A stretch of DNA of 54,020 bases, from the NCBI GenBank assembly GCA_030066085.1, contig JASJCI010000020.1, positions 1 through 54,020 of the forward strand, read 5' to 3'. A program made the translations under genes and the position numbers. The notes below the pieces were generated by a model. That model did not search any database, was not told where the DNA came from, and saw only the letters and a program-made list of their open reading frames with translations. This stretch comes from Gammaproteobacteria bacterium. GTDB taxonomy: Bacteria > Pseudomonadota > Gammaproteobacteria > GCA-001735895. This document shows, in pieces, positions 1 through 54,020 of the stretch (within the stretch, counting starts at the first letter, position 1; each line of letters begins with the position of its first letter).

Positions 1-67
1 CCCCGCGGTCGCGCCGCGGGGTGACAGGTGTTAACAGTGCTGTAAAAAATTATTCCGGACAGCAGTG
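1..67 (+). mobile_element. right-hand part of a miniature inverted-repeat element (MITE)
   Basis: These bases match the last third of the complete element at 45031-45255 almost base for base, including the terminal inverted repeat ending in GGACAGCAGTG at 67. The flank at 68-77 (CGCGCCAGCG) is the same target half-site as at the other copies, with one change. The window starts at the edge of the element's internal hairpin, so the left part is missing here. Confidence 0.85.
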
Positions 68-261
68 CGCGCCAGCGGGGATCTCGGGCGTCGATCCCCA
101 AAACCCCGCACCGGCGCATGCAACGCGCGCGGGCCGCCGTGCGGCAGACGGGCGATCCATCCGGCGCACGGACACGTATCCGGTTGGGGACGGGCGCACG
201 GGGTATCCAGCAAATCGTGGCCCGCAACCGGCACCCGCAGGCTTCGGAGAGAGCAACGCGC

Positions 262-768
262 ATGGATATCGAACGTTTCAACATCAGGGTCTACCTGCTG
301 CTGTTCGACGAGTACGGGGACAACCTGCTGCTGTCGGACGAGATCGTCAGGGGCGAGTACTACACCAAGTTTCCCGGCGGCGGGCTGGAATACGGCGAGG
401 GTATTCTCGATTGCCTGCAGCGCGAAGCGCGCGAGGAATTCGGCCAGCAAGTCGAAGTGCTGCGCCAGTTCCATGTCTCGGAGACTTTCCAGCGCTCGAC
501 CTTCGCCCACGAGGACCAGCTGGTCTGCATCTACTACGAGTGCCGCCTGCCGCGCGATCGCAACGGCCGCCGCCGGCCCCGCTTTCGCATCGCCGAGCGG
601 CCCTACGACTTCGTCGACTTTCGCGAGCGCGAGGAGAGCTTTCGCTGGCGCCGCCTGGACCAAATCGACGCGCTCGAACTCAGCCTGCCGCTGGATCGCG
701 AGGCACTGTCTCGCCTGCTCGACGAGCGCCGCCAGAAACACCGCCCAATCCTGAGCAAAGTGATTTAG
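262..768 (+). CDS. Nudix hydrolase
   Basis: 168-residue protein with a full Nudix box at about residues 40-62 (GGLEYGE, seven residues, then REAREEFG). Nudix enzymes hydrolyse a nucleoside diphosphate linked to another group; the box residues bind divalent metal. ATG 262 is chosen because a GGAGAGA Shine-Dalgarno lies just upstream and the next residues begin the first beta strand; the frame stays open to 118, but that extension is basic and low in complexity. It stands alone, 94 bases before the TonB receptor on the same strand. Substrate cannot be predicted from sequence. Confidence 0.85.
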   Translation: MDIERFNIRVYLLLFDEYGDNLLLSDEIVRGEYYTKFPGGGLEYGEGILDCLQREAREEFGQQVEVLRQFHVSETFQRSTFAHEDQLVCIYYECRLPRDRNGRRRPRFRIAERPYDFVDFREREESFRWRRLDQIDALELSLPLDREALSRLLDERRQKHRPILSKVI

Positions 769-862
769 TATCGCGCCATACATCCGGGACAGACCCGGCC
801 TTGCGCCCGGCGCAACGGCGATCTGTTCCTCAACTTTTGCCGAGGGTGACGGGGCTTCGTCG

Positions 863-2902
863 ATGAAGGTATCAGCAATCCGGCTGGTTTTGCTCTGCGT
901 GCTGTGCGTGACGGGTGCGGCCGGGGCCAGCGACCTCGGGCCGATCACGATTACCGCGACCCGGGTCGACAAGGACGTCGACGAGGTACCGGCGGCCATC
1001 AGCGTCGTCGGCCAGGACCAGATCCAGCTCGCTACCGAGCAGCTTGGCCTCGACGAGTCGCTCGGCGGCGTGCCCGGACTGTTCACGCTCAATCGCTATA
1101 ACTTCGCACAGGACCTGCGCGCGTCGATCCGCGGTTTCGGCGCGCGCTCGAGTTTCGGCATCCGCGGTATCAGGATCATCGTCGACGGCATTCCCGAAAC
1201 CCTGCCCGATGGCCAGGGGTCGGTCGACGGTATCGATCTCGGTTCGGCGCGCCGGATCACGGTGATCCGCGGTCCAGCCTCGTCGTTGTACGGCAATGCC
1301 TCGGGCGGCGCGATCCTGGTCGAATCGGAAAAAGGTCCGGTCGTACCCTTCGCCAGCGCACGCGTTACCAGCGGCGAATTCGGCTTCAACAACACGCAGC
1401 TGAAAACCGGCGGTGAACAGGGCCGGCTCAACTACCTGCTGAACCTGTCCGACATCACCAGCGACAACTACCGTGACCACGCCCGCTACGACAACACCCA
1501 GCTCAACGCCCGCCTCGAGACGGCGCTCGACAACGATGCTTCGCTGCTGCTCAGCCTGCACTACACCGATCAACCCCTGGCCGAGGATCCTGGCAGCCTC
1601 GATGCCGCGGCCGCCGAGGACGATCCTGAACAGGCACGTGCGCAAAACGTGATCTTCGATGCCGGCGAAGCACTGGAGCAAACCCGCATCGGCCTGCTGT
1701 ACAGGACCGGGCTCGGTAACAACCGCGAATTCGAAGCCCGCGTCTACAATACGCAGCGCGACTTCGATAACCGGTTGCCGTTCCAGGACGGCGGCTCGGT
1801 CGCGCTCGATCGCGGTTTCTACGGCGCGGGCATCAAGTACACGCTGAGCGACCAGCTGGCCGGGCGTCCGAACCGGCTGCTGCTGGGGGTGGATTACGAC
1901 CGCCAGGACGACGACCGGCGCCGTTTCGACAACCTGTCGGGCACGCGTGGCGCGCTGACCTTCGACCAGGATGAACAGGTGACCTCGCTCGGCGCCTTCC
2001 TGCAGAATGAAACAAGGCTCGACGATCGCCTCGAGCTTACCTTCGGCATTCGCTACGACGACATCGAGTTCGACGTCGACGATGCGTTCCTCGCCAACGG
2101 CGACGATTCCGGCCGGATCGATTTCGACCAGGCCAGCCCGATGGCCGGCATCAGCGCGGATCTCGGCGACGGCACCCGTGTCTACGCCACCATCTCGACC
2201 GCGTTCGAGACACCGACTACGACCGAGTTGGCCAACCCCGCCGGCGGCGGGTTCAACCAGTCGCTGGAAGCGCAGGAATCGACCAATTACGAGATCGGCC
2301 TCAAGCGCCGCAGCGGCGACCAGCGCGTCGAGCTGGCGCTGTTTCACATCGAAGTCGACAACGAGTTGACGCCGTTCGAACTGCCGTCACAGCCGGGGCG
2401 CACCTTTTTCGAAAACGCCGGTTCCTCGACCCGCGACGGGCTCGAGCTCGCCTGGCGCGGACAACTCGCCGACACGATCAGCTTCAGCACGGCCTACACC
2501 TATTCCGATTTCGAGTTCGACCGTTTCACCGATGCCGACGGTGACGTGTTCGACGGCAACCGTTTGCCGGGGATCCCGCGCGACCTGCTCTATCTCGAGC
2601 TGAACTGGTTCGCGCGCAGCGGTCTGTACGCCAGCTGGAACCTGACCTATACCGGCGAACTCTACGCCGACAACGCCAACGAAACCGAGGTCGACTCGAG
2701 CCAGGTATCGAACCTGCGGGTCGGTTACAACGGCTTTTTCGACGACTGGGAAATCGCGCCGTTCCTCGGCATCAACAACCTGTTCGACGAGAGTTACAAC
2801 AACAACATCCGCATCAACGCCTTCGGTGAGCGCTACTTCGAACCCGCGCCCGAGCGCAACGCCTACGCCGGCATCTCGATCCGCGCCCGCCTCGGTGATT
2901 AA
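863..2902 (+). CDS. TonB-dependent outer-membrane receptor
   Basis: 679 residues. A signal peptide (about residues 1-22) is followed by a TonB-box-like ITITATR and a plug domain with the typical run IRGFGARSSFGIRG, VDGIPETLPDG and RGPASSLYGNASGG. A long beta-barrel follows. The protein ends in D, not the aromatic residue usual for outer-membrane barrels, though AYAGISIRARLGD fits a final strand. Such receptors import siderophores, cobalamin or other large ligands using TonB-ExbBD energy. The plug resembles FecA-like iron-complex receptors, but no siderophore genes or Fur box were seen nearby, so the ligand is open. Confidence 0.88.
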   Translation: MKVSAIRLVLLCVLCVTGAAGASDLGPITITATRVDKDVDEVPAAISVVGQDQIQLATEQLGLDESLGGVPGLFTLNRYNFAQDLRASIRGFGARSSFGIRGIRIIVDGIPETLPDGQGSVDGIDLGSARRITVIRGPASSLYGNASGGAILVESEKGPVVPFASARVTSGEFGFNNTQLKTGGEQGRLNYLLNLSDITSDNYRDHARYDNTQLNARLETALDNDASLLLSLHYTDQPLAEDPGSLDAAAAEDDPEQARAQNVIFDAGEALEQTRIGLLYRTGLGNNREFEARVYNTQRDFDNRLPFQDGGSVALDRGFYGAGIKYTLSDQLAGRPNRLLLGVDYDRQDDDRRRFDNLSGTRGALTFDQDEQVTSLGAFLQNETRLDDRLELTFGIRYDDIEFDVDDAFLANGDDSGRIDFDQASPMAGISADLGDGTRVYATISTAFETPTTTELANPAGGGFNQSLEAQESTNYEIGLKRRSGDQRVELALFHIEVDNELTPFELPSQPGRTFFENAGSSTRDGLELAWRGQLADTISFSTAYTYSDFEFDRFTDADGDVFDGNRLPGIPRDLLYLELNWFARSGLYASWNLTYTGELYADNANETEVDSSQVSNLRVGYNGFFDDWEIAPFLGINNLFDESYNNNIRINAFGERYFEPAPERNAYAGISIRARLGD

Positions 2903-2906
2903 TCCC

Positions 2907-2957
2907 GTCATCCCCGCGCAAGCGGGGATCTCTGCAAACCGGGGACGGACCCCGTTT
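2907..2957. repeat. REP-like palindrome plus GGGGACGGACCCC unit
   Basis: GTCATCCCCGCGCAAGCGGG begins a palindrome at 2907-2931 that is the intact, empty form of the site in which the 225-bp element sits elsewhere (45021-45265, 53880-, -77). It is followed at 2941-2957 by a GGGGACGGACCCC palindrome with a short T run. It lies between the convergent TonB receptor and DsrE-like genes and could end transcription in both directions. Confidence 0.75.
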
Positions 2958-3001
2958 CTTACCGGCCAGGCGTCGCAACAAGCTAGCGATCCGGATACCG
3001 A

Positions 3002-3442
3002 CTAGTAGCTCAATACGGTCGTGTCGTCGGCAAACAGCGCGGGCCAGGTCACGTCGGAAGCGCCCACGACCGCCCCGGGCACGAGGTCGGCTTTGCTCAT
3101 GCCGCCGACGTTTTTCATGCACATCGGGCACACGATGACCTTGCCGCCGGCCTTGATGAAATCACCCAGCATCTGCTTCAGCGACTTGCCGTTGGCATGG
3201 GTCTTGGCGGGGATACGCTTATCGGCGAGACGCACCCCTTCGACGTTGAGGAACAGCGTTACCGGAATTTTCTTTTCCTGCCGCACCCGGGTACTGAAGT
3301 TGATCGCCATCGCCGCACGATCCAGATCGTCGCTGGTCAGGTTGACGAACAGGCTCGACCCGGAGGCCAGTACCTGCCCGCTCGAAGTCAGCAGTACCGC
3401 AATTACGGTAATAAAGGCAAGAGTCGTTTTGCGCAAAGTCAT
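3002..3442 (-). CDS. exported DsrE/DsrF-like protein
   Basis: About 146 residues from ATG 3442; a GTG at 3451 in the same frame is the alternative start. TTGGGGTG just upstream can serve as ribosome-binding site for the ATG. An N-terminal hydrophobic segment ending in VLASG is a signal peptide, giving a periplasmic protein. The rest fits the DsrE/DsrF fold, with a conserved-looking VCPMCMKNVG (CxxC) near residue 110. DsrE-family proteins move sulfur or bind small ligands; exported single-gene members are common in marine Gammaproteobacteria and their role is not settled. No dsr, sox or tus genes are near. Confidence 0.7.
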   Translation of the reverse strand: MTLRKTTLAFITVIAVLLTSSGQVLASGSSLFVNLTSDDLDRAAMAINFSTRVRQEKKIPVTLFLNVEGVRLADKRIPAKTHANGKSLKQMLGDFIKAGGKVIVCPMCMKNVGGMSKADLVPGAVVGASDVTWPALFADDTTVLSY

Positions 3443-3451
3443 TGGTTTCAC

Positions 3452-3763
3452 CCCAAGGTATATAAGTTATTGTTAATATACTTATGGGCGTTAGTTTTTT
3501 TTTTGATCGGAGTCAATAACGCCAGCCGCCGCGGCGAACAAATCCAGTCACGATATTAGTCTTCGCTGGTTCGGCCGCGAACCGTAAGCCCGGGCCTGGC
3601 GCGACCAGGATGCCTGCAACCCGGTGACATCATGGACCCTGTACTGCTAACCGCGCACCCCGTAACGGAAACAAGGGGGAACATCCCACGGAGCCTGCTG
3701 CGCATACCGTTTTTGGTGCAACTTTACGAATCCGGAATTTGAGCGTAACTTGCAGGATTACCA
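3452..3763. promoter_or_regulatory. divergent intergenic region
   Basis: 312 bases between the DsrE-like gene (minus) and the leader ORF (plus). The part next to the DsrE-like gene is A/T-rich, unlike the rest of the window (TATATAAGTTATTGTTAATA at 3459-3478, then a run of ten T), and probably holds that gene's promoter. The right part holds nothing I recognise. Confidence 0.4.
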
Positions 3764-3814
3764 ATGAATAAAAACACCCGCTCATTGCGGGTTACCAACC
3801 AGGAGGAGTTATGA
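3764..3814 (+). CDS. 16-codon leader ORF coupled to the downstream hydrolase
   Basis: ATG 3764 is preceded by AGGA at suitable distance and encodes MNKNTRSLRVTNQEEL. Its TGA stop (3812-3814) overlaps the ATG of the next gene (3811) as ATGA. The last codons of this ORF are also the strong AGGAGGAG ribosome-binding site of the hydrolase, so translation of the leader would pass through that site and re-initiate. The sequence shows the overlap directly; that the peptide is made is inference. Confidence 0.45.
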   Translation: MNKNTRSLRVTNQEEL

Positions 3815-4710
3815 ATCTACCCACCAGACTGTCTTGCCTGTTGCTGACCGCCCTCGGCCTGTGGGCCCCGATCGCATCGGCCGCCAAGGTCAACCTCGGC
3901 CTGATCGACCCGGCCGAAATGGCCAAAACCTACCCGGACTTCGCACAAAGCCTGAACCGCGCCATCATCGGCATCCCCGGCGCGATGCTCGCGAGCGGTA
4001 AAGACTATTACGGCCACTACGAAGACCTGAAAGATCTCGATTTCGTCAGCGGCAAGAAAGCACCCGTCGTGGTTTACATGCACGGCTCGGGACAGGCCTT
4101 CGACCGCTCCGGCGAAGTACCGAAGCTCAAGTGGGACTACGGCTACGCCGACTGGATCACCCAGGCGGGTTATATCTTCGTCGCGCCGGACGCCTACGGC
4201 ATGAAGGATCGACCTTCTTTCAGCTCGCCGGTGCCGAAAGAACTGTACGAACGCGTGCACAGCATCCGCCAGGCCGAGATCGCGCAGGCAGCCAAAAGCC
4301 TGGTCGCACAGGAGTTCGCCGATACCGGCGAGATGTACCTGCTCGGTGTATCCGAGGGTGCGATGGCGGCCGCGCGCTACGCGGGCAAGGAGTTCAAGGG
4401 CCGGCTCGTACTGAGCTGGGGCTGCGAAGCCGGGTATTTCACCGACTATCCCAAGGTCGGCGCAAAATCGAAGGATCCGTTCCTCAACATCATGGGGTAC
4501 CGCGATTTCTATTTCGGCAAGGACGCGCCTTACAACACGCTCTATGCCAAGAATACGGGTAACTGCGCGGCGCACCTGTCGATGGCCAACTACAGGAACG
4601 CGCGCGTCATCATCTATCCGGAGTCGACCCACGGTGTTACCTACAACCAGCATATGAAAGGCGATCTGCTCGGCTTCCTCGCCTACTGGGTCGGACGTAC
4701 ACCCGAGTAA
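3811..4710 (+). CDS. exported alpha/beta hydrolase
   Basis: 299 residues with a clear signal peptide (cleavage near IASA-AK). The fold is alpha/beta hydrolase: oxyanion-hole type VVYMHGSGQ near residue 90, nucleophile elbow GVSEGAM near residue 180, and a late STHGV histidine near residue 272. It resembles the dienelactone hydrolase/PET-esterase end of the family, acting in the periplasm or outside the cell on an unknown ester or amide. Four cysteines could form disulfides. It has a very strong AGGAGGAG ribosome-binding site inside the coupled leader ORF. Confidence 0.78.
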   Translation: MNLPTRLSCLLLTALGLWAPIASAAKVNLGLIDPAEMAKTYPDFAQSLNRAIIGIPGAMLASGKDYYGHYEDLKDLDFVSGKKAPVVVYMHGSGQAFDRSGEVPKLKWDYGYADWITQAGYIFVAPDAYGMKDRPSFSSPVPKELYERVHSIRQAEIAQAAKSLVAQEFADTGEMYLLGVSEGAMAAARYAGKEFKGRLVLSWGCEAGYFTDYPKVGAKSKDPFLNIMGYRDFYFGKDAPYNTLYAKNTGNCAAHLSMANYRNARVIIYPESTHGVTYNQHMKGDLLGFLAYWVGRTPE

Positions 4711-4901
4711 GCCCGGCGCCGCGCGACTTTGCCCGGGAGAGACCGGGCGATCGACAACCGGGGTTGGCCCGGCGGTTTACCCACGGCCGGATCGGGGAGC
4801 TGAATGGCGCGGCTCGCCCCCGGTTCGTGCCGGCCGTGAGACCGGGCCTGGTTTGCTCCCGGCGGCGGTGATGGCACCGTGCCTCGCGGCGGCACAGCCC
4901 T

Positions 4902-4907
4902 TATACT
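4902..4907 (+). promoter_or_regulatory. candidate -10 box (TATACT) of the SDR gene
   Basis: TATACT lies 23 bases before ATG 4930, giving a very short leader. No convincing -35 box is seen 17 bases upstream. The same TATACT motif recurs before the M24 gene (17248) and the GPH symporter (22863), and on the minus strand before ugpB (44915-44920). Confidence 0.35.
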
Positions 4908-4929
4908 GCCCCGACCAGCGGAGGCAAGC

Positions 4930-5778
4930 ATGACCGGACCCGGCGACGCCGACCACGGCACCATCCTCATTACCGGCTGCTCGAGCGGCATCGGCGACTG
5001 TGTCGCGCGCGGACTGCACGCGCGCGGCTACCGTGTTTTCGCCAGCGTGCGTAATCCCGACGATATCGCGTCATTCGCGCGCAGCGGCATCGAGTGCCTG
5101 CAGCTCGACTACGCCGATTCCGCCAGCATCCGCGGCGCCGTCGACGAAGTCCTGGAGCGCACCGGCGGACGCCTGTACGCGCTGTTCAACAACGGCGCCT
5201 ACGGCCAGCCCGGCGCCTGCGAAGACCTGGGCCGCGAAGCCCTGCGCGAGCAGTTCGAAACCAACGTGTTCGGCTGGATGGAGCTGACCAACCTCGTCCT
5301 GCCGGTGATGCGCAAACAGGGTTATGGCCGCATCATCCAGAACAGCTCGGTCCTCGGCTTTGCCGCGATGTCGATGCGCGGCGCCTACAACGCCAGCAAA
5401 TTCGCGATCGAGGGTTTCAGCGACACGCTGCGCCTCGAGCTCGCCGGCACCGATATCCACGTCAGCCTGGTCGAACCCGGACCGGTCGCAAGCCGCTTCC
5501 GCGCCAATGCCTACCGCGCCTTTCAAAAACACATCGAGATGGAATCGAGCGTACACCGCGAACGCTACCAAGAGATGATCGAACGCTTCGAAACGACCGG
5601 GCCCGTGATGCCCTTCACGCTGCCGCCGGAGTCCGTGTTGAAGCGCGTGATACATGCGCTCGAGAGCAAGCGCCCCCGAATTCGCTACCCGGTAACCGTA
5701 CCGACCTACCTGTTCGCCGGCCTGAAACGCGTGCTCACCGACCGCATGCTCGACCGCATCCTGCGCCGCGTCGGCTGA
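4930..5778 (+). CDS. short-chain dehydrogenase/reductase
   Basis: 282 residues, classical SDR. Cofactor loop TGCSSGIG at about residues 17-24, NNGAYG near 94, catalytic Ser in NSSVLG near 139, and YNASK (Tyr/Lys) near 155-159. The ATG at 4930 has GGAGG eight bases before it. A single NAD(P)-dependent oxidoreductase acting in the cytoplasm; the C-terminal 80 residues, with an amphipathic LFAGLKRVLTDRMLDRIL tail, suggest membrane-associated or lipid-like substrates, but this is inference. Confidence 0.88.
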   Translation: MTGPGDADHGTILITGCSSGIGDCVARGLHARGYRVFASVRNPDDIASFARSGIECLQLDYADSASIRGAVDEVLERTGGRLYALFNNGAYGQPGACEDLGREALREQFETNVFGWMELTNLVLPVMRKQGYGRIIQNSSVLGFAAMSMRGAYNASKFAIEGFSDTLRLELAGTDIHVSLVEPGPVASRFRANAYRAFQKHIEMESSVHRERYQEMIERFETTGPVMPFTLPPESVLKRVIHALESKRPRIRYPVTVPTYLFAGLKRVLTDRMLDRILRRVG

Positions 5779-5827
5779 CGCCCCCGAAGCATCGCGGTTC
5801 CACGACCAGCCGGCCCGGCACGCCAGC

Positions 5828-6349
5828 TCATTCGCCCGGGCGCAAAGCCGTGACGTCGATATCCGGCTCGAGCAACTGCAGCAGGCGCGCGCACTCGCCG
5901 CCGCCGACCAGGTCGCCGTAGCGGGTTTCATGCTCGATCACGAGGTTTTTCGCAACCTCCAGCTTGCCAGCCTCGATCGCCTGGCGCGCGAAAAACGTCA
6001 CCCGGGAAAGCTCGGGCAGCTGGAAGCGGGGGCTGATTTGCTGACATTTCTCGATGTAGTCGAGCACGCGCGGGTAGCGTTTTTCGCGGTCGAGCCGGTA
6101 AATGAGCAGGCGACCGAGGCACAGCAGGGTGCGGGAAGAGCCCCATTGCGCGACGTGCCGGTAGAGCGACTCGAATTCGGACAACGGGGTTTGCAGGTAA
6201 TCGTACTCGTCCAGCAACATCTGGACGGCCTCGCTGTTACGGTGACAGCCGACGTTTTTGTAAACGCGCCCCATGAACCGGTCGTAATCACGCCCCGATA
6301 ACCGCGACGCCGGTGGCTGCTCGATTTCTGTTTTCTTTTTGAACAACAA
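5828..6349 (-). CDS. conserved hypothetical, TPR-like helical protein
   Basis: 173 residues, all predicted helical, starting MLFKKKTEIEQ. Residues 20-140 look like helix-turn-helix repeats of TPR type (SRTLLCLGRLLIYRLDREKR, YPRVLDYIEKCQQISPRF, ELSRVTFFARQAIEAGKLEV), without catalytic motifs or signal peptide. Codon use matches its neighbours. I do not recognise the family. It is convergent with the SDR gene; upstream on its own strand is the SLC13 gene, 214 bases away. Confidence 0.6.
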   Translation of the reverse strand: MLFKKKTEIEQPPASRLSGRDYDRFMGRVYKNVGCHRNSEAVQMLLDEYDYLQTPLSEFESLYRHVAQWGSSRTLLCLGRLLIYRLDREKRYPRVLDYIEKCQQISPRFQLPELSRVTFFARQAIEAGKLEVAKNLVIEHETRYGDLVGGGECARLLQLLEPDIDVTALRPGE

Positions 6350-6563
6350 GACTCACTCCGGGCTGGTGGGCAAACGGGTTAGCGGCAAAAAGCGCCGTTC
6401 ACCCGTGGGCGTGCTCGCTGCCACCTGCTTTGTATACAACAAAAATCCGCGAACGGTTATTACAATCGGGCAATATCAATACCTGGCCAGCGCGGGTCAC
6501 GACGATGTTCCCGGGTACAAAATCGGCGCGTCAGGATGAGAAATTATCCTGCCGTGGCATCGA

Positions 6564-7931
6564 TCAAAGGTAAACCAGGTAATACAGCAGCACCAGCGCG
6601 AAGCCGGTGCCGAGGTTGACCAGGAAGCCGTTCTTGATCATCTGGCGCACGTTGACCGCGCCGGTGGAATAGGCGATCGCGCTCGGCGGCGTGCCCACCG
6701 GCATCATGAAATCGAGCGACACGCCGATCGCGATTAGCATTGCCATCGACTCGAGGTCGAGCCCGAGGTCGTCGGCCAGCGGCAGCATCAGCGGAATCAG
6801 GATCGCCGCCGACGCGGTATTGCTCGCCACCATGGTCACGCCGATACCGAAAAACACCAGCATCAGCAGCACCGCGAACAGCGGGATACCGGTAATCGAA
6901 TCCTGCACCAGGCCCGCCAGCCAGCTGTCGATGCCGACCTGGTTGACCGCCGAACCGAGGCTCAGGCCGCCGCCGAACAGCAGCAGCGTCGGCCACGAAA
7001 TCTTGCCCAGGTCGCTGGCGTCGAGTAACCCCAGCACGAACAGGCTGATGACCGGCACCAGCGCCACGGTCGAGGCCGACAGGCCGGTAAAGCGGGTCGT
7101 CAGCCAGCCGCACACGGTCAAGCCGAAGATCCCGAGGATCCACTTCTGCGCGCGGTCGAGCTTGCGCTCGTGGTAGGTAAAGCGAATCTTCGTAATCTCC
7201 GGCCGGTTGAACAGCGCCAGCAGCGCCCAGGTAAACACCAGCGCGACCAGCACGAACGGCAGCGCTTTCAGCATCCATTCGACGAAATCGAGTGCAACGT
7301 CGTACTCGCGCAGGTACTTGACCGCGATCGCGTTCGGCGGGCTGCCGACCAGCGAACCGATACCGCCGATGGTGGCGGCATAAGCCACCGCCAGCACCGT
7401 GCCGCGGGCAAAACGCGAATGTTCGTGCAGCAGCCGGTTTTCCTTCAGCACGATGACCGATATCGGGATCATGATCGCCGCCGAGGCCGTGTTCGACATC
7501 CACATCGACAGGAATGCCGTCACCGCCATCAGGCCGAGCACGAAGACCAGCGGCCGGTCGCCGACGCGCTTGAGGATTTCGTGCGCGATGCGGTAGTCGA
7601 TCTCGTATTTCTGCATCCCGAGCGCGAGTACGAAACCGCCGAAGAACAGCACGATGACCGGATCGAAATAAGGCTGGAACACGACCCTGGCGGAAAAATC
7701 GCCGAGCGCAAGCAATAAAAACGAACCGATCAGCGCGGACACGAACAGCGGAATGACCTCGGAAACCCACAGGATCACGACCGTCACCAGCGTCGCGGCG
7801 ACTACTGCCTGGCCAGGCTCCGCGTCCGGCCAGGTCGCGTAAGTGACGACAAACGCGGCCAGCGCCAGCAGGAATACCAGCCACTTGCGCCCCGTAGCGG
7901 CAGCCTGCCCCGTGTTGGCGTCACCTTCCAT
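6564..7931 (-). CDS. SLC13/DASS sodium:anion symporter
   Basis: 455 residues from ATG 7931 (a GTG at 7949 would add six). About twelve membrane segments, with the duplicated family signature MSNTASAAIMIPI and ASNTASAAILIPL in the two inverted halves; these SNT motifs bind sodium and substrate carboxylates. GSPPNAIA and GTPPSAIA are the matching helix-hairpin motifs. Members carry succinate, fumarate, malate, citrate or sulfate; I cannot choose between them. Single-gene unit on the minus strand, divergent from hemN. Confidence 0.88.
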   Translation of the reverse strand: MEGDANTGQAAATGRKWLVFLLALAAFVVTYATWPDAEPGQAVVAATLVTVVILWVSEVIPLFVSALIGSFLLLALGDFSARVVFQPYFDPVIVLFFGGFVLALGMQKYEIDYRIAHEILKRVGDRPLVFVLGLMAVTAFLSMWMSNTASAAIMIPISVIVLKENRLLHEHSRFARGTVLAVAYAATIGGIGSLVGSPPNAIAVKYLREYDVALDFVEWMLKALPFVLVALVFTWALLALFNRPEITKIRFTYHERKLDRAQKWILGIFGLTVCGWLTTRFTGLSASTVALVPVISLFVLGLLDASDLGKISWPTLLLFGGGLSLGSAVNQVGIDSWLAGLVQDSITGIPLFAVLLMLVFFGIGVTMVASNTASAAILIPLMLPLADDLGLDLESMAMLIAIGVSLDFMMPVGTPPSAIAYSTGAVNVRQMIKNGFLVNLGTGFALVLLYYLVYL

Positions 7932-8149
7932 CGATGTTCGTATCCGCACGCAGCGTCAGATCCGGCCACCGTACACCGCTTTATCCGCGCCGGAGTTGCG
8001 CCCGGTCAACCCGGGGATGTGTCGATTACGCATAATTCCGGCAACAGGATCCAGATATTGCCTGCGGATCGGCGGAATCGTTTTCCGCACGGGTTTTGGT
8101 AAGATTCGCGAACGCACGTATTTCGCCGACGGCACGACACATCGCACCC

Positions 8150-9517
8150 ATGACGCAAGACAACCTGATCCAGAAATACAACATCCCCGGGCCGCGCTAC
8201 ACGAGTTACCCGACCGTGCCCTACTGGGAGCCCGACTCGATCGACCCCGACAAGTGGGCGCAGACGGTTGCGGACTCGTTCGCAGCCAGCAACGCCAGCG
8301 AGGGAATCAGCCTCTACGTACACCTGCCCTACTGCGAAAGCCTGTGCACCTTTTGCGGCTGTCACAAGCGCATCACCAGGCGACACGATGTCGAGGGGCC
8401 CTATATCGAGGCCCTGCTCAACGAATGGCGCAGCTATCTCAGGCTGTTTTCGACCACGCCGCGGATCGCGGAGCTGCACTACGGCGGCGGCACACCGACC
8501 TTCTTCAGCGCCGATAACCTCGCGCGCCTGACCGAGGGTATCCTGCAGGAGGGTTTGCCGACCGAGACCTTCGAGTACGGTTTCGAAGCCCATCCGAACA
8601 GCACGACCCGCGAACATCTCGACACCCTGCAGCGGCTCGGCTTTCGCCGCTGCAGTTTCGGCGTGCAGGATTACGACCCGCTGGTGCAGAAAACGATCAA
8701 CCGGATCCAGCCGTTCGAGCGCGTGCGCGAGGTTACCGAAACGGCGCGCGAAGCCGGTTACACGTCGATCAGTCACGACCTGGTATTCGGCCTGCCGCAC
8801 CAGACCCTCGACAACGTCAAGGACACGATCGACAAGACCGGCCAGCTGCGGCCGGATCGGCTCGCGTTCTACAGCTATGCCCACGTGCCCTGGATCAAGG
8901 GCACCGGCCAGCGCGGGTTCAGCGAGGAAGACCTGCCCAGGGACGAGGCCAAGCGCGCGCTGTACGAGGCCGGCAAGCACATGTTTTCCGAGCTGGGCTA
9001 CGAGGAAATCGGCATGGACCACTTCGCGCTCGCAAGCGACAGCCTGTACCAGTCGATGCAAAACCGCAGCCTGCACCGCAATTTCATGGGTTACACCGCC
9101 AGCGCGACCCGCCTGATGGTCGGCCTCGGCATGTCGTCGATCGGCGATTCCTGGGACGCCTTCGCGCAAAACGAAAAAACCGTGCCGGAATACGAGGCCC
9201 GCGCCAACCGCGGCGAACTGCCGGTGTTCCGCGGCCACCTGCTGACCGACGAGGACCGGGTCGTGCGCCGGCATATTCTCAACATCATGTGCCACTTCGA
9301 AACCAGCTGGGCGGACAGCGAGGCGCAATTCCCCGAGCTCGAGATCTGCCTCGACAAGCTCGACGAGATGCGCGCCGACGGCCTGCTGCAGCTCGAGGAG
9401 AACCGCCTCGTGGTGCCGGAACGGGCGCGGCCGTTCGTGCGCAACATCTGCATGGCTTTCGATCTGCGCCTGCTGCGCAACGCACCCGAAACCCGCATCT
9501 TCTCGATGACGATCTAG
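8150..9517 (+). CDS. hemN: oxygen-independent coproporphyrinogen III oxidase
   Basis: 455 residues, radical-SAM enzyme that decarboxylates coproporphyrinogen III to protoporphyrinogen IX in haem synthesis without oxygen. The cluster-binding motif CESLCTFCGC puts cysteines at residues 62, 66, 69 and 71, the same numbers as in E. coli HemN; Cys71 and the N-terminal NIPGPRYTSYPT are features of true HemN and not of the HemW look-alikes. ATG 8150 is chosen over the upstream frame (open to 8096) on homology. I saw no clear FNR box in the 200-base divergent region shared with the SLC13 gene. Confidence 0.93.
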   Translation: MTQDNLIQKYNIPGPRYTSYPTVPYWEPDSIDPDKWAQTVADSFAASNASEGISLYVHLPYCESLCTFCGCHKRITRRHDVEGPYIEALLNEWRSYLRLFSTTPRIAELHYGGGTPTFFSADNLARLTEGILQEGLPTETFEYGFEAHPNSTTREHLDTLQRLGFRRCSFGVQDYDPLVQKTINRIQPFERVREVTETAREAGYTSISHDLVFGLPHQTLDNVKDTIDKTGQLRPDRLAFYSYAHVPWIKGTGQRGFSEEDLPRDEAKRALYEAGKHMFSELGYEEIGMDHFALASDSLYQSMQNRSLHRNFMGYTASATRLMVGLGMSSIGDSWDAFAQNEKTVPEYEARANRGELPVFRGHLLTDEDRVVRRHILNIMCHFETSWADSEAQFPELEICLDKLDEMRADGLLQLEENRLVVPERARPFVRNICMAFDLRLLRNAPETRIFSMTI

Positions 9518-9640
9518 CCTCGCCTGATCCAGGGCGATTGAGGGACTGTAGCCACCTGGCGGGCTGAACCGGGACCGGCCGCGGCCCGTATATCCAGCCA
9601 GGAAAGCGGCGAACCGGATCGCCGTTACGGGAGCAGGCGC

Positions 9641-10228
9641 ATGAAACTGATTCGAATCTTACTGCTGGCCTTGCTGGCCGGCCCCGCGGGGATCATCGTT
9701 GCACCGCCGCTATCGGCGGCATCCGGCGAAGCGCAACTGTGGCAGGCCCTTCGCAGCGGTGAAGCCGCGGCGCTGATGCGCCACGCGCTGGCGCCGGGTA
9801 CCGGCGACCCGGGCAACTTCGATATCGACAACTGCGCCACCCAGCGCAACCTGTCGGAGCGCGGTCGCGAACAGGCACGCGCCACCGGCGAGCGTTTTCG
9901 CCGCAACGGTATCCAGCGGGCGCAGGTCTACTCCAGCCGCTGGTGTCGCTGCCAGGAAACCGCCCGCCTGATGGCCCTGGGCGACGTGCGGTCGTTTGCC
10001 GGACTCAACTCGTTCTTTCGCGATCGCAGCACCGAGCCCGGGCAAAGCGCGGCAACCCTTGCGCTGATCGAAGAGCATATCGCTGCCGGGGGAACGCCGC
10101 TGGTGCTGGTGACCCACCAGGTCAACATCACCGCGCTGACCGACGTCTTCCCGGGCTCGGGCGAAATCATCGTGGTTAAACCCGGCGCCGACGGGCTGCA
10201 GGTTGTCGGGCGTATCGACAACCCCTGA
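9641..10228 (+). CDS. exported histidine-phosphatase-superfamily protein
   Basis: 195 residues with a signal peptide ending near LSAAS. The family's first motif is MRHALAPGTGDP (Arg-His, with the usual G replaced by A), and the second histidine is in VTHQVNI near residue 155. CRCQETARLM supplies the expected arginine region. It should be a periplasmic phosphatase or phosphomutase-like enzyme; substrate unknown. It stands between hemN and the DUF427 gene on the same strand with gaps of 123 and 65 bases, so no firm operon. Confidence 0.8.
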   Translation: MKLIRILLLALLAGPAGIIVAPPLSAASGEAQLWQALRSGEAAALMRHALAPGTGDPGNFDIDNCATQRNLSERGREQARATGERFRRNGIQRAQVYSSRWCRCQETARLMALGDVRSFAGLNSFFRDRSTEPGQSAATLALIEEHIAAGGTPLVLVTHQVNITALTDVFPGSGEIIVVKPGADGLQVVGRIDNP

Positions 10229-10293
10229 GCGCCGGCCCAACCGAGTGAACCTGTCCCCGCACACCGAATAGTCCCGCTGCCGAGCCCAATTAC

Positions 10294-10791
10294 ATGAACC
10301 GTTTCGAAAAAATCAAACCCGGCCCCGGCCAGGAATCCGTCTGGGATTACCCGCGCCCCCCGGCGCTGCGGCGCTGCGACCAGCGCGTCCGGATCCTGCT
10401 GCGCGGTGAGACCCTGGCCGACACCAGCGACGCGCTATGCGTGCTCGAAACCAGCCACCCGCCGACCTACTACCTGCCGCCCGGAGACATCGACATGCGC
10501 TGCCTGCGCGAGATTGCGGCAACCAGCGTGTGCGAATGGAAAGGCGCGGCCAGCTACTACGACATCGTCTGCGAGGGCGAGACCCATCCACGTACCGCGT
10601 GGACCTATCACCACCCCACGCCCGCCTTCGCCGCCCTGAAAGATCACGTCGCTTTCTATGCCCACGTCATGGATGCCTGCTATGTCGGCGAGGAAAAAGT
10701 CATCGCGCAACCCGGCAACTTTTACGGCGGCTGGATTACATCCGACGTCGTCGGTCCGTTCAAGGGCGAACCCGGCACGATGTGGTGGTAG
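10294..10791 (+). CDS. DUF427 family protein
   Basis: 165 residues. WDYPRPPALRRCDQRVRI, LETSHPPTYYLPPGDI, SVCEWKGAASYYDI and a final GWITSDVVGPFKGEPGTMWW are hallmarks of the DUF427 (nucleotidyltransferase-like) family, a small beta-rich cytoplasmic protein. No biochemical role is established. It is convergent with the pyruvate kinase gene, with only 20 bases between the stop codons. Confidence 0.85.
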   Translation: MNRFEKIKPGPGQESVWDYPRPPALRRCDQRVRILLRGETLADTSDALCVLETSHPPTYYLPPGDIDMRCLREIAATSVCEWKGAASYYDIVCEGETHPRTAWTYHHPTPAFAALKDHVAFYAHVMDACYVGEEKVIAQPGNFYGGWITSDVVGPFKGEPGTMWW

Positions 10792-10811
10792 GCGCGCGGG
10801 TCCGCGCGGCT

Positions 10812-12275
10812 TCAATCGATCGCGACGACGCGGATCAGGTTGGTGCTGCCGGCCTGGCGTGAACTGCCGGCCGTCAGGATGACGAGGTCGCCCGCCGCGA
10901 GCAGACCGATTTTCCTGGCGGATTCGATCGCGAACTCGAGGCGCGCCGCGTCCGAGTCATCGTCGCTGCAGTGACAGTGGTAGATGCCCCAGCTCATCGC
11001 CAGCCGATGCACGACCTTGCGCGATGTCGTGATCGCGATGATCGGGCATTCCGGACGGTACTTCGATACCAGCCGGGCCGAGAAGCCGGTTTCGGTGAGC
11101 ACCAGGATTGCCGCCGCCTGCAGGTGATTGGCCATCGTGATGCAGGCCTGCGCGACCGCCTCGGTGACGTCGTTCGACGGGTTCGGCCTGATCTGCTGCA
11201 GCATGCCGAATTCGCGCAGGCTGAGCTCGGCCTCGAGCGCGAGCTCGACCATGGTGCGTATCGCCTCGACCGGGCGCGCACCGCTGGCGGTTTCGCCCGA
11301 CAGCATAACCGCCGAGCTGCCGTCGAAGATCGCGTTGGCGACGTCGCTGGCCTCGGCCCGGGTCGGACGCGGGTTACGCTCCATCGAGTCGAGCATTTGC
11401 GTGGCGGTGATGACCGGCTTGCCGTTGGCCACCGTCGCGCGGATGATGCGTTTCTGGATCGTCGGCCCTTCGCCCATCGACAGCTCGACGCCGAGATCGC
11501 CGCGCGCGACCATGACGCCGTTGGCGGCGTCGATGATTTCCTCGATATTGGCGACGCCTTCACGGTTCTCGATCTTGGCAATGATCGGAATATCGGCGCC
11601 GAGCGCGCGCAGCTGCGTGCGGATCGCCCGTACCTCGGCGGCGTTGCGAATGAACGACGCGGCGAGAAAATCGACCTCCTGCGCGGCGGCGAACTCGAGT
11701 TCGCGGTGGAGATCGTATTCGATATCGTCGACCGCGGCCGGCGTGTCCGGCAGGTTGACGCCTTTCTTGTTGCGCAATACGCCGCCGGTCAGGATCCGGC
11801 AATGCACCTGGCCCGGCTCGACCGCTTCGACCTCGAGCTCGAGCTGGCCGTCGTCGACCAGCACGCGCTGGCCCGGCCTGGCGTGACGGTCGAAGGTCGC
11901 CAGCGATATCGATACGCCGCGCTCGTCGCCGACGCGACCGTCGGCATAAAGCGTGAAGGGTTCACCGACCTTGAGCAGCACTTCGTCGTTGGCGACATTA
12001 CCGCTGCGAATTTCGCGCCCGCGGGTGTCGACCATGATCGCGACGAAGGTGTCGTGTTCCGCGGCCGCGGCGCGCACGCGGGCCACGGTTTCGCCATGCG
12101 ACTGCTCGTCGCCGTGCGACATGTTGAGTCGCGCGACGTTCATGCCGGCCTCGATCATCTCGCCGAGAATCCGGTCCGTGTTGCAGGCGGGACCGATGGT
12201 TGCGATCACCTTGGTCTTACGGAATTTTTTACGCGTGCTCAGGGCGGCTATCCAGTCAGCATGTCCAGGCGGCAA
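10812..12275 (-). CDS. pyk: pyruvate kinase
   Basis: About 476-487 residues, the usual length. Turns phosphoenolpyruvate and ADP into pyruvate and ATP in the cytoplasm. TKVIATIGPA, the KIENREGVANIEEI active-site lysine region, VARGDLGVELSM, TATQMLDSM and the late allosteric-type domain are all present. The start is odd: no ATG or GTG exists in frame before the conserved core. A TTG at 12275 is the first codon after an in-frame TAA but overlaps a perfect TATAAT (12275-12280, minus strand); a CTG at 12242 is the other choice. See findings. Confidence 0.95.
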   Translation of the reverse strand: MPPGHADWIAALSTRKKFRKTKVIATIGPACNTDRILGEMIEAGMNVARLNMSHGDEQSHGETVARVRAAAAEHDTFVAIMVDTRGREIRSGNVANDEVLLKVGEPFTLYADGRVGDERGVSISLATFDRHARPGQRVLVDDGQLELEVEAVEPGQVHCRILTGGVLRNKKGVNLPDTPAAVDDIEYDLHRELEFAAAQEVDFLAASFIRNAAEVRAIRTQLRALGADIPIIAKIENREGVANIEEIIDAANGVMVARGDLGVELSMGEGPTIQKRIIRATVANGKPVITATQMLDSMERNPRPTRAEASDVANAIFDGSSAVMLSGETASGARPVEAIRTMVELALEAELSLREFGMLQQIRPNPSNDVTEAVAQACITMANHLQAAAILVLTETGFSARLVSKYRPECPIIAITTSRKVVHRLAMSWGIYHCHCSDDDSDAARLEFAIESARKIGLLAAGDLVILTAGSSRQAGSTNLIRVVAID

Positions 12276-12280
12276 TTATA
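12275..12280 (-). promoter_or_regulatory. TATAAT -10 candidate for pyk
   Basis: Read on the minus strand this is a perfect TATAAT, followed by GCCGCCTGGACATG. No good -35 is visible at the right distance. If it is used, transcription starts near 12268-12265, downstream of the TTG codon that would otherwise be called as the pyk start. Confidence 0.45.
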
Positions 12281-12532
12281 AGTTAAACCGCTGCTCCCCC
12301 GCTACGCGACCCGGGAACAGGTCGCGCTTGACCGGAAAATCGGGGTACGTCCCCAATAAATTTCCGGGTCCGCGGGTTCGACGGAGGCTCAAGAAATCCG
12401 GCTGCCTGCCGATCTTACCGGTTCAGTTCAGAGATACCGACTGCCCGACAATGATCTACCCCGTTAAAACCTCGTCACCGCCCGAATCAACCCGGCGAGC
12501 CTCCATTGATTCCTGACAGCCCGGCAAATCCG

Positions 12533-15500
12533 ATGCGGCAGGCAGTCGCAACAGGCAGCGGGCGTTTATGGCATCGCGAAGCCTTTCTCAACGCGATTCA
12601 GAACCTGGCGCAGTTCGGTTACTGCGAGTGGGACTACGAGCACGACCGCATCCTGTCCTGCACCCCGACCTACGCCCAGATCTTCGGCATGAGTATCGAG
12701 GAAGTCATGGCGACCCAGAGCTCCTGGGAGAAATCCCTGGCGCAGGTTCATCCCGAGGACCGCGAACGGTATCGGCAGTCGTACGAATCGCAGATCGAGC
12801 AGGGTTCCCACGAGATCGACTACCGCATCCTGCGCAAGGACGGCGAGATCCGTCACGTCAAGGAGGTCGGCATCGTCATTCGCGACGACGACGGCAAGAT
12901 CCGGGACGCCATCGGCCTGATCCAGGATGTTACCGAGTACGCCGAGCTGCGCCGGGAAATCGAGGAAAACAGCGCGATGCTGCAGATGGCTGCCCATACC
13001 GCCCAGCTCGGTTACTGGCGCTTCGACGAGACCCGGCAGGAATATCTCGACATCTCCACCGAATACGCGGCGATTTACGGTTACACGGTGCCGGAGTTTC
13101 TCGAGCGCTACCGCTCGCTCGAAGACGATATGCAACTGGTCCACCCCGAAGACAGGGATTCTCTCTACGAGGAATACGACAATCACGATGACAAGGTCGA
13201 TGTCACCTACCGCGTCCGGCACCGCGACGGTCACTGGGTATACGTGCGTGAGATATCGGTCGATATCTTCGACGACGCCGGCAACCTGGTCGAGTCGATC
13301 GGCACGCTGCAGGACGTCAGCCCGCTGAAACAGGCGCAGCTCAGGGCGGAGCAGGCCAACCAGGCGAAAAACGAGTTCCTGTCACGCATGAGCCACGAAC
13401 TGCGCACGCCGCTGAACTCGATTCTCGGCTTTGCGCAGCTGATCCAGTCCGACCAGGATCTGGATTACCGGCAGCGGGCAAACGCCGGCGCCATCTTCGG
13501 CGCCGGGCAGCACCTGCTGAACCTGATCAACGAGATCCTCGACCTGTCCCGCCTGGAGGCGGGCAACCTGGAGGTTTCGATCGAGCCGGTGTCACTCGCA
13601 GCCGTTATCGGCGACTGTATCGACCTGGTGCGCGACATGGCCAGCGAACGCGCGGTCAGCATCGACTTCGACACCGCCGATTTCCAGGGACTGATGGTCG
13701 AGGCCGACGCTACCCGGCTGAAACAGGTATTGCTCAACCTGTTGAGCAACGCGGTCAAATACAACCGCGAGCACGGCTATGTCAGGATCAGGGTTGCGCT
13801 CGACCAGCAGGACCTGGCCCGCCTCAGTATCGAGGACACCGGCCCCGGTATCGAACCCGGCCGCCTCGACGAGCTGTTCGAACCCTTCAATCGCCTCGAT
13901 GCCGCGGGCAGCGAGATCGAGGGCACGGGTATCGGCCTGCTGATCACCCGCCAGCTGGTCGAGTTGATGCGCGGCAGGCTCGAGGTCGACAGCGAGCCCG
14001 GTCAAGGCAGCAAGTTCAGCGTCTGTTTCAACACGGCCAGGATCGATCCGGCGCTGCTCGAGGACCCGGGCCTGGAATCGAACCCGGTGGTGCGTAAAGC
14101 CAGCGCCAGGCCCGACGGCAGGCCCCGCATCCTGGTGGCGGAAGACAACCTGGTAAACCAGGACCTGGTCGCATCGCAGCTCGAGCAACTGGGATACTGC
14201 GCCGACTTCGCCACCAATGGCGCGCAGGCGCTCACCCTGTGGAAATCGGGCCGCTACCCGCTGTTGCTGACCGATATCCGCATGCCGGAAATGGACGGGC
14301 ACGAACTGATCAGGCAAATCAGGGCGCTGCAAACGAACGGCCCGCGGCGCCCGATCATCGCCGCGACCGCGAGCGCCATGGAAACCGACGTCAAGCGCTG
14401 CATGGACTCCGGCGCCGACGATGTCGTGTCGAAACCGCTGATGCTCGAAACCATGCGCCAGGTGCTGGAAAAATGGATGCCGCACGCGGATGACGACGAA
14501 ACGCAGCCGGAAACGAGCGCGCAGGCCGCGCCGGACGGGCCCGCCGAGGCAGTCGACCTGGCGCTGCTGGAAAAGGTCGTCGGCAACAAGGTCGACGTCC
14601 AGCGCCGCCTGCTGATGACCTACATCAGCGCGCTGCCCAAGGCCCTGTTCGACATTCGCCAGGCCTATGCCTGGAACAACCTCGAGCAGCTGCAGGCCTG
14701 CGCGCACAAGCTGAAATCATCTTCGACCGGCATCGGCGCAACCGGGGTAGCGTTCCTGTGCAACTCGCTCGAATGCGCCTGCCGCGACAACCGCGCAACC
14801 GACATCGTAAACCTGCTGCCGCCGCTGCAGGAGGCCGCCGAGGCGGTGCTGGCGTTCGTCGAGCGATTCTGCAACAAGCCGGTTGACCCGCCCCCCGAAG
14901 CGGATAAATCCGCGGCCTGGATCGATGACATCAAGCGCAACCTGGGCATCCTGCTGGTCGACGACGACAACGTCACCCAGCGGATCGCCACCCAGGTCCT
15001 GAGCGACCTGGGAATACGCAAGGTGCAGTCGGCGCACTCGGGCGAGCAGGCATTGAAAATGATCACCGGGTCGCCCGGCAAATTCGACATCGTCTTCACC
15101 GATCTCAACATGCCCGAAATGGACGGCATCGAGTTTACCCGGCACCTAGCGCTGCAGAATTATCCCGGCGCGCTGGTGCTGCTGAGCGGGGAAGACATTC
15201 GCATCCTGCGCACCGTCGAAAAGCTCGCGCTCGAGCACGAACTGCGGGTCCTGGGCGTGCTCGAAAAACCCGTCACCCTGGCAAAAATGAACCGCCTGCT
15301 GACCGACTATGACCCCGTTACCGACGAGGTGAATATACAGCCGGTGGAGGTGCTGGGGGCAGATGATCTGTCGCTGGCTATCGTCGGCGGTGAACTGGAC
15401 ACTTTTTTCCAGCCCAAGATCGATGCCCGCACGCGGCAGGTGGTCGGCGTCGAAGCGCTGGCGCGCTGGCTGCACCCGGAGCGCGGCATGGTCGGCCCCA

Positions 15501-16126
15501 ACATATTCATTCCCATCGCCGAGGAACACGGTCTGATCCGGGACCTGACCCAGGCGGTCTGCCAGAAGGCGCTGCAGTATGCCGCCGACTGGCGAGCGCG
15601 CGGCATCGAGCTGGATGTCGCGCTCAACATTTCGGTCGACGCGCTCGACGATCTGCACTGGCCGAACGTCATCGCGGCCCAGGCCGAGACGCTGAATCTC
15701 CCGCCCGAGACGATCACGCTGGAGATCACCGAGAGCCGCCTGATGGAGCACATGCGGGTGGCGCTCGATATCCTCGGACGTCTCAGCCTGAAACGCTTCA
15801 AACTGTCGATCGACGATTTCGGCACCGGTTACTCGTCGCTGGAGAAACTGCAGCACATTCCGTTTACCGAGCTGAAAATCGATCGATCGTTCGTCTGCGG
15901 CGCCAGCGACGACGCGTCCGCCAGGGCAATCCTGGAATCGAGCGTGCTGCTGGCCAGGCGACTCGACATGCAGGTCGTCGCCGAGGGCGTGGAAACCACG
16001 CGGGATCTCGACCTGGTCAAGGCGGTCGGCTGCGACTACGTGCAGGGCTATTACTTTGCCAGGCCCATGCCCGCCGACGAGCTCTGCGACTGGCTGGCCA
16101 AACAGCAGATCAGGCCCGCAAGGTAA
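12533..16126 (+). CDS. hybrid histidine kinase with HPt and EAL domains
   Basis: 1197 residues, soluble. PAS 24-135 and PAS 153-260; HisKA with the phosphorylated His288 in MSHELRTPLN; HATPase with NLLSNAVKYN near 402, DTGPGIEP near 436 and GTGIGLL near 464; REC1 with Asp581 (TDIRMPEMDG); HPt with His725 (AHKLKSSS); REC2 with Asp857 (TDLNMPEMDG); EAL from about 950, with Glu974 (VEALARW), LNIS, EITES, DDFGTG at 1094-1099, LKIDRSF, AEGVET and QGYYFARP. All residues needed for c-di-GMP cleavage appear present and there is no GGDEF. A whole phosphorelay thus ends in a phosphodiesterase inside one chain. ATG 12533 is preferred to TTG 12506. Confidence 0.92.
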   Translation: MRQAVATGSGRLWHREAFLNAIQNLAQFGYCEWDYEHDRILSCTPTYAQIFGMSIEEVMATQSSWEKSLAQVHPEDRERYRQSYESQIEQGSHEIDYRILRKDGEIRHVKEVGIVIRDDDGKIRDAIGLIQDVTEYAELRREIEENSAMLQMAAHTAQLGYWRFDETRQEYLDISTEYAAIYGYTVPEFLERYRSLEDDMQLVHPEDRDSLYEEYDNHDDKVDVTYRVRHRDGHWVYVREISVDIFDDAGNLVESIGTLQDVSPLKQAQLRAEQANQAKNEFLSRMSHELRTPLNSILGFAQLIQSDQDLDYRQRANAGAIFGAGQHLLNLINEILDLSRLEAGNLEVSIEPVSLAAVIGDCIDLVRDMASERAVSIDFDTADFQGLMVEADATRLKQVLLNLLSNAVKYNREHGYVRIRVALDQQDLARLSIEDTGPGIEPGRLDELFEPFNRLDAAGSEIEGTGIGLLITRQLVELMRGRLEVDSEPGQGSKFSVCFNTARIDPALLEDPGLESNPVVRKASARPDGRPRILVAEDNLVNQDLVASQLEQLGYCADFATNGAQALTLWKSGRYPLLLTDIRMPEMDGHELIRQIRALQTNGPRRPIIAATASAMETDVKRCMDSGADDVVSKPLMLETMRQVLEKWMPHADDDETQPETSAQAAPDGPAEAVDLALLEKVVGNKVDVQRRLLMTYISALPKALFDIRQAYAWNNLEQLQACAHKLKSSSTGIGATGVAFLCNSLECACRDNRATDIVNLLPPLQEAAEAVLAFVERFCNKPVDPPPEADKSAAWIDDIKRNLGILLVDDDNVTQRIATQVLSDLGIRKVQSAHSGEQALKMITGSPGKFDIVFTDLNMPEMDGIEFTRHLALQNYPGALVLLSGEDIRILRTVEKLALEHELRVLGVLEKPVTLAKMNRLLTDYDPVTDEVNIQPVEVLGADDLSLAIVGGELDTFFQPKIDARTRQVVGVEALARWLHPERGMVGPNIFIPIAEEHGLIRDLTQAVCQKALQYAADWRARGIELDVALNISVDALDDLHWPNVIAAQAETLNLPPETITLEITESRLMEHMRVALDILGRLSLKRFKLSIDDFGTGYSSLEKLQHIPFTELKIDRSFVCGASDDASARAILESSVLLARRLDMQVVAEGVETTRDLDLVKAVGCDYVQGYYFARPMPADELCDWLAKQQIRPAR

Positions 16127-16292
16127 GGCTCCGCGAACGGGTTGCCGCGCGCCAGCGGCGGAAGCCGGTCGCGGACGTCCCGCTGGCCGAGTCCCCGCCC
16201 GGGCCCGGCAAGCGCAAATTCGTGGCGGGCCATCAGCATCATCCATACCGCCGACGGGTATAATGTCGTCCCGCATACGAAGGGGAGGACAT

Positions 16293-16784
16293 ATGAAAAA
16301 CCTGCCGCAGGAAGTGACCGGCGGTTGCCTGTGCGGCGCCGTCCGCTACCGCGCCGACGGACCGCCCCTGTCGACGATCTACTGCCATTGCGAGAGCTGT
16401 CGCCGGCACACGGGCGCACCCGTGGTCGCGCTCGCCGGCTACCGGCGCGACCAGGTCAGCTACACCCGGGGCCGGCCCAGCGTAATCGAGTTCGAGGGCG
16501 ACATCGGCCGCGCGTTTTGCGCAAAATGCGGTACACCGCTGACCTGGGAGGGTGACGGCGGCGAACACGGCCCGCTGGTCGAGCTGCACATCGGCACGAT
16601 GGACGATCCCGACGCCTGCGCGCCCGAATGCCATATTCATCACGGCGAACGGCTGCAATGGTTCGAGACGGTCGACCGCCTGCCGCGCTACCGCGTATGG
16701 CACGACGACGGCGACGAACCTTATTCCCACGAACCGGCAGCGCTCGCGGGGGTCACCAACGAGCGCACCACCGGGAAGGAGTAA
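16293..16784 (+). CDS. GFA-family (CENP-V/GFA) zinc protein
   Basis: 163 residues. The fold's cysteines are plain: GGCLCGAVRY at 10-19, YCHCESCRRHTG at 30-41 and FCAKCGTPL near 76-84. The family is named after glutathione-dependent formaldehyde-activating enzyme, though most members have no proven reaction. AGGGGAGG sits at ideal distance before ATG 16293. Only five bases separate its stop from the next ATG, so it is co-transcribed with the ectoine-synthase-like gene; formaldehyde or formyl chemistry would fit the DMFase-like genes 2 kb away, but that link is inference. Confidence 0.83.
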   Translation: MKNLPQEVTGGCLCGAVRYRADGPPLSTIYCHCESCRRHTGAPVVALAGYRRDQVSYTRGRPSVIEFEGDIGRAFCAKCGTPLTWEGDGGEHGPLVELHIGTMDDPDACAPECHIHHGERLQWFETVDRLPRYRVWHDDGDEPYSHEPAALAGVTNERTTGKE

Positions 16785-16789
16785 GCGCA

Positions 16790-17191
16790 ATGATTTATCA
16801 CACCGCCGAGAGCCTGAAGGGCACGGGGCGATACGTACAGGCCGACGGTTTCGTCAGCATTCGCCTGGCGCTGGCCGAGGACAACCTGGGTTTCACCGTG
16901 ACCGAGGCCACCGGCCGCACCGAGATCGATCTCGAGATCCAGCACAAGAATCACATCGAGGCAGTGTACGTGCTCGAGGGTACCGGTGAAGTCGAGCTGG
17001 TCGAGACCGGCGAAGTCTACAGGCTTTACCCCGGCGTGTTCTACGCTTTCGACAAGCACGAGCGGCACAGGTACCGGCTCGATACGGAAGTCAGGGCCAT
17101 CGCCATTTTCAACCCGCCGCTGGTGGGTGACGAAATCAACGACGAGGAAGGCGGCTACGCCAGCGCGGAAGACCATGTTGCGCGTGACTGA
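16790..17191 (+). CDS. ectoine-synthase-like cupin (EctC family)
   Basis: 133 residues, the size of EctC, matching it end to end. EctC closes N-gamma-acetyl-diaminobutyrate to ectoine by water elimination. By eye against EctC as I remember it, the iron ligands are kept: Glu in HIEAVYVLEG, Tyr in GVFYAFDKH and the His after it. Several substrate-contact positions look changed: the early Trp is Phe (GFVSIRL), the Tyr before the HxE is His (IQHKNHIE), and a late His is Asn (DEINDEEGGY). No ectA, ectB or ectD is present. An orphan EctC homologue, possibly with another substrate. Confidence 0.85.
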   Translation: MIYHTAESLKGTGRYVQADGFVSIRLALAEDNLGFTVTEATGRTEIDLEIQHKNHIEAVYVLEGTGEVELVETGEVYRLYPGVFYAFDKHERHRYRLDTEVRAIAIFNPPLVGDEINDEEGGYASAEDHVARD

Positions 17192-17247
17192 ACCGGGCTG
17201 AAGGCATACCGGTTGCCCGGTAACACCGATCCTGGCACCGAAACCGG

Positions 17248-17253
17248 TATACT
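17248..17253 (+). promoter_or_regulatory. candidate -10 box (TATACT) of the M24 gene
   Basis: TATACT 66 bases before ATG 17320, in the 128-base gap after the ectoine-synthase-like gene. No clear -35 partner. It suggests that the M24 gene may have its own promoter. Confidence 0.3.
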
Positions 17254-17319
17254 GCCCCGCAGTCGATCACCGCAGGGCCTTCGAGGTGCAAGGTCCCATC
17301 ACGTTCACAGGAGACTCCC

Positions 17320-18564
17320 ATGGGTGCAAACCGCGACCTCGTATTCGACCAGTGCCGGCCGGAAATGGACCTGGCCTTCAGCGAAGCCGAATTCGGCCAG
17401 CGCCTCGAGCGCATCCGCGCGCGCATGGAGCGCGACGGAATCGACGTGCTGTGGCTGATGGCGCCCGAGAGCCTCTACTACGTCAGCGGCTACAAGTGCA
17501 TCTGGTACCAGGCGCAGAGCCCGAAGCAGTGGCCCGCCACCAGCGGCATCGCGATCCATCGCGAACGCGACGACTTCATCCTGTTCGACACCCCGAGCGA
17601 AGCGATCATGTGCCGCTTCGTGACCTGCGCGAAAGACGTGCGGGTATTCCCGCTGAGCGGGCGGCGCGACGGCATCGGCTTCATCGTCGACGAGCTGAAG
17701 TCGTCGGGCTGGCTGGGCAAGGGCGTGCTCGGCATGGAATTTCACAGCTACCGCCCCAACCCGGCGATCAGCCAGCGCTTCCGCGACGCGTTCGCGGCGA
17801 GCGGCATGGACGTGCGCGACGGCAGCGACGTGCTGCGCGAAGTGCGCTGGGTCAAGTCGGATGCCGAAATCGCCTGCATCGAGAAAGCGGCGGAGATCAC
17901 CGATATCGGCTTCGAGGCGGCGAAGAACGCGATCCGTCCCGGGGCCACCGAGCTCGACGTCTATGCCGAGATGAACTACGCGATGGCGCGCGCGGGAGGC
18001 GAGCACCCCGGCATCACGCTGCCGGTCAACTCGGGGCTCAAGGCCAACTGCGGCCATGCGCTCGCGAACCGGCGCCGGATCCGTGCCGGCGAACAGGTCA
18101 ACGTCGACGTCAGCGGCGTCTACGAGCGCTACCACGCCAACGGCGGACGCGCGTTCTACGTCGGCGAACCGCCGGCGGATGTGCTCGACTATCACCGCAA
18201 ATCCGCCGCCGTGTTCGACGTCATCGACAGCATCCTGCGTCCCGGCCTGCCGATTGCGGAACTGGTGCAGACGACGCGCGCTTACTACGACGAGGTCGGC
18301 ATCTGGTCGGACGCGGGCTGGGTCGGCGGCTACGAACTGGGGCTGGCGTTCCCGCCCGACTGGGTCGGCAACTACGTGTACGAGATGACGGATACGGACA
18401 GCGACAAGATCCTCGAACCCGGTACCGTGATCAATTTCGAAAGCCAGTTCTTCGCGCCGCGCATGGCGGGTATCACCTACTACATCGACACGCTGCTGTT
18501 CAAGGCCGACTCGGCCACGCGGCCACTCGCGTTCAAACCCGAACTGGTCATCCTCGACGCCTGA
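17320..18564 (+). CDS. M24-family hydrolase, ectoine-hydrolase (DoeA/EutD)-like
   Basis: 414 residues with a creatinase-type N-terminal domain and a C-terminal pita-bread domain from about residue 170. AGGAG precedes ATG 17320. Metal-binding residues of true M24 peptidases look degraded: NVDVSG keeps the first Asp, but the second Asp position reads YHANGGR and the last Glu reads YYIDTLLF. Loss of metals is typical of creatinase and of ectoine hydrolase, which opens the ectoine ring. Next to an EctC homologue, ring-opening of a cyclic amidine or an amide is the natural guess. Xaa-Pro peptidase is the default alternative. Confidence 0.75.
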   Translation: MGANRDLVFDQCRPEMDLAFSEAEFGQRLERIRARMERDGIDVLWLMAPESLYYVSGYKCIWYQAQSPKQWPATSGIAIHRERDDFILFDTPSEAIMCRFVTCAKDVRVFPLSGRRDGIGFIVDELKSSGWLGKGVLGMEFHSYRPNPAISQRFRDAFAASGMDVRDGSDVLREVRWVKSDAEIACIEKAAEITDIGFEAAKNAIRPGATELDVYAEMNYAMARAGGEHPGITLPVNSGLKANCGHALANRRRIRAGEQVNVDVSGVYERYHANGGRAFYVGEPPADVLDYHRKSAAVFDVIDSILRPGLPIAELVQTTRAYYDEVGIWSDAGWVGGYELGLAFPPDWVGNYVYEMTDTDSDKILEPGTVINFESQFFAPRMAGITYYIDTLLFKADSATRPLAFKPELVILDA

Positions 18565-18572
18565 GACAATCC

Positions 18573-18777
18573 CGTCATTGCGAGCGAAGCCAAGCAATAA
18601 CCGGAGCAGCGTCATTGCGAGCGCAGCGAAGCAATCTCCCCGGTAACGGCACGCACCGGAATCGCACTGACTTAAGCCGTCATCCCCGAATTTTATCCGT
18701 CATCCCCGCGGAAGCGGGGATCTTTAAACGCAACCGCGCCAGTCATCACAAGATTCCCGCTTGCGCGGGAATGACGA
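18573..18777. repeat. cluster of REP-like palindromes
   Basis: Two units of GTCATTGCGAGCG type at 18574-18600 and 18611-18640, then GTCATCCCCG units at 18679 and 18699-18724, then an inverted copy at 18750-18775 (AAGATTCCCGCTTGCGCGGG). The last two can form one large hairpin. The cluster fills the 234-base gap between the convergent M24 and DMFase-like genes. Confidence 0.75.
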
Positions 18778-18798
18778 ATCCGCGTTAACGCAACAGCA

Positions 18799-21024
18799 CT
18801 ACGGCCCCTCGAAACCCTCGTCCTCGAGGAAGCGCGCGATTACGTTGGACGAGATGCGCGCGACGTTGTTATCGTAGCCGTTGTGCGGCAGGCTCGCGCC
18901 CCAGGCGATCGAGCCGACCGAGAACACCGCGCCGCCGCCGGGCGTTTCGAAGAAGGTCATGTCCGCCCGCACCCGCGGACTCTGCACGCCGTCCATCGCA
19001 ACGTGATGAAAACCGATCTCGTCGGGCACGATCAGCGTGTTGGCCGAATGACCCTCGGAGCTGGCGACCACCAGCGCGTGCGCGGGAGTTCCGAGCAGCG
19101 GGTCCACCGCGTCGATCTCCGAGCCGCTGGCGCCGTCGCCGAGATAACCGAAGTCGCCGATGATCTCGTCTTTGCCGATGCCGTCGAAAATGAACGCCGC
19201 GCGCGGATCGAAACTGTCGGCGGTGCGCCGGTAATAGCCGGACTCGTCGAATCCCACGGCCACCGTGCCGACGCCGACCACGGCCTGCGGCGGCAGCCCG
19301 AGGCGGCGCCACAGGCCGCCGTATTCGCCGGTGAACTCGAGGTAATACTCCCCCGGTTCCTCGTCGCGGTAACGGATGCCGTCCTCGGCGCGGCGCAGCT
19401 CGACCGCCCCGGGAAAGCTGTCGGACATCGCGCAGCGCCAGATAAAACCGTTACCGCCGAGGTAAGCCAGCCGTCCCGCACCGGCGAGATAAGTGCGCAG
19501 GGCGTCCATCATCGGCGTGGTGTAATACTCGGGGTGGGTGCCGGTGAGCACCGCGCGGTAACGCTCGAGCAGCCCGGCGCCCTCGCAGTGCAGGTCTTCG
19601 TCGGTAATGACGTCGTAGTCGATACCCCGCGCTTCCAGCCAGCCGAGAATGTGCGTGTCCGCGTTGAAACTCCAGCAGGGTGTCGTCGGTGCCATGTTCA
19701 GGATCGGCCGCAGGCGCGAGGCGTAACGTACGCCGCTGCCGTCGGCATGATAGTCGTAGGTCGACAGGCCGAACTCGGGATGCTCCTGCAGGAACACATC
19801 GCTCTTCTGCAGCGTGGTCCAGAAGGTCTCGGTGACCTCGGCGTAGCGCTCGTGAAACAACCACTGGTAATTCGAATAGGCGATGTAGGTAACGGTCGAC
19901 GCGAGGAAGGCCAGCTTCGCCGTGGTTTTGCCCGGCGGCGGGCGCACGAAGAAGGTGACGTAGGATTCGTCGCCGTCGACCCGCAGGCGCGCGGCATAGA
20001 CGCCGCTTTTCAGGTCCGCCGGCACGTGATACTCGAAATCCGTGTCCCAGCCGGCGTCGTAGAGGTCGTCGTCGTGGAAATGGATCGCGCCGTACTCGTC
20101 CGGCGCATGCCGCCAGCTTTGTTCCGTGCCGCTCCAGTTGAATCCCTTGCAGCCGCGTGACGGCAGGTTGAGCGTGCGTCCGTGCAGGGCGTTGGGACCG
20201 ATGTCGCTGATGACGTCGGTACCGGTATCGCGCGCAAAATCCCACGCGGCGACCAGTGCGCAAGGCTGCTGACGGGAGTCCGCCGCCGCGGCCACGGCCG
20301 CGATGCCGGCGTCGTCCAGTACCCCGGCCACCAGCCGCGGGCGATCGATCTTGCCGTTGAAGCAACAGCTCGGGACTGGCCTGCCATCGGCCGCTGCCGC
20401 CGCCAGCGCGGCAAAACAGAAGTCGGTACGCGCGACGGCAAACCCGCCGGCCGCCGCGCTCGCGCGCGCATCGCTCAGCGGATCCAGGCTGTCGCCCAGC
20501 GGCTGCTGGCTGACGCTGAGAGTTTTCGTAGCCGCATCGTAGCTGCCGGCGACGAGGTACCAGCGCCGCTCCGCCAGCGCTTCGCCGGTGCTGACTTCGG
20601 CAATCCCGCCCTCGCCGTCGCCCAGGCGCAGCGCCAGCGCACCGCGCTCGTCCAGCAGCAGCATGAATCCCGCCGCCGGATCGTCGCGCCATTGCGCCAT
20701 CAACACCTGCGGACCTTTTGCCGGGGTGGTCGGATACACCCAGGCCAGCAGCGTGAAATCGTCGAGCGCGTCGAAGGCGTCGGCACTGGGCACGACCGCG
20801 CAGGAACCCGCGTCGATCGGCTGCATCCGGCCGGGGTACTCGCCGGCGAACGGTGCCTCGACCGGGTCGAGGCGCAGGATATCGTGGTCGGGGTGATCGT
20901 CGCCGCAAACGACGCGCACCAGGTCGGCGCGGTAGCGCTCGGCACCGTAGGTGCTGACCTTGAAGCCGACCCGCTCGCCCGGCGTCACGCTCCAGTTATC
21001 GGCATAGCCGAGAATCTTTTTCAT
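18799..21024 (-). CDS. N,N-dimethylformamidase-like large subunit
   Basis: 741 residues, close to the 762 of Paracoccus DmfA2. Residues 1-90 form a beta domain, about 90-280 a laminin-G-like jelly roll (DALDDFTLLAWVYPTTP), and 330-741 the DMFase C-terminal domain (YIAYSNYQWLFHERYAE, LSTYDYHADGSGVRYASRL, TGTHPEYYTTPMMDALRTY, LGGNGFIWR). DMFase is an amidohydrolase with a mononuclear iron held by two Tyr and one Glu; the Tyr of STYDYH and the Glu of HPEYY are likely ligands, by inference. Substrate may be a formamide or another small amide. It follows the small subunit by 22 bases. Confidence 0.85.
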   Translation of the reverse strand: MKKILGYADNWSVTPGERVGFKVSTYGAERYRADLVRVVCGDDHPDHDILRLDPVEAPFAGEYPGRMQPIDAGSCAVVPSADAFDALDDFTLLAWVYPTTPAKGPQVLMAQWRDDPAAGFMLLLDERGALALRLGDGEGGIAEVSTGEALAERRWYLVAGSYDAATKTLSVSQQPLGDSLDPLSDARASAAAGGFAVARTDFCFAALAAAAADGRPVPSCCFNGKIDRPRLVAGVLDDAGIAAVAAAADSRQQPCALVAAWDFARDTGTDVISDIGPNALHGRTLNLPSRGCKGFNWSGTEQSWRHAPDEYGAIHFHDDDLYDAGWDTDFEYHVPADLKSGVYAARLRVDGDESYVTFFVRPPPGKTTAKLAFLASTVTYIAYSNYQWLFHERYAEVTETFWTTLQKSDVFLQEHPEFGLSTYDYHADGSGVRYASRLRPILNMAPTTPCWSFNADTHILGWLEARGIDYDVITDEDLHCEGAGLLERYRAVLTGTHPEYYTTPMMDALRTYLAGAGRLAYLGGNGFIWRCAMSDSFPGAVELRRAEDGIRYRDEEPGEYYLEFTGEYGGLWRRLGLPPQAVVGVGTVAVGFDESGYYRRTADSFDPRAAFIFDGIGKDEIIGDFGYLGDGASGSEIDAVDPLLGTPAHALVVASSEGHSANTLIVPDEIGFHHVAMDGVQSPRVRADMTFFETPGGGAVFSVGSIAWGASLPHNGYDNNVARISSNVIARFLEDEGFEGP

Positions 21025-21046
21025 GACGGCTTCGACCCGGGCTCGC

Positions 21047-21346
21047 TCACGCCAGCTCCTGCCCGGTCAGCGCCTGCCAGCGCAGGCGAAACACTTCCCA
21101 CACCGCGGCGGCCTCGTCGGTAAATACGCGCTCCTCGAAACACTCGACCGGTTCGCCGCGCACGGCTGGTACACGCGCCAGCATCCAGCGCCGGCCGCGT
21201 TCGAGGCAGATGAGTACGGGCCGCTGTTCCATCGGCATCATGCGCATGCGGTTGATGACGAGCTTGAGTTCGGGACTGTGCGGGCCGTCGGGGTTATCCC
21301 GGAATTCGTAAGCCAGGTCGGTTCTCGACGGATCGATTTCGTACAT
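21047..21346 (-). CDS. N,N-dimethylformamidase-like small subunit
   Basis: 99 residues from ATG 21346 (frame open to 21463). The pattern INRMRMMPMEQRPVLICLER, then a run like GEPVECFEERVFTDEAAAVWEVFRLR, matches the DmfA1 small subunit, whose tail reads very similarly around its FRMQP and FKTEEEAMHAVFLRR motifs (from memory). DmfA1 is an all-helical partner needed for the active heterotetramer. Gene order small then large is as in Paracoccus. The Paracoccus protein is somewhat longer, so a start at 21403 is possible. Confidence 0.72.
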   Translation of the reverse strand: MYEIDPSRTDLAYEFRDNPDGPHSPELKLVINRMRMMPMEQRPVLICLERGRRWMLARVPAVRGEPVECFEERVFTDEAAAVWEVFRLRWQALTGQELA

Positions 21347-21579
21347 GCTGCGGTTCCCGTATCGCGTTTGCCTGCCCGCGCAACAGTATACCGGTTTCAC
21401 GCCCATCAACCATGCGCCGGTGAGACCGGGCAAGGCCCGGAGCAGGCCAGCGAGCGGCCGCAAAAGACATCATGCGAAAAAACCGAGCAAATAGTCTCGT
21501 TAATTCGAATTTTTTTTCATATGCGCCGACCCTAATATGATCTTCGATGCAAAAGGGCATGCACCGGGAGGAGGTAAAC

Positions 21580-21966
21580 ATGCACATCGAAATTTATTCC
21601 GACGGTTCCACCGCGGGCTCGGCCACGCGTCATTTCGCCAGGACCTGCGCCGATTTCGAACTCGGCGGCTACGTCGACCAGCTCGCGTTCGTTCGGGTCT
21701 ACATTGCCGGCCCGCGCCTGGCGGTCGACGGCCAGCAACCGAGCTGCCAGGTCGAAGTCGTGTTCGACGGCGGCGCCATCGTTTCCGAAAGGGCCGTCGA
21801 CAACGACCTGCATATCGCGATCTACTGGGCGCTCGAACGCGCGGGCGGTACGGTTGCGCAGCGGACGCAGTATGCGGCCTGGCCGCACGACACGCTCTCG
21901 CCGGGCGAACTACTCGCCCCCGAGCAGCCCGCCAGCCCCGATCTCGAGCCGGATCGCGCGGCCTGA
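21580..21966 (+). CDS. ribosome hibernation factor (HPF/RaiA)-like protein
   Basis: 128 residues. The first ~95 fit the HPF fold: an opening strand, a helix (GSATRHFARTCADF), VRVYIAGPRLAVDG, CQVEVVFDGGAIVSERAVDN, then a helix DLHIAIYWALERAGGTVAQR. This is the short-HPF layout in which strands are followed by the D-x-x-x-A-I-x-x-A helix. The C-terminal 30 residues are acidic, proline-rich and probably disordered. GGGAGGAGG before ATG 21580 is a very strong ribosome-binding site. HPF proteins bind the 30S decoding centre in stationary phase; no rpoN or PTS genes are nearby, so the call rests on fold pattern only. Confidence 0.55.
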   Translation: MHIEIYSDGSTAGSATRHFARTCADFELGGYVDQLAFVRVYIAGPRLAVDGQQPSCQVEVVFDGGAIVSERAVDNDLHIAIYWALERAGGTVAQRTQYAAWPHDTLSPGELLAPEQPASPDLEPDRAA

Positions 21967-22016
21967 ATTTCGGCCGACGGCGGGCCGCAACCGGCCAGAT
22001 ATAGCCCGCCTCACCG

Positions 22017-22042
22017 GGCGCGGCAAGCTTTCCTGCCGCGCC
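22017..22042. terminator. GC-rich hairpin between convergent genes
   Basis: GGCGCGGCA (22017-22025), eight-base loop, TGCCGCGCC (22034-22042): a perfect nine-pair stem without a T tract, between the HPF-like gene (plus) and the DUF2461 gene (minus). Likely a transcription boundary or RNA-stabilising stem. Confidence 0.4.
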
Positions 22043-22087
22043 GATAGGGGACGGTTACGGGTGTAGAATGCCGCCGCCCGGCGGCAA

Positions 22088-22765
22088 TCAGATCTCGATA
22101 TCCTGCGCGTAGCCGATGTATTCCATCAGCGGCATCGCGGCGCTGAAGGTTTTTTCGACCTCGCGCACGAAGCTGTCCCGCAGGATCACTTCGGGCGCCT
22201 CGCGCCGCATCAGGAAGAAACTCTTGCGCTTGATGTCGTCGATGTGCTCGTGATCGGCGGCGAAACCGCGCGGCGGGCGCTTGAGGCCGTCGCCGCCGAT
22301 GCCGCCGAAGTACTTCTTCACCATGCGGCTGTTCTTGATGTCGCGCCACGCATGCGGGTTATCGGCGATAGTGTTGCGGATCTTCAGCAGCTCCGCGGCG
22401 GGCGGCAGCCAGATCCCGCCGCCGAACACGGCTTCCGCGGTGGACAGGTGCACGTAGAAACCCACGGTGTGCGCATCGCGGCCGAGTTCATGGCGAAACT
22501 GGCAGGCCGCGTGCAGCTTGTAGGGGCTCTTGTCTTTCGAGAAGCGCACGTCGCGGTAAATGCGAAACATCGAGCCGCCGTGCGGACGCGAATCGGCCAC
22601 GAAATGCGGCGAAATTTTCCGCAGGCGCGGCGCCATCTCGTCGATGAAGGCGCACATCGGTTCCACCACCGCCTGCCGGTAGTCCGCCTTGTGCGCGTTG
22701 AACCAGTCGCGGTTGTTGTTCCGCGCGAGTGCCCGGTAGAACTCGAAAAATTTCGGCGTGAACAT
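22088..22765 (-). CDS. DUF2461 (TIGR02453) family protein
   Basis: 225 residues. FFEFYRALARNNNRDWFNAHK, GGSMFRIYRDVRFSKDKSPYK, and GFYVHLS...GGGIWLPP are the signature blocks of this conserved family, which is widespread in bacteria and has no known reaction. Starts at ATG 22765, ends 121 bases from the HPF-like gene. Divergent from the GPH symporter. Confidence 0.88.
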   Translation of the reverse strand: MFTPKFFEFYRALARNNNRDWFNAHKADYRQAVVEPMCAFIDEMAPRLRKISPHFVADSRPHGGSMFRIYRDVRFSKDKSPYKLHAACQFRHELGRDAHTVGFYVHLSTAEAVFGGGIWLPPAAELLKIRNTIADNPHAWRDIKNSRMVKKYFGGIGGDGLKRPPRGFAADHEHIDDIKRKSFFLMRREAPEVILRDSFVREVEKTFSAAMPLMEYIGYAQDIEI

Positions 22766-22862
22766 GTCAGCTGGTCGCAGGCTCGAATCAATCCGGCCAA
22801 CAGTATACCCGTCACCCGTACACGCGAGGTATGCGAGCGCGACCTGGCCGCAATCATTTCAG

Positions 22863-22868
22863 TATACT
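22863..22868 (+). promoter_or_regulatory. candidate -10 box (TATACT) of the symporter gene
   Basis: TATACT 67 bases before ATG 22935, with no strong -35 partner. A second AGTATAC occurs at 22803. Confidence 0.3.
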
Positions 22869-22934
22869 GGGCCCGGCACCGTCGCCCCTCCGCGAGGGCG
22901 CGTTCACCACGTCAGCAGACCCGGGGCAATATAC

Positions 22935-24374
22935 ATGGGACAAGCACACTACCAGACCGCGCCCGAGGATCGCATAACGCTTGGGCAAAAAATCGCCTTC
23001 GGCATCGGCATGCTGGGCAACCAGATGTTCCCCGCCGCCCTGTCCGTGTTCATGGTCGTACTGGTCAAGGGCCTCGGCATGGATCCGCTGCTGTGGGGCA
23101 TCCTGTTCTTCGTGCCGCGCCTGGTGGACGCGATCACCGACCCGCTGATGGGCTTCATCTCGGACAACACCCGCTCCCGCTGGGGCCGACGCAGGCCTTA
23201 CATCTTCATCGGTTCGATCGTGACCGGCCTGAGCTACATCGCGATGTGGCAGGTCTACCCCGAAGACTCCGAGCTGTACAACTTCACCTACTTCCTGCTG
23301 GTGTCGATCGTGTTTTACATCGGCCTGACCGTGTTCGCGACGCCCTATGTCGCCATGGGTTACGAGACCAGCAACGACTACCACGAGCGCACGCGGCTGA
23401 TGGCGGTGGCGCAGTGGATCGGCCAGTGGGCCTGGGTCATCGTGCCCTGGTTCTGGGTCGTGATCTACGACCCGGAGATATTCGCGACCCCGGATGCAGG
23501 CGCGCGCGAACTCTCGATCTGGGTCGGGCTGGTCTGCCTGGCGCTGACCATGGTGCCAGCGCTGTTCTGCAAGACGCAACCAGTGCGGGAGGAAGAGCTG
23601 GGCGACCTGTCGCTGGACAAGCTCGGCGAAAACCTGCGCGGGCTGGGCAGCGGTTTCGCCGCGGCCTTCCGCTGCGTGCCCTTCCGCCAGCTGTGTATCG
23701 CGACCTTTTTCGTGTTCAATGCGTTCAACACGGTCGCCGGCTTTTCGTTTTTCATCATCGTCTACTACATTTTCGACGGTGACGCCGGCGCCGCCGGCAC
23801 CTGGCCCGCCTGGTTCGGTTCCTTCGGCGCGCTGGCGACCAGCTTTCTCGTGATCCCGATCGTGACCTGGCTGTCGCAACGCATCGGCAAGAAAAACACC
23901 TTCCTGCTCTCGCAATCGATTTCGCTCGTGGGTTACGCCTCGTTCTGGTGGTGTTTCGACCCGGCCAATCCGTGGATGATGCTGCTGCCGCTGCCGCTGT
24001 TCGCGTTCGGCATCGGTTCGCTGTTCACGATGATGATGTCGATGACCGCCGATGCCTGCGACCTCAACGAGCTGACTACCGGCACCCGCCGCGAGGGCGT
24101 GTTCGGCGCCATCTACTGGTGGATGGTCAAGTTCGGCTTTGCCATCGCGGGCCTGTTCAGCGGCCTGATCCTGGGCTGGGTCGGTTTCGACGAAAGCCTG
24201 GCGGCGCAAGCGGCCGCGACGCTGGATAACCTGAAGCTGGCCTATATCCTGCTGCCGATGTCGGGCACGGCAATCGCGCTGGCGGTGATGACGCGCTACG
24301 ACCTGTCAGAACAAAAAGCGCACGATATCCGCGAGGCGCTGGAAGCCCGCCGCGGGGTACGCGGCGTCACCTGA
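22935..24374 (+). CDS. GPH-family (MFS) sugar or solute:cation symporter
   Basis: 479 residues, about twelve membrane segments. VPRLVDAITDPLMGFISDNTRSRWGRRRPYI is split over two blocks here and contains the D-x-x-x-D-P and G-R-R-R-P residues that mark the glycoside-pentoside-hexuronide symporters. TPYVAMGYE and TADACDLNELTTGTRREGVF are further GPH hallmarks. Substrate is usually a glycoside, but members also carry glycerophosphodiesters and other solutes. ATG 22935 follows ATATAC with a weak ribosome-binding site; the frame runs further upstream but crosses the promoter region. Stands alone, divergent from DUF2461. Confidence 0.85.
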   Translation: MGQAHYQTAPEDRITLGQKIAFGIGMLGNQMFPAALSVFMVVLVKGLGMDPLLWGILFFVPRLVDAITDPLMGFISDNTRSRWGRRRPYIFIGSIVTGLSYIAMWQVYPEDSELYNFTYFLLVSIVFYIGLTVFATPYVAMGYETSNDYHERTRLMAVAQWIGQWAWVIVPWFWVVIYDPEIFATPDAGARELSIWVGLVCLALTMVPALFCKTQPVREEELGDLSLDKLGENLRGLGSGFAAAFRCVPFRQLCIATFFVFNAFNTVAGFSFFIIVYYIFDGDAGAAGTWPAWFGSFGALATSFLVIPIVTWLSQRIGKKNTFLLSQSISLVGYASFWWCFDPANPWMMLLPLPLFAFGIGSLFTMMMSMTADACDLNELTTGTRREGVFGAIYWWMVKFGFAIAGLFSGLILGWVGFDESLAAQAAATLDNLKLAYILLPMSGTAIALAVMTRYDLSEQKAHDIREALEARRGVRGVT

Positions 24375-24469
24375 CCGAGGATCGAAACACTCCGCCCTGT
24401 CGTCATCGCGAGGCACGCGTTGCCTTTATACCCTTCGGGTAGAAGCAATTTCTGGCCACTGTCCGCTGT

Positions 24470-25582
24470 TCAATCCAGCGGATACCCCCGCGGCAGCAGC
24501 ACGAACAGCTGGCCTCGCTGCTTCATGCGACCCGCCAGCTTCTCGGCCTCGTCGCCGCGCCCCCAGAACACGTCGGCGCGCACGTGGCCCTTGATCGCGC
24601 CACCGGTATCCTGTGCCAGCATGAGCTGGTTCATCGGCGACCGGCTGTCGTCCGGCAGCGTCGTCTGCAGCCACACCGGCGCACCCAGCGGAATCACGTT
24701 GCGGTCGACGGCAATACTGCGCCGCGGCGTCAGCGCCACGTTGAGCGAGCCCACCGGCCCGTCGGCCGCGGCATCCCGCAGCTGGAAGAAGATGTAGCTC
24801 GGATTCTTGCCGAGAATCTCGCGCAGGCGGTCCGGGTTGGCCCGCAGCCAGTCCTTGATCGTAAACAGCGTGACGGCGTCCTGTTCGAGCTCACCCATTT
24901 CCACCAGCACCCGGCCGATGGACTGGTAGGGATGCCCGTTCTGCTGGGCGTAACCCACGCCCGTGAGCGAACCGTCGGTGAGCTCTACCAGCCCGGAACC
25001 CTGGACGTGCAGGAAGAAAACGTCGACCGCGCTGTCGACCCACAGGATCTCGGCCCCCTCCAGTAGTTGCGGCTGCGCGTCGAGCTGCGCACGATCGTAG
25101 TAAGGCACGACCCGGTTGCCGACCAGCTTGCCGCGCAGACGCAGGTCCTTCAGTTGCGGGTAGATCTCGCCGAGCTCGATCACGAGCAGGTTTTCAGGCA
25201 CCCCGTAGAGCGGGTAACGAAACTCGTCGGAACGCTCCCGGCTGCCCTGCAACAGGGGTTCGTAATAACCCGTGATCAATCCCTCGGTATCACCACCCTC
25301 GGCATACACCGGCCGCACCTCGAAATGCGACTCGAAGAAGGCGCGGGCGCCGACGTCGTCGAGTTCGCCATTAGTTGCCGCGAGATCGCACACTTCCCGC
25401 CACCGCGCCTGCTCAAGCTTCGGGCAACCCCGCAGGAAACCCTGCAACGCATCGGCGTGATCGTCGGCCGCCCAGTCCTGCAAATCCCCCCAGTCGACCG
25501 GCTCGCCGATGCCGGGCGGGCGCGTGGCGCAGGCACTCGCCAGCAACACGACCAGGGTGATCGAGAACAGGGATTTCAGCAT
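24470..25582 (-). CDS. mltA: membrane-bound lytic murein transglycosylase A
   Basis: 370 residues from ATG 25582. A lipoprotein signal with lipobox LLASAC places it on the outer membrane. MltA cleaves the MurNAc-GlcNAc bond of peptidoglycan with formation of 1,6-anhydro ends. TGYYEP near 105, FFLHVQGSGLVEL near 193, and the 3D-domain motif AQDTGGAIKGHVRADVFWG near 330-348, which holds the catalytic Asp, are all present. Starts nine bases after the DUF2058 stop, so the two genes are co-transcribed. Confidence 0.93.
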   Translation of the reverse strand: MLKSLFSITLVVLLASACATRPPGIGEPVDWGDLQDWAADDHADALQGFLRGCPKLEQARWREVCDLAATNGELDDVGARAFFESHFEVRPVYAEGGDTEGLITGYYEPLLQGSRERSDEFRYPLYGVPENLLVIELGEIYPQLKDLRLRGKLVGNRVVPYYDRAQLDAQPQLLEGAEILWVDSAVDVFFLHVQGSGLVELTDGSLTGVGYAQQNGHPYQSIGRVLVEMGELEQDAVTLFTIKDWLRANPDRLREILGKNPSYIFFQLRDAAADGPVGSLNVALTPRRSIAVDRNVIPLGAPVWLQTTLPDDSRSPMNQLMLAQDTGGAIKGHVRADVFWGRGDEAEKLAGRMKQRGQLFVLLPRGYPLD

Positions 25583-25591
25583 GACCAACGA

Positions 25592-26146
25592 CTACCAGAT
25601 CAAATCGTCGGGAACCTGGTAATCGGCATAGGGATCGTTTGCATCCGGCTCCGACTTCGCCGGCTCGCCGAGATCGACGAAAAACTCCTCGTCGCGCTCG
25701 CGAATCTTTTCCGCCACCGCTTTCGGTACCAGTTCGAAGCGCCGCCCCTCGTGATTGATCACGAGGGTAACGATACCGAGCTGCCCGGCAACGAGCTGGT
25801 CTCGCTGCGCCTCGGTGACGTAAATCTTTTTCACCTTTTTACCGTAGGTAAATCCGAAGGGAATCTCGCCCTTCGACCGGTCCTGCCTGTTGTCGTCGAT
25901 CATCTGCTTCGCCTGCGCGGCCCGCTCCTTGCGCCGCGCTTCCTGCTGGCGCTTCTGATTCAGTTCGCGATCGCGCTGCGCCTTTTTGTTCTGCGCCTGC
26001 TGCCGGGCCGGATCCGGCTGCGCGCCTTTCTTGCCGTGCTTCTTGCGCGCGGCATTGGCCCGCCTGTTCTTGTCCTGCTCGGCTTTCGCCAGCTTTTTCT
26101 CGTCGACCAGGCCGGCCTTGAGCAATTGTTCCTGTAGTGAAGACAT
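25592..26146 (-). CDS. DUF2058 family protein (YaiL-like)
   Basis: 184 residues. N-terminal LQEQLLKAGLVDEKKLAKAE, a long highly charged K/R/Q-rich coiled helix (about 20-85), then the compact domain FGFTYGKKVKKIYVTEAQRDQLVAGQLGIVTL. This is the DUF2058 pattern of E. coli YaiL, a nucleoprotein-polynuclear-associated-type protein of unknown role. The charged stretch suggests RNA or ribosome contact. First gene of a two-gene unit with mltA. Confidence 0.85.
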   Translation of the reverse strand: MSSLQEQLLKAGLVDEKKLAKAEQDKNRRANAARKKHGKKGAQPDPARQQAQNKKAQRDRELNQKRQQEARRKERAAQAKQMIDDNRQDRSKGEIPFGFTYGKKVKKIYVTEAQRDQLVAGQLGIVTLVINHEGRRFELVPKAVAEKIRERDEEFFVDLGEPAKSEPDANDPYADYQVPDDLIW

Positions 26147-26450
26147 GGTGCCTGCAGGGATATGGCCAGTAGCTGTATGTTAATCCAGTTGGCGGTCGCG
26201 GCGAAATTTAATTGGCCACTTCAGCGAAAGGCGCTGTGCGCGAATCCCGCGGAGGCTCGACCCGTATACTACCTCGCCGCCACGGGACCACGATTACACG
26301 CATGCGTCGGTAAGCAACCGGCATTGGCGGCCAGGCGCTCGCCGGAGCGGTTTTCCTGCTCCAATCCCCGCTTCGTTCTGCTACCCTATCGCCTCTGATT
26401 TCGGCCGCTTGCACCGCAGCGGCCACAATAACGACACCCCCGGAGGGCCC
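26147..26450. promoter_or_regulatory. divergent region, DUF2058 / TRAP transporter
   Basis: 304 bases. A TATACT at 26265-26270 could serve the plus strand, 181 bases before the TRAP binding protein; no partner -35 seen. Nothing else recognised. Confidence 0.3.
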
Positions 26451-27407
26451 ATGAAAGTCATTACCCGTTTCTCGCTGCTGCTGGCGCTGATCGTCGGCGT
26501 CGCCTCGCTGCAGATCGCGCAGGCCGAGACCCGCATCACCTACCGTTCGGCCAAGTCGACCTCGTCCTACTACCAGATGGGCGTACAGATTGCCGAAGCC
26601 ATGAAGGCCGGCAGCAACGGCGCAATCGTGGTCACGGTCGAAGAAGGCCAGGGCTCGGTGTCGAACGTGGTCCAGGTCCCGTCGCGCGGCGGCGATTACG
26701 TGTTCACCACGCCGCCGGTGCTGGTCAAGCTGGCCAAGGCCGGCAAGGCCATGTTCAAGGACAAGGGTAACCCGGCTTATGCCGAGATTCGCGCGCTGTT
26801 CCCGATCCCGTCGCTGACCATGCACTTCGTGGTATCCGAGAAAAGCGGCATCGAGTCTTTCGCCGACATGAAGGGCAAGACCATCCTGCTCGGCAAGGGT
26901 TCGTTCGGCGCCAAGGAGGGAGCCAAGTACATCGACGAACTCGGTCTCCAGGGCGCGGTCAATTTCGCCGAGGTCGAGCTGTCGAACGCGGTACCGGCGC
27001 TCAAGAACGGCCAGATCGACGGCTTCGTCACGGCGGGTTCCTACCCCGCGCCGAACGTGGTCGAGGCGGCCGCGTCGATGCCGGTGCGGCTGATCTCGCT
27101 CGGCGACGCCGAGCGCAGCCAGTCCAAGTCGGTGGGCAAGCGCAAGCAGCTGATCATTCCGGCGGGTACTTACGAGGGCCAGGATGCGGACGTATCGACC
27201 ACCACGCTCGAAGTGGTGGCCTACGCCACGACCAAGATGAGCGACGAGACCGCCTACCAGCTGACCAGGACCTACTGGGAGATGAAGGCGAAGATGGGCG
27301 AGTCCAACCCGTGGTGGAACGGCGTCGACAAGACCTACCTGAAAGCCATCATCGGGCCGATTCACCCCGGGGCGGAAAAGTATTACCGCGAAGCCGGCTT
27401 TCTCTAG
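26451..27407 (+). CDS. TRAP transporter TAXI-type substrate-binding protein
   Basis: 318 residues with a signal peptide ending IAQA-E. ITYRSAKSTSSYYQMGVQIAEAM, VEEGQGSVSNVVQV, LLGKGSFGAKEGAKYIDELG and NGQIDGFVTAGSYPAPNVVEAA are typical of TAXI-family binding proteins. It captures a solute in the periplasm and passes it to the fused membrane protein encoded next. CGGAGGG lies before ATG 26451. TAXI substrates are mostly unproven (glutamate, 2-oxoglutarate and similar have been proposed for some). Confidence 0.88.
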   Translation: MKVITRFSLLLALIVGVASLQIAQAETRITYRSAKSTSSYYQMGVQIAEAMKAGSNGAIVVTVEEGQGSVSNVVQVPSRGGDYVFTTPPVLVKLAKAGKAMFKDKGNPAYAEIRALFPIPSLTMHFVVSEKSGIESFADMKGKTILLGKGSFGAKEGAKYIDELGLQGAVNFAEVELSNAVPALKNGQIDGFVTAGSYPAPNVVEAAASMPVRLISLGDAERSQSKSVGKRKQLIIPAGTYEGQDADVSTTTLEVVAYATTKMSDETAYQLTRTYWEMKAKMGESNPWWNGVDKTYLKAIIGPIHPGAEKYYREAGFL

Positions 27408-27435
27408 GCCCGCGCCTGGCAGGCTCTGACGATTT

Positions 27436-27464
27436 CGCCGCGGCAGGAATAGCCTGCCGCGGCG
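27436..27464 (+). terminator. 12-bp stem-loop between the TRAP genes
   Basis: CGCCGCGGCAGG (27436-27447), loop AATAG, CCTGCCGCGGCG (27453-27464), a perfect stem with no T tract. Placed just after the binding-protein stop. Such stems commonly protect the upstream mRNA 3' end so that the binding protein is made in excess of the permease; here this is inference. Confidence 0.6.
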
Positions 27465-27482
27465 CCTCGACCTTACGGCTGC

Positions 27483-29291
27483 GTGGATAACGCCGCGACA
27501 CCCCCCGGGCCCGCATCCTGGCACCGTATCCTGCACGCGGTGGCGCTCGGCCTCGCCCTGGTCTCGGTGGCCTGGCACCTGTGGCTCATCTTCCAGGGAC
27601 TGATTCCCAACCTGGTGAGCCGGCCGCTGCATTTTGCCCTCGCCCTGCCCTGGCTGTTTTTCTTTGCCGCGACGAAGTCGAACGTCGAGCGCGTATCCGG
27701 CTGGATAATCGGCGGCCTCGGCATCGGCGCCTGCCTGTGGGTGGCGATCAACCAGTCCGAACTCGGCGATCAGTACGGCATCCTGCACGGGCCGCTGCAA
27801 ATCGCGGCCGGCTTCGTGCTGCTGCTCGCGGTGCTCGAGGGCGCGCGCCGCGCGATCGGCTGGCCGCTGCCGCTGGTGGCCCTGCTGGCGCTGATCTACG
27901 GCCTGTTCGGCCAGCACCTGCCCGGCGAGTTCGGCCACTCGGGCATGCCGCTGACGAGTTTTCTCGGCACGCTGACGATTGCCGAGGGCGGGCTGTGGGG
28001 CACGCTCACCGACGTCTCGGTCAAGGTGGTGGCGATTTTCGTCATCTTCGGCGCGGTGCTGAACGCGGGCGAGGCCGGGCGCGGTTTCATGAACCTGGCG
28101 GCGGCCGCGGCGGGACGCCTGAACGGCGGCGCCGGCAAGGTGTCGGTAATCTCGTCGGCCCTGTTCGGTTCGATCTCGGGTTCGGCCTCGGCCAACGTCG
28201 CCTCCACCGGCGCGATCACGCTGCCGGCGATGCAAAAGCTCGGCTATCCCCGCTCGCTGGCGGCGGCGATCGAGGCGGTGGCCTCGTCCGGCGGCCAGAT
28301 CATGCCGCCGCTGATGGGCGCCGGCGCGTTCGTGATGGTGACGCTCACCGGCGTGCCCTACACCAGCATCATCGCCGCGGCGCTGCTGCCGGCGGTGCTG
28401 TATTTCTTTGCCGTGTGGATGGGTATCAACGCCTACGCCCGCCAGTACCAGCTGCGCGGCATCGACGACGAAGACCGCCCGGCGCTGCGCGACGTGGCAC
28501 TGACCGCGGCCTTCTTCCTGCTGCCGTTCACGGTGCTGATGGCGGGCATGTTCGCGCTCGGCAAGTCGCCGCAGTACGCGGCGGCGATGGCGATCCTGGC
28601 GGGCGCACTGCTGCTGTTGCTCGGCAGCGATCTGAAGTTTTCGCTCAAACGCACGCTGGAACGCTTCGACAACGCGCTGCTGACCTCGGCGCGGCAGATC
28701 GCGCTGATCGCGTCGATCATCGTCTGCGCGTCGATCGTGATCGGTGTGCTCGGCATCACCGGCCTCGGTATCAAGATCACGTCGCTGATCCTGACCGGCT
28801 CGGGCGGGCTGCTGTGGCCGTCGCTGCTGCTCACCGCGCTCGCCTGCCTGGTGCTCGGCATGGAGGTGCCGACCACGGCCGCCTACGTCATCTGCATCTC
28901 GGTCGCGGGTCCGGCGCTGACCCAGCTGGGACTGTCACCGCTGGAAGCGCACCTGTTCGTGTTCTGGTACGCGCTGATCTCGACCATCACGCCGCCGGTG
29001 TGCGGCGCGGTGTTCATTGCCGCCGGCATGATCGAGGAGAACTGGCTCAAGGTGGCGCTCAAGGCCATGGCGCTTGGCGTCGGACTCTACGTGATCCCGC
29101 TCGGCATGATCGCCAATCCCGCGCTGATCCGCCTCGAAACCGACGTCAGCGGCGCCCTGCTCGCCTTCGCGCAGATGTGCGCGGCGCTCGCCTGCATCTC
29201 CTGGGCGCTGATCGCGGTGCGCAGGCCGGCACTCAAGATCCTGCTGCTGCTGCCGGGCCTGGCGATCGTGTTCTGGAGGCTGCTGGTCTAG
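27483..29291 (+). CDS. TRAP-TAXI fused permease (4TM/12TM)
   Basis: 602 residues from GTG 27483. The N-terminal four membrane segments (about 15-130) correspond to the small DctQ-type subunit and the rest to the DctM-type pump. Signature: GAVLNAGEAGRGFMNLA, FGSISGSASANVASTGAITLPAM, GGQIMPPLMGAGAFVM, VLGMEVPTTAAYVICI, FWYALISTITPPVCGAV. It couples sodium entry to uptake of the solute brought by the TAXI binding protein. No ribosome-binding site is strong. Confidence 0.9.
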   Translation: MDNAATPPGPASWHRILHAVALGLALVSVAWHLWLIFQGLIPNLVSRPLHFALALPWLFFFAATKSNVERVSGWIIGGLGIGACLWVAINQSELGDQYGILHGPLQIAAGFVLLLAVLEGARRAIGWPLPLVALLALIYGLFGQHLPGEFGHSGMPLTSFLGTLTIAEGGLWGTLTDVSVKVVAIFVIFGAVLNAGEAGRGFMNLAAAAAGRLNGGAGKVSVISSALFGSISGSASANVASTGAITLPAMQKLGYPRSLAAAIEAVASSGGQIMPPLMGAGAFVMVTLTGVPYTSIIAAALLPAVLYFFAVWMGINAYARQYQLRGIDDEDRPALRDVALTAAFFLLPFTVLMAGMFALGKSPQYAAAMAILAGALLLLLGSDLKFSLKRTLERFDNALLTSARQIALIASIIVCASIVIGVLGITGLGIKITSLILTGSGGLLWPSLLLTALACLVLGMEVPTTAAYVICISVAGPALTQLGLSPLEAHLFVFWYALISTITPPVCGAVFIAAGMIEENWLKVALKAMALGVGLYVIPLGMIANPALIRLETDVSGALLAFAQMCAALACISWALIAVRRPALKILLLLPGLAIVFWRLLV

Positions 29292-29363
29292 GTCGGCGCG
29301 GGCCGGATGGCGACCGACTCGCCGCTGCGCGAGAGTCGACTGGTCCGGGAGCTCGCGAACCGG

Positions 29364-30380
29364 TCAATCGGCACCAGCCGCGAAACCGAGCAGTGTTGGC
29401 CGCAATTCGTCGTTCAACAGCTCGGCCGTGTTGCTCAGCAGCCGCTGCTGCGTGCGTTCGACGGTGGTCGAGGAAGCCTTCAGCTCCCAGCGCTCGGCGC
29501 CGACATCGTTGCCGGCAGCGTCGACCAGGTTTAGCTGCAGCGTCCCGCGGATCCAGTACCAGCCGTCCTGTTCGATCACCGGGTCGAGCTGCGCCTGCAG
29601 CTGCAGGCGATAGTCGGACGGACCGGAGCCGGCGAGCCTGAAGCCGGCGCCGGCACAGGCGGCGCTGAGCAGGTTATACAGGTCGGGGCCCAGGTCTCCG
29701 CTGGCGCTCGGCTGCAGGGTAATGGCGTTCAGCAGGGCATCGCGGCTGCGCTCGAGCTCGGCGAGCGACAGGGTCGGCGGCTGGCCGCGCCCGCTGCTGT
29801 CGACTACCCGCAGCGAGCTTTGCAGGACGATACGCTGCCGCTGCGCGTCGATCGCACGCTGTACCAGGCCGGCGCGCTCGAGCGGCAGGCTTCGATTCTC
29901 GGCCTGCAGCAGGTATTGCCGGCTTTGCTCGTCGAGCGCGCTGATCTCCTGCTCGAACTGCAGGCGCGCGCGGCCGCGTGACAGCACCGCGAGCGCGTAG
30001 TGCCGATCGTTGGCCTCGTCGTGCCACTGGTCGACGATCTGCACGCCACGCAGGCTTTTCGAGGTCGACGTCAGCAGGCTGCGCGTTACCTTCTGCTCGA
30101 ACGACTGCGTGCCCTCGTCGCCAGCCTGCTGGCTGCTGAAGGTTTGCGATTGCTGAGCGCGCTCGCGCACGGCGACTTCGAACTGCTTGGCCAGTTCGCC
30201 GCGCGCGCGGTCCTTCGCGTCCCGCGAGGTCAGCGCACTGCCCTGGCCGCTGAGATACATCGCCGGCGGGTACTGGCCGCTCTGGCCGTCGATCCAGTCG
30301 GGCCGAACGCCCTCGTCGTCCGGGGTGCTGGCGCAGCCCACGGCGACCAGGCAGAAAAATATCGTGACGTAGCGTTTCAT
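29364..30380 (-). CDS. LPP20-family outer-membrane lipoprotein
   Basis: 338 residues with lipobox VAVGCAS. PDWIDGQ, YPPAMYLSGQGSA, RDAKDRARGELAKQFEV and HYALAVLSRGRARLQFEQEI are the LPP20 pattern; a second, more variable half follows from about residue 200. Last gene of a four-gene lipoprotein operon, two bases after the COG3014 gene. Function in Gram-negative cells is unproven; position beside lpoB suggests peptidoglycan or envelope assembly. Confidence 0.8.
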   Translation of the reverse strand: MKRYVTIFFCLVAVGCASTPDDEGVRPDWIDGQSGQYPPAMYLSGQGSALTSRDAKDRARGELAKQFEVAVRERAQQSQTFSSQQAGDEGTQSFEQKVTRSLLTSTSKSLRGVQIVDQWHDEANDRHYALAVLSRGRARLQFEQEISALDEQSRQYLLQAENRSLPLERAGLVQRAIDAQRQRIVLQSSLRVVDSSGRGQPPTLSLAELERSRDALLNAITLQPSASGDLGPDLYNLLSAACAGAGFRLAGSGPSDYRLQLQAQLDPVIEQDGWYWIRGTLQLNLVDAAGNDVGAERWELKASSTTVERTQQRLLSNTAELLNDELRPTLLGFAAGAD

Positions 30381-30382
30381 CG

Positions 30383-31675
30383 TTAGCGTCTCCCAATAGT
30401 CGAATAAGATTCGGGCCAGTGCAACCCGAATACGACGGTTTCACCCGGTTCGAGTTCGATTTGCTGCCAGCTGTGGTTCGCGTCCGCGCGCAGCGATCCG
30501 TCCAGCAGCAGCTGCAGGTCGTGTAACCCGGGCTCGAGCTCGAGCCGGGTGACCAGGATTTCCTGCGGCAGCGTGTACCAGGCGCGCGTGTCGGCCTGTT
30601 CGCTCAGCACGGCGAGGACGTTCAGCGCGAAACCGATCAGCGGCTGCTCCTCGGCGGTTTCGTCCACCACGCGGTCCTTGACCGCGACGCGCGCGACGGT
30701 GCGGGCAATGATCCCCGGCATCTCGTCGTCCAGCGCGGCCCGGGCATGCTGCTCGAGATCGGCGAACAGCTCGGAATCGTTGGCGGCGCGGTCGCTGGCC
30801 AGCATGACGCTGTAGACGCGCGTGTAGCGCCGCTCGTAAAACGGCGTGGAAATGCGGTGCATGCGGCCGTCACCGGGCGACTGCGCCAGGATTTCGTGGC
30901 TGTGCAGGCGCGGGATCAGGCCGTTGAACAGGATCGCGACCGCGTGCGCCTGCTGGCGGAATACCTGCTGGGTCGGCCAGCTGACGAGGGCGAACTCTTC
31001 GTCGTAGAGACTGTGCTCCTCGGCGCGGCCGAGGTAATCGGTCAGGCGCAGCAGGTCCTGCTGCAGTATTCCCGGAATCGCGCTTCCGCGCTCGCTGTAG
31101 GCCTCGTACGCCTTGCGGTAGGCAATCAGCGCATTATCGGGTTCCTGGTTGAATTCGAACACCAGGCCGGACAGGTAGCGCGCGAACGGCAGCCTGAAAT
31201 CCTCTTCCTGCTTGAATAACTCGTCCAGCTGCAGGACCTCGACGCGAGCGCTGTCGTATTGCCGCAGCTGCAGGTAGTTGAGCGCCTTGAAGCAATGTAC
31301 CAGCGCGCGCTCGAAGGTCCGCGGCAGGTACTTGCGCATCGCGTCGTTGATCGTTACCGCCGCGGCCTGCTCGCCGATGCTGATTGCATCGAGTTCGTCG
31401 ATGACATCCTTGGCCTGTTCGAAGGCGTCGTTACTGGCCTCGAACTGCTGCTGCATGCGCAACAGCATGGCCTTGTCGAGCAGGTTTATGGCTTCGTTGC
31501 GCGAGCTGCCGCGGCGCAACTCCACCACTTCCAGCGCCTCGGCGGTCAGGTTGTTGCTGAGGAAATGATCCAGGTCGGCTCTCTGGTAACCGATACCGGT
31601 TACGCAGGCCGCCTGGCTCAGCACCATGCCGGCCACGACCAGCGCCGCCAGCGGCTTCGGGCCCGTACAGCTCAT
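30383..31675 (-). CDS. COG3014-family lipoprotein
   Basis: 430 residues, lipobox LSQAAC near residue 22. All-helical TPR-like first half (residues 50-260: AINLLDKAMLLRMQQQFEASNDAFEQA, ALNYLQLRQYDSARVEVLQLDELF) followed by a beta-rich C-terminal domain ending in RLELEPGLHDLQLLLDGS and QIELEPGETVVFGLHW. This is the COG3014 family that often sits beside lpoB and LPP20 genes in Vibrio and Shewanella relatives. No ribosome-binding site is evident at ATG 31675, nine bases after the lpoB stop, so it probably depends on translational coupling. Confidence 0.78.
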   Translation of the reverse strand: MSCTGPKPLAALVVAGMVLSQAACVTGIGYQRADLDHFLSNNLTAEALEVVELRRGSSRNEAINLLDKAMLLRMQQQFEASNDAFEQAKDVIDELDAISIGEQAAAVTINDAMRKYLPRTFERALVHCFKALNYLQLRQYDSARVEVLQLDELFKQEEDFRLPFARYLSGLVFEFNQEPDNALIAYRKAYEAYSERGSAIPGILQQDLLRLTDYLGRAEEHSLYDEEFALVSWPTQQVFRQQAHAVAILFNGLIPRLHSHEILAQSPGDGRMHRISTPFYERRYTRVYSVMLASDRAANDSELFADLEQHARAALDDEMPGIIARTVARVAVKDRVVDETAEEQPLIGFALNVLAVLSEQADTRAWYTLPQEILVTRLELEPGLHDLQLLLDGSLRADANHSWQQIELEPGETVVFGLHWPESYSTIGRR

Positions 31676-31684
31676 GCGGCATGC

Positions 31685-32290
31685 TTACCAGCGAATCGAG
31701 TTCTTCTTGACGAACTTCTTGATCTTCTTTTGCCCGGCCCAGACCTTGCGGTTGTCCGCCAGGCTGATCAGCGACAGGTCGACCTGGTAAAAACGGACCT
31801 GCTCCTTGCCCTCGGTATCGAGGATGGTGTTGATCGCGCCCTGGAGCATGAAATCGGCGCCGAGTTCCTCCCCCATGCGCTTGACGGTTTCGGCGCTGGC
31901 GTTCAGTTCCTGGTCCTGGCGTTCCTCGCGGATCTGGTCGCGCTCGACCTTCGACGCGACGAACTGCACGCCGCCGGAATTGAGCAACTCGCGCTCGATG
32001 TCGCCGACGAAGGTAGCCACGTTGATGTGTTCGTGGCTCAGGTTGCGCACCTGGCCGACGATCACGGCGGGCAGGTTACCCGTTTCGTTGATGAAGTTAT
32101 CCAGCCACGGGCGCGCGAGCGCATCGCGCACCATTTCCTCGGACACCAGGCGCGAATCGGTATCGTTCCATTCGCCGCTGAGATCACGGGTTTCGTCGAC
32201 CTCGATACGCTCGACGCGGGTGGCGCAGGCGGACAGTGCCAGGCTGAAACACAGGGTGACGGCCAGCGCGGCCAGCGGAAACCGGTTCAT
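31685..32290 (-). CDS. lpoB: penicillin-binding protein activator
   Basis: 201 residues, lipobox LALSAC. LpoB is an outer-membrane lipoprotein that reaches through the peptidoglycan to stimulate PBP1b. WNDTDSRLVSEEMVRDALARPW, PAVIVGQVRNLSHEHIN, FVGDIERELLNSGGVQFV and LGADFMLQGAINTI match the family well. Its ATG overlaps the stop of the upstream LPP20 gene as ATGA. The short linker before the globular domain is like that of non-enteric LpoB proteins. Confidence 0.88.
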   Translation of the reverse strand: MNRFPLAALAVTLCFSLALSACATRVERIEVDETRDLSGEWNDTDSRLVSEEMVRDALARPWLDNFINETGNLPAVIVGQVRNLSHEHINVATFVGDIERELLNSGGVQFVASKVERDQIREERQDQELNASAETVKRMGEELGADFMLQGAINTILDTEGKEQVRFYQVDLSLISLADNRKVWAGQKKIKKFVKKNSIRW

Positions 32291-32850
32291 TGCGCGCCTC
32301 CCGTCATGCGGTCGAAGATCGATTCGCCTTCGCTGGCGAGAAAATCGCGCAGCGCGGGACTCATCTCCATCGCCGTGTCGAGCGTTTTTTGCACGTGCTT
32401 GATGTCGAGTTCGGCCAGCGACCAGATCGTGCCGCTATCCTCGTCGCGCCAGCGGCCGATGATCTTCGCGCCGCTGAGGTTGATCTGGGTCAGGCTGTCG
32501 ATCTGGCGGTTCACCGCCTGCTCGCTCAACTGCGTTTCGCCGTCGCCGGCGGCGGCGCTGTAATCGTTGGAGACGACCTTCATGTAGGAACTGAAAATAC
32601 GCGCCAGTTCGGCGCGCGCGCGATCGTCGGCGGTGGTTGTCTGCAGCGACAGGTCACCCATCGGTGGCGCCGAGCCAATACCATGGAACAGGCGCCCGTC
32701 ACGATCCTTGAGCATCTGGTTGCCTTCGTTGACCCAGTCGGGCGCACCGTCGATATGCAGGTCGCTTTCGACCGCGGTCTTGCTGCTGCAACCCGTGATC
32801 AACAGTAATCCGAGCGCAACAGAACCGAGGTAAAAACGTAATCTGGTCAT
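32287..32850 (-). CDS. LPP20-family lipoprotein, first gene of the lpoB operon
   Basis: 187 residues from ATG 32850, with AGGAAA before it. Lipobox LLITGCS. PDWVNEGNQML, RLFHGIGSAPPMGD, TADDRARAELARIFSSYM and a late SLAELDIKHVQKTLDTA form the LPP20 core. It is about half the size of the paralogue at 29364-30380 and lacks that protein's second half. Confidence 0.82.
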   Translation of the reverse strand: MTRLRFYLGSVALGLLLITGCSSKTAVESDLHIDGAPDWVNEGNQMLKDRDGRLFHGIGSAPPMGDLSLQTTTADDRARAELARIFSSYMKVVSNDYSAAAGDGETQLSEQAVNRQIDSLTQINLSGAKIIGRWRDEDSGTIWSLAELDIKHVQKTLDTAMEMSPALRDFLASEGESIFDRMTGGAQ

Positions 32851-33333
32851 GTCGTGTTTCCTCACGTTCGGGTTGTACCTGTGAGTTTACTCCATTCCTG
32901 CAGGCTTGTACTCCGGGGGTGCGGGAACGGGTTCAATTATCTCGCAGGCGCGCAGGAAGAGCGCCAGGCTATTAGTCGCTCCGCTTGCTTTTTGGTTCGC
33001 CAGGAATATCGCATGACGGTCTCGGCGACGTTCTGCCGCAATGCCATGGCCCGCCATTTCGGGCCCGCCCGCTCCCGAGGGGACTGGCGGAAAGCAGTGA
33101 CGAGAGCATAGAGGACGAACCCTCTTTTATCGGGGACGGACCCCGTTTTTTTCGGCCGCTGATGGCGCGGGAATGACGCATGACACGGGAGTGAGGACGG
33201 CAGTGTAAATGACCGGTTGGTAGTGCAATTACGGGCTGAACGGCAATATCGCGCGCCATTTTTAGGGTTTTTTCGGCGGGCTTAATTTAAAATGGCGGGT
33301 TCCGTCAACCCGAATCCGATACGCATCCTGCAA
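32851..33333. other. intergenic region with a REP unit
   Basis: 483 bases between the lpoB operon (minus) and the cyanophycin operon (plus). A GGGGACGGACCCC palindrome with a run of seven T is at 33133-33150. The right end (33253-33290) is A/T-rich (TTTTTAGGGTTTTTTCGG, then CTTAATTTAAAATGG) and probably holds the iadA promoter. Open frames through the region contain the repeat and are not credible genes. Confidence 0.5.
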
Positions 33334-34497
33334 ATGTTCGAACTGATTACCAACGCCAGCGTCTATGCACCGGAGCCGCTCGGTATACGCCACCTGCTAA
33401 TCTGTGCCGGCAAGATCGCCTGGATCGGCGAGCAGGTGCCGCAACTCGACGACAGCCTCGAGGTCGAGGTCACCGATCTCGACGGCGCCCGCCTGCTGCC
33501 CGGGTTTATCGATGCCCACACTCACCTGACCGGCGGCGGCGGCGAGGCCGGGCCGTCGACGCGGGCACCGTCGCTGGCGCTGTCGCAGATTACGCGCGCC
33601 GGCGTCACCAGCGTCGTCGGCCTGCTCGGCACCGATGATCTCACGCGCACGCCGCAGGACCTGGTCACACAGGCCATGGGCCTGCGCGAAGAGGGATTGT
33701 CCGCCTGGTGTTATACCGGCGGCTACCACGTGCCGGTGGTTACCCTGACCGGCTCGGTACGCAGCGACATCGTCAACCTCGAGCCGGTGATCGGCGTCGG
33801 CGAGGTCGCGCTCAGCGATCATCGTTCTAGCCAGCCGACCCGCGACGAAATCCTGCGGCTCGCGAGCGAAGCGCACGTCGCCGGCCTGATGACCGGCAAG
33901 GCCGGTATCGTGCACTTCCACCTCGGCGACGGCGAGCGTGGCCTGGCGATGATCCGCGAATGCCTCGAGCTCGCCGAGATCCCGCCGCGGGTATTCAATC
34001 CGACCCACGTCAACCGCAACAAGCCGCTGTTCGAGGAAGCCTGCGAACTGAGCGGCCGTGGCTGCAACGTCGACCTGACCGCGTTCCCGGCCGATTCGAG
34101 CGACGAGGGCTGGTCCGCCGAGGATGCGGTCGAGCGCTACCTCGAGCAGGGTTTCGACCGCGGCAAGCTCACCATCAGTTCCGACGGCGGCGGCTGCCTG
34201 CCGCGCTTCGACGCCCAGGGGCAACTGCTCAAGATGGGCTTCGCCAGCTGCCAGGCGATGGCCGACTGTTTCACCAACCTGCTCGCGCGGGACCTGCCGC
34301 TGGAGACGATTCTGCCTTTCATGACCAGCAACGTCGCGCAGCTGCTCAAGCTGCCGGGCAAGGGTCGTATCGCGCGCGGCGGCGATGCCGACCTGGTGGT
34401 GGTCGACCGGCACAACCGCATCGACGGCGTCATGGCGCGCGGCGCATGGCACGTCAGGGACGGCCGCCAGCTCAGGAGCGGCCTGTTCGAAGAATAA
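33334..34497 (+). CDS. iadA: isoaspartyl dipeptidase
   Basis: 387 residues, amidohydrolase fold. Cleaves beta-aspartyl dipeptides, here most likely the beta-Asp-Arg released by cyanophycinase. Metal ligands: HxH in DAHTHLTGG near residue 66, His in VHFHLGD and in PTHVNRN, Asp in SSDGGG. In E. coli IadA a lysine before SDHRS is carbamylated and bridges the metals; here the stretch reads VGEVALSDHRSS, so a glutamate appears to replace it (from memory of the E. coli sequence). First gene of the cyanophycin operon, 16 bases before cphB. ATG 33334 is chosen on homology. Confidence 0.88.
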   Translation: MFELITNASVYAPEPLGIRHLLICAGKIAWIGEQVPQLDDSLEVEVTDLDGARLLPGFIDAHTHLTGGGGEAGPSTRAPSLALSQITRAGVTSVVGLLGTDDLTRTPQDLVTQAMGLREEGLSAWCYTGGYHVPVVTLTGSVRSDIVNLEPVIGVGEVALSDHRSSQPTRDEILRLASEAHVAGLMTGKAGIVHFHLGDGERGLAMIRECLELAEIPPRVFNPTHVNRNKPLFEEACELSGRGCNVDLTAFPADSSDEGWSAEDAVERYLEQGFDRGKLTISSDGGGCLPRFDAQGQLLKMGFASCQAMADCFTNLLARDLPLETILPFMTSNVAQLLKLPGKGRIARGGDADLVVVDRHNRIDGVMARGAWHVRDGRQLRSGLFEE

Positions 34498-34513
34498 CGA
34501 CAACGAGTTTCCC

Positions 34514-35344
34514 ATGAGTCCATCTCCCCATATCGAAGACCAGACCCGCGGCTACGTCATACCCATCGGCGGCGCCGAGGAGCGCACCGGCTCGATGCGC
34601 GTACTGCGGCGCTTCGTCAAGCTCAGCGGCGGCCGCAAGGCGCGCATCGTGATCATCCCGACGGCGTCGATGCTGGCCGACACCGGCGACCGCTATATCG
34701 AGGTCTTCGAGAAAATCGGCGTCGAAAGCGCGCTCTCGCTGCCGATTACCGAGCGTGCCGACGCCGCCCGCCCGGACTACATCGAGAAGCTCGACGGCGC
34801 CACCGGCATCTTCATGACCGGCGGCAACCAGCTGCGCCTGTCGACCATTCTCGGCGGCACCCTGGTAGCGCAGAAGGTCAGGCGCGCGAACGCGGCCGGC
34901 GTGCATGTCGCCGGCACCTCCGCCGGTGCCGCGATCATGCCCGAACACATGATTGCCGGCGGCTCGATGGGGCTGTCGGCGCGCGCCGACGGCGTCAACC
35001 TCGCGCCCGGCCTCGGCCTCACCAACGCGCTGATCATCGACCAGCACTTCAGCCAGCGCGACCGCCTCGGCCGCCTGCTGACCGCGGTTTCCTACAACCC
35101 GTTTCTGCTCGGGGTCGGCATCGACGAAGACACCGCGATCTTCATTCCGCCCAACCGCGTGTTCGAGGTCGAGGGCAGCGGCAACGTCACCATCATCGAC
35201 CCCGAAGACCTGAGCTACTCGTCGATGGACCGCGCGCGGAAAAACGAGTCGCTCAGCCTGCTCGACCTCAAACTGCACATCCTGTCGAAGGGCTGCCGCT
35301 TCGATATCCACGACCGCAAGCCCTTTCCGCCGAAAAAGAGATAA
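34514..35344 (+). CDS. cphB: cyanophycinase
   Basis: 276 residues, serine-type exopeptidase that cuts cyanophycin into beta-Asp-Arg dipeptides. YVIPIGGAEE opens the fold, MTGGNQLRL lies near residue 100, and AGTSAGAAIM near residue 138 carries the nucleophile Ser. FFSQRDRLGRLL appears as QHFSQRDRLGRLL near 176. No signal peptide, so this is the intracellular CphB type and not the secreted CphE. Five bases before cphA; the product feeds iadA. Confidence 0.93.
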   Translation: MSPSPHIEDQTRGYVIPIGGAEERTGSMRVLRRFVKLSGGRKARIVIIPTASMLADTGDRYIEVFEKIGVESALSLPITERADAARPDYIEKLDGATGIFMTGGNQLRLSTILGGTLVAQKVRRANAAGVHVAGTSAGAAIMPEHMIAGGSMGLSARADGVNLAPGLGLTNALIIDQHFSQRDRLGRLLTAVSYNPFLLGVGIDEDTAIFIPPNRVFEVEGSGNVTIIDPEDLSYSSMDRARKNESLSLLDLKLHILSKGCRFDIHDRKPFPPKKR

Positions 35345-35349
35345 CCAAG

Positions 35350-38154
35350 ATGAAGATAACCGCCACCAACGTCTACGTAGGCCCCAGTATTTACGCCAAC
35401 TTCCCGGTCATCCGCATGGTGCTCGACATCGGCGTGCTGGTGGACTGGCCCTCGGTCAAGTGCGGCCCGGAGTTCACCGACGGCCTGCAAAAAGCCCTGC
35501 CCAGCCTCGCCGAACACGGCTGCTCCTACCGCGAAGCGGGCGGTTTCATCCGCCGCCTGACCGAGGACGACGGCACCTGGATGGGTCACATCATGGAGCA
35601 CGTCGCGCTCGAGATTCAGAACATGGCCGGCTCCAACGTCTCTTTCGGCAAGACTCGTACCACCGGCGAGCCCGGCATGTACAACATGATCTACGCCTAC
35701 AAGCAGCGCGACGCCGGTATCGAAGCCGGCCACCTCGCGCTGCGGCTGCTGATGCACCTGCTGCCCGAGCACCTGCAGCAGCAGGTCGAGTACAAGATCG
35801 ATCCCGGGTTCGATTTTGCCGCCGAGCTCGAGGACTTCGTGCGCCGCACGCAGCGCCGCGAGTTCGGCCCCAGCACGCAGTCGCTGGTGGACGCCGCCGA
35901 GGCGCGGCAAATCCCCTGGCTGCGGCTCAACGACTACAGCCTGGTTCAGTTCGGCCACGGCAAGTACCAGAAGCGCATCCAGGCTACCGTGACCTCGGAC
36001 ACCGGCACCATCGCCACCTCGCTCGCGAGCGACAAGGAGGGCACCCACCGGATCCTGCGCGACATGGGCCTGCCGGTGCCTAAACAGGCCATGTTCAGCA
36101 GCGAGGACGACGCGGTCAGGGCAGTCGAGCGCATGGGTTATCCCGTCGTGATCAAGCCGCTGGACGCCAACCACGGGCGCGGCATCAGCATCAATCTGAC
36201 CACCGAGGAGCAGGTGCGCGAAGCCTTCCACGTGGCGCTCAAACAGGGCCGCTCGCGCCATGTCATCGCCGAGAGTTTCGTCAGCGGCTACGACCACCGC
36301 ATGCTGGTGATCGACAACGAACTGGTCGCGGTGGCGAAACGCGTGCCCGGCCATGTCGTCGGTGACGGCAAATCGACCATCGAACAGCTGGTCGACATCG
36401 TCAACGCCGACCCCCGGCGCGGTATCGGCCACGAAAAGGTGCTGACCCGGCTCGAGCTCGATGGCCAGGCCAAACGCCTGCTGCAGGACGCCGGTTACGA
36501 TGAAAACACCGTGCTGGCGAAGGACGAGGTCTTTTTCCTGCGCTCGACCGCGAACCTGTCCACCGGCGGCACCGCGATCGACCTGACCGACGTGGTGCAC
36601 CCGGACAACCGCGAGATGGCGGTACGCGCGGTGCGCGCGGTCGGGCTGGATATCGGCGGTGTCGATTTCATCACCGACGACATCACCTATTCCTACAAGG
36701 ACGTCGGCGGCGCGATCGTCGAGGTCAACGCCGGCCCCGGCTTCCGCATGCACGTCGCGCCGAGCGAGGGCGAACCGCGCGACGTCGCCGGCAAGGTGAT
36801 CGACATGCTTTACCCGCCGGGCACGCCGAGCCGCATCCCGGTGGCGGCGATCACCGGCACCAACGGCAAGACCACGACCACGCGCATGCTGGCGCATATC
36901 ATGAAGACCAGCGGCCACACGGTCGGCATGACCTCGACCGGCGGCATCCACGTCGACGGCCGCATCACGGTCAAGGGCGACATGACCGGACCGCAGTCGG
37001 CGCAAATCGTGCTGCGCGACCCGACCATCGATTTCGCCGTGCTCGAAACCGCGCGCGGCGGCATCCTGCGGGCCGGCCTCGGCTTCCGCGAGTGTGACGT
37101 CTCGGCCTGCCTCAACATCAGCGCCGACCATCTCGGCCTCGGCGGTATCGATACCCTCGAGCAACTGGCCAAGGTCAAGGAGACCGTGGTGCGGGTCGCC
37201 AACGATACCGCGGTGTTGAACGCCGACGACAAGCTGTGCCTGAAGATGGCCGAGCATACGCGCGCGAAGCACCTGTGCTACGTGACCATGGACCCGACCC
37301 ACGGCCTCGTGCGCGAGCACATCCGCGCCAACGGGCGCGCGGTGGTGCTCGAACAGGGCATCAACGGCGACATGATCACGATCTACGACAACGGCGCGCA
37401 TATCCCGCTGCTGTGGACCCACCTGATCCCGGCGACGATCGAGGGCAAGGCCATGCACAACGTGCAAAACGCGATGTTCGCCGCGGCCATGGCCTTCAGC
37501 TTCGGCAAGGACCTGGACGAAATCCGCAACGGTCTGCGCACCTTCGACACGTCGTTCTTCCAGAGCCCCGGGCGCACCAATATCTACAACGAGCATCCGT
37601 TCAAGGTCATTCTCGATTACGCGCACAACCCGGCCGGCTTCCGCGCGATGGCCGAGCTGGCCGAACGGCTCGAGCCCGCCGGGCGGCGCACCGTCGTGTT
37701 CTCGGTACCCGGCGACCGCCGCGACGAGGATATCCGCGAATCGGTCGAGGCCTGCCTGCCGCAGTTCACCGATTTCGTGTGCAAGGCCGACACCCATCGG
37801 CGCGGCCGCGGCGAGGACGAGGTGCCGCAGCTGGCGCGCAAGTTCCTGCTCAAAGCCGGTGTCGACGACAGCCGCATCACCGTGATCGCCGACGAGGCCG
37901 CCGCGATCGACCACGCGCTCAACAATGCCGAGGAAGGCGACCTGCTGGTGATCACGGCCGACGATCTCGCGCGCAGCTGGAAGCAGATCATCAACCTCAA
38001 CAGCGACAAGGTGGAGAAAAAGGAAACCATCCCCGGGACCAAGGTGTTCGTGCCCGAGCGGGCCAAGCGTTTCGTGCTCGACCAGGACGAGGAACTCATC
38101 ATCGACGAGCGCGGCGTTCGCCTGGCGAGCAGCGAACCCGAAGACGCCGATTAG
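35350..38154 (+). CDS. cphA: cyanophycin synthetase
   Basis: 934 residues, slightly longer than usual. Builds the Asp-Arg polymer cyanophycin from aspartate, arginine and ATP. N-terminal domain 1-160; ATP-grasp domain about 165-480 (YPVVIKPLDANHGRGISINL, EVNAGPGFRMHVAP), which adds aspartate to the backbone; Mur-ligase domain from about 495 with P-loop ITGTNGKTTTTRML near 500 and DYAHNPAGFRAM near 757, which adds arginine. All motifs are intact. Middle of the iadA-cphB-cphA-paralogue operon. The polymer stores nitrogen and carbon in the cytoplasm. Confidence 0.95.
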   Translation: MKITATNVYVGPSIYANFPVIRMVLDIGVLVDWPSVKCGPEFTDGLQKALPSLAEHGCSYREAGGFIRRLTEDDGTWMGHIMEHVALEIQNMAGSNVSFGKTRTTGEPGMYNMIYAYKQRDAGIEAGHLALRLLMHLLPEHLQQQVEYKIDPGFDFAAELEDFVRRTQRREFGPSTQSLVDAAEARQIPWLRLNDYSLVQFGHGKYQKRIQATVTSDTGTIATSLASDKEGTHRILRDMGLPVPKQAMFSSEDDAVRAVERMGYPVVIKPLDANHGRGISINLTTEEQVREAFHVALKQGRSRHVIAESFVSGYDHRMLVIDNELVAVAKRVPGHVVGDGKSTIEQLVDIVNADPRRGIGHEKVLTRLELDGQAKRLLQDAGYDENTVLAKDEVFFLRSTANLSTGGTAIDLTDVVHPDNREMAVRAVRAVGLDIGGVDFITDDITYSYKDVGGAIVEVNAGPGFRMHVAPSEGEPRDVAGKVIDMLYPPGTPSRIPVAAITGTNGKTTTTRMLAHIMKTSGHTVGMTSTGGIHVDGRITVKGDMTGPQSAQIVLRDPTIDFAVLETARGGILRAGLGFRECDVSACLNISADHLGLGGIDTLEQLAKVKETVVRVANDTAVLNADDKLCLKMAEHTRAKHLCYVTMDPTHGLVREHIRANGRAVVLEQGINGDMITIYDNGAHIPLLWTHLIPATIEGKAMHNVQNAMFAAAMAFSFGKDLDEIRNGLRTFDTSFFQSPGRTNIYNEHPFKVILDYAHNPAGFRAMAELAERLEPAGRRTVVFSVPGDRRDEDIRESVEACLPQFTDFVCKADTHRRGRGEDEVPQLARKFLLKAGVDDSRITVIADEAAAIDHALNNAEEGDLLVITADDLARSWKQIINLNSDKVEKKETIPGTKVFVPERAKRFVLDQDEELIIDERGVRLASSEPEDAD

Positions 38155-38176
38155 GCAGCAACGCGCCGCCCGCGAC

Positions 38177-39892
38177 ATGGATATTCCGCAACTCGACTGC
38201 GAGCGCCTGATCGTCGACAGTTGCCGCCGGCTGACCGGGCCGTCGCTGGTATGGAGCCACGGCGGCGCGATTCTCGACGTGCTGATCGACGAGGTCGACC
38301 CCGACGCACTGCTCGAGTGCTGGTACCGCCAGGTCGACGCGCTGCTGCAAAAGGTGGGCTGGAGCGCGCCGGAACTGACCCATCGCCGCTTCGACAACGG
38401 CGTCAGCCTGCTGCTGGCGGCACCTGTGGACCAGCTTTACAGCGCGACCAGCGTGCTCCAAACCGCGTGGTACTTCTGCGCCTGCGAACTGCTCGGGATA
38501 ACGCCCGAAGCCGGCGATGCGCTGACCCGGTCGATCATCGACGAGATGCGCGGCGAACGAAACCCGGGCCTGGTTGCACTGCAGCGCGCTGCCGCCGAAC
38601 ACGGGGTCGACTGCCTCGTCGATGACGACAGGGTTACGATCGGCCACGGCAACGGCAGCCGCAGTTTTCAGATGGACGAGCTGCCGGACCCGCAACAGCT
38701 CGACTGGGCCGCGCTGCACGACATCCCGGTGGCGCTGGTCACCGGTACCAACGGCAAGTCGACCAGCGTGCGCCTGCTCGACGCGATCGCACGCGCGGCC
38801 GGCCGGGTTTCCGGCATAACCTCGACCGACTTCGTCCGTGTCGGCGACGACCTGCTCGACCGCGGCGACTGCTCGGGGCCGGCCAGCGCGCGCCTGTTGC
38901 TGCGCGACCCGCGCCTCGAGGTCGCCTTCCTCGAGGTTGCGCGCGGCGGCATTCTGCGCCGCGGCCTGGCGGTGCGGCGCGCGGCGGCGGCGCTGGTCAC
39001 CAACGTCGCCCGGGATCACCTCGGCCAGTACGGCGTCAACAGCATGGCGGCACTGACCGCGACCAAGTTCGCGGTAGCCAAGGGCCTCGGCGAGACCGGC
39101 TTACTGGTGACCAATGCCGACGACGCCGGCATCGTCGACTATCTCGCGCAGCACCCGCAGCAAAACCTGTGCTGGTTCGCCATCGATGCGGACAACCCGG
39201 TGATCCGGCAACAGCGGGCACACAACGGCCCGTGCTGTTTTACCGAGGGAGGCGACATCCTGCGTTTCGACGGCGAGGCGCTGCATCGCATCTGCGCGAT
39301 CGACGCGGTGCCGATGACGCTCGGCGGCGCCGCGCGGCACAACGTGCAAAATGCGCTCGGCGCGGTCGGCGTGGCCAGCGCGATGGGATTCAGCGACGCC
39401 GACATTCGCGCCGGGCTCGAGCATTTCCACAGCGACGAAAGCGACAACCCGGGGCGCATGAATATCTTCGCGCTGCAAAACTCGGCGCGGGTGATCGTCG
39501 ATTTCGCGCACAACGCGCACGGGGTCGCGGCCGTGGTCGATACCGCCAGGCGCATGCCGGCCGCGCGCAAATGGGCGCTGTTCGGCTCGGCCGGCGACCG
39601 CTCCGACGCCGAGATCGCGGCCATCGCCAGCGGCATTTGCGCGATCGAACCGGACCGCGTCGTCATTACCGAACTCGAGCACTACCTGCGCGGCCGCAAG
39701 CCCGGCGAGGTCAGCACGATCATGCAGCGCGCCTGCCTCGAACACGGCCTCGCGCCCGAACAAATACACATCGCCGACTCCCCGCTGGCCGGCGCCCGCT
39801 TCGCGCTCGAGCAAATGCACGCCGACGACCTCGGCCTGTTCCTCGTACTGTCGGAGCGTGAACAGGTCGTCGAGCTGCTCAATTCAATGTGA
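38177..39892 (+). CDS. CphA-like Mur ligase lacking the ATP-grasp core
   Basis: 571 residues, 22 bases after cphA. From about residue 183 it is a complete Mur ligase: VTGTNGKSTSVRLL, EVARGGILRRGLAV, NVARDHLGQYG, MTLGGAARHNVQNALGAV, VDFAHNAHGVAAVV. Just before, NPGLVALQRAAAEHGVDCLV then TIGHGNGSRSF matches the segment of CphA that leads into ATP-grasp (SLVDAAEARQIPWLRL then FGHGKYQKR). About 300 residues of ATP-grasp are then missing. Residues 1-125 do not resemble the CphA N-terminal domain. The reverse of cyanobacterial CphA2, which keeps ATP-grasp. Role unknown: perhaps an arginine- or other amino-acid-adding partner of CphA. Confidence 0.85.
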   Translation: MDIPQLDCERLIVDSCRRLTGPSLVWSHGGAILDVLIDEVDPDALLECWYRQVDALLQKVGWSAPELTHRRFDNGVSLLLAAPVDQLYSATSVLQTAWYFCACELLGITPEAGDALTRSIIDEMRGERNPGLVALQRAAAEHGVDCLVDDDRVTIGHGNGSRSFQMDELPDPQQLDWAALHDIPVALVTGTNGKSTSVRLLDAIARAAGRVSGITSTDFVRVGDDLLDRGDCSGPASARLLLRDPRLEVAFLEVARGGILRRGLAVRRAAAALVTNVARDHLGQYGVNSMAALTATKFAVAKGLGETGLLVTNADDAGIVDYLAQHPQQNLCWFAIDADNPVIRQQRAHNGPCCFTEGGDILRFDGEALHRICAIDAVPMTLGGAARHNVQNALGAVGVASAMGFSDADIRAGLEHFHSDESDNPGRMNIFALQNSARVIVDFAHNAHGVAAVVDTARRMPAARKWALFGSAGDRSDAEIAAIASGICAIEPDRVVITELEHYLRGRKPGEVSTIMQRACLEHGLAPEQIHIADSPLAGARFALEQMHADDLGLFLVLSEREQVVELLNSM

Positions 39893-39980
39893 CCGGTCCG
39901 GTTTTTCCGCGCAACCGCCATTCCCTTCGGACGCTCCCACCACAAACCTTCGAAAAAATCGAATTCATACCGATTAATAT

Positions 39981-40095
39981 TCGACTTTTCAAATGGGCAA
40001 AAATATCTACTATTGCCCCCAGTTAGCTAGCCGAGACGCCGATTCGGCAATTCGAAACGCGTAATCGCCGCTGCATGGAAAAATGCAGCTTTTTT
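39981..40095 (+). ncRNA. candidate small RNA or attenuated leader
   Basis: An A/T-rich stretch (39955-40013) with a weak sigma70-like pair (TCGACT 39981, 17 bases, TATCTA 40004) is followed by a short hairpin (GCCGATTCGGC at 40038-40048) and a textbook intrinsic terminator at 40070-40095. A transcript of about 75-80 bases would result. It may act alone or as a leader that controls the small CDS starting at 40149. No known family recognised. Confidence 0.4.
40070..40095 (+). terminator. intrinsic terminator ahead of a small CDS
   Basis: GCTGCAT (40070-40076), loop GGAAAA, ATGCAGC (40083-40089), then six T. A perfect seven-pair stem with U tract. It lies 53 bases upstream of the ATG at 40149, so readthrough must be regulated or the CDS must have another promoter. 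It also makes the ATG at 40083, which lies inside the stem, an unlikely start. Confidence 0.75.
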
Positions 40096-40148
40096 CAGGC
40101 GACCCCGAAGTCTTGGCACCGGATATTATCGAGCGGGAGAAAACCGAA

Positions 40149-40370
40149 ATGCAGTGTTACCAGACAATCGCCGCCACTACCATGATCGCCAGGATTTTCG
40201 AAACCCTGCCCGCAATCGAGCACCGGCTGTCGCATGCCGAAATCGCCGAGTGGATGGCACAGAATTACATCGAACCGGAAGACGTGCTGTTTACCTCGCC
40301 CGATGATGTCAAGGCAAAGCTGGCCAGCCTGTTCGAAGATAACCGGACCCGGATCCCGCGCGCGGCCTGA
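40149..40370 (+). CDS. small conserved-looking hypothetical protein
   Basis: 73 residues (95 if ATG 40083 is used). CGGGAG stands nine bases before ATG 40149. Sequence is helical with C-terminal SHAEIAEWMAQNYIEPEDVLF and PDDVKAKLASLFED, suggesting a small helical domain. No family recognised. Composition and codon use look native. It is isolated between the cyanophycin operon and the convergent ugp operon and lies behind an intrinsic terminator. Confidence 0.5.
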   Translation: MQCYQTIAATTMIARIFETLPAIEHRLSHAEIAEWMAQNYIEPEDVLFTSPDDVKAKLASLFEDNRTRIPRAA

Positions 40371-40393
40371 CCCATTCAAAAACGGGCAAAAAC

Positions 40394-40427
40394 GGGGACG
40401 TACCCCGTTTTCCCGGGGTACGTCCCC
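40394..40427. terminator. bidirectional hairpin made of two REP units
   Basis: GGGGACGTACCCCG and its inverted copy CGGGGTACGTCCCC form a 14-pair stem around a TTTTC loop, between the small CDS (plus) and ugpC (minus). The left unit alone (ACGGGG, five-base loop, CCCCGT, TTTT) is also a short terminator. Confidence 0.6.
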
Positions 40428-40447
40428 TGTTGTATAACGTGTAAGGG

Positions 40448-41500
40448 TTACAGCCGCTGGCCGCTGGCCTTGTCGAACAGGTGCACGTTTTCGGCGTCGA
40501 CGGCGAGCCGGAGCGGCTGCTCGGCGTGCGGCAGCTGGTGTACGCCGGACAGGCTGGCCGTCAGCGGCAACCCGCTCTCCCTGAGGCTGCCGTGCAGCAG
40601 GGTGTTGGCGCCGAGCGGCTCGGCCAGGCCGGCGAGCATCTCCAGCGGGCCGTCGTCAGCGGGTAGCAGGTGTTCCGGCCGAATGCCGACCGCCACTTCG
40701 CCCGTGTAATCACCGTCGTGAGAGGCTAAAACCTGGTCGCCGATCCTGACCTGGCCGCCCTCGAGCCGGCCGTCGACGACGTTCATCGCCGGACTGCCGA
40801 TAAACTGCGCGGCGAATAACGTCTGCGGTCTCTGGTAAACCTCGAGCGGGCTGCCGATTTGCTCGGCGACGCCGTCGTTCATGACGATCATGCGATCCGC
40901 CATGGTCATCGCTTCGACCTGGTCGTGGGTCACGTACAGCGCGGTGACGCCGAGCTTCGACTGCAGCTCCTTGATCTCGAGGCGCATCTGCACCCTGAGC
41001 TTGGCATCGAGGTTCGACAGCGGTTCGTCGAACAGGAACACGGCCGGTTCGCGCACGATCGCGCGCCCCATCGCGACCCGCTGGCGCTGACCGCCCGACA
41101 GCTGGCGCGGCTTGCGATCGAGATATTCTTCCAGCTGCAGTAGCTTCGCCGCCTCGGCGACCTTGGCTTCGATCTCCGCTTTCGGCACCTTCGCGATCTT
41201 GAGCCCGTAAGCCATGTTCTGCCGCACCGACATGTGCGGGTAGAGCGCGTAGTTCTGGAACACCATCGCGATGTTGCGCTCCATCGGTTCCTTGTCGTTG
41301 ACGCGCTCGCCGCCGATCCGGATCTCGCCGCTGCTGACCGACTCGAGCCCGGCGACCATGCGCAGCAGGGTCGACTTGCCGCAGCCGCTCGGGCCGACGA
41401 TGACGATGAACTCGCCGTCGGCGATGTCGATGCTGACACCGTGAATCACCTGGTTCTTGCCGAAGCGCTTCTCGACGTTGTTCAGTTCTACGGTCGCCAT
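40448..41500 (-). CDS. ugpC: sn-glycerol-3-phosphate ABC transporter ATPase
   Basis: 350 residues, MalK/UgpC type. Walker A GPSGCGKST near 38, Q-loop VFQNYALYPH, signature LSGGQRQRVAMGRA near 134, Walker B VFLFDEPLSNLD near 154, His switch YVTHDQ near 189. A C-terminal TOBE-type regulatory domain runs from about 235. Cytoplasmic energising subunit, last gene of ugpBAEC, one base after ugpE. Confidence 0.88.
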   Translation of the reverse strand: MATVELNNVEKRFGKNQVIHGVSIDIADGEFIVIVGPSGCGKSTLLRMVAGLESVSSGEIRIGGERVNDKEPMERNIAMVFQNYALYPHMSVRQNMAYGLKIAKVPKAEIEAKVAEAAKLLQLEEYLDRKPRQLSGGQRQRVAMGRAIVREPAVFLFDEPLSNLDAKLRVQMRLEIKELQSKLGVTALYVTHDQVEAMTMADRMIVMNDGVAEQIGSPLEVYQRPQTLFAAQFIGSPAMNVVDGRLEGGQVRIGDQVLASHDGDYTGEVAVGIRPEHLLPADDGPLEMLAGLAEPLGANTLLHGSLRESGLPLTASLSGVHQLPHAEQPLRLAVDAENVHLFDKASGQRL

Positions 41501-41501
41501 G

Positions 41502-42371
41502 TTATTTCTCGCTGTCGATCATGCCGCGGATAAAAAGCTTCTGCATCGAGATCACGACGATCACCGGCGGGATCATCGCCAGGATGGAGGTCGCCATGAT
41601 CACCGGCCAGTCCGCGGTATCGTCACCCGACGGGAACATCTGCTTGATGCCCATGACGATGGTGTTCATTTCGACGTCGGTGGTGATCAGCAGCGGCCAC
41701 AGGTACTGGTTCCAGCCGTAGATGAACAGGATCACGAACAGCGCGGCGATGTTGGTGCGGCTCATCGGCAGGATGATGTCGATGAAAAAGCGCATCGGGC
41801 TCGCGCCGTCGACGCGCGCGGCCTCGGCCAGCTCGTCGGGAATCGTCATGAAGAACTGGCGGAACAGGAAGGTCGCCGTGGCGGATGCGATCAACGGAAA
41901 GATCAGCCCGGCGTAGCTGTTCAGCAGGCCGAAGCCGGCGATGACCTCGTAGGTCGGCACGATACGCACCTCCACCGGCAGCATCAGGGTAATGAAGATC
42001 AGCCAGAAAAAAGTCGTGCGCCCGGGAAAACGAAAATACACGATCGCAAACGCCGACAGTAGCGAAATGATGATCTTGCCGATCGCGATACCGAGCGCCA
42101 TGACCAGCGAGTTGATCAGCATGGTGTAGACCGGCACGTTGACGCCGGACAGCAGCGCCTTCTTGTAGTTATCGATGAAATGATCGCCCGGCAGCAGCGG
42201 CATCGGCGGGCTGACGATTTCCGGCTGGGTCACGGTCGAGGCGACGAACGCGAGCCAGATCGGGAAAAAGATCACCAGCACGCCGAGGATCATGAACAGG
42301 TGCGTCAGCCACAGTGCGTGCCCGCGTCGCTCCACCATGCCGGCTGCCGGCTCGTGTTGCGCCGCGGCCAT
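41502..42371 (-). CDS. ugpE: sn-glycerol-3-phosphate ABC transporter permease
   Basis: 289 residues, six membrane segments. The ATPase-contact EAA loop is [23 protein letters not shown] near residues 185-207. [19 protein letters not shown] after the first segment is typical of UgpE. Its ATG overlaps the ugpA stop by one base (TGATG). Confidence 0.88.
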
Positions 42372-43252
42372 CAGTAATGCACCCGTTTCTCGACGAACTT
42401 GAACTGCAGCACGGTGAGTCCGCCGACCAGCAGCAGCAGGATCACCGACTGCGCCGCGGACGAGCCCAGGTCCTGGCCGACGAAACCGTCGGCGAACACC
42501 TTGTACACCAGGATCGTGGTCGCCTGCTGCGGGCCGCCGGCGGTAATCGTGTGGATTACGCCGAAGGTCTCGAAGAAGGCGTAGACGATGTTGACCACCA
42601 GCAGGAAGAACGTGGTCGGCGACAGCAGCGGCAGCACGATGGTGAAGAAGCGCCGCCAGAAGCTGGCACCGTCGATCGCGGCCGCTTCGATCACCGAGCG
42701 CGGCACGGCCTGCAGCGCGGCGAAGAAGAACAGGAAGTTGTAGCTCACGCGCCCCCAGGCGGACGCGACCACGACCAACCCCATCGCCTCACCCTCGTTC
42801 AGCACGTGATTCCAGTCGTAGCCCAGCTGGCCGAGATACCAGGACACCACGCCGACGCGGGTGTTGAACATGAACAGCCACAGCACGCCCGCCACCGCGG
42901 GCGCCACCGCGTAGGGCCAGATCAGCAGCGTGCGGTAGGTGCCGGCGCCCTTGATCAGGCGATCGGCCAGCACCGCGAGGAACAGCGCCGGCACCATCGA
43001 CACCAGCGTCACCAGCAGCGAAAAGATGCCGGTGGTCAGGAAAGACGCGCGGTAGAACTCGTCGAACAGCAGGAATTCGAAGTTACCGAGACCGACGAAC
43101 TTGGTCGACAGGCCGAACGGGTCGGGAATGAACAGCGACTGCCAGATCGCCTGCCCCGCGGGATAAAAGAAGAACACCGCGGAAATGGCGAGCTGCGGAA
43201 AGACCAGCGCCAGCGGCAGCAGCCAGCCCTTGAAGGTGACCAGTTTCTCCAT
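42371..43252 (-). CDS. ugpA: sn-glycerol-3-phosphate ABC transporter permease
   Basis: 293 residues, six membrane segments. [19 protein letters not shown] matches the E. coli UgpA DPFG...FVGLDNF run, and the EAA loop is [22 protein letters not shown] near 208-229. Separated from ugpB by 209 bases that hold a mobile-looking inverted-repeat element, so it may be less expressed than ugpB or need a second promoter. Confidence 0.88.
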
Positions 43253-43317
43253 CGCGAGCTTAACGCCGGACCGATGGCGCCGCTACGACGCCATTGGCCC
43301 GTGATGCCTCGACCCGA

Positions 43318-43465
43318 CTAGCAGCTTTTTGAAATTCGCTCAGGTGAGTGCGAGACAAGGCAGAAGCGGGCAAAAAAGCGCAGTTTACACGCAGTAAACG
43401 AGCATTTTGAGCCCGATTCTAACGCCGTATCGCGCCAGCTGAGCAGAATTTCAACACGCTGCTAG
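43318..43465. mobile_element. 148-bp inverted-repeat element in the ugp operon
   Basis: Left end CTAGCAGCTTTTTGAAATTC (43318-43337, extending to CAG at 43343) and right end, read inverted, CTAGCAGCGTGTTGAAATTC (43465-43446), pair over about 26 bases with few mismatches. The inside holds GTTTAC-ACGCA-GTAAAC (43383-43399). It has no ORF. Similar intergenic elements ending in a CAACAGCCTGCTA-like run occur in marine Gammaproteobacteria (from memory). Its right terminus supplies the TAG stop of ugpB. Confidence 0.65.
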
Positions 43466-44778
43466 CGGTTGGCCTGCTCGAACCGGCGCAGCAGCCGGTT
43501 ACCGCGTTCGACCGCGCTGTCCATCGCGGCCTGCGCGCTCTTGTCGCCGGACCACACGGCTTCGAGCTCTTCGTCGATGATACCGCGAATCTGGTCGAAG
43601 GATCCGAGCCGCAGTCCCTTGGAGTTCGCCGTGGGTTGCTTCGCCGTCATCTGGATCACCGCGATATCGGTGCCCGGATTCTCGTCGTAAAAGCCCTGCG
43701 CGCGGGTCTTGGCGCCGGCCGCGGTGGTAATCGGCAGGTAACCGGTATCCTGGTGCCACTTGGCCTGGATATCGGTCGACGACAGGAAGTTCAGGTAAGC
43801 GGCCACGGCCTCGTATTCGGCGTCACTGTGACCCGTCATGACCCACAGCGACGCGCCGCCGATGATCGTGTTTTGCGGAGCACCGGCTACGCCGTCCCAG
43901 TAGGGCAGCGGCCGCACGCCGAAATCGAACTGGGCTTCGGCCTTGATCCCGGCGTAACCCGCCGAGCTCTCGGTGAACAGTGCACATTCGCCGCCGCGGA
44001 AATTCGCGCCACCCTCGTTGCGCCGGCCGGCGTAGATGAACTTGCCTTCCTTCGCCCAGTCACCCATGGTTTGCACGTGCTTGACCTGCACCGGGCCGTT
44101 GAACGCGAGCTCGGTATCGAGGCCGGCGAAGCCGTTGTCCTTGGAGGCGAACGGAATATTGTGGTAGGCGGAGAAGTTCTCGAGGTGGATCCAGCTCTGC
44201 CACGCGGTGGTCAGCGGGCACTCGTGGCCCGATGCCTTGAGCTTGTCGAGCACGGCGCCGACCTGCTGCCAGGTCGACATGTCCGTGTCCGGATCGATAC
44301 CGGCGGCCTTCAGCGCATCGCGGTTGACCCACAGCACCGGGGTCGACGAGTTGAACGGCAGCGACAGCATCTTGCCGTCGGTGGTGGTGTAGTAGCCCTT
44401 GACCGAGCCGATATAGGCGTCGGGATTGAAGCCGCCGCCGGCGCCGCCCATGACCTTGTGTACCGGGTTGATGGCGCCGCTGGCGGCCATCATGGTCGCG
44501 GTGCCGACCTCGAATACCATCAGGATATGCGGTTGCTCGCTGGCGCGAAACGCGGCGATGCCGGCGTTGAGCGTCTCCGAGTAGTTACCCTTGTGCGTGG
44601 CAACGACCCGGTATTCGCTCTGCAGCGAGTTGAACGTATTGACCTGCTCGGCTACCAGCTCGCCGAGCCGCCCGGTAAAGGCGTGCCAGAACTGGATTTC
44701 TGTCGCGGCCAGGGTCACCGCGGGCGACGCGAGTAAAACGCCGGCCAGCAGCAAACCATGAATTTTTTGTCTGATCAT
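43462..44778 (-). CDS. ugpB: sn-glycerol-3-phosphate-binding protein
   Basis: 438 residues from ATG 44778, with GGAGGA upstream; signal peptide ending TLAA-TE. It is very close to E. coli UgpB: IQFWHAFTGRLGELV, THKGNYSETLNAGIAAFRAS, FEVGTATMMAASGAI, LPFNSSTPVLWVNRDALK, WIHLENFSAYHNIPFASKDN, IIGGASLWVM, WHQDTGYLPIT and GLRLGSFDQIR. Binds glycerol-3-phosphate or glycerophosphodiesters in the periplasm. The stop codon TAG (43464-43462) lies in the end of the 148-bp repeat element, so the original C-terminus may have been altered. Confidence 0.93.
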   Translation of the reverse strand: MIRQKIHGLLLAGVLLASPAVTLAATEIQFWHAFTGRLGELVAEQVNTFNSLQSEYRVVATHKGNYSETLNAGIAAFRASEQPHILMVFEVGTATMMAASGAINPVHKVMGGAGGGFNPDAYIGSVKGYYTTTDGKMLSLPFNSSTPVLWVNRDALKAAGIDPDTDMSTWQQVGAVLDKLKASGHECPLTTAWQSWIHLENFSAYHNIPFASKDNGFAGLDTELAFNGPVQVKHVQTMGDWAKEGKFIYAGRRNEGGANFRGGECALFTESSAGYAGIKAEAQFDFGVRPLPYWDGVAGAPQNTIIGGASLWVMTGHSDAEYEAVAAYLNFLSSTDIQAKWHQDTGYLPITTAAGAKTRAQGFYDENPGTDIAVIQMTAKQPTANSKGLRLGSFDQIRGIIDEELEAVWSGDKSAQAAMDSAVERGNRLLRRFEQANR

Positions 44779-45020
44779 CGGTTGTCCTCCGGTTGTAGCT
44801 ATGCGGTCCCCGGGCGGGGACCTGTTTCCCGAATCAATGTTATCTGCACCCGCGTATGGGCACTCTTTATTACTGCAGATCCAGGTTACGAAAGTATATC
44901 GAAATTCGGGAGACAGTATACCGAATGCCCAGATCCCGTCGTCATCCCCGCACACACTTCCGTCAGTCCCCATAACTTGCGTAATCCCCATGCCCCGTCA
45001 TCCCCATGCCCCGTCATCCC

Positions 45021-45030
45021 CGCGCAAGCG
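45021..45030 (+). repeat. left target-site duplication
   Basis: CGCGCAAGCG, identical to 45256-45265. The two together reconstruct the REP palindrome loop CCCCGCGCAAGCGGGGA, which is seen empty at 2912-2928. Confidence 0.8.
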
Positions 45031-45255
45031 CACTACTGTCCGGGATAATTTAAATGCCTGATCAAAAAACACTTTCAAAAACGATGTTTTGGTACGCTAA
45101 AGCCGCACTCCGACTTAATTCTCTACCTCTTGAGTTGTCATCCCGCGGCTCGACCGCGGGATCCAGAAAGCCTTGGCTCATCACTGGACCCCGCGGTCAA
45201 GCCGCGGGGTGACAGGTGTTAACAGTGCTGTAAAAAATTATTCCGGACAGCAGTG
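45031..45255 (+). mobile_element. complete 225-bp MITE
   Basis: Starts CACTACTGTCCGGGATAATT and ends in the inverted form CACTGCTGTCCGGAATAATT: 19 of the first 21 bases pair. Flanked by a perfect 10-bp direct repeat. Inside, two arms of 31 bases (45136-45166 and 45184-45214) form a large CCCGCGG-rich hairpin. No ORF, so it would need a transposase in trans; a 10-bp duplication fits IS4-like enzymes but the family is not identified. Confidence 0.85.
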
Positions 45256-45265
45256 CGCGCAAGCG
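45256..45265 (+). repeat. right target-site duplication
   Basis: CGCGCAAGCG, perfect copy of 45021-45030, followed by GGGGATCT, the second arm of the interrupted REP palindrome. Confidence 0.8.
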
Positions 45266-45556
45266 GGGATCTCCCCAGGCACGGGTGTTTAGTAAGATCC
45301 CCGCTGTTGCGGGGATGACGTCGAGCATGCAAACACCTGGCTACCACGACGTTAGAACTCCCCGCTTCGTGCGATCCCGGGACACCGGACCGTACTTGCG
45401 CGGTGATAACGGGAGTTGTGCCTATAACCGGCCGCTGTGAACCGGGAGCACCTGCCCCGCCAGATTAGACAACCCGCCCGATTCGGTTAATATCGATCGT
45501 TCGATGAATCAACGCAGGCTCACCCGAACTTCCGGTGAATTGCAGCGGGGGCTAAC

Positions 45557-45754
45557 CTGGATATCGAAGCAGAAGCGCAAAGAGTTGCGGAATTCGTCAA
45601 GCAGGGCAACTACCACGCGGCCTACAACATCGCATTGTCGGGCCTGAACGCATGCCGGCGCGAAAACGACCAGGCCGGCGTCGATCGCTTCATCGCGATC
45701 ATCCGCGAAATAGTCGATGCGCTGGACAACGAGTTCGGCAGCAAATCCAGGTAG
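45557..45754 (+). CDS. small helical protein with a non-ATG start
   Basis: 65 residues if translation starts at CTG 45557 (GGGGG five bases upstream). The product begins LDIEAEAQRVAEFV and reads as an ordinary amphipathic helical protein (FVKQGNYHAAYNIALSGLNA, GVDRFIAIIREIVDALDNEF). An in-frame TGA at 45536 blocks any ATG. An ATG at 45504 in another frame would join this frame if the five-G run at 45546-45551 had one more G. Family not recognised. Confidence 0.45.
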   Translation: MDIEAEAQRVAEFVKQGNYHAAYNIALSGLNACRRENDQAGVDRFIAIIREIVDALDNEFGSKSR

Positions 45755-45773
45755 CCGATCCTCTCTTCGGAAT

Positions 45774-45935
45774 ATTCGGGGACGTACCCCGTTTTAATCC
45801 CCCGTTTTAATCTCCGGGACATACCACGCTTGCCTCCGGATATGCCCCGTCGTTGCAAGGAGCGGAGCGACTCCAAGCCCTTTGAATATTCGGGGACGTA
45901 CCCCGTTTTTTTCGGGGACGTACCCTGTTTTTTCA
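45774..45935. repeat. array of GGGGACGTACCCC palindromes
   Basis: Three clear units (about 45775-45795, 45889-45910 and 45912-45933), each starting near TTCGGGGACGTACCCC and followed by a T run, plus degenerate ones (CGGGACATACCACG). They fill the space between the small CDS (plus) and nadE (minus) and likely end transcription from both sides. Confidence 0.75.
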
Positions 45936-45965
45936 TCGGCGCCGCAATGACGGGGATTTGTGCGC

Positions 45966-47576
45966 TCAAAAGCCCTTGGTCAGCGGGTAGCGCCAGTCGC
46001 GGCCGAAGGCGCGGCGGGTGATCTTGATCCCGGGCGGCGCCTGGCGGCGCTTGTACTCGTTGCGGTCGACGAGGTGGGCAATTCGCCGCACCACCGCAGC
46101 GTCGAAACCGGCGGCGACGATTTCGTCGACGCCCTCGTTCTGCTCGACATAGCGCAGCAGGATCTGGTCGAGCACCTCGTAGGGCGGCAGCGAATCGGTG
46201 TCGGCCTGGTCGGGAGCCAGCTCGGCCGATGGTGGCCGCTCTATCACCCGTTGCGGGATTAGCGGCGAAATCCCGTTGCGGTAGGCCGCGAGGCGATAAA
46301 CCATCATCTTCGGCACATCGCGAATCGGCGCGAAGCCGCCCGCCATGTCGCCGTAGAGGGTCGAATAGCCGACCGCCATTTCGCTCTTGTTGCCGGTCGT
46401 GAGCAGGATCTTGCCCTTCTTGTTGCTGATCGCCATCAGCAGGATGCCGCGGCAGCGCGCCTGGATGTTTTCCTCGGTCACGTCGCGCGGCATCCCCGCA
46501 AATTCGCCCTCGAGCATGTCGAGGAAGGTCGCGAACGCCGGCTCGATCGGAATCACGCTGTGGCCGACACCGAGCGCCTGCGCCTGCGCAAGCGCGTCCT
46601 CGTTGCTCATGTCGGCGGTGTAACGCGACGGCATCAGCACCGCCTCCACCTGCTCCGCGCCCAGCGCATCCGCCGCGATCGCGAGCGTCAGCGCGGAATC
46701 GATCCCGCCCGACAGGCCCAGCACCGCGCCGCGAAAACCGTTCTTGGTGACATAATCGCGCACGCCGAGCACCAGCGCCCGGTAGATGCTCTCTTCCTCG
46801 CCCGCCACGGGCGCAATCTCGCCCGCGCGCGGTACGACCGGATCGCTGCCGTCGAGCTCGACCGCCACCAGCGTCTCGTCGAAATACGCGCAGCGCTGGG
46901 TCAGCTCGCCGCCGGCATCGACCACGAACGAGCCGCCGTCGAACACCAGCTCGTCCTGCCCGCCGACGAGGTTCAGGTAGACGATGGCGAGCTCGTTGTC
47001 GCGGGCACGCTGACACACCAGCGCTTCGCGCTCGCCGCCCTTGCCGTGGTAGTAGGGCGATGCGTTCAGATTCAGCAACAGGCCGGCACCGGCCGCCCTG
47101 GCCTGCGCGGCGGGGAATGTTTCCCAGATATCCTCGCAGACGGTCAGCGCCGTCGGTATGCCGCCCAGGTCGAACACGCAGGGGCCATCCCCGGGTTCGA
47201 AGTAACGCTTCTCGTCGAACACGCTGTAGTTGGGCAGGAACTGCTTGTGATACTCGGCGACGATCTCGCCGCCGCGAATGACGCCGGCAGCGTTGTAGAG
47301 CCTGCCGTCGATTGCGCGCGGGTAGCCGAGAATCACGTCGATGCCGTCGACCGCCCGGCAGATATCGTCGAGCGCCCGCTCCACCCGCTGGTGCAGCTCG
47401 GGCCGCAGCAAAAGGTCCTCCGGCGGATAACTCGTCAGGCTCAGTTCTGGGAAAACGACGGCATCGGCCCGTTGCTCGTCGCGCGCACGGCGGGCCATGG
47501 CGACGATCCGCTCGGCGTTGCCGGGAACGTCGCCAACCAGCAGGTTGGCCTGGGCCAGGGAAATTCGAACGGACAA
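45966..47576 (-). CDS. nadE: glutamine-dependent NAD+ synthetase
   Basis: 536 residues. N-terminal nitrilase-type glutaminase (1-255) with Glu in FPELSLTSYPP, Lys in YHKQFLPNY and Cys in LTVCEDIW; C-terminal synthetase with PP-loop LGLSGGIDSALTL near 287, TTGNKSEMAVGYSTLYGD near 393. Makes NAD+ from deamido-NAD+, ATP and glutamine in the cytoplasm. TTG 47576 is the only upstream start codon before MSVRISLAQANL; the ribosome-binding site is weak. Single-gene unit. Confidence 0.95.
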   Translation of the reverse strand: MSVRISLAQANLLVGDVPGNAERIVAMARRARDEQRADAVVFPELSLTSYPPEDLLLRPELHQRVERALDDICRAVDGIDVILGYPRAIDGRLYNAAGVIRGGEIVAEYHKQFLPNYSVFDEKRYFEPGDGPCVFDLGGIPTALTVCEDIWETFPAAQARAAGAGLLLNLNASPYYHGKGGEREALVCQRARDNELAIVYLNLVGGQDELVFDGGSFVVDAGGELTQRCAYFDETLVAVELDGSDPVVPRAGEIAPVAGEEESIYRALVLGVRDYVTKNGFRGAVLGLSGGIDSALTLAIAADALGAEQVEAVLMPSRYTADMSNEDALAQAQALGVGHSVIPIEPAFATFLDMLEGEFAGMPRDVTEENIQARCRGILLMAISNKKGKILLTTGNKSEMAVGYSTLYGDMAGGFAPIRDVPKMMVYRLAAYRNGISPLIPQRVIERPPSAELAPDQADTDSLPPYEVLDQILLRYVEQNEGVDEIVAAGFDAAVVRRIAHLVDRNEYKRRQAPPGIKITRRAFGRDWRYPLTKGF

Positions 47577-47823
47577 GATCGAGACCGGGAATTCAACTCG
47601 TTGCTACCGCCGCGATTCTGAGCCAATCGACTGCAATAAGCAAAGCCGGGGCCCGTCGTTACGCGGCCAGATCACGGTTGTTACCAGTATTTACCCAATC
47701 CGTGATCTGACTCCGCAATCCGGGGAAGCGGAATACTTGATCGAGATCATACCGTTCACCAACAAGGTGCGATGAAATTGGCCTGTCCTCTCCAGGGTTA
47801 CGAGCACATTACAAGAGCCTGCC

Positions 47824-48222
47824 ATGAACGACCAACTGAGCGATACGCAGATTCATCATTTGAAACAACAGCTGGAGAATCGATTCAACGCCTTGTGGGA
47901 AGAAATCGGCGCGGAACTCGAGGGCGCATCGAAGGAGCGCTTTCAGCAGATCTCCGGGGAGGTGCACGACCTGGAGGACGAGTCGATCGCGGACCTGTTC
48001 GCCGACCTGAACCTGGCGGTCCTCGACCGGCACGTGCAGGAAACCCGCGATATCAACAGTGCCCTGGCGCGCATCGACAAGGGGACCTACGACACCTGCA
48101 GCGACTGTGGCGAAGCGATCGACTACCAGCGGCTGGTCGCCTACCCGACCGCGTCACGCTGCGTACGCTGCCAGGATGCCTGGGAGAAAATGCACTACGA
48201 CGGCAGCCACGCCAGGCTCTGA
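47824..48222 (+). CDS. TraR/DksA-family zinc-finger protein
   Basis: 132 residues. Two-helix coiled coil (about 1-85) with an acidic tip region SGEVHDLEDESIADLFAD, then the C4 zinc finger CSDCGEAIDYQRLVAYPTAS followed by RCVRCQ. Such proteins enter the RNA polymerase secondary channel and modulate promoters. Shorter than true DksA (about 150), nearer to DksA-like stress paralogues. The tip lacks an obvious DxxDxA, so action may differ. Confidence 0.83.
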   Translation: MNDQLSDTQIHHLKQQLENRFNALWEEIGAELEGASKERFQQISGEVHDLEDESIADLFADLNLAVLDRHVQETRDINSALARIDKGTYDTCSDCGEAIDYQRLVAYPTASRCVRCQDAWEKMHYDGSHARL

Positions 48223-48334
48223 AATCCGTTCGCCAACCGCCGGATCAAACGGGAACGATCAACGCTTCTCGTCACTTTAGAAAATCATGCCACCCGGGTG
48301 CCGTTGCCGGTAGCGTCCCCGTGAATACGCCGAA

Positions 48335-50140
48335 TCAGGAGGCTGGCACCGTATCGCTGGCTGGTAATGCCGGCGCCGCGCCCGCGTCCGCCGCGTGCAG
48401 CGTGACCTGGGTAAACGGGATACCCCAACCCTCCCGGTTGCAGATATCGACGCAGGTCTGCTGGATCAGGCGGCCGAGCCTGAAATACGACACCGCGCTG
48501 TTGCCGTCGAACGTGGCGTAGACCAGGTAGTCGAGGGAACTGGCGGCCGCTTCCTTGAAATCGACCACGAGGTCTTTCAGATCCTCGCCGAAGCCGGCGT
48601 CGGCAAACGCCTGCTCGAGGCCCGCGCGCAGGCGCTCGGGCACGCGGTCGAGCGCAATCGCCTGGTGCTTGTAGTCGATGCCGAAGCTGACCGCGATACC
48701 GAAGCCATCGCGGGAGAGGTTGCGCGCCCCGGCCTGTAAAAGATCCGCGCTCGCCATCTGCATCGTGCTGCCAAAGACCTTGAGCTGCACCTGTTCGACC
48801 GTCTGCCTCAGCACCTGGGCGAAGTTGCCGTCGGGCAGCAACAGGTACTCGCCGGGCCGGCTCGGAAACCACGGCTCGCTGCCGCAGGGGCGCGACGTCA
48901 ACTGCGCCATAGCCGACAGCGGCAGGCGGATGACGCCCTCCAGCTCGGGATTGCGCAGTTCCGAGTAGAGATTGAGCGAGGCCAGGCGGAACGGCAGGCC
49001 GTTGTAGATCACCCGCTCACCCTCGCGCGCGGCGCCCAGGTTGAGCAGCAACCGCGCCTCCTCGACGTAGCCCGGCAGGAAGCGCCAGATCCCGATCAAC
49101 ATCATCGCCAGGCCGAGGATCGCGAGCGACAGCAGCAGAAAGTCGCCGCGAGCGTAAAATACCGACAAAACGACCAGCGTCACCAGCACCACGGTGAGCA
49201 GGTTGTAACTGTAGAGCAGGACCCGCAGCTTCGCGGCGTAGCCCTCGCGGTCGACGCCGCGGCGCCACTTGCGCAGCAGCCGCTGCAGCCGGTTCATGAC
49301 GAACCAGACGACCAGGCCCAGGATCAGCGCCAGCAGCAGGGTCAGGCCGCTGCCGAGCAGGAACTCGCTGAAGGCACGGCCGATGGCCCGGAAGATCCCC
49401 TGGTCCTGCTGTTCGAGACTGCGCAGCTCGATACGCGCAACTTCGAGCGAGCGCTCGATGTCCTGGCGACGCGCACGCCACGCGGCGGCCACCGTCTCCA
49501 GCCCGGTGGCAACCTCCTCCGGCAGGTTCAGCTGTTCGAGCTCCGCCACCGACTCGGTGGCCCGGCGCGCCACCTCGTACTGGCGCTGGTAGATATCGAT
49601 GGCCGCGCGCAATTCGGCGATACGCCGGGGTTTCTCGGTTGCATCCCTCAAGCTGGTGATCAGTGGCCGGACGATCTCGCTCAGCTCCTGGTTCCAGTTA
49701 AGCGGCTTGTCGCCGGCATCCTCCAGGTCGCGCAACACAGCCCCGTCGGCAGCGATGTTTTCGAACGAGCTGGTCAGACCACGCACCACGCCGCGGTGCT
49801 CGGCTATTTTTTGCTGAATAGCCGCCTGTTCGGCTTCGTCCGCGGTCTCCAGCTGCTCGAGCAACTCGCGGATGCTTGCCCGGCGCATCTCCAGCGCCTG
49901 CCGGATCGCCAGCAAGCGGCGCACGGTCTGTTGCCGCGCGTCGTCCTGGGCCGGGGTTGTTGCAGCCGCCGCATCGCCCGGGGTCGAATCGTCCGCCCCG
50001 GTCTGGGCCAGACCGGGCTGCGCGGCCAGCAGCGCGAGCAACAGCACCCGGGCAAGTTGCCCGATAAAACGTTTTTTTAGCGCAAGCGGAGAAACCAGCA
50101 CCCCTGCCCCCGTAGCAATTGATGACGCGAAAGCGACCAT
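48335..50140 (-). CDS. MscS-type mechanosensitive channel, divergent
   Basis: 601 residues. Signal peptide, periplasmic coiled coil (about 65-250, rich in E/R/Q), then three membrane segments (about 255-285, 312-335, 338-358) and an MscS-like beta domain beginning AREGERVIYNGLPFRLASL near 370, then an alpha/beta C-terminal part (FGIAVSFGIDYKHQAI, FKEAAASSLDYLVYATFDG). The usual glycine/alanine-rich TM3 pore helix is not evident, so conductance is uncertain. An N-terminal coiled coil recalls MscK/MscM. Single gene, ATG 50140. Confidence 0.72.
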   Translation of the reverse strand: MVAFASSIATGAGVLVSPLALKKRFIGQLARVLLLALLAAQPGLAQTGADDSTPGDAAAATTPAQDDARQQTVRRLLAIRQALEMRRASIRELLEQLETADEAEQAAIQQKIAEHRGVVRGLTSSFENIAADGAVLRDLEDAGDKPLNWNQELSEIVRPLITSLRDATEKPRRIAELRAAIDIYQRQYEVARRATESVAELEQLNLPEEVATGLETVAAAWRARRQDIERSLEVARIELRSLEQQDQGIFRAIGRAFSEFLLGSGLTLLLALILGLVVWFVMNRLQRLLRKWRRGVDREGYAAKLRVLLYSYNLLTVVLVTLVVLSVFYARGDFLLLSLAILGLAMMLIGIWRFLPGYVEEARLLLNLGAAREGERVIYNGLPFRLASLNLYSELRNPELEGVIRLPLSAMAQLTSRPCGSEPWFPSRPGEYLLLPDGNFAQVLRQTVEQVQLKVFGSTMQMASADLLQAGARNLSRDGFGIAVSFGIDYKHQAIALDRVPERLRAGLEQAFADAGFGEDLKDLVVDFKEAAASSLDYLVYATFDGNSAVSYFRLGRLIQQTCVDICNREGWGIPFTQVTLHAADAGAAPALPASDTVPAS

Positions 50141-50170
50141 AGTAAGTGAATTCGCGCAGCCAGACTTGCA

Positions 50171-50235
50171 TATTCGGGGGCGTACCCCGTTTTTCTACCG
50201 GTCAAAAACGGGAAAAGGGGGTACGTCCCCGAATA
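50171..50235. repeat. full-length inverted REP unit
   Basis: TATTCGGGGGCGTACCCC at 50171-50188 pairs with the inverted copy ending GTACGTCCCCGAATA at 50235. This shows the complete outer arm (TATTC) of the GGGGACGTACCCC repeat family in the window. Confidence 0.75.
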
Positions 50236-50236
50236 T

Positions 50237-50270
50237 AAAAGGGTGCCGGCGAACAACGCGGCACCCTTTT
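50237..50270 (-). terminator. intrinsic terminator of the DUF2852 gene
   Basis: AAAAGGGTGCCG (50237-50248), eight-base loop, CGCGGCACCCTTTT (to 50270). A stem of about twelve pairs with A/T ends, so it can act in both directions; it is 40 bases past the DUF2852 stop. Confidence 0.75.
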
Positions 50271-50309
50271 GGGGTTGATAAGCCGGGCCAAAGTACCCGG
50301 CAGGCAGGC

Positions 50310-50741
50310 CTATTTCTGCGCTGGCGAGTCGTCCATGAAGCGACGAAACTCTTCCTCGTCGGCACGACGTTTCGCGTCGGAACGGAACTCGGCAAAGCGG
50401 CGCGCGCGTTCCTTGATTTCATCCTTGATCTCGCGGATACGATCGTGCTGCGTCTGCTGGTATTCGTTGAAAACCTCGTTGTCCGTTCCGTTGGCCCCGG
50501 TGGCATCATTGCCCTTGAATCGACGCCATTTCTCGGCGAGGTGACCGCGCAGGTCGACGACATCGCGGCCCTTGAAAATCCAGTACAGCATGAACAGGCC
50601 GAGCGGCCAGAACAGCACGAATCCGATCACCATGGCAACGATGTTGGTGCCGGACCAGTTAGCGTTACCGCCGAACCCGCAGCATCGGCTGCCGCGATCG
50701 TGAGTACCATTGTTATTCATGGTGGCGGTTGAGGATGTCAT
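50310..50741 (-). CDS. DUF2852 family membrane protein
   Basis: 143 residues from ATG 50741, with GGAG six bases upstream. One membrane hairpin, NIVAMVIGFVLFWPLGLFMLYWIF (about 35-58), is the DUF2852 signature. The C-terminal 75 residues are charged and helical (EVFNEYQQTQHDRIREIKDE, RFAEFRSDAKRRADEEEFRRF), probably a cytoplasmic coiled coil. Divergent from the TetR gene across a shared operator, so likely its target. Role unknown. Confidence 0.8.
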   Translation of the reverse strand: MTSSTATMNNNGTHDRGSRCCGFGGNANWSGTNIVAMVIGFVLFWPLGLFMLYWIFKGRDVVDLRGHLAEKWRRFKGNDATGANGTDNEVFNEYQQTQHDRIREIKDEIKERARRFAEFRSDAKRRADEEEFRRFMDDSPAQK

Positions 50742-50795
50742 TTCAATCTCCTGAGTGACTGTTGGGGCAGTTTTGTCGTCCTGCCGGTAAAAAAG

Positions 50796-50826
50796 TTGAC
50801 CTATGTGAACAACGTTCGCATATAAT
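50796..50826 (+). promoter_or_regulatory. tetR-side promoter candidate
   Basis: TTGACC at 50796-50801 and TATAAT at 50821-50826, 19 bases apart (a 17-base spacing gives CATATA). The 17-bp palindrome lies exactly between the two boxes, as in many self-repressed TetR genes. Confidence 0.5.
50804..50820. promoter_or_regulatory. palindromic operator candidate for the TetR regulator
   Basis: TGTGAACAACGTTCGCA: TG-n-GAAC-nnn-GTTC-n-CA is symmetric over 17 bases. It lies in the 165-base divergent region between the DUF2852 and tetR genes. A weaker related site (GTGAACACCGTCCAC) is at 50869-50883. Confidence 0.55.
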
Positions 50827-50906
50827 ATCGCCATATTTAAATGGATTTCAAGTAAAGTCGGGAAAAAAGTGAACACCGTCCACATGAAACGGCGCGATTT
50901 CGAACG

Positions 50907-51500
50907 ATGAAGCAAAAACGCGGCTACCACCACGGCAACCTGGCCGAGTCCCTGCTGGACGCGGTCGACGAACTGGCCAGCCAGTTCGGTCTCGAGGCCG
51001 TGACCCTGCGCGGCTGCGCCAAGCTCGCCGGGGTCGCGCCGTCATCGGCCTTTCGTCACTACGCCGACAAGCGCGCGCTGATTACCGCCTTTGCCGCACG
51101 CGCGTTGAACGAACTGTCGGAGCAGATGCTCGCCGCGGCCGAGCGCGCACGCCTCGAGGACGCCGACCCGTTTCGCGCGGTCGGCCTTGCCTATATCGAG
51201 TTCGCGCTCGACAAACCGGCCTTCTTTCGCGCCATGTGGTACGAGGAAGGCATCTACTCCAACGACCCGGTCTATCGCGAGGCGACCCGCAAGCTCGGCG
51301 ATCACCTGCGCGGCGGATTCGCCGACACCCTGCCCGACGACGACGATGCCGCCTTCAGCCCGCAGGAGCTCCTGGCCTGGTCCGCGGTGCACGGCCTCGC
51401 GAGCCTGTTCATCGATGGCCCGGTCGCCCGTGAGCAGGACAAGCCGGAAAAAATGCGGATGGCCGCCAACATGCTGAAGGTCATGCAGGCTTCGCCATAA
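50907..51500 (+). CDS. TetR/AcrR-family repressor
   Basis: 197 residues. N-terminal helix-turn-helix: YHHGNLAESLLDAVDELAS, VTLRGCAKLAGVAPSSAFRHYADKRALITAFA. C-terminal ligand domain of the WHG type (AYIEFALDKPAFFRAMWYEE, ELLAWSAVHGLASLFIDGP). Likely represses itself and the divergent DUF2852 gene through the palindrome at 50804-50820. Ligand unknown. Confidence 0.88.
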   Translation: MKQKRGYHHGNLAESLLDAVDELASQFGLEAVTLRGCAKLAGVAPSSAFRHYADKRALITAFAARALNELSEQMLAAAERARLEDADPFRAVGLAYIEFALDKPAFFRAMWYEEGIYSNDPVYREATRKLGDHLRGGFADTLPDDDDAAFSPQELLAWSAVHGLASLFIDGPVAREQDKPEKMRMAANMLKVMQASP

Positions 51501-51819
51501 CCCCGAAGGCAAGGCAGTCCGGCCTCGACTTGTAAAAGTTACTCATTCCAGTCGCAACGATCTGGCAGCAACCGCCTGTGCTGCTGAACTGCAAGAATCC
51601 GGCGCTGATCGAAGAGTACCTCGCGCAGGACCGGATCTCGGGCGGGGTGTTCGCTCGCCTCCGCAAGCACAAGCATGCGCTGCGACCGGATTAACCGGGG
51701 TCAGAGCGCAGTTTTCGCCAGTATCAGGGAAACTGCGATCCGACCCCTGAAACGCGGGCAGGTTTTTTTGCCGATGATCTATACTCGGGTGAACTTCACT
51801 GCACGTGCCCGGAGTCGAA
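51501..51819. other. intergenic region with a gene remnant and inverted repeat
   Basis: 319 bases. An open plus-strand frame 51536-51694 with no ATG ends in CKNPALIEEYLAQDRISGGV and a basic tail; it reads like the end of a real protein whose front is lost, but I cannot name it. An inverted repeat, GGGGTCAGAGCGCAGTTTTC (51697-51716) against 51728-51747, pairs at 16 of 20 bases and is another palindrome family, echoed near 53843. Confidence 0.4.
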
Positions 51820-52587
51820 ATGTACCTGCGCCCTGGCCTCAAAACATCCGCTTTAGCCCTGTTTCTGTTCGCGACATCGCCCCAGGTTGTCGCGGACATC
51901 GCCAGCCTGGGCGTGGGGGTCAGCTACTGGGAGCCGGAGCTCTCGGGTACGTTCAGCAGCAGCGGAGATGACGACATCGACCTCTCGGACGACCTCGCTA
52001 CGGACGACCCGTCGTCTTCATCGTCCATCACGCTGACGCTCGAGCATCCGATACCGGCTTTGCCGAACCTGAGGTACCAGGCCTACGATCTCGACGGCAC
52101 CGGCCGGGCTACGCTCGGCAGCGGCATCGTCTTCGATGGCGAGGTTTACTCTGCCGGCGACACCGTCGGCTCGAGCATCGACCTCTCTCACGATGAACTG
52201 GTGCTGTACTACGAAGTGCTGGACAACTGGGTCAATTTCGACCTCGGCGTCACTCTGAAAAGCTTCGACGGCGAGGCGGCGCTGGTTGGAGACGTCAATA
52301 CAAACGAAAGTCGAATCGAAATCGACGAGACGATCCCGATGCTTTTCCTGGCGGCCCGTTTCGATCTGCCGCTGAGCGGGTTATACCTGAGCGCGGAGAT
52401 CAGTACTCTCAGCATCGACGACAGTTCGGCTGACGATATGAGCCTGATGTTGGGTTACCTGACCAGTTTCGGCCTCGGCATCGAAGGTGGAATCAAGACC
52501 TTCGAAGTGGAACTGGATGACGTCGACGATCTCGACACCGATATCGAGTACGACGGCGTTTACGTCAACGGCTACTTCCGCTTCTAA
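51820..52587 (+). CDS. outer-membrane beta-barrel protein (TIGR04219-like)
   Basis: 255 residues; signal peptide ending VVA-DI, then alternating polar/hydrophobic strands with acidic turns (SGTFSSSGDDDIDLSDDL, LDDVDDLDTDIEYDGVYVNG) and a final aromatic YFRF, the outer-membrane insertion signal. LGVGVSYWEPELSG at the start and IEGGIKTFEVELDDVDD near the end fit the TIGR04219 family. GGAG precedes ATG 51820. Function unknown; single gene. Confidence 0.75.
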   Translation: MYLRPGLKTSALALFLFATSPQVVADIASLGVGVSYWEPELSGTFSSSGDDDIDLSDDLATDDPSSSSSITLTLEHPIPALPNLRYQAYDLDGTGRATLGSGIVFDGEVYSAGDTVGSSIDLSHDELVLYYEVLDNWVNFDLGVTLKSFDGEAALVGDVNTNESRIEIDETIPMLFLAARFDLPLSGLYLSAEISTLSIDDSSADDMSLMLGYLTSFGLGIEGGIKTFEVELDDVDDLDTDIEYDGVYVNGYFRF

Positions 52588-52978
52588 GCGACAATTCGGG
52601 GGCACGATACTAAATTCTCCCACGCGCAAACAGGCATAACACCCCTGGAAAAACATCATTGCGAGGCACGAGATGCCGCAGCAATTCCCATCGGGCCGCG
52701 GGATCTTGCAGAGATTGCATCGCTTGCAATAACGCAGTTCGGGTTTGCATGGTATTTCCAGCGGCCGGCGTCGCCGCGCTCTTCCCCGTGATCACGTCGA
52801 AGTCCGCGACAGCGCGCACCTTCGGCAGCAGGTGCCGGCGCTGCGAGAAGGCGAGAAAAACCGATACTTGCAAAGCCCGCAAATTACCGTACCGCCGTAC
52901 AGGCCCTGGTCATCATCCGTCCCGAAAATTGCTGCGCCGAATTGATATACTCTCGTCGAAATTTTTGTCCGTAATGCA
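52588..52978. other. 391-base intergenic region
   Basis: Contains a CATTGCGAGGCACGAGATGC...GCAATTCCC repeat (52656-52688), related to the units at 18574, and a GCAGAGATTGCATCGCTTGC palindrome-like run (52706-52729). Near the right end, TTGATATACTCTCG (52942-52955) could hold a -10 for the TerB-like gene. No credible gene. Confidence 0.4.
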
Positions 52979-53824
52979 GTGAATAACAAAGACCAGGTCA
53001 GCGGCTTCGAGGATATCGAAAGCATCGTTTCGGCGCCCTTGAACTTCAAGGCAAAGCTGGCGATCGGCGAGGATGCCTACACCGCCCTGAAGGTCAAGAA
53101 CGCGGTGGTGCAGGCCTGGGATGTCGCCGGGGTCGCGACCACCGCCGCGGTAGTCGCCAAGTCGTCGGTGGTGGCGTCGACATTTTTCGCCCCGACCGGC
53201 TTCCTGGCGGCGCTGGGCATCGGCACCGCGGTGACGCCTGTCGGCTGGGTGATCGCCGCCGGCGTGGTGACCGGCGGCGCCTGGTACGGCATCACCCGGC
53301 ATCTGAAGTCCGCCACCAGGAGCCGCGTCACCGTGGTTCCCAACTTCATCAACACCCCGCTGGACGTGCTCGCACTCGGCCTGTTCGACCTGCTGGCGCC
53401 GCTGGCCATGAAGGTGGCCGAGGTCGACGGGCGCATCGAAACCTCCAGGCGGCAGCTGATTCGAGATTATTTCGTCAAGGAATGGGGGTACGACCCAAAG
53501 TTCGTCGTCGCGGGCACGAACTATATCGAATCGACCCTGGAGGAAGTTTCCATCGCTCAGCTGGCGCAGACCCTGGCGGATTTCGCCGCCGAAAATCGCG
53601 ACTGCAATTTCACGCTGATGGCGCGCGAAATACTCGGTTTTCTACGCAACACCGTCGAAGTCGACGGCGGACTCGCTCCGCGGGACGAACAGGCCCTCGG
53701 CGATATCGAAGCCATTTTCGCCGCGGCCAACCGCTCTCCCGTGCGCAAAAAAATGCGCGCCGGTCTGAGTTTCATCCGGCAGAAAACCGTCAGAGTCTTA
53801 ACGCGCCGCAGGCGCGAACCCTGA
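52979..53824 (+). CDS. TerB-like domain protein with a hydrophobic middle segment
   Basis: 281 residues from GTG 52979. Residues 1-50 are polar; 50-110 are Ala/Val/Gly-rich and hydrophobic (VAGVATTAAVVAKSSVVAST, FLAALGIGTAVTPVGWVIAAGVVTGGAWYG), probably two membrane-inserting helices; 130-260 form a TerB-type helical bundle with two acidic MKVAEVDGRIE and NTVEVDGGLAP turns that may bind metal. TerB-like domains sense stress or assemble at membranes. No other ter genes here. Confidence 0.65.
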   Translation: MNNKDQVSGFEDIESIVSAPLNFKAKLAIGEDAYTALKVKNAVVQAWDVAGVATTAAVVAKSSVVASTFFAPTGFLAALGIGTAVTPVGWVIAAGVVTGGAWYGITRHLKSATRSRVTVVPNFINTPLDVLALGLFDLLAPLAMKVAEVDGRIETSRRQLIRDYFVKEWGYDPKFVVAGTNYIESTLEEVSIAQLAQTLADFAAENRDCNFTLMAREILGFLRNTVEVDGGLAPRDEQALGDIEAIFAAANRSPVRKKMRAGLSFIRQKTVRVLTRRRREP

Positions 53825-53879
53825 GTGGACAATACCCGGATCTGACCCCGGTTCTGTTTTCAGTGTTCCTCGTCATTCC

Positions 53880-53889
53880 CGCGCAAGCG
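53880..53889 (+). repeat. left target-site copy of the terminal MITE
   Basis: CGCGCAAGCG after GTCATTCC, again the loop of the GTCATCCCC REP palindrome; the matching right copy lies outside the window. Confidence 0.7.
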
Positions 53890-54020
53890 CACTACTGTCC
53901 GGGATATTTTAAACGCCTGATCAAAAACACTTTTAAAAACGATGTTTTGGTACGCTAAAGCCGTACTCCGACTTAATTCTCTACCTCTTGAGTTGTCATC
54001 CCGCGGCTCGACCGCGGGAT
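53890..54020 (+). mobile_element. left-hand part of a MITE copy at the window end
   Basis: 131 bases that match 45031-45162 with a handful of changes (for example GGGATATTTTAAAC in place of GGGATAATTTAAAT). Same orientation and same target as the complete copy. The window ends at the apex of the internal hairpin. Confidence 0.85.

Follow-up and report, generated by a model that had tools for sequence, protein, structure and literature searches.

A CphA paralogue without the ATP-grasp core, linked to one clade of cyanophycin synthetases and predicted to act as a side-chain ligase

Cyanophycin is a nitrogen-storage polymer whose synthesis is commonly attributed to a single, self-sufficient enzyme. 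In this enzyme, CphA1, the ATP-grasp (G) domain adds Asp to the backbone, and a primer-making site, Cx19HxxEH, is found in most, not all, CphA1s. In CphA2 the ATP-grasp site is the working site; the M domain is shortened and has no working M site. Small molecules serve as acceptors for Mur ligases. A 'cphA prime' of the kind described here could be mentioned in Fuser and Steinbuchel 2007, Ziegler 2002 and Sharon 2021.

According to the accessible parts of PMC9262961, the N-domain HxxEH of SuCphA1 makes primers, a double mutation of the D-H pair inactivates its M domain, and the N-domain motif is also absent from CphA2; the accessible part of PMC10206079 reports that CphA2 repolymerises beta-Asp-Arg using a single active site. 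In the literature searched, which took in few subscription papers, we found no description of a CphA paralogue lacking ATP-grasp, and none is given in the accessible parts of PMC9262961, PMC9427784, PMC8050183, PMC3829189, PMC10206079 and PMC10687191. The genes counted in PMC10206079, as far as accessible, are those for cphA1, cyanophycinase and isoaspartyl dipeptidase, and its main text never uses the term 'Mur ligase'. The accessible part of PMC10687191 notes that some sludge genomes have cphA in two copies.

The gene studied here, which we call X, has in common with CphA1 (PDB 7lg5/7lgq, 7wac, 7lgm, 7lgn) the N fold and an M domain with all tested catalytic residues; unlike CphA1, it has no ATP-grasp core, no HxxEH and no C-terminal tail, and the donor-side residues of its lid are changed. 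Like cyanobacterial CphA2 (PDB 7ta5, 8fxh), X is a paralogue related to CphA1 and carries a single active site for synthesis, and the CphA2 N-domain fold matches its residues 1-180 (Z 10.1 with 7ta5); however, the domain content of X is the opposite of that of CphA2. With MurE (UDP-MurNAc tripeptide synthetase) it shares ligase chemistry and the M fold, but X has ARGG and DxAHN as in CphA; the corresponding motifs of E. coli MurE are SSHG and DYAHT.

Gene X and its domain architecture

The window, that is, the whole stretch of 54,020 nucleotides that was analysed, belongs to a gammaproteobacterial contig (JASJCI010000020.1). X (38177..39892, + strand) encodes 571 aa, with an ATG at 38177 and a stop codon at 39890-39892, at the coordinates given in the original prediction. 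It is the last gene of a tight + strand run, iadA-cphB-cphA-X, with intergenic gaps of 10, 5 and 22 bases. The run starts with iadA, for a beta-aspartyl (isoaspartyl) dipeptidase (33292..34497, + strand; TIGR01975, 414 bits against a cut-off of 331), followed by cphB, for cyanophycinase (34508..35344, + strand; TIGR02069, 256 bits against a cut-off of 126.6), and cphA, which encodes a complete CphA1 of 934 aa, the partner of X (35350..38154, + strand), with HxxEH in the N domain, NHGRG in the G domain and GTNGKT in the M domain. Other matches to X in the source genome are confined to the CphA M domain and one distant place on another contig (25% identity). Upstream of iadA, on the - strand (29364-32865), lies a row of lipoprotein-like ORFs of 338, 430, 201 and 192 aa whose signal-like starts contain a cysteine, and downstream of X, also on the - strand (40448-44991), there is an ABC importer set, made up of an ATPase with an OB_MalK match, two permease-like ORFs and one binding-protein-like ORF.

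The original prediction had described X as a CphA paralogue devoid of the ATP-grasp core and adjacent to an intact cphA, and profile searches and structure bear this out. In Pfam, X matches only Mur_ligase_M (188-400) and Mur_ligase_C (426-554), with no match to the ATP-grasp and Cyanophycin_syn models; the N, ATP-grasp and Mur models all match the neighbouring CphA. The best NCBIfam model for X is TIGR02068 (cyanophycin synthetase), at 341.6 bits and below the cut-off of 850, and this match covers the Mur part only (X 181-569 on model 477-859). Scores against the murE and folC models are 97.8 bits (cut-off 257.3) and 41 bits (cut-off 162.65). The AlphaFold2 model of X (mean pLDDT 92.6, alignment of 21 relatives) superposes on the CphA1 chain 7lgq_A with Z 36.7 and rmsd 3.1, 551 of 571 residues being aligned (11..571 on 1..869). 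In the comparison with solved structures CphA1 takes all of the first eight rows, and MurE reaches at best Z 27.5 over 345 residues.

We regard it as next to impossible that X is a MurE/FolC-type enzyme unrelated to CphA, or a functionless duplicate in decay. Its Pfam assignment as a Mur ligase agrees with such an origin; however, X scores far higher against CphA1 models and structures than against those of MurE, CphA1 chains come first by sequence and by structure, and decay is contradicted by the dN/dS values given below and by conservation across Gamma- and Alphaproteobacteria.

Residues 1-180 folded alone (pLDDT 93.3) matched 7wae_C with Z 11.8 and 7lgq_A with Z 11.1 (158 residues aligned, chain 1..208); the first 11 rows were all CphA1 or CphA2 (Z 11.8-7.6), and the next row had Z 7.0 on 80 residues. 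Along the gene, all on the + strand, this part comprises a CphA-type N domain without HxxEH (residues 11-106, 38207..38494), recognised in the fold obtained alone, and a remnant of the start of the G domain (residues 113-165, 38513..38671) that ends in IGHGNGSRSF, beyond which the core is absent. In the model the remnant is formed by the elements H113-127, H130-141, E145-148, E152-156 and E161-165. Then follow the M core (residues 182-424, 38720..39448), with the P-loop GTNGKS, E253, D280-H281, K297 and N392, and the M lid (residues 425-571, 39449..39889), with R427, D442, H445, D474-R475, E499 and R505. A diverged ATP-grasp hidden in residues 1-180 is ruled out by the model elements and by the matches to CphA N domains; it was found neither in the whole model nor in the part folded alone.

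Alignment with the window CphA places FGHGKYQKRI opposite IGHGNGSRSF, so that GHGNGSRSF had rightly been recognised as the GHGKYQKR run of CphA. The missing block, put at about 300 residues in the original prediction, corresponds to ~211-493 of the window CphA and is bridged by a short linker. In addition, the N domain is trimmed (~CphA 73-112 is missing, including HxxEH), and X has no counterpart of the C-terminal tail of CphA. Sequence identity in the N domain is only ~10%, so the exact internal boundaries are uncertain. As modelled, X so consists of the CphA N domain and the first G elements as far as the GHG motif, which a short linker joins to the M domain, and the predicted structure confirms that the ATP-grasp block was removed and did not diverge. 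In one X homologue (locus L040, genome G617), positions 108 and 117 of the N-domain profile are separated by an insertion of ~40-48 residues.

Distribution of X and its link to one CphA1 clade

When 84,980 species were scanned, each represented by one genome, 25 X loci were found, 46-77% identical, so that X is a real family and not a chance ORF. Its hosts include gammaproteobacterial MAGs, among them the Olavius algarvensis Gamma 3 endosymbiont, as well as Ruegeria, Aliiroseovarius, Amylibacter and others; Mesorhizobium denitrificans also carries X, and the family spans Gamma- and Alphaproteobacteria. A cphA lies directly upstream in the same direction at 21 of the 25 loci, and each of the remaining four starts at a contig edge or close to one; the architecture thus recurs beside cphA at 21/21 loci whose contig reaches that far. 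On named plasmids the relatives of X stand beside cphA and cphB under the NCBI name 'Mur ligase family protein', an annotation in which the gene lies hidden.

In a survey of 27 loci around X, made with a simple gene caller that antisense ORFs in GC-rich loci confused, cphA/X, cphB and iadA were the only recurrent families that are candidate operon members; two further families recur, one an antisense frame of cphA and the other ABC-transporter-type ATPases at varying places. Genes for saccharopine and aldehyde dehydrogenases occur upstream in Ruegeria sp. AD91A; they were not seen as a conserved feature and were therefore set aside as a clue to the substrate of X.

In whole-genome samples X occurs in 8/369 genomes of the class, 5/398 of the phylum and 2/210 of the class of G439, where CphA-like N-G segments (E <= 1e-60) are present in 18, 29 and 9 genomes, respectively. 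When the 52 CphA-bearing genomes were each counted once, X was present, adjoining cphA, in 13/13 genomes with a CphA1 at least 60% identical to that of the window, and the N-domain profile, which a very diverged X could escape, detected it in 0/39 genomes with a less similar CphA; related genomes in this count are not independent.

The partner CphA1s have HxxEH in 31/31 cases checked, an intact M P-loop in 32/32 and NHGRG in 27/27 where the G pattern matched (the pattern missed five). With all three active sites kept in its partner, X is an addition and not a replacement, and a role as substitute for a defective partner M domain is ruled out by the intact P-loops. The HxxEH motif, a metallopeptidase motif that marks the endo-cyanophycinase site, is present in 0/39 of the X-type ORFs listed, partial rows included, which disfavours the earlier suggestion that X primes synthesis. 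Since X lacks this site and its partners have both HxxEH and the M P-loop, X would be an extra M-type activity beside a complete synthetase.

X is under purifying selection, with dN/dS of 0.08-0.20 overall and 0.09-0.28 in the N-terminal part (six close pairs). In the tree, from which 11 near-duplicate rows were dropped and to which L033 and L039 were added, X is monophyletic (29 rows, SH-aLRT 99), and the partner CphA1s form a group of their own (27 rows, 100). A recent duplication of the adjacent cphA, with X and partner CphA1 as one clade, was disfavoured in an AU test (p-AU 0.016; 46 rows, quick tree), which is only indicative because of long branches; with this long-branch caveat, X looks older than the present partner clade. 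Over 26 pairs, distances within X and within partner CphA1 correlate (r 0.90, 0/2000 permutations), as expected for any two co-inherited genes, and X changes ~1.6 times as much as its partner.

Catalytic residues, the lid and the proposed reaction

Conservation was counted in 33 of 35 usable X rows, leaving out L033 and L039, whose P-loop is GSNGKT; excluded beforehand were L027 (partial), L030 and L031 (duplicates of L009 and L012) and L068 (a weak match inside a CphA-locus frame). All Mur motifs had been predicted to be kept, and the tested catalytic positions are indeed invariant in 33/33 rows: K194 and T196 (P-loop Lys/Thr), E253 (Mg-binding Glu), D280 and H281 (D-H pair), K297, N392, R427 (PGR), D442 and H445 (DxAH), D474 and R475 (GDR) and R505 (RGR). 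We take K297 to be the carbamylated-lysine position of Mur ligases.

Such a pattern bears on the view that X is a non-catalytic regulatory or scaffold subunit in mixed oligomers with CphA1, which we rate as very improbable: an N domain kept despite its lost active site and the strict linkage to one CphA1 clade would suit a scaffold, but a scaffold has no need of 13 catalytic positions invariant in every row counted. X is probably an active side-chain-ligase paralogue, conserved and dedicated to one CphA1 clade.

The lid is where X departs from CphA1. Near-invariant positions were taken as those on which at least 94% of 50 CphA1 rows agree; of these, 39/48 are kept by X in the M core and 13/22 in the M lid. 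CphA D814 (D in 41/50 CphA1 rows) corresponds to E499, which is E in 33/33 X rows; CphA R791 (R in 50/50) to S476 (S in 29 of the 33 rows, K in 2, P in 1, R in 1); and CphA E849 to P536 in 29/33 rows. A clade-wide insertion of two residues precedes RGR, and the argument about the donor pocket rests on a sequence alignment beside this insertion. CphA D814 aligns with D413 of E. coli MurE (414 counting Met), the Asp of DNPR. In the accessible part of PMC3829189, the corresponding Asp-406 of S. aureus MurE, together with Glu-460, holds the Lys epsilon-amino group, and in mDAP MurE enzymes DNPR contacts the distal carboxylate. On the acceptor side, the ARGG of CphA is retained as A255, R256, G257 and G258, and E. 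coli MurE is without it; its retention suggests a CphA-type acceptor. We propose from these alignments that the kind of acceptor is unchanged and that the donor has changed.

Taking these residues into consideration, we infer that X may be a catalytically competent stand-alone M-type side-chain ligase working with CphA1, with a donor other than Arg or with Arg handled differently; we give this reading an even chance. X would act together with the complete CphA1 encoded in its own gene run; it would phosphorylate the free side-chain carboxylate of the Asp at the cyanophycin chain end with ATP and would then join the activated side chain to the alpha-amino group of an amino acid. With the ATP-grasp site gone it would be unable to extend the Asp backbone, and with the N-domain HxxEH site gone unable to make primers; what remains of the N domain could serve as a packing or polymer-guiding surface. 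A donor other than Arg, or a different handling of Arg, appears most likely because the lid expected to hold the donor differs from that of all CphA1s. Since the donor-side lid is the remodelled part of X, the original idea that X adds a second amino acid to the side chain agrees with the sequences. Repair of chains, also raised then, is conceivable. If the donor does differ, bacteria with X would make a natural cyanophycin variant, and X would be a small module for tailoring the polymer.

Plain Arg transfer would also fit the conserved chemistry. X might transfer Arg just as the M domain of CphA1 does, either as extra M capacity, needed when backbone extension outruns side-chain loading, or in repair of unmodified terminal Asp. 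All tested M catalytic residues are kept, as are the CphA-type ARGG and, in 33/33 rows, the candidates for binding the donor alpha-carboxylate, R475 and R505, and the Legionella and D. deserti N-M proteins described below, which keep an ordinary lid, also speak for it. We nevertheless find plain Arg transfer rather unlikely, since the change of D814 to E in every row, the two-residue insertion and the loss of 9/22 CphA1-invariant lid positions point to altered donor handling, and the M domain of the partner is itself intact.

Free small molecules are possible acceptors for X. As a beta-aspartyl dipeptide synthetase, X would join free Asp or another small acceptor to an amino acid, giving a starter or another metabolite. 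The use of small acceptors by Mur ligases would fit, as would the presence in the gene run of iadA, whose product splits beta-aspartyl dipeptides; against this stand the CphA-type acceptor-side residues retained in X and the primer-making site that the partner CphA1s themselves possess (31/31), and we judge such an activity improbable.

Independent losses of the ATP-grasp domain

Besides X, two plasmid proteins combine N and M domains in one open frame, and both are named 'Mur ligase family protein' by NCBI. The first, from a Legionella adelaidensis plasmid (WP_058462805.1, L095:5440-7308), has 622 aa and no G core; it is 50% identical to the CphA N-terminal part and 60% to the M domain, keeps HxxEH, and lies next to genes for cyanophycinase and isoaspartyl peptidase; the plasmid stretch examined contains no cphA. 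The second, from Deinococcus deserti plasmid 3 (WP_012695043.1), has 724 aa and has lost most of the G domain. They resemble X in domain content but differ from it in their independent origin and in an ordinary CphA1-type lid (GDRR, RGR). In paralogues from D. taeanensis and Deinococcus KNUC1210 the G region is partly deleted and ATP-grasp patterns no longer match; the KNUC1210 copy, annotated as two adjacent coding sequences, may be broken. The Deinococcus plasmid paralogues (L098:5023-7197, L094:4735-7251 and L093:4684-7183) represent successive steps in which the G domain decays or is deleted, and they keep the M P-loop.

The tree places the proteins of Legionella, D. deserti and D. taeanensis among ordinary CphAs and apart from X, which indicates that ATP-grasp was lost with M retained at least three times (X, Legionella, Deinococcus). 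A conserved gene for the side-chain half, tied to one CphA1 clade and with independent look-alikes, would mean that side-chain loading is separately selectable in nature. More tentatively, and with doubts of our own, we suggest a mixed cyanophycin in which CphA1 adds Asp and Arg and X loads some Asp with a residue other than Arg, alongside stripping of ATP-grasp at least three times independently.

Tandem cphA pairs in L054-L063 and L073-L091, probably from betaproteobacteria, resemble half-enzymes that complement each other. In the short copies (~725-790 aa) HxxEH is kept, and so, in most of them, is an NHGRG-like G motif; the lid of the M domain and the majority of the M catalytic motifs are gone in 12/12 of those aligned, L076 retaining a P-loop-like GTHGKT. 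The six long copies (L057, L058, L060, L061, L062 and L091) keep the M motifs and are without HxxEH; four of the six have NQGKG in place of NHGRG.

Follow-up and report, generated by a model that had tools for sequence, protein, structure and literature searches.

Introduction

Several ISs are known to insert specifically into REP sequences, and one of them, ISRm22, belongs to the IS4 family (PMC1525189). All copies of this Sinorhizobium meliloti element lie in REPs at the axis of the palindrome, and 6-bp repeats were reported for it (PMC1525189); it has been placed in subgroup IS4Sa, where the conservation of its target arms was remarked upon (PMC2266710). The elements of the present study resemble ISRm22 in belonging to the IS4 family and in choosing the axis of the REP palindrome. 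Compared by description, however, ISRm22 is an autonomous IS of one species with 6-bp repeats, whereas we deal here with a 225-bp non-autonomous element that has 10-bp duplications, belongs to a broad group and carries REPs as cargo. Another IS4-family member of S. meliloti, ISRm16, shares about 42% transposase identity, CAGGGCTGTCCGGGG ends and CC^N9^GG targets with the elements described below but is autonomous, duplicates 9 bp and has a relaxed target; two of its six copies read are located in a Rhizobium intergenic palindrome. IS1397, ISKpn1, IS621, ISPpu9/10, ISPa11 and ISPsy8 are REP-specific, too (PMC1525189; PMC11208160 for the IS110-type elements), yet these autonomous elements of the IS3 and IS110 families cut with another geometry and hit GTAG-type or enterobacterial REPs.

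CGTC-tagged REPs, with their GTCAT tag outside an 8-bp stem and their arrangement in HH/TT pairs (PMC3733652), make up the target of the present element as well as its internal pair. They 'apparently lack a dedicated transposase', and neither a MITE cargo nor IS4-family targets were described for them (PMC3733652). REPINs consist of an inverted REP pair, as is found inside our MITE, but have no outer terminal inverted repeats (TIRs) or duplication and are tied to GTAG REPs and RAYTs (PMC3116915). MITEs in general, for example MITEAba12, are short and non-autonomous and have the ends and the duplication of a full IS (PMC6382973; review PMC10969869), as is the case here; MITEAba12, in contrast, enters 9-bp AT-rich sites and has no target motif (PMC6382973). 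The accessible part of the review reports an intergenic preference of MITEs and does not mention a REP-specific one (PMC10969869). Our literature search, from whose reach most subscription journals were excluded, returned no study of a REP-specific MITE or of a DUF4372 IS, and nothing earlier on a REP-targeting group of such breadth or on MITEs that carry their own target. ISs that hit REPs are thus known; a REP-specific MITE, a broad group of such elements and target-carrying MITEs seem to be new, with priority unproven.

Results

A 225-bp MITE splits a REP palindrome

The window, i.e. the whole stretch of DNA analysed, is one complete contig of 54,020 bp (C5) from the draft genome of an uncultured proteobacterium (4.39 Mb, 85 contigs). 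It has the following features:

45031..45255, + strand: complete MITE, 225 bp, 95-100% identical to about 40 further complete or contig-truncated copies
45031..45051, + strand: left TIR CACTACTGTCCGGGATAATTT, matching the right end at 19 of 21 positions
45235..45255, - strand: right TIR, CACTGCTGTCCGGAATAATTT as read on the - strand
45021..45030, no strand: left copy of the target site duplication, CGCGCAAGCG
45256..45265, no strand: right copy of the duplication, CGCGCAAGCG
45013..45020, + strand: left arm of the split target REP, GTCATCCC, with an intact counterpart at 2907-2934
45266..45273, + strand: right arm of the split target REP, GGGATCTC
45293..45320, - strand: intact partner REP of the target pair (AGATCCCCGCTGTTGCGGGGATGACG region), which forms with the restored REP a pair of about 75 bp that is repeated in the genome
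45137..45166, + strand: internal CGTC-type REP 1 (GTCATCCCGCGGCTCGACCGCGGGATCCAG)
45184..45213, - strand: internal CGTC-type REP 2, in inverted orientation to REP 1
1..67, + strand: right part of a contig-truncated copy, its duplication (68-77) reading CGCGCCAGCG
53890..54020, + strand: left part of a contig-truncated copy, its duplication at 53880-53889
2907..2934, + strand: empty, intact REP of the target type

A preliminary description of the window had claimed a 225-bp element with 21-bp ends (19 matches), a perfect 10-bp duplication and an empty palindrome at 2912-2928, and all three were found again, the element at 45031-45255, CGCGCAAGCG on both of its flanks and the intact palindrome reading CCCCGCGCAAGCGGGGA. 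The two partial copies, said to abut the same target, indeed do so, with an exchange of A to C at position 73; both are truncated because the contig is broken inside the repeat. The element is short and noncoding, lacking open frames of 80 aa or more, and multicopy (45 ends in the genome), and the duplication is perfect in two and matches at 9 of 10 positions in one of the three complete copies that could be read. It also shares its ends with a putative autonomous partner, as the first 18 bp of the right TIR are identical to both ends of a 1282-bp IS of a sister species. In these features the element agrees with a MITE.

Other repeats were noticed as well. The palindromic motif GGGGACGTACCCC occurs at 45880-45930 and in several contig flanks (C48, C66), in several intergenic regions. 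Another repeated motif, near GGGGTCAGATCACAGTTTT / GATCTGACCCC, is found beside REP pairs (53832-53860; L063, around 110-175; L068, around 950-1000) and looks like a further short repeat family.

All ends with sufficient flank lie in the same REP half-site

We detected 45 MITE ends in the genome (21 left and 24 right). All 44 ends with at least 22 nt of flanking sequence adjoin the dyad half-site of a CGTC-type REP, with rare base changes. The target has the form CCC^CGC-NNNN-GCG^GGG with a 10-bp duplication, the half-site being YCC^CGC-NNNN-GCG. The specificity proposed from the three insertions of the window therefore holds genome-wide, and not one of the 44 ends that could be examined has an unrelated flank. 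Two further matches of the end motif (C35:25944 and C50:21204) had neither a REP flank nor a mate and were discarded as chance hits. The genome still contains 148 intact REP sites of the strict form, compared to 2 for the reversed control pattern, and the MITE is inserted in both orientations relative to the GTCAT tag of the REP (12 vs 8 and 9 vs 11). Insertion of the 225-bp MITE into REP dyads is hence real and extends well beyond the window.

Four complete copies are present. The duplication is perfect in those on C5 and C78; in the C39 copy it matches at 9 of 10 positions and the right REP arm is damaged, and the C57 copy runs into a contig end. The right flank of the C39 copy (L002, around 1490-1730) has no REP arm any more, possibly as a result of a later rearrangement. 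Since the copies are 95-100% identical and several left and right ends are identical at different sites, the MITE probably spread in a recent burst. Approximately 39 of the 170 contig ends of the draft genome fall inside the MITE, the window itself starting and ending in copies, and such elements are the reason why the genome breaks into contigs at these positions.

Removal of the element and of one duplication from the window had been claimed to restore the palindrome. In fact a whole inverted REP pair of about 75 bp is regained (45013-45020 joined to 45256-45320). This joined site aligns across the junction with many intact REP pairs of the same genome (e.g. C41:12895, C31:5218, C19:43622) and also with REP pairs of sister species, and by this alignment we regard the matching pairs as related empty sites.

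A sister species has a full-length IS with the ends of the MITE

The end motif CACTRCTGTCCGGRATAW was searched in all 41 genomes of the order, which belong to one family. It proved to be abundant in G001, a sister species, with 58 matches on the forward and 45 on the reverse strand (control, 0), where it marks an IS of up to 1282 bp, here called IS-A, that is present in about 50 copies together with shorter deletion derivatives. Its ends read CACTGCTGTCCGGAATAA and share the 18-bp identity with the right end of the MITE; the likeness of the two elements is limited to these ends (about 18-20 bp). IS-A ends at the same REP position as the MITE in 98 of 101 cases. One of the remaining three ends lies in a REP site but is displaced by one base, and the other two stem from one insertion outside REPs that became split afterwards. 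With 44 of 44 MITE ends and 98 of 101 IS-A ends in REPs, both elements show the 'type 1 association' of REP-specific ISs (PMC1525189). A perfect 10-bp duplication was determined for 23 of 32 measured end pairs of IS-A. Most imperfect pairs have differing REP variants on the left and right and are explicable by recombination between copies.

The IS-A transposase matches DDE_Tnp_1 (E=1e-29) and DUF4372 (E=2e-22), scores 240 bits against NCBIfam IS4_1 (cut-off 115) and has conserved DDE residues and a conserved YREK motif. Of the features given for IS4Sa (PMC2266710), IS-A shows YREK, ends of the form CA------T (CACTGCTGT...), a length within 1150-1750 bp (1282 bp) and a duplication of 8-10 bp (10 bp), and it is a candidate member of this subgroup; an IS4Sa-annotated transposase shares just 27% identity with it over 66% of the query. 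G001 harbours a second sub-family of the IS4 family, IS-B (L237-L241, L245), which is 48% identical and has the ends CA(C/T)AGCTGTCCGGGGAAA. Seven of 12 IS-B ends are at the same REP position and one more is shifted by one base; its two non-REP insertions both have 10-bp duplications. Two groups of ISs thus share one landing site in G001, the preference of IS-B being overlapping but looser.

Family searches with DUF4372 and DDE_Tnp_1 as well as tblastn with the sister IS detected no such transposase in the window's own genome, and none of its contig ends has an IS interior behind the TIRs of the MITE. The autonomous partner is therefore either missing from this genome or hidden in unassembled DNA. 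The full-length IS that the preliminary description had suggested to look for exists in the sister species but not in the own assembly.

Related elements in other proteobacteria

An exact scan of genome contigs for YCCACTRCTGTCCGGRATA, independent of the G001 search, yielded 112 stretches, mostly from beta- and gammaproteobacteria. The genera include Rhizobacter, Rhodanobacter, Fulvimonas, Tahibacter, Massilia, Duganella, Ramlibacter, Lampropedia, Gallionella, Nitrosovibrio, Thiobacillus, Dasania, Budvicia and others. Judged by half-site bases that the scan had not fixed, the leading YC excepted, at least 101 of 120 scanned ends lie in CGTC-type REPs (e.g. GTCATTCCGGC-GAAG-GCC^). The scan required YC before the end, by which GCG-type sites were excluded and GC flanks favoured; ends in the same loci that escape this demand were by inspection in REPs in 8 of 9 cases. 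Other genera contain complete MITEs (267-359 bp) and ISs (1296-1310 bp) of the same geometry, both with 10-bp duplications. An unconstrained scan for the end motif in 369 genomes of the class was sparse and gave two matches outside the genus (L096, which has no REP, and L407, which has a REP-like half).

In a tree of 32 transposases every REP-targeting enzyme falls into a single branch (support 100/99). Also included are ISRm16, a copy from Reinekea whose target is unknown and one from Rhizobium; the latter carried the label 'other' when the tree was drawn and on reading turned out to be located in a REP (ATCCCAG^GGTCAGGCC^CTGGGAT, 9 bp). More distant DUF4372 ISs of the class have TGTCCGG-type ends but do not target REPs, and three measured pairs showed 9-bp duplications.

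Length of the duplication

The same TIRs are found in sister species at REPs with a 6-nt loop, where the duplication amounts to 12 bp; the two cases are a 309-bp element in G008 (L090, 1501-1809) and a 120-bp element in G011 (L091, 976-1095). Loops of 4 nt give 10 bp and loops of 6 nt give 12 bp, with the cuts 3 bp into each stem arm. At REPs with a 5-nt loop the duplication is 10 bp long in Nitrosovibrio (2+5+3) but 9 bp long in Rhizobium (2+5+2), so that a strict rule of 'duplication = loop + 6' was rejected. ISRm16 has 9-bp duplications at CC^N9^GG, sometimes in a palindrome.

Most of the MITE families examined carry REP pairs

The REP-like arms inside the element, already remarked upon in the first reading of the window, turned out to be an inverted pair of CGTC-type REPs (45137-45166 and 45184-45213) of a sub-family other than that of the target, and the layout recurs in unrelated genera. 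By a strict palindrome test, 7 of 11 MITE families examined have precisely two REPs, inverted in the same way. Two of the other four are a Fulvimonas MITE, which has REP halves with broken arms, and a Thiobacillus MITE with a long inverted pair that by eye resembles GTAG-type REPs. The density of REPs is 4.6 per kb in MITEs and 0.28 per kb in the surrounding DNA, a 16-fold difference. With its inverted pair the MITE agrees with a REPIN, but its REPs are of the CGTC rather than the GTAG type and it has TIRs and a 10-bp duplication. Pairs like the internal one are common in sister species, where they are free of MITE ends. At the start of contig C29 (L063, 1-76) a REP pair with the spacer of the MITE's internal pair is present without the left half of the MITE, its other side lying beyond the contig; it is possibly a released copy or a source copy of the internal pair.

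Discussion

The ends and the duplications make it very probable that the MITE is a non-autonomous DNA transposon that is moved in trans by an IS4-family transposase with DUF4372 and DDE domains and with the REP dyad as its target. Against this assumption stand the lack of such a transposase in the own assembly, the restriction of the likeness to IS-A to the ends, the small number of complete copies with readable duplications (only three, many copies being cut by contig ends) and a geometry that varies (9 bp in relatives, 12 bp at two REPs with 6-nt loops). REP halves flank every copy and could be taken, together with the core between them, for a larger repeat that is moved or copied in one piece. 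This is hardly credible, as the REP variants co-vary on both sides between copies (duplications CGCGCAAGCG, CGCGAAAGCG and CGCTTTCGCG), both orientations relative to the REP tag occur (12 vs 8, 9 vs 11), 148 intact REPs lack the core, the loop is perfectly duplicated and an IS with the same ends and an unrelated interior sits at the same bases. Insertion anywhere with survival only in REPs, that is, selection instead of targeting, would fit the intergenic position of REPs, in which insertions are expected to be mild; yet REP dyads amount to well below 0.1% of the genome (148 x 16 bp in 4.39 Mb), a far smaller share than that of other neutral intergenic DNA, and it is most improbable that without targeting this fraction would receive all MITE ends and 98 of 101 IS ends, each time at the same base. 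An unrelated transposase such as a RAYT might also be considered, given that the centre of the MITE is like a REP pair, that RAYTs move GTAG REP pairs and that this assembly is devoid of an IS4-family transposase. RAYTs, however, leave no duplication, and TIRs combined with a 10-bp duplication are the signature of DDE enzymes; together with the 18 bp shared with an IS4-family IS that hits the same target and with the full ISs of other genera (1296-1310 bp), which have the same ends at the same REP position, this makes a RAYT a very unlikely agent.

For mobilisation by the IS4-family enzyme the following sequence of events can be envisaged. The transposase would bind the CACTRCTGTCCGG ends, and the complex, being two-fold symmetric, would dock on the symmetric REP stem with its CC(C/G)..(C/G)GG arms. 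The two 3'-OH ends would then attack the two strands at positions 3 bp beyond the loop of the REP, one on either side, and the duplication would consist of the loop and 3 bp from each arm. Instead of this double-stranded symmetric sequence the transposase might read a hairpin or cruciform extruded by the REP, with the length of the duplication tracking the loop. Duplications of 10 bp at 4-nt loops and of 12 bp in two independent REPs with 6-nt loops, always cut 3 bp into the arms, would be in agreement with such a mechanism, as would the fact that between genera the sequence of the target REP differs and the stem-loop is kept. We nevertheless consider hairpin recognition unlikely: 5-nt loops lead to 10 bp (Nitrosovibrio) or 9 bp (Rhizobium), the 12-bp cases are just two, the non-REP insertions of IS-A and IS-B keep the 10-bp duplication, and ISRm16 enters CC^N9^GG sites that are no palindromes. 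The simplest reading is a recognition of C-rich and G-rich arms that face each other in inverted symmetry at a distance of about 9-10 bp. The relaxed sites of ISRm16 and IS-B have this form, and nowhere in these genomes is it found more often than in REP stems.

Since REPs are abundant, intergenic and singly non-essential, insertion into them may represent a safe-haven strategy. With the autonomous partner missing from this assembly, the MITE copies of the present genome may now be stranded, or they may depend on a rare or unassembled IS. As for the origin of the MITEs, ISs inserted in neighbouring REPs would enclose REPs, and an internal deletion would then produce the order TIR, REP pair, TIR. 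The centre of the MITE would accordingly be a captured REP pair, so that each transposition would copy REPs as well. At L361 (280/412) and L385 (5044/5136) two elements start at a distance of about 90-130 bp from each other, as adjacent or nested insertions in REP clusters, an arrangement that could create REP-carrying MITEs.

It is possible, albeit doubtful at present, that the IS4-family group and its MITEs form a dispersal system for CGTC-type REPs in which captured REP pairs add REPs with every jump. If this is true, the added REPs would serve as new landing sites and as seeds of free REP pairs, and a vehicle would be supplied for a REP superfamily that has none known. To our knowledge this is the first concrete candidate for the way in which CGTC-type REPs travel, the MITEs being the candidate vehicle. 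A MITE with a near-absolute, base-exact choice of target, together with its probable transposase, is present in culturable genera (Rhodanobacter, Massilia, Lampropedia, Budvicia), and in such hosts the way in which an ordinary DDE transposase chooses a palindromic target is directly testable.
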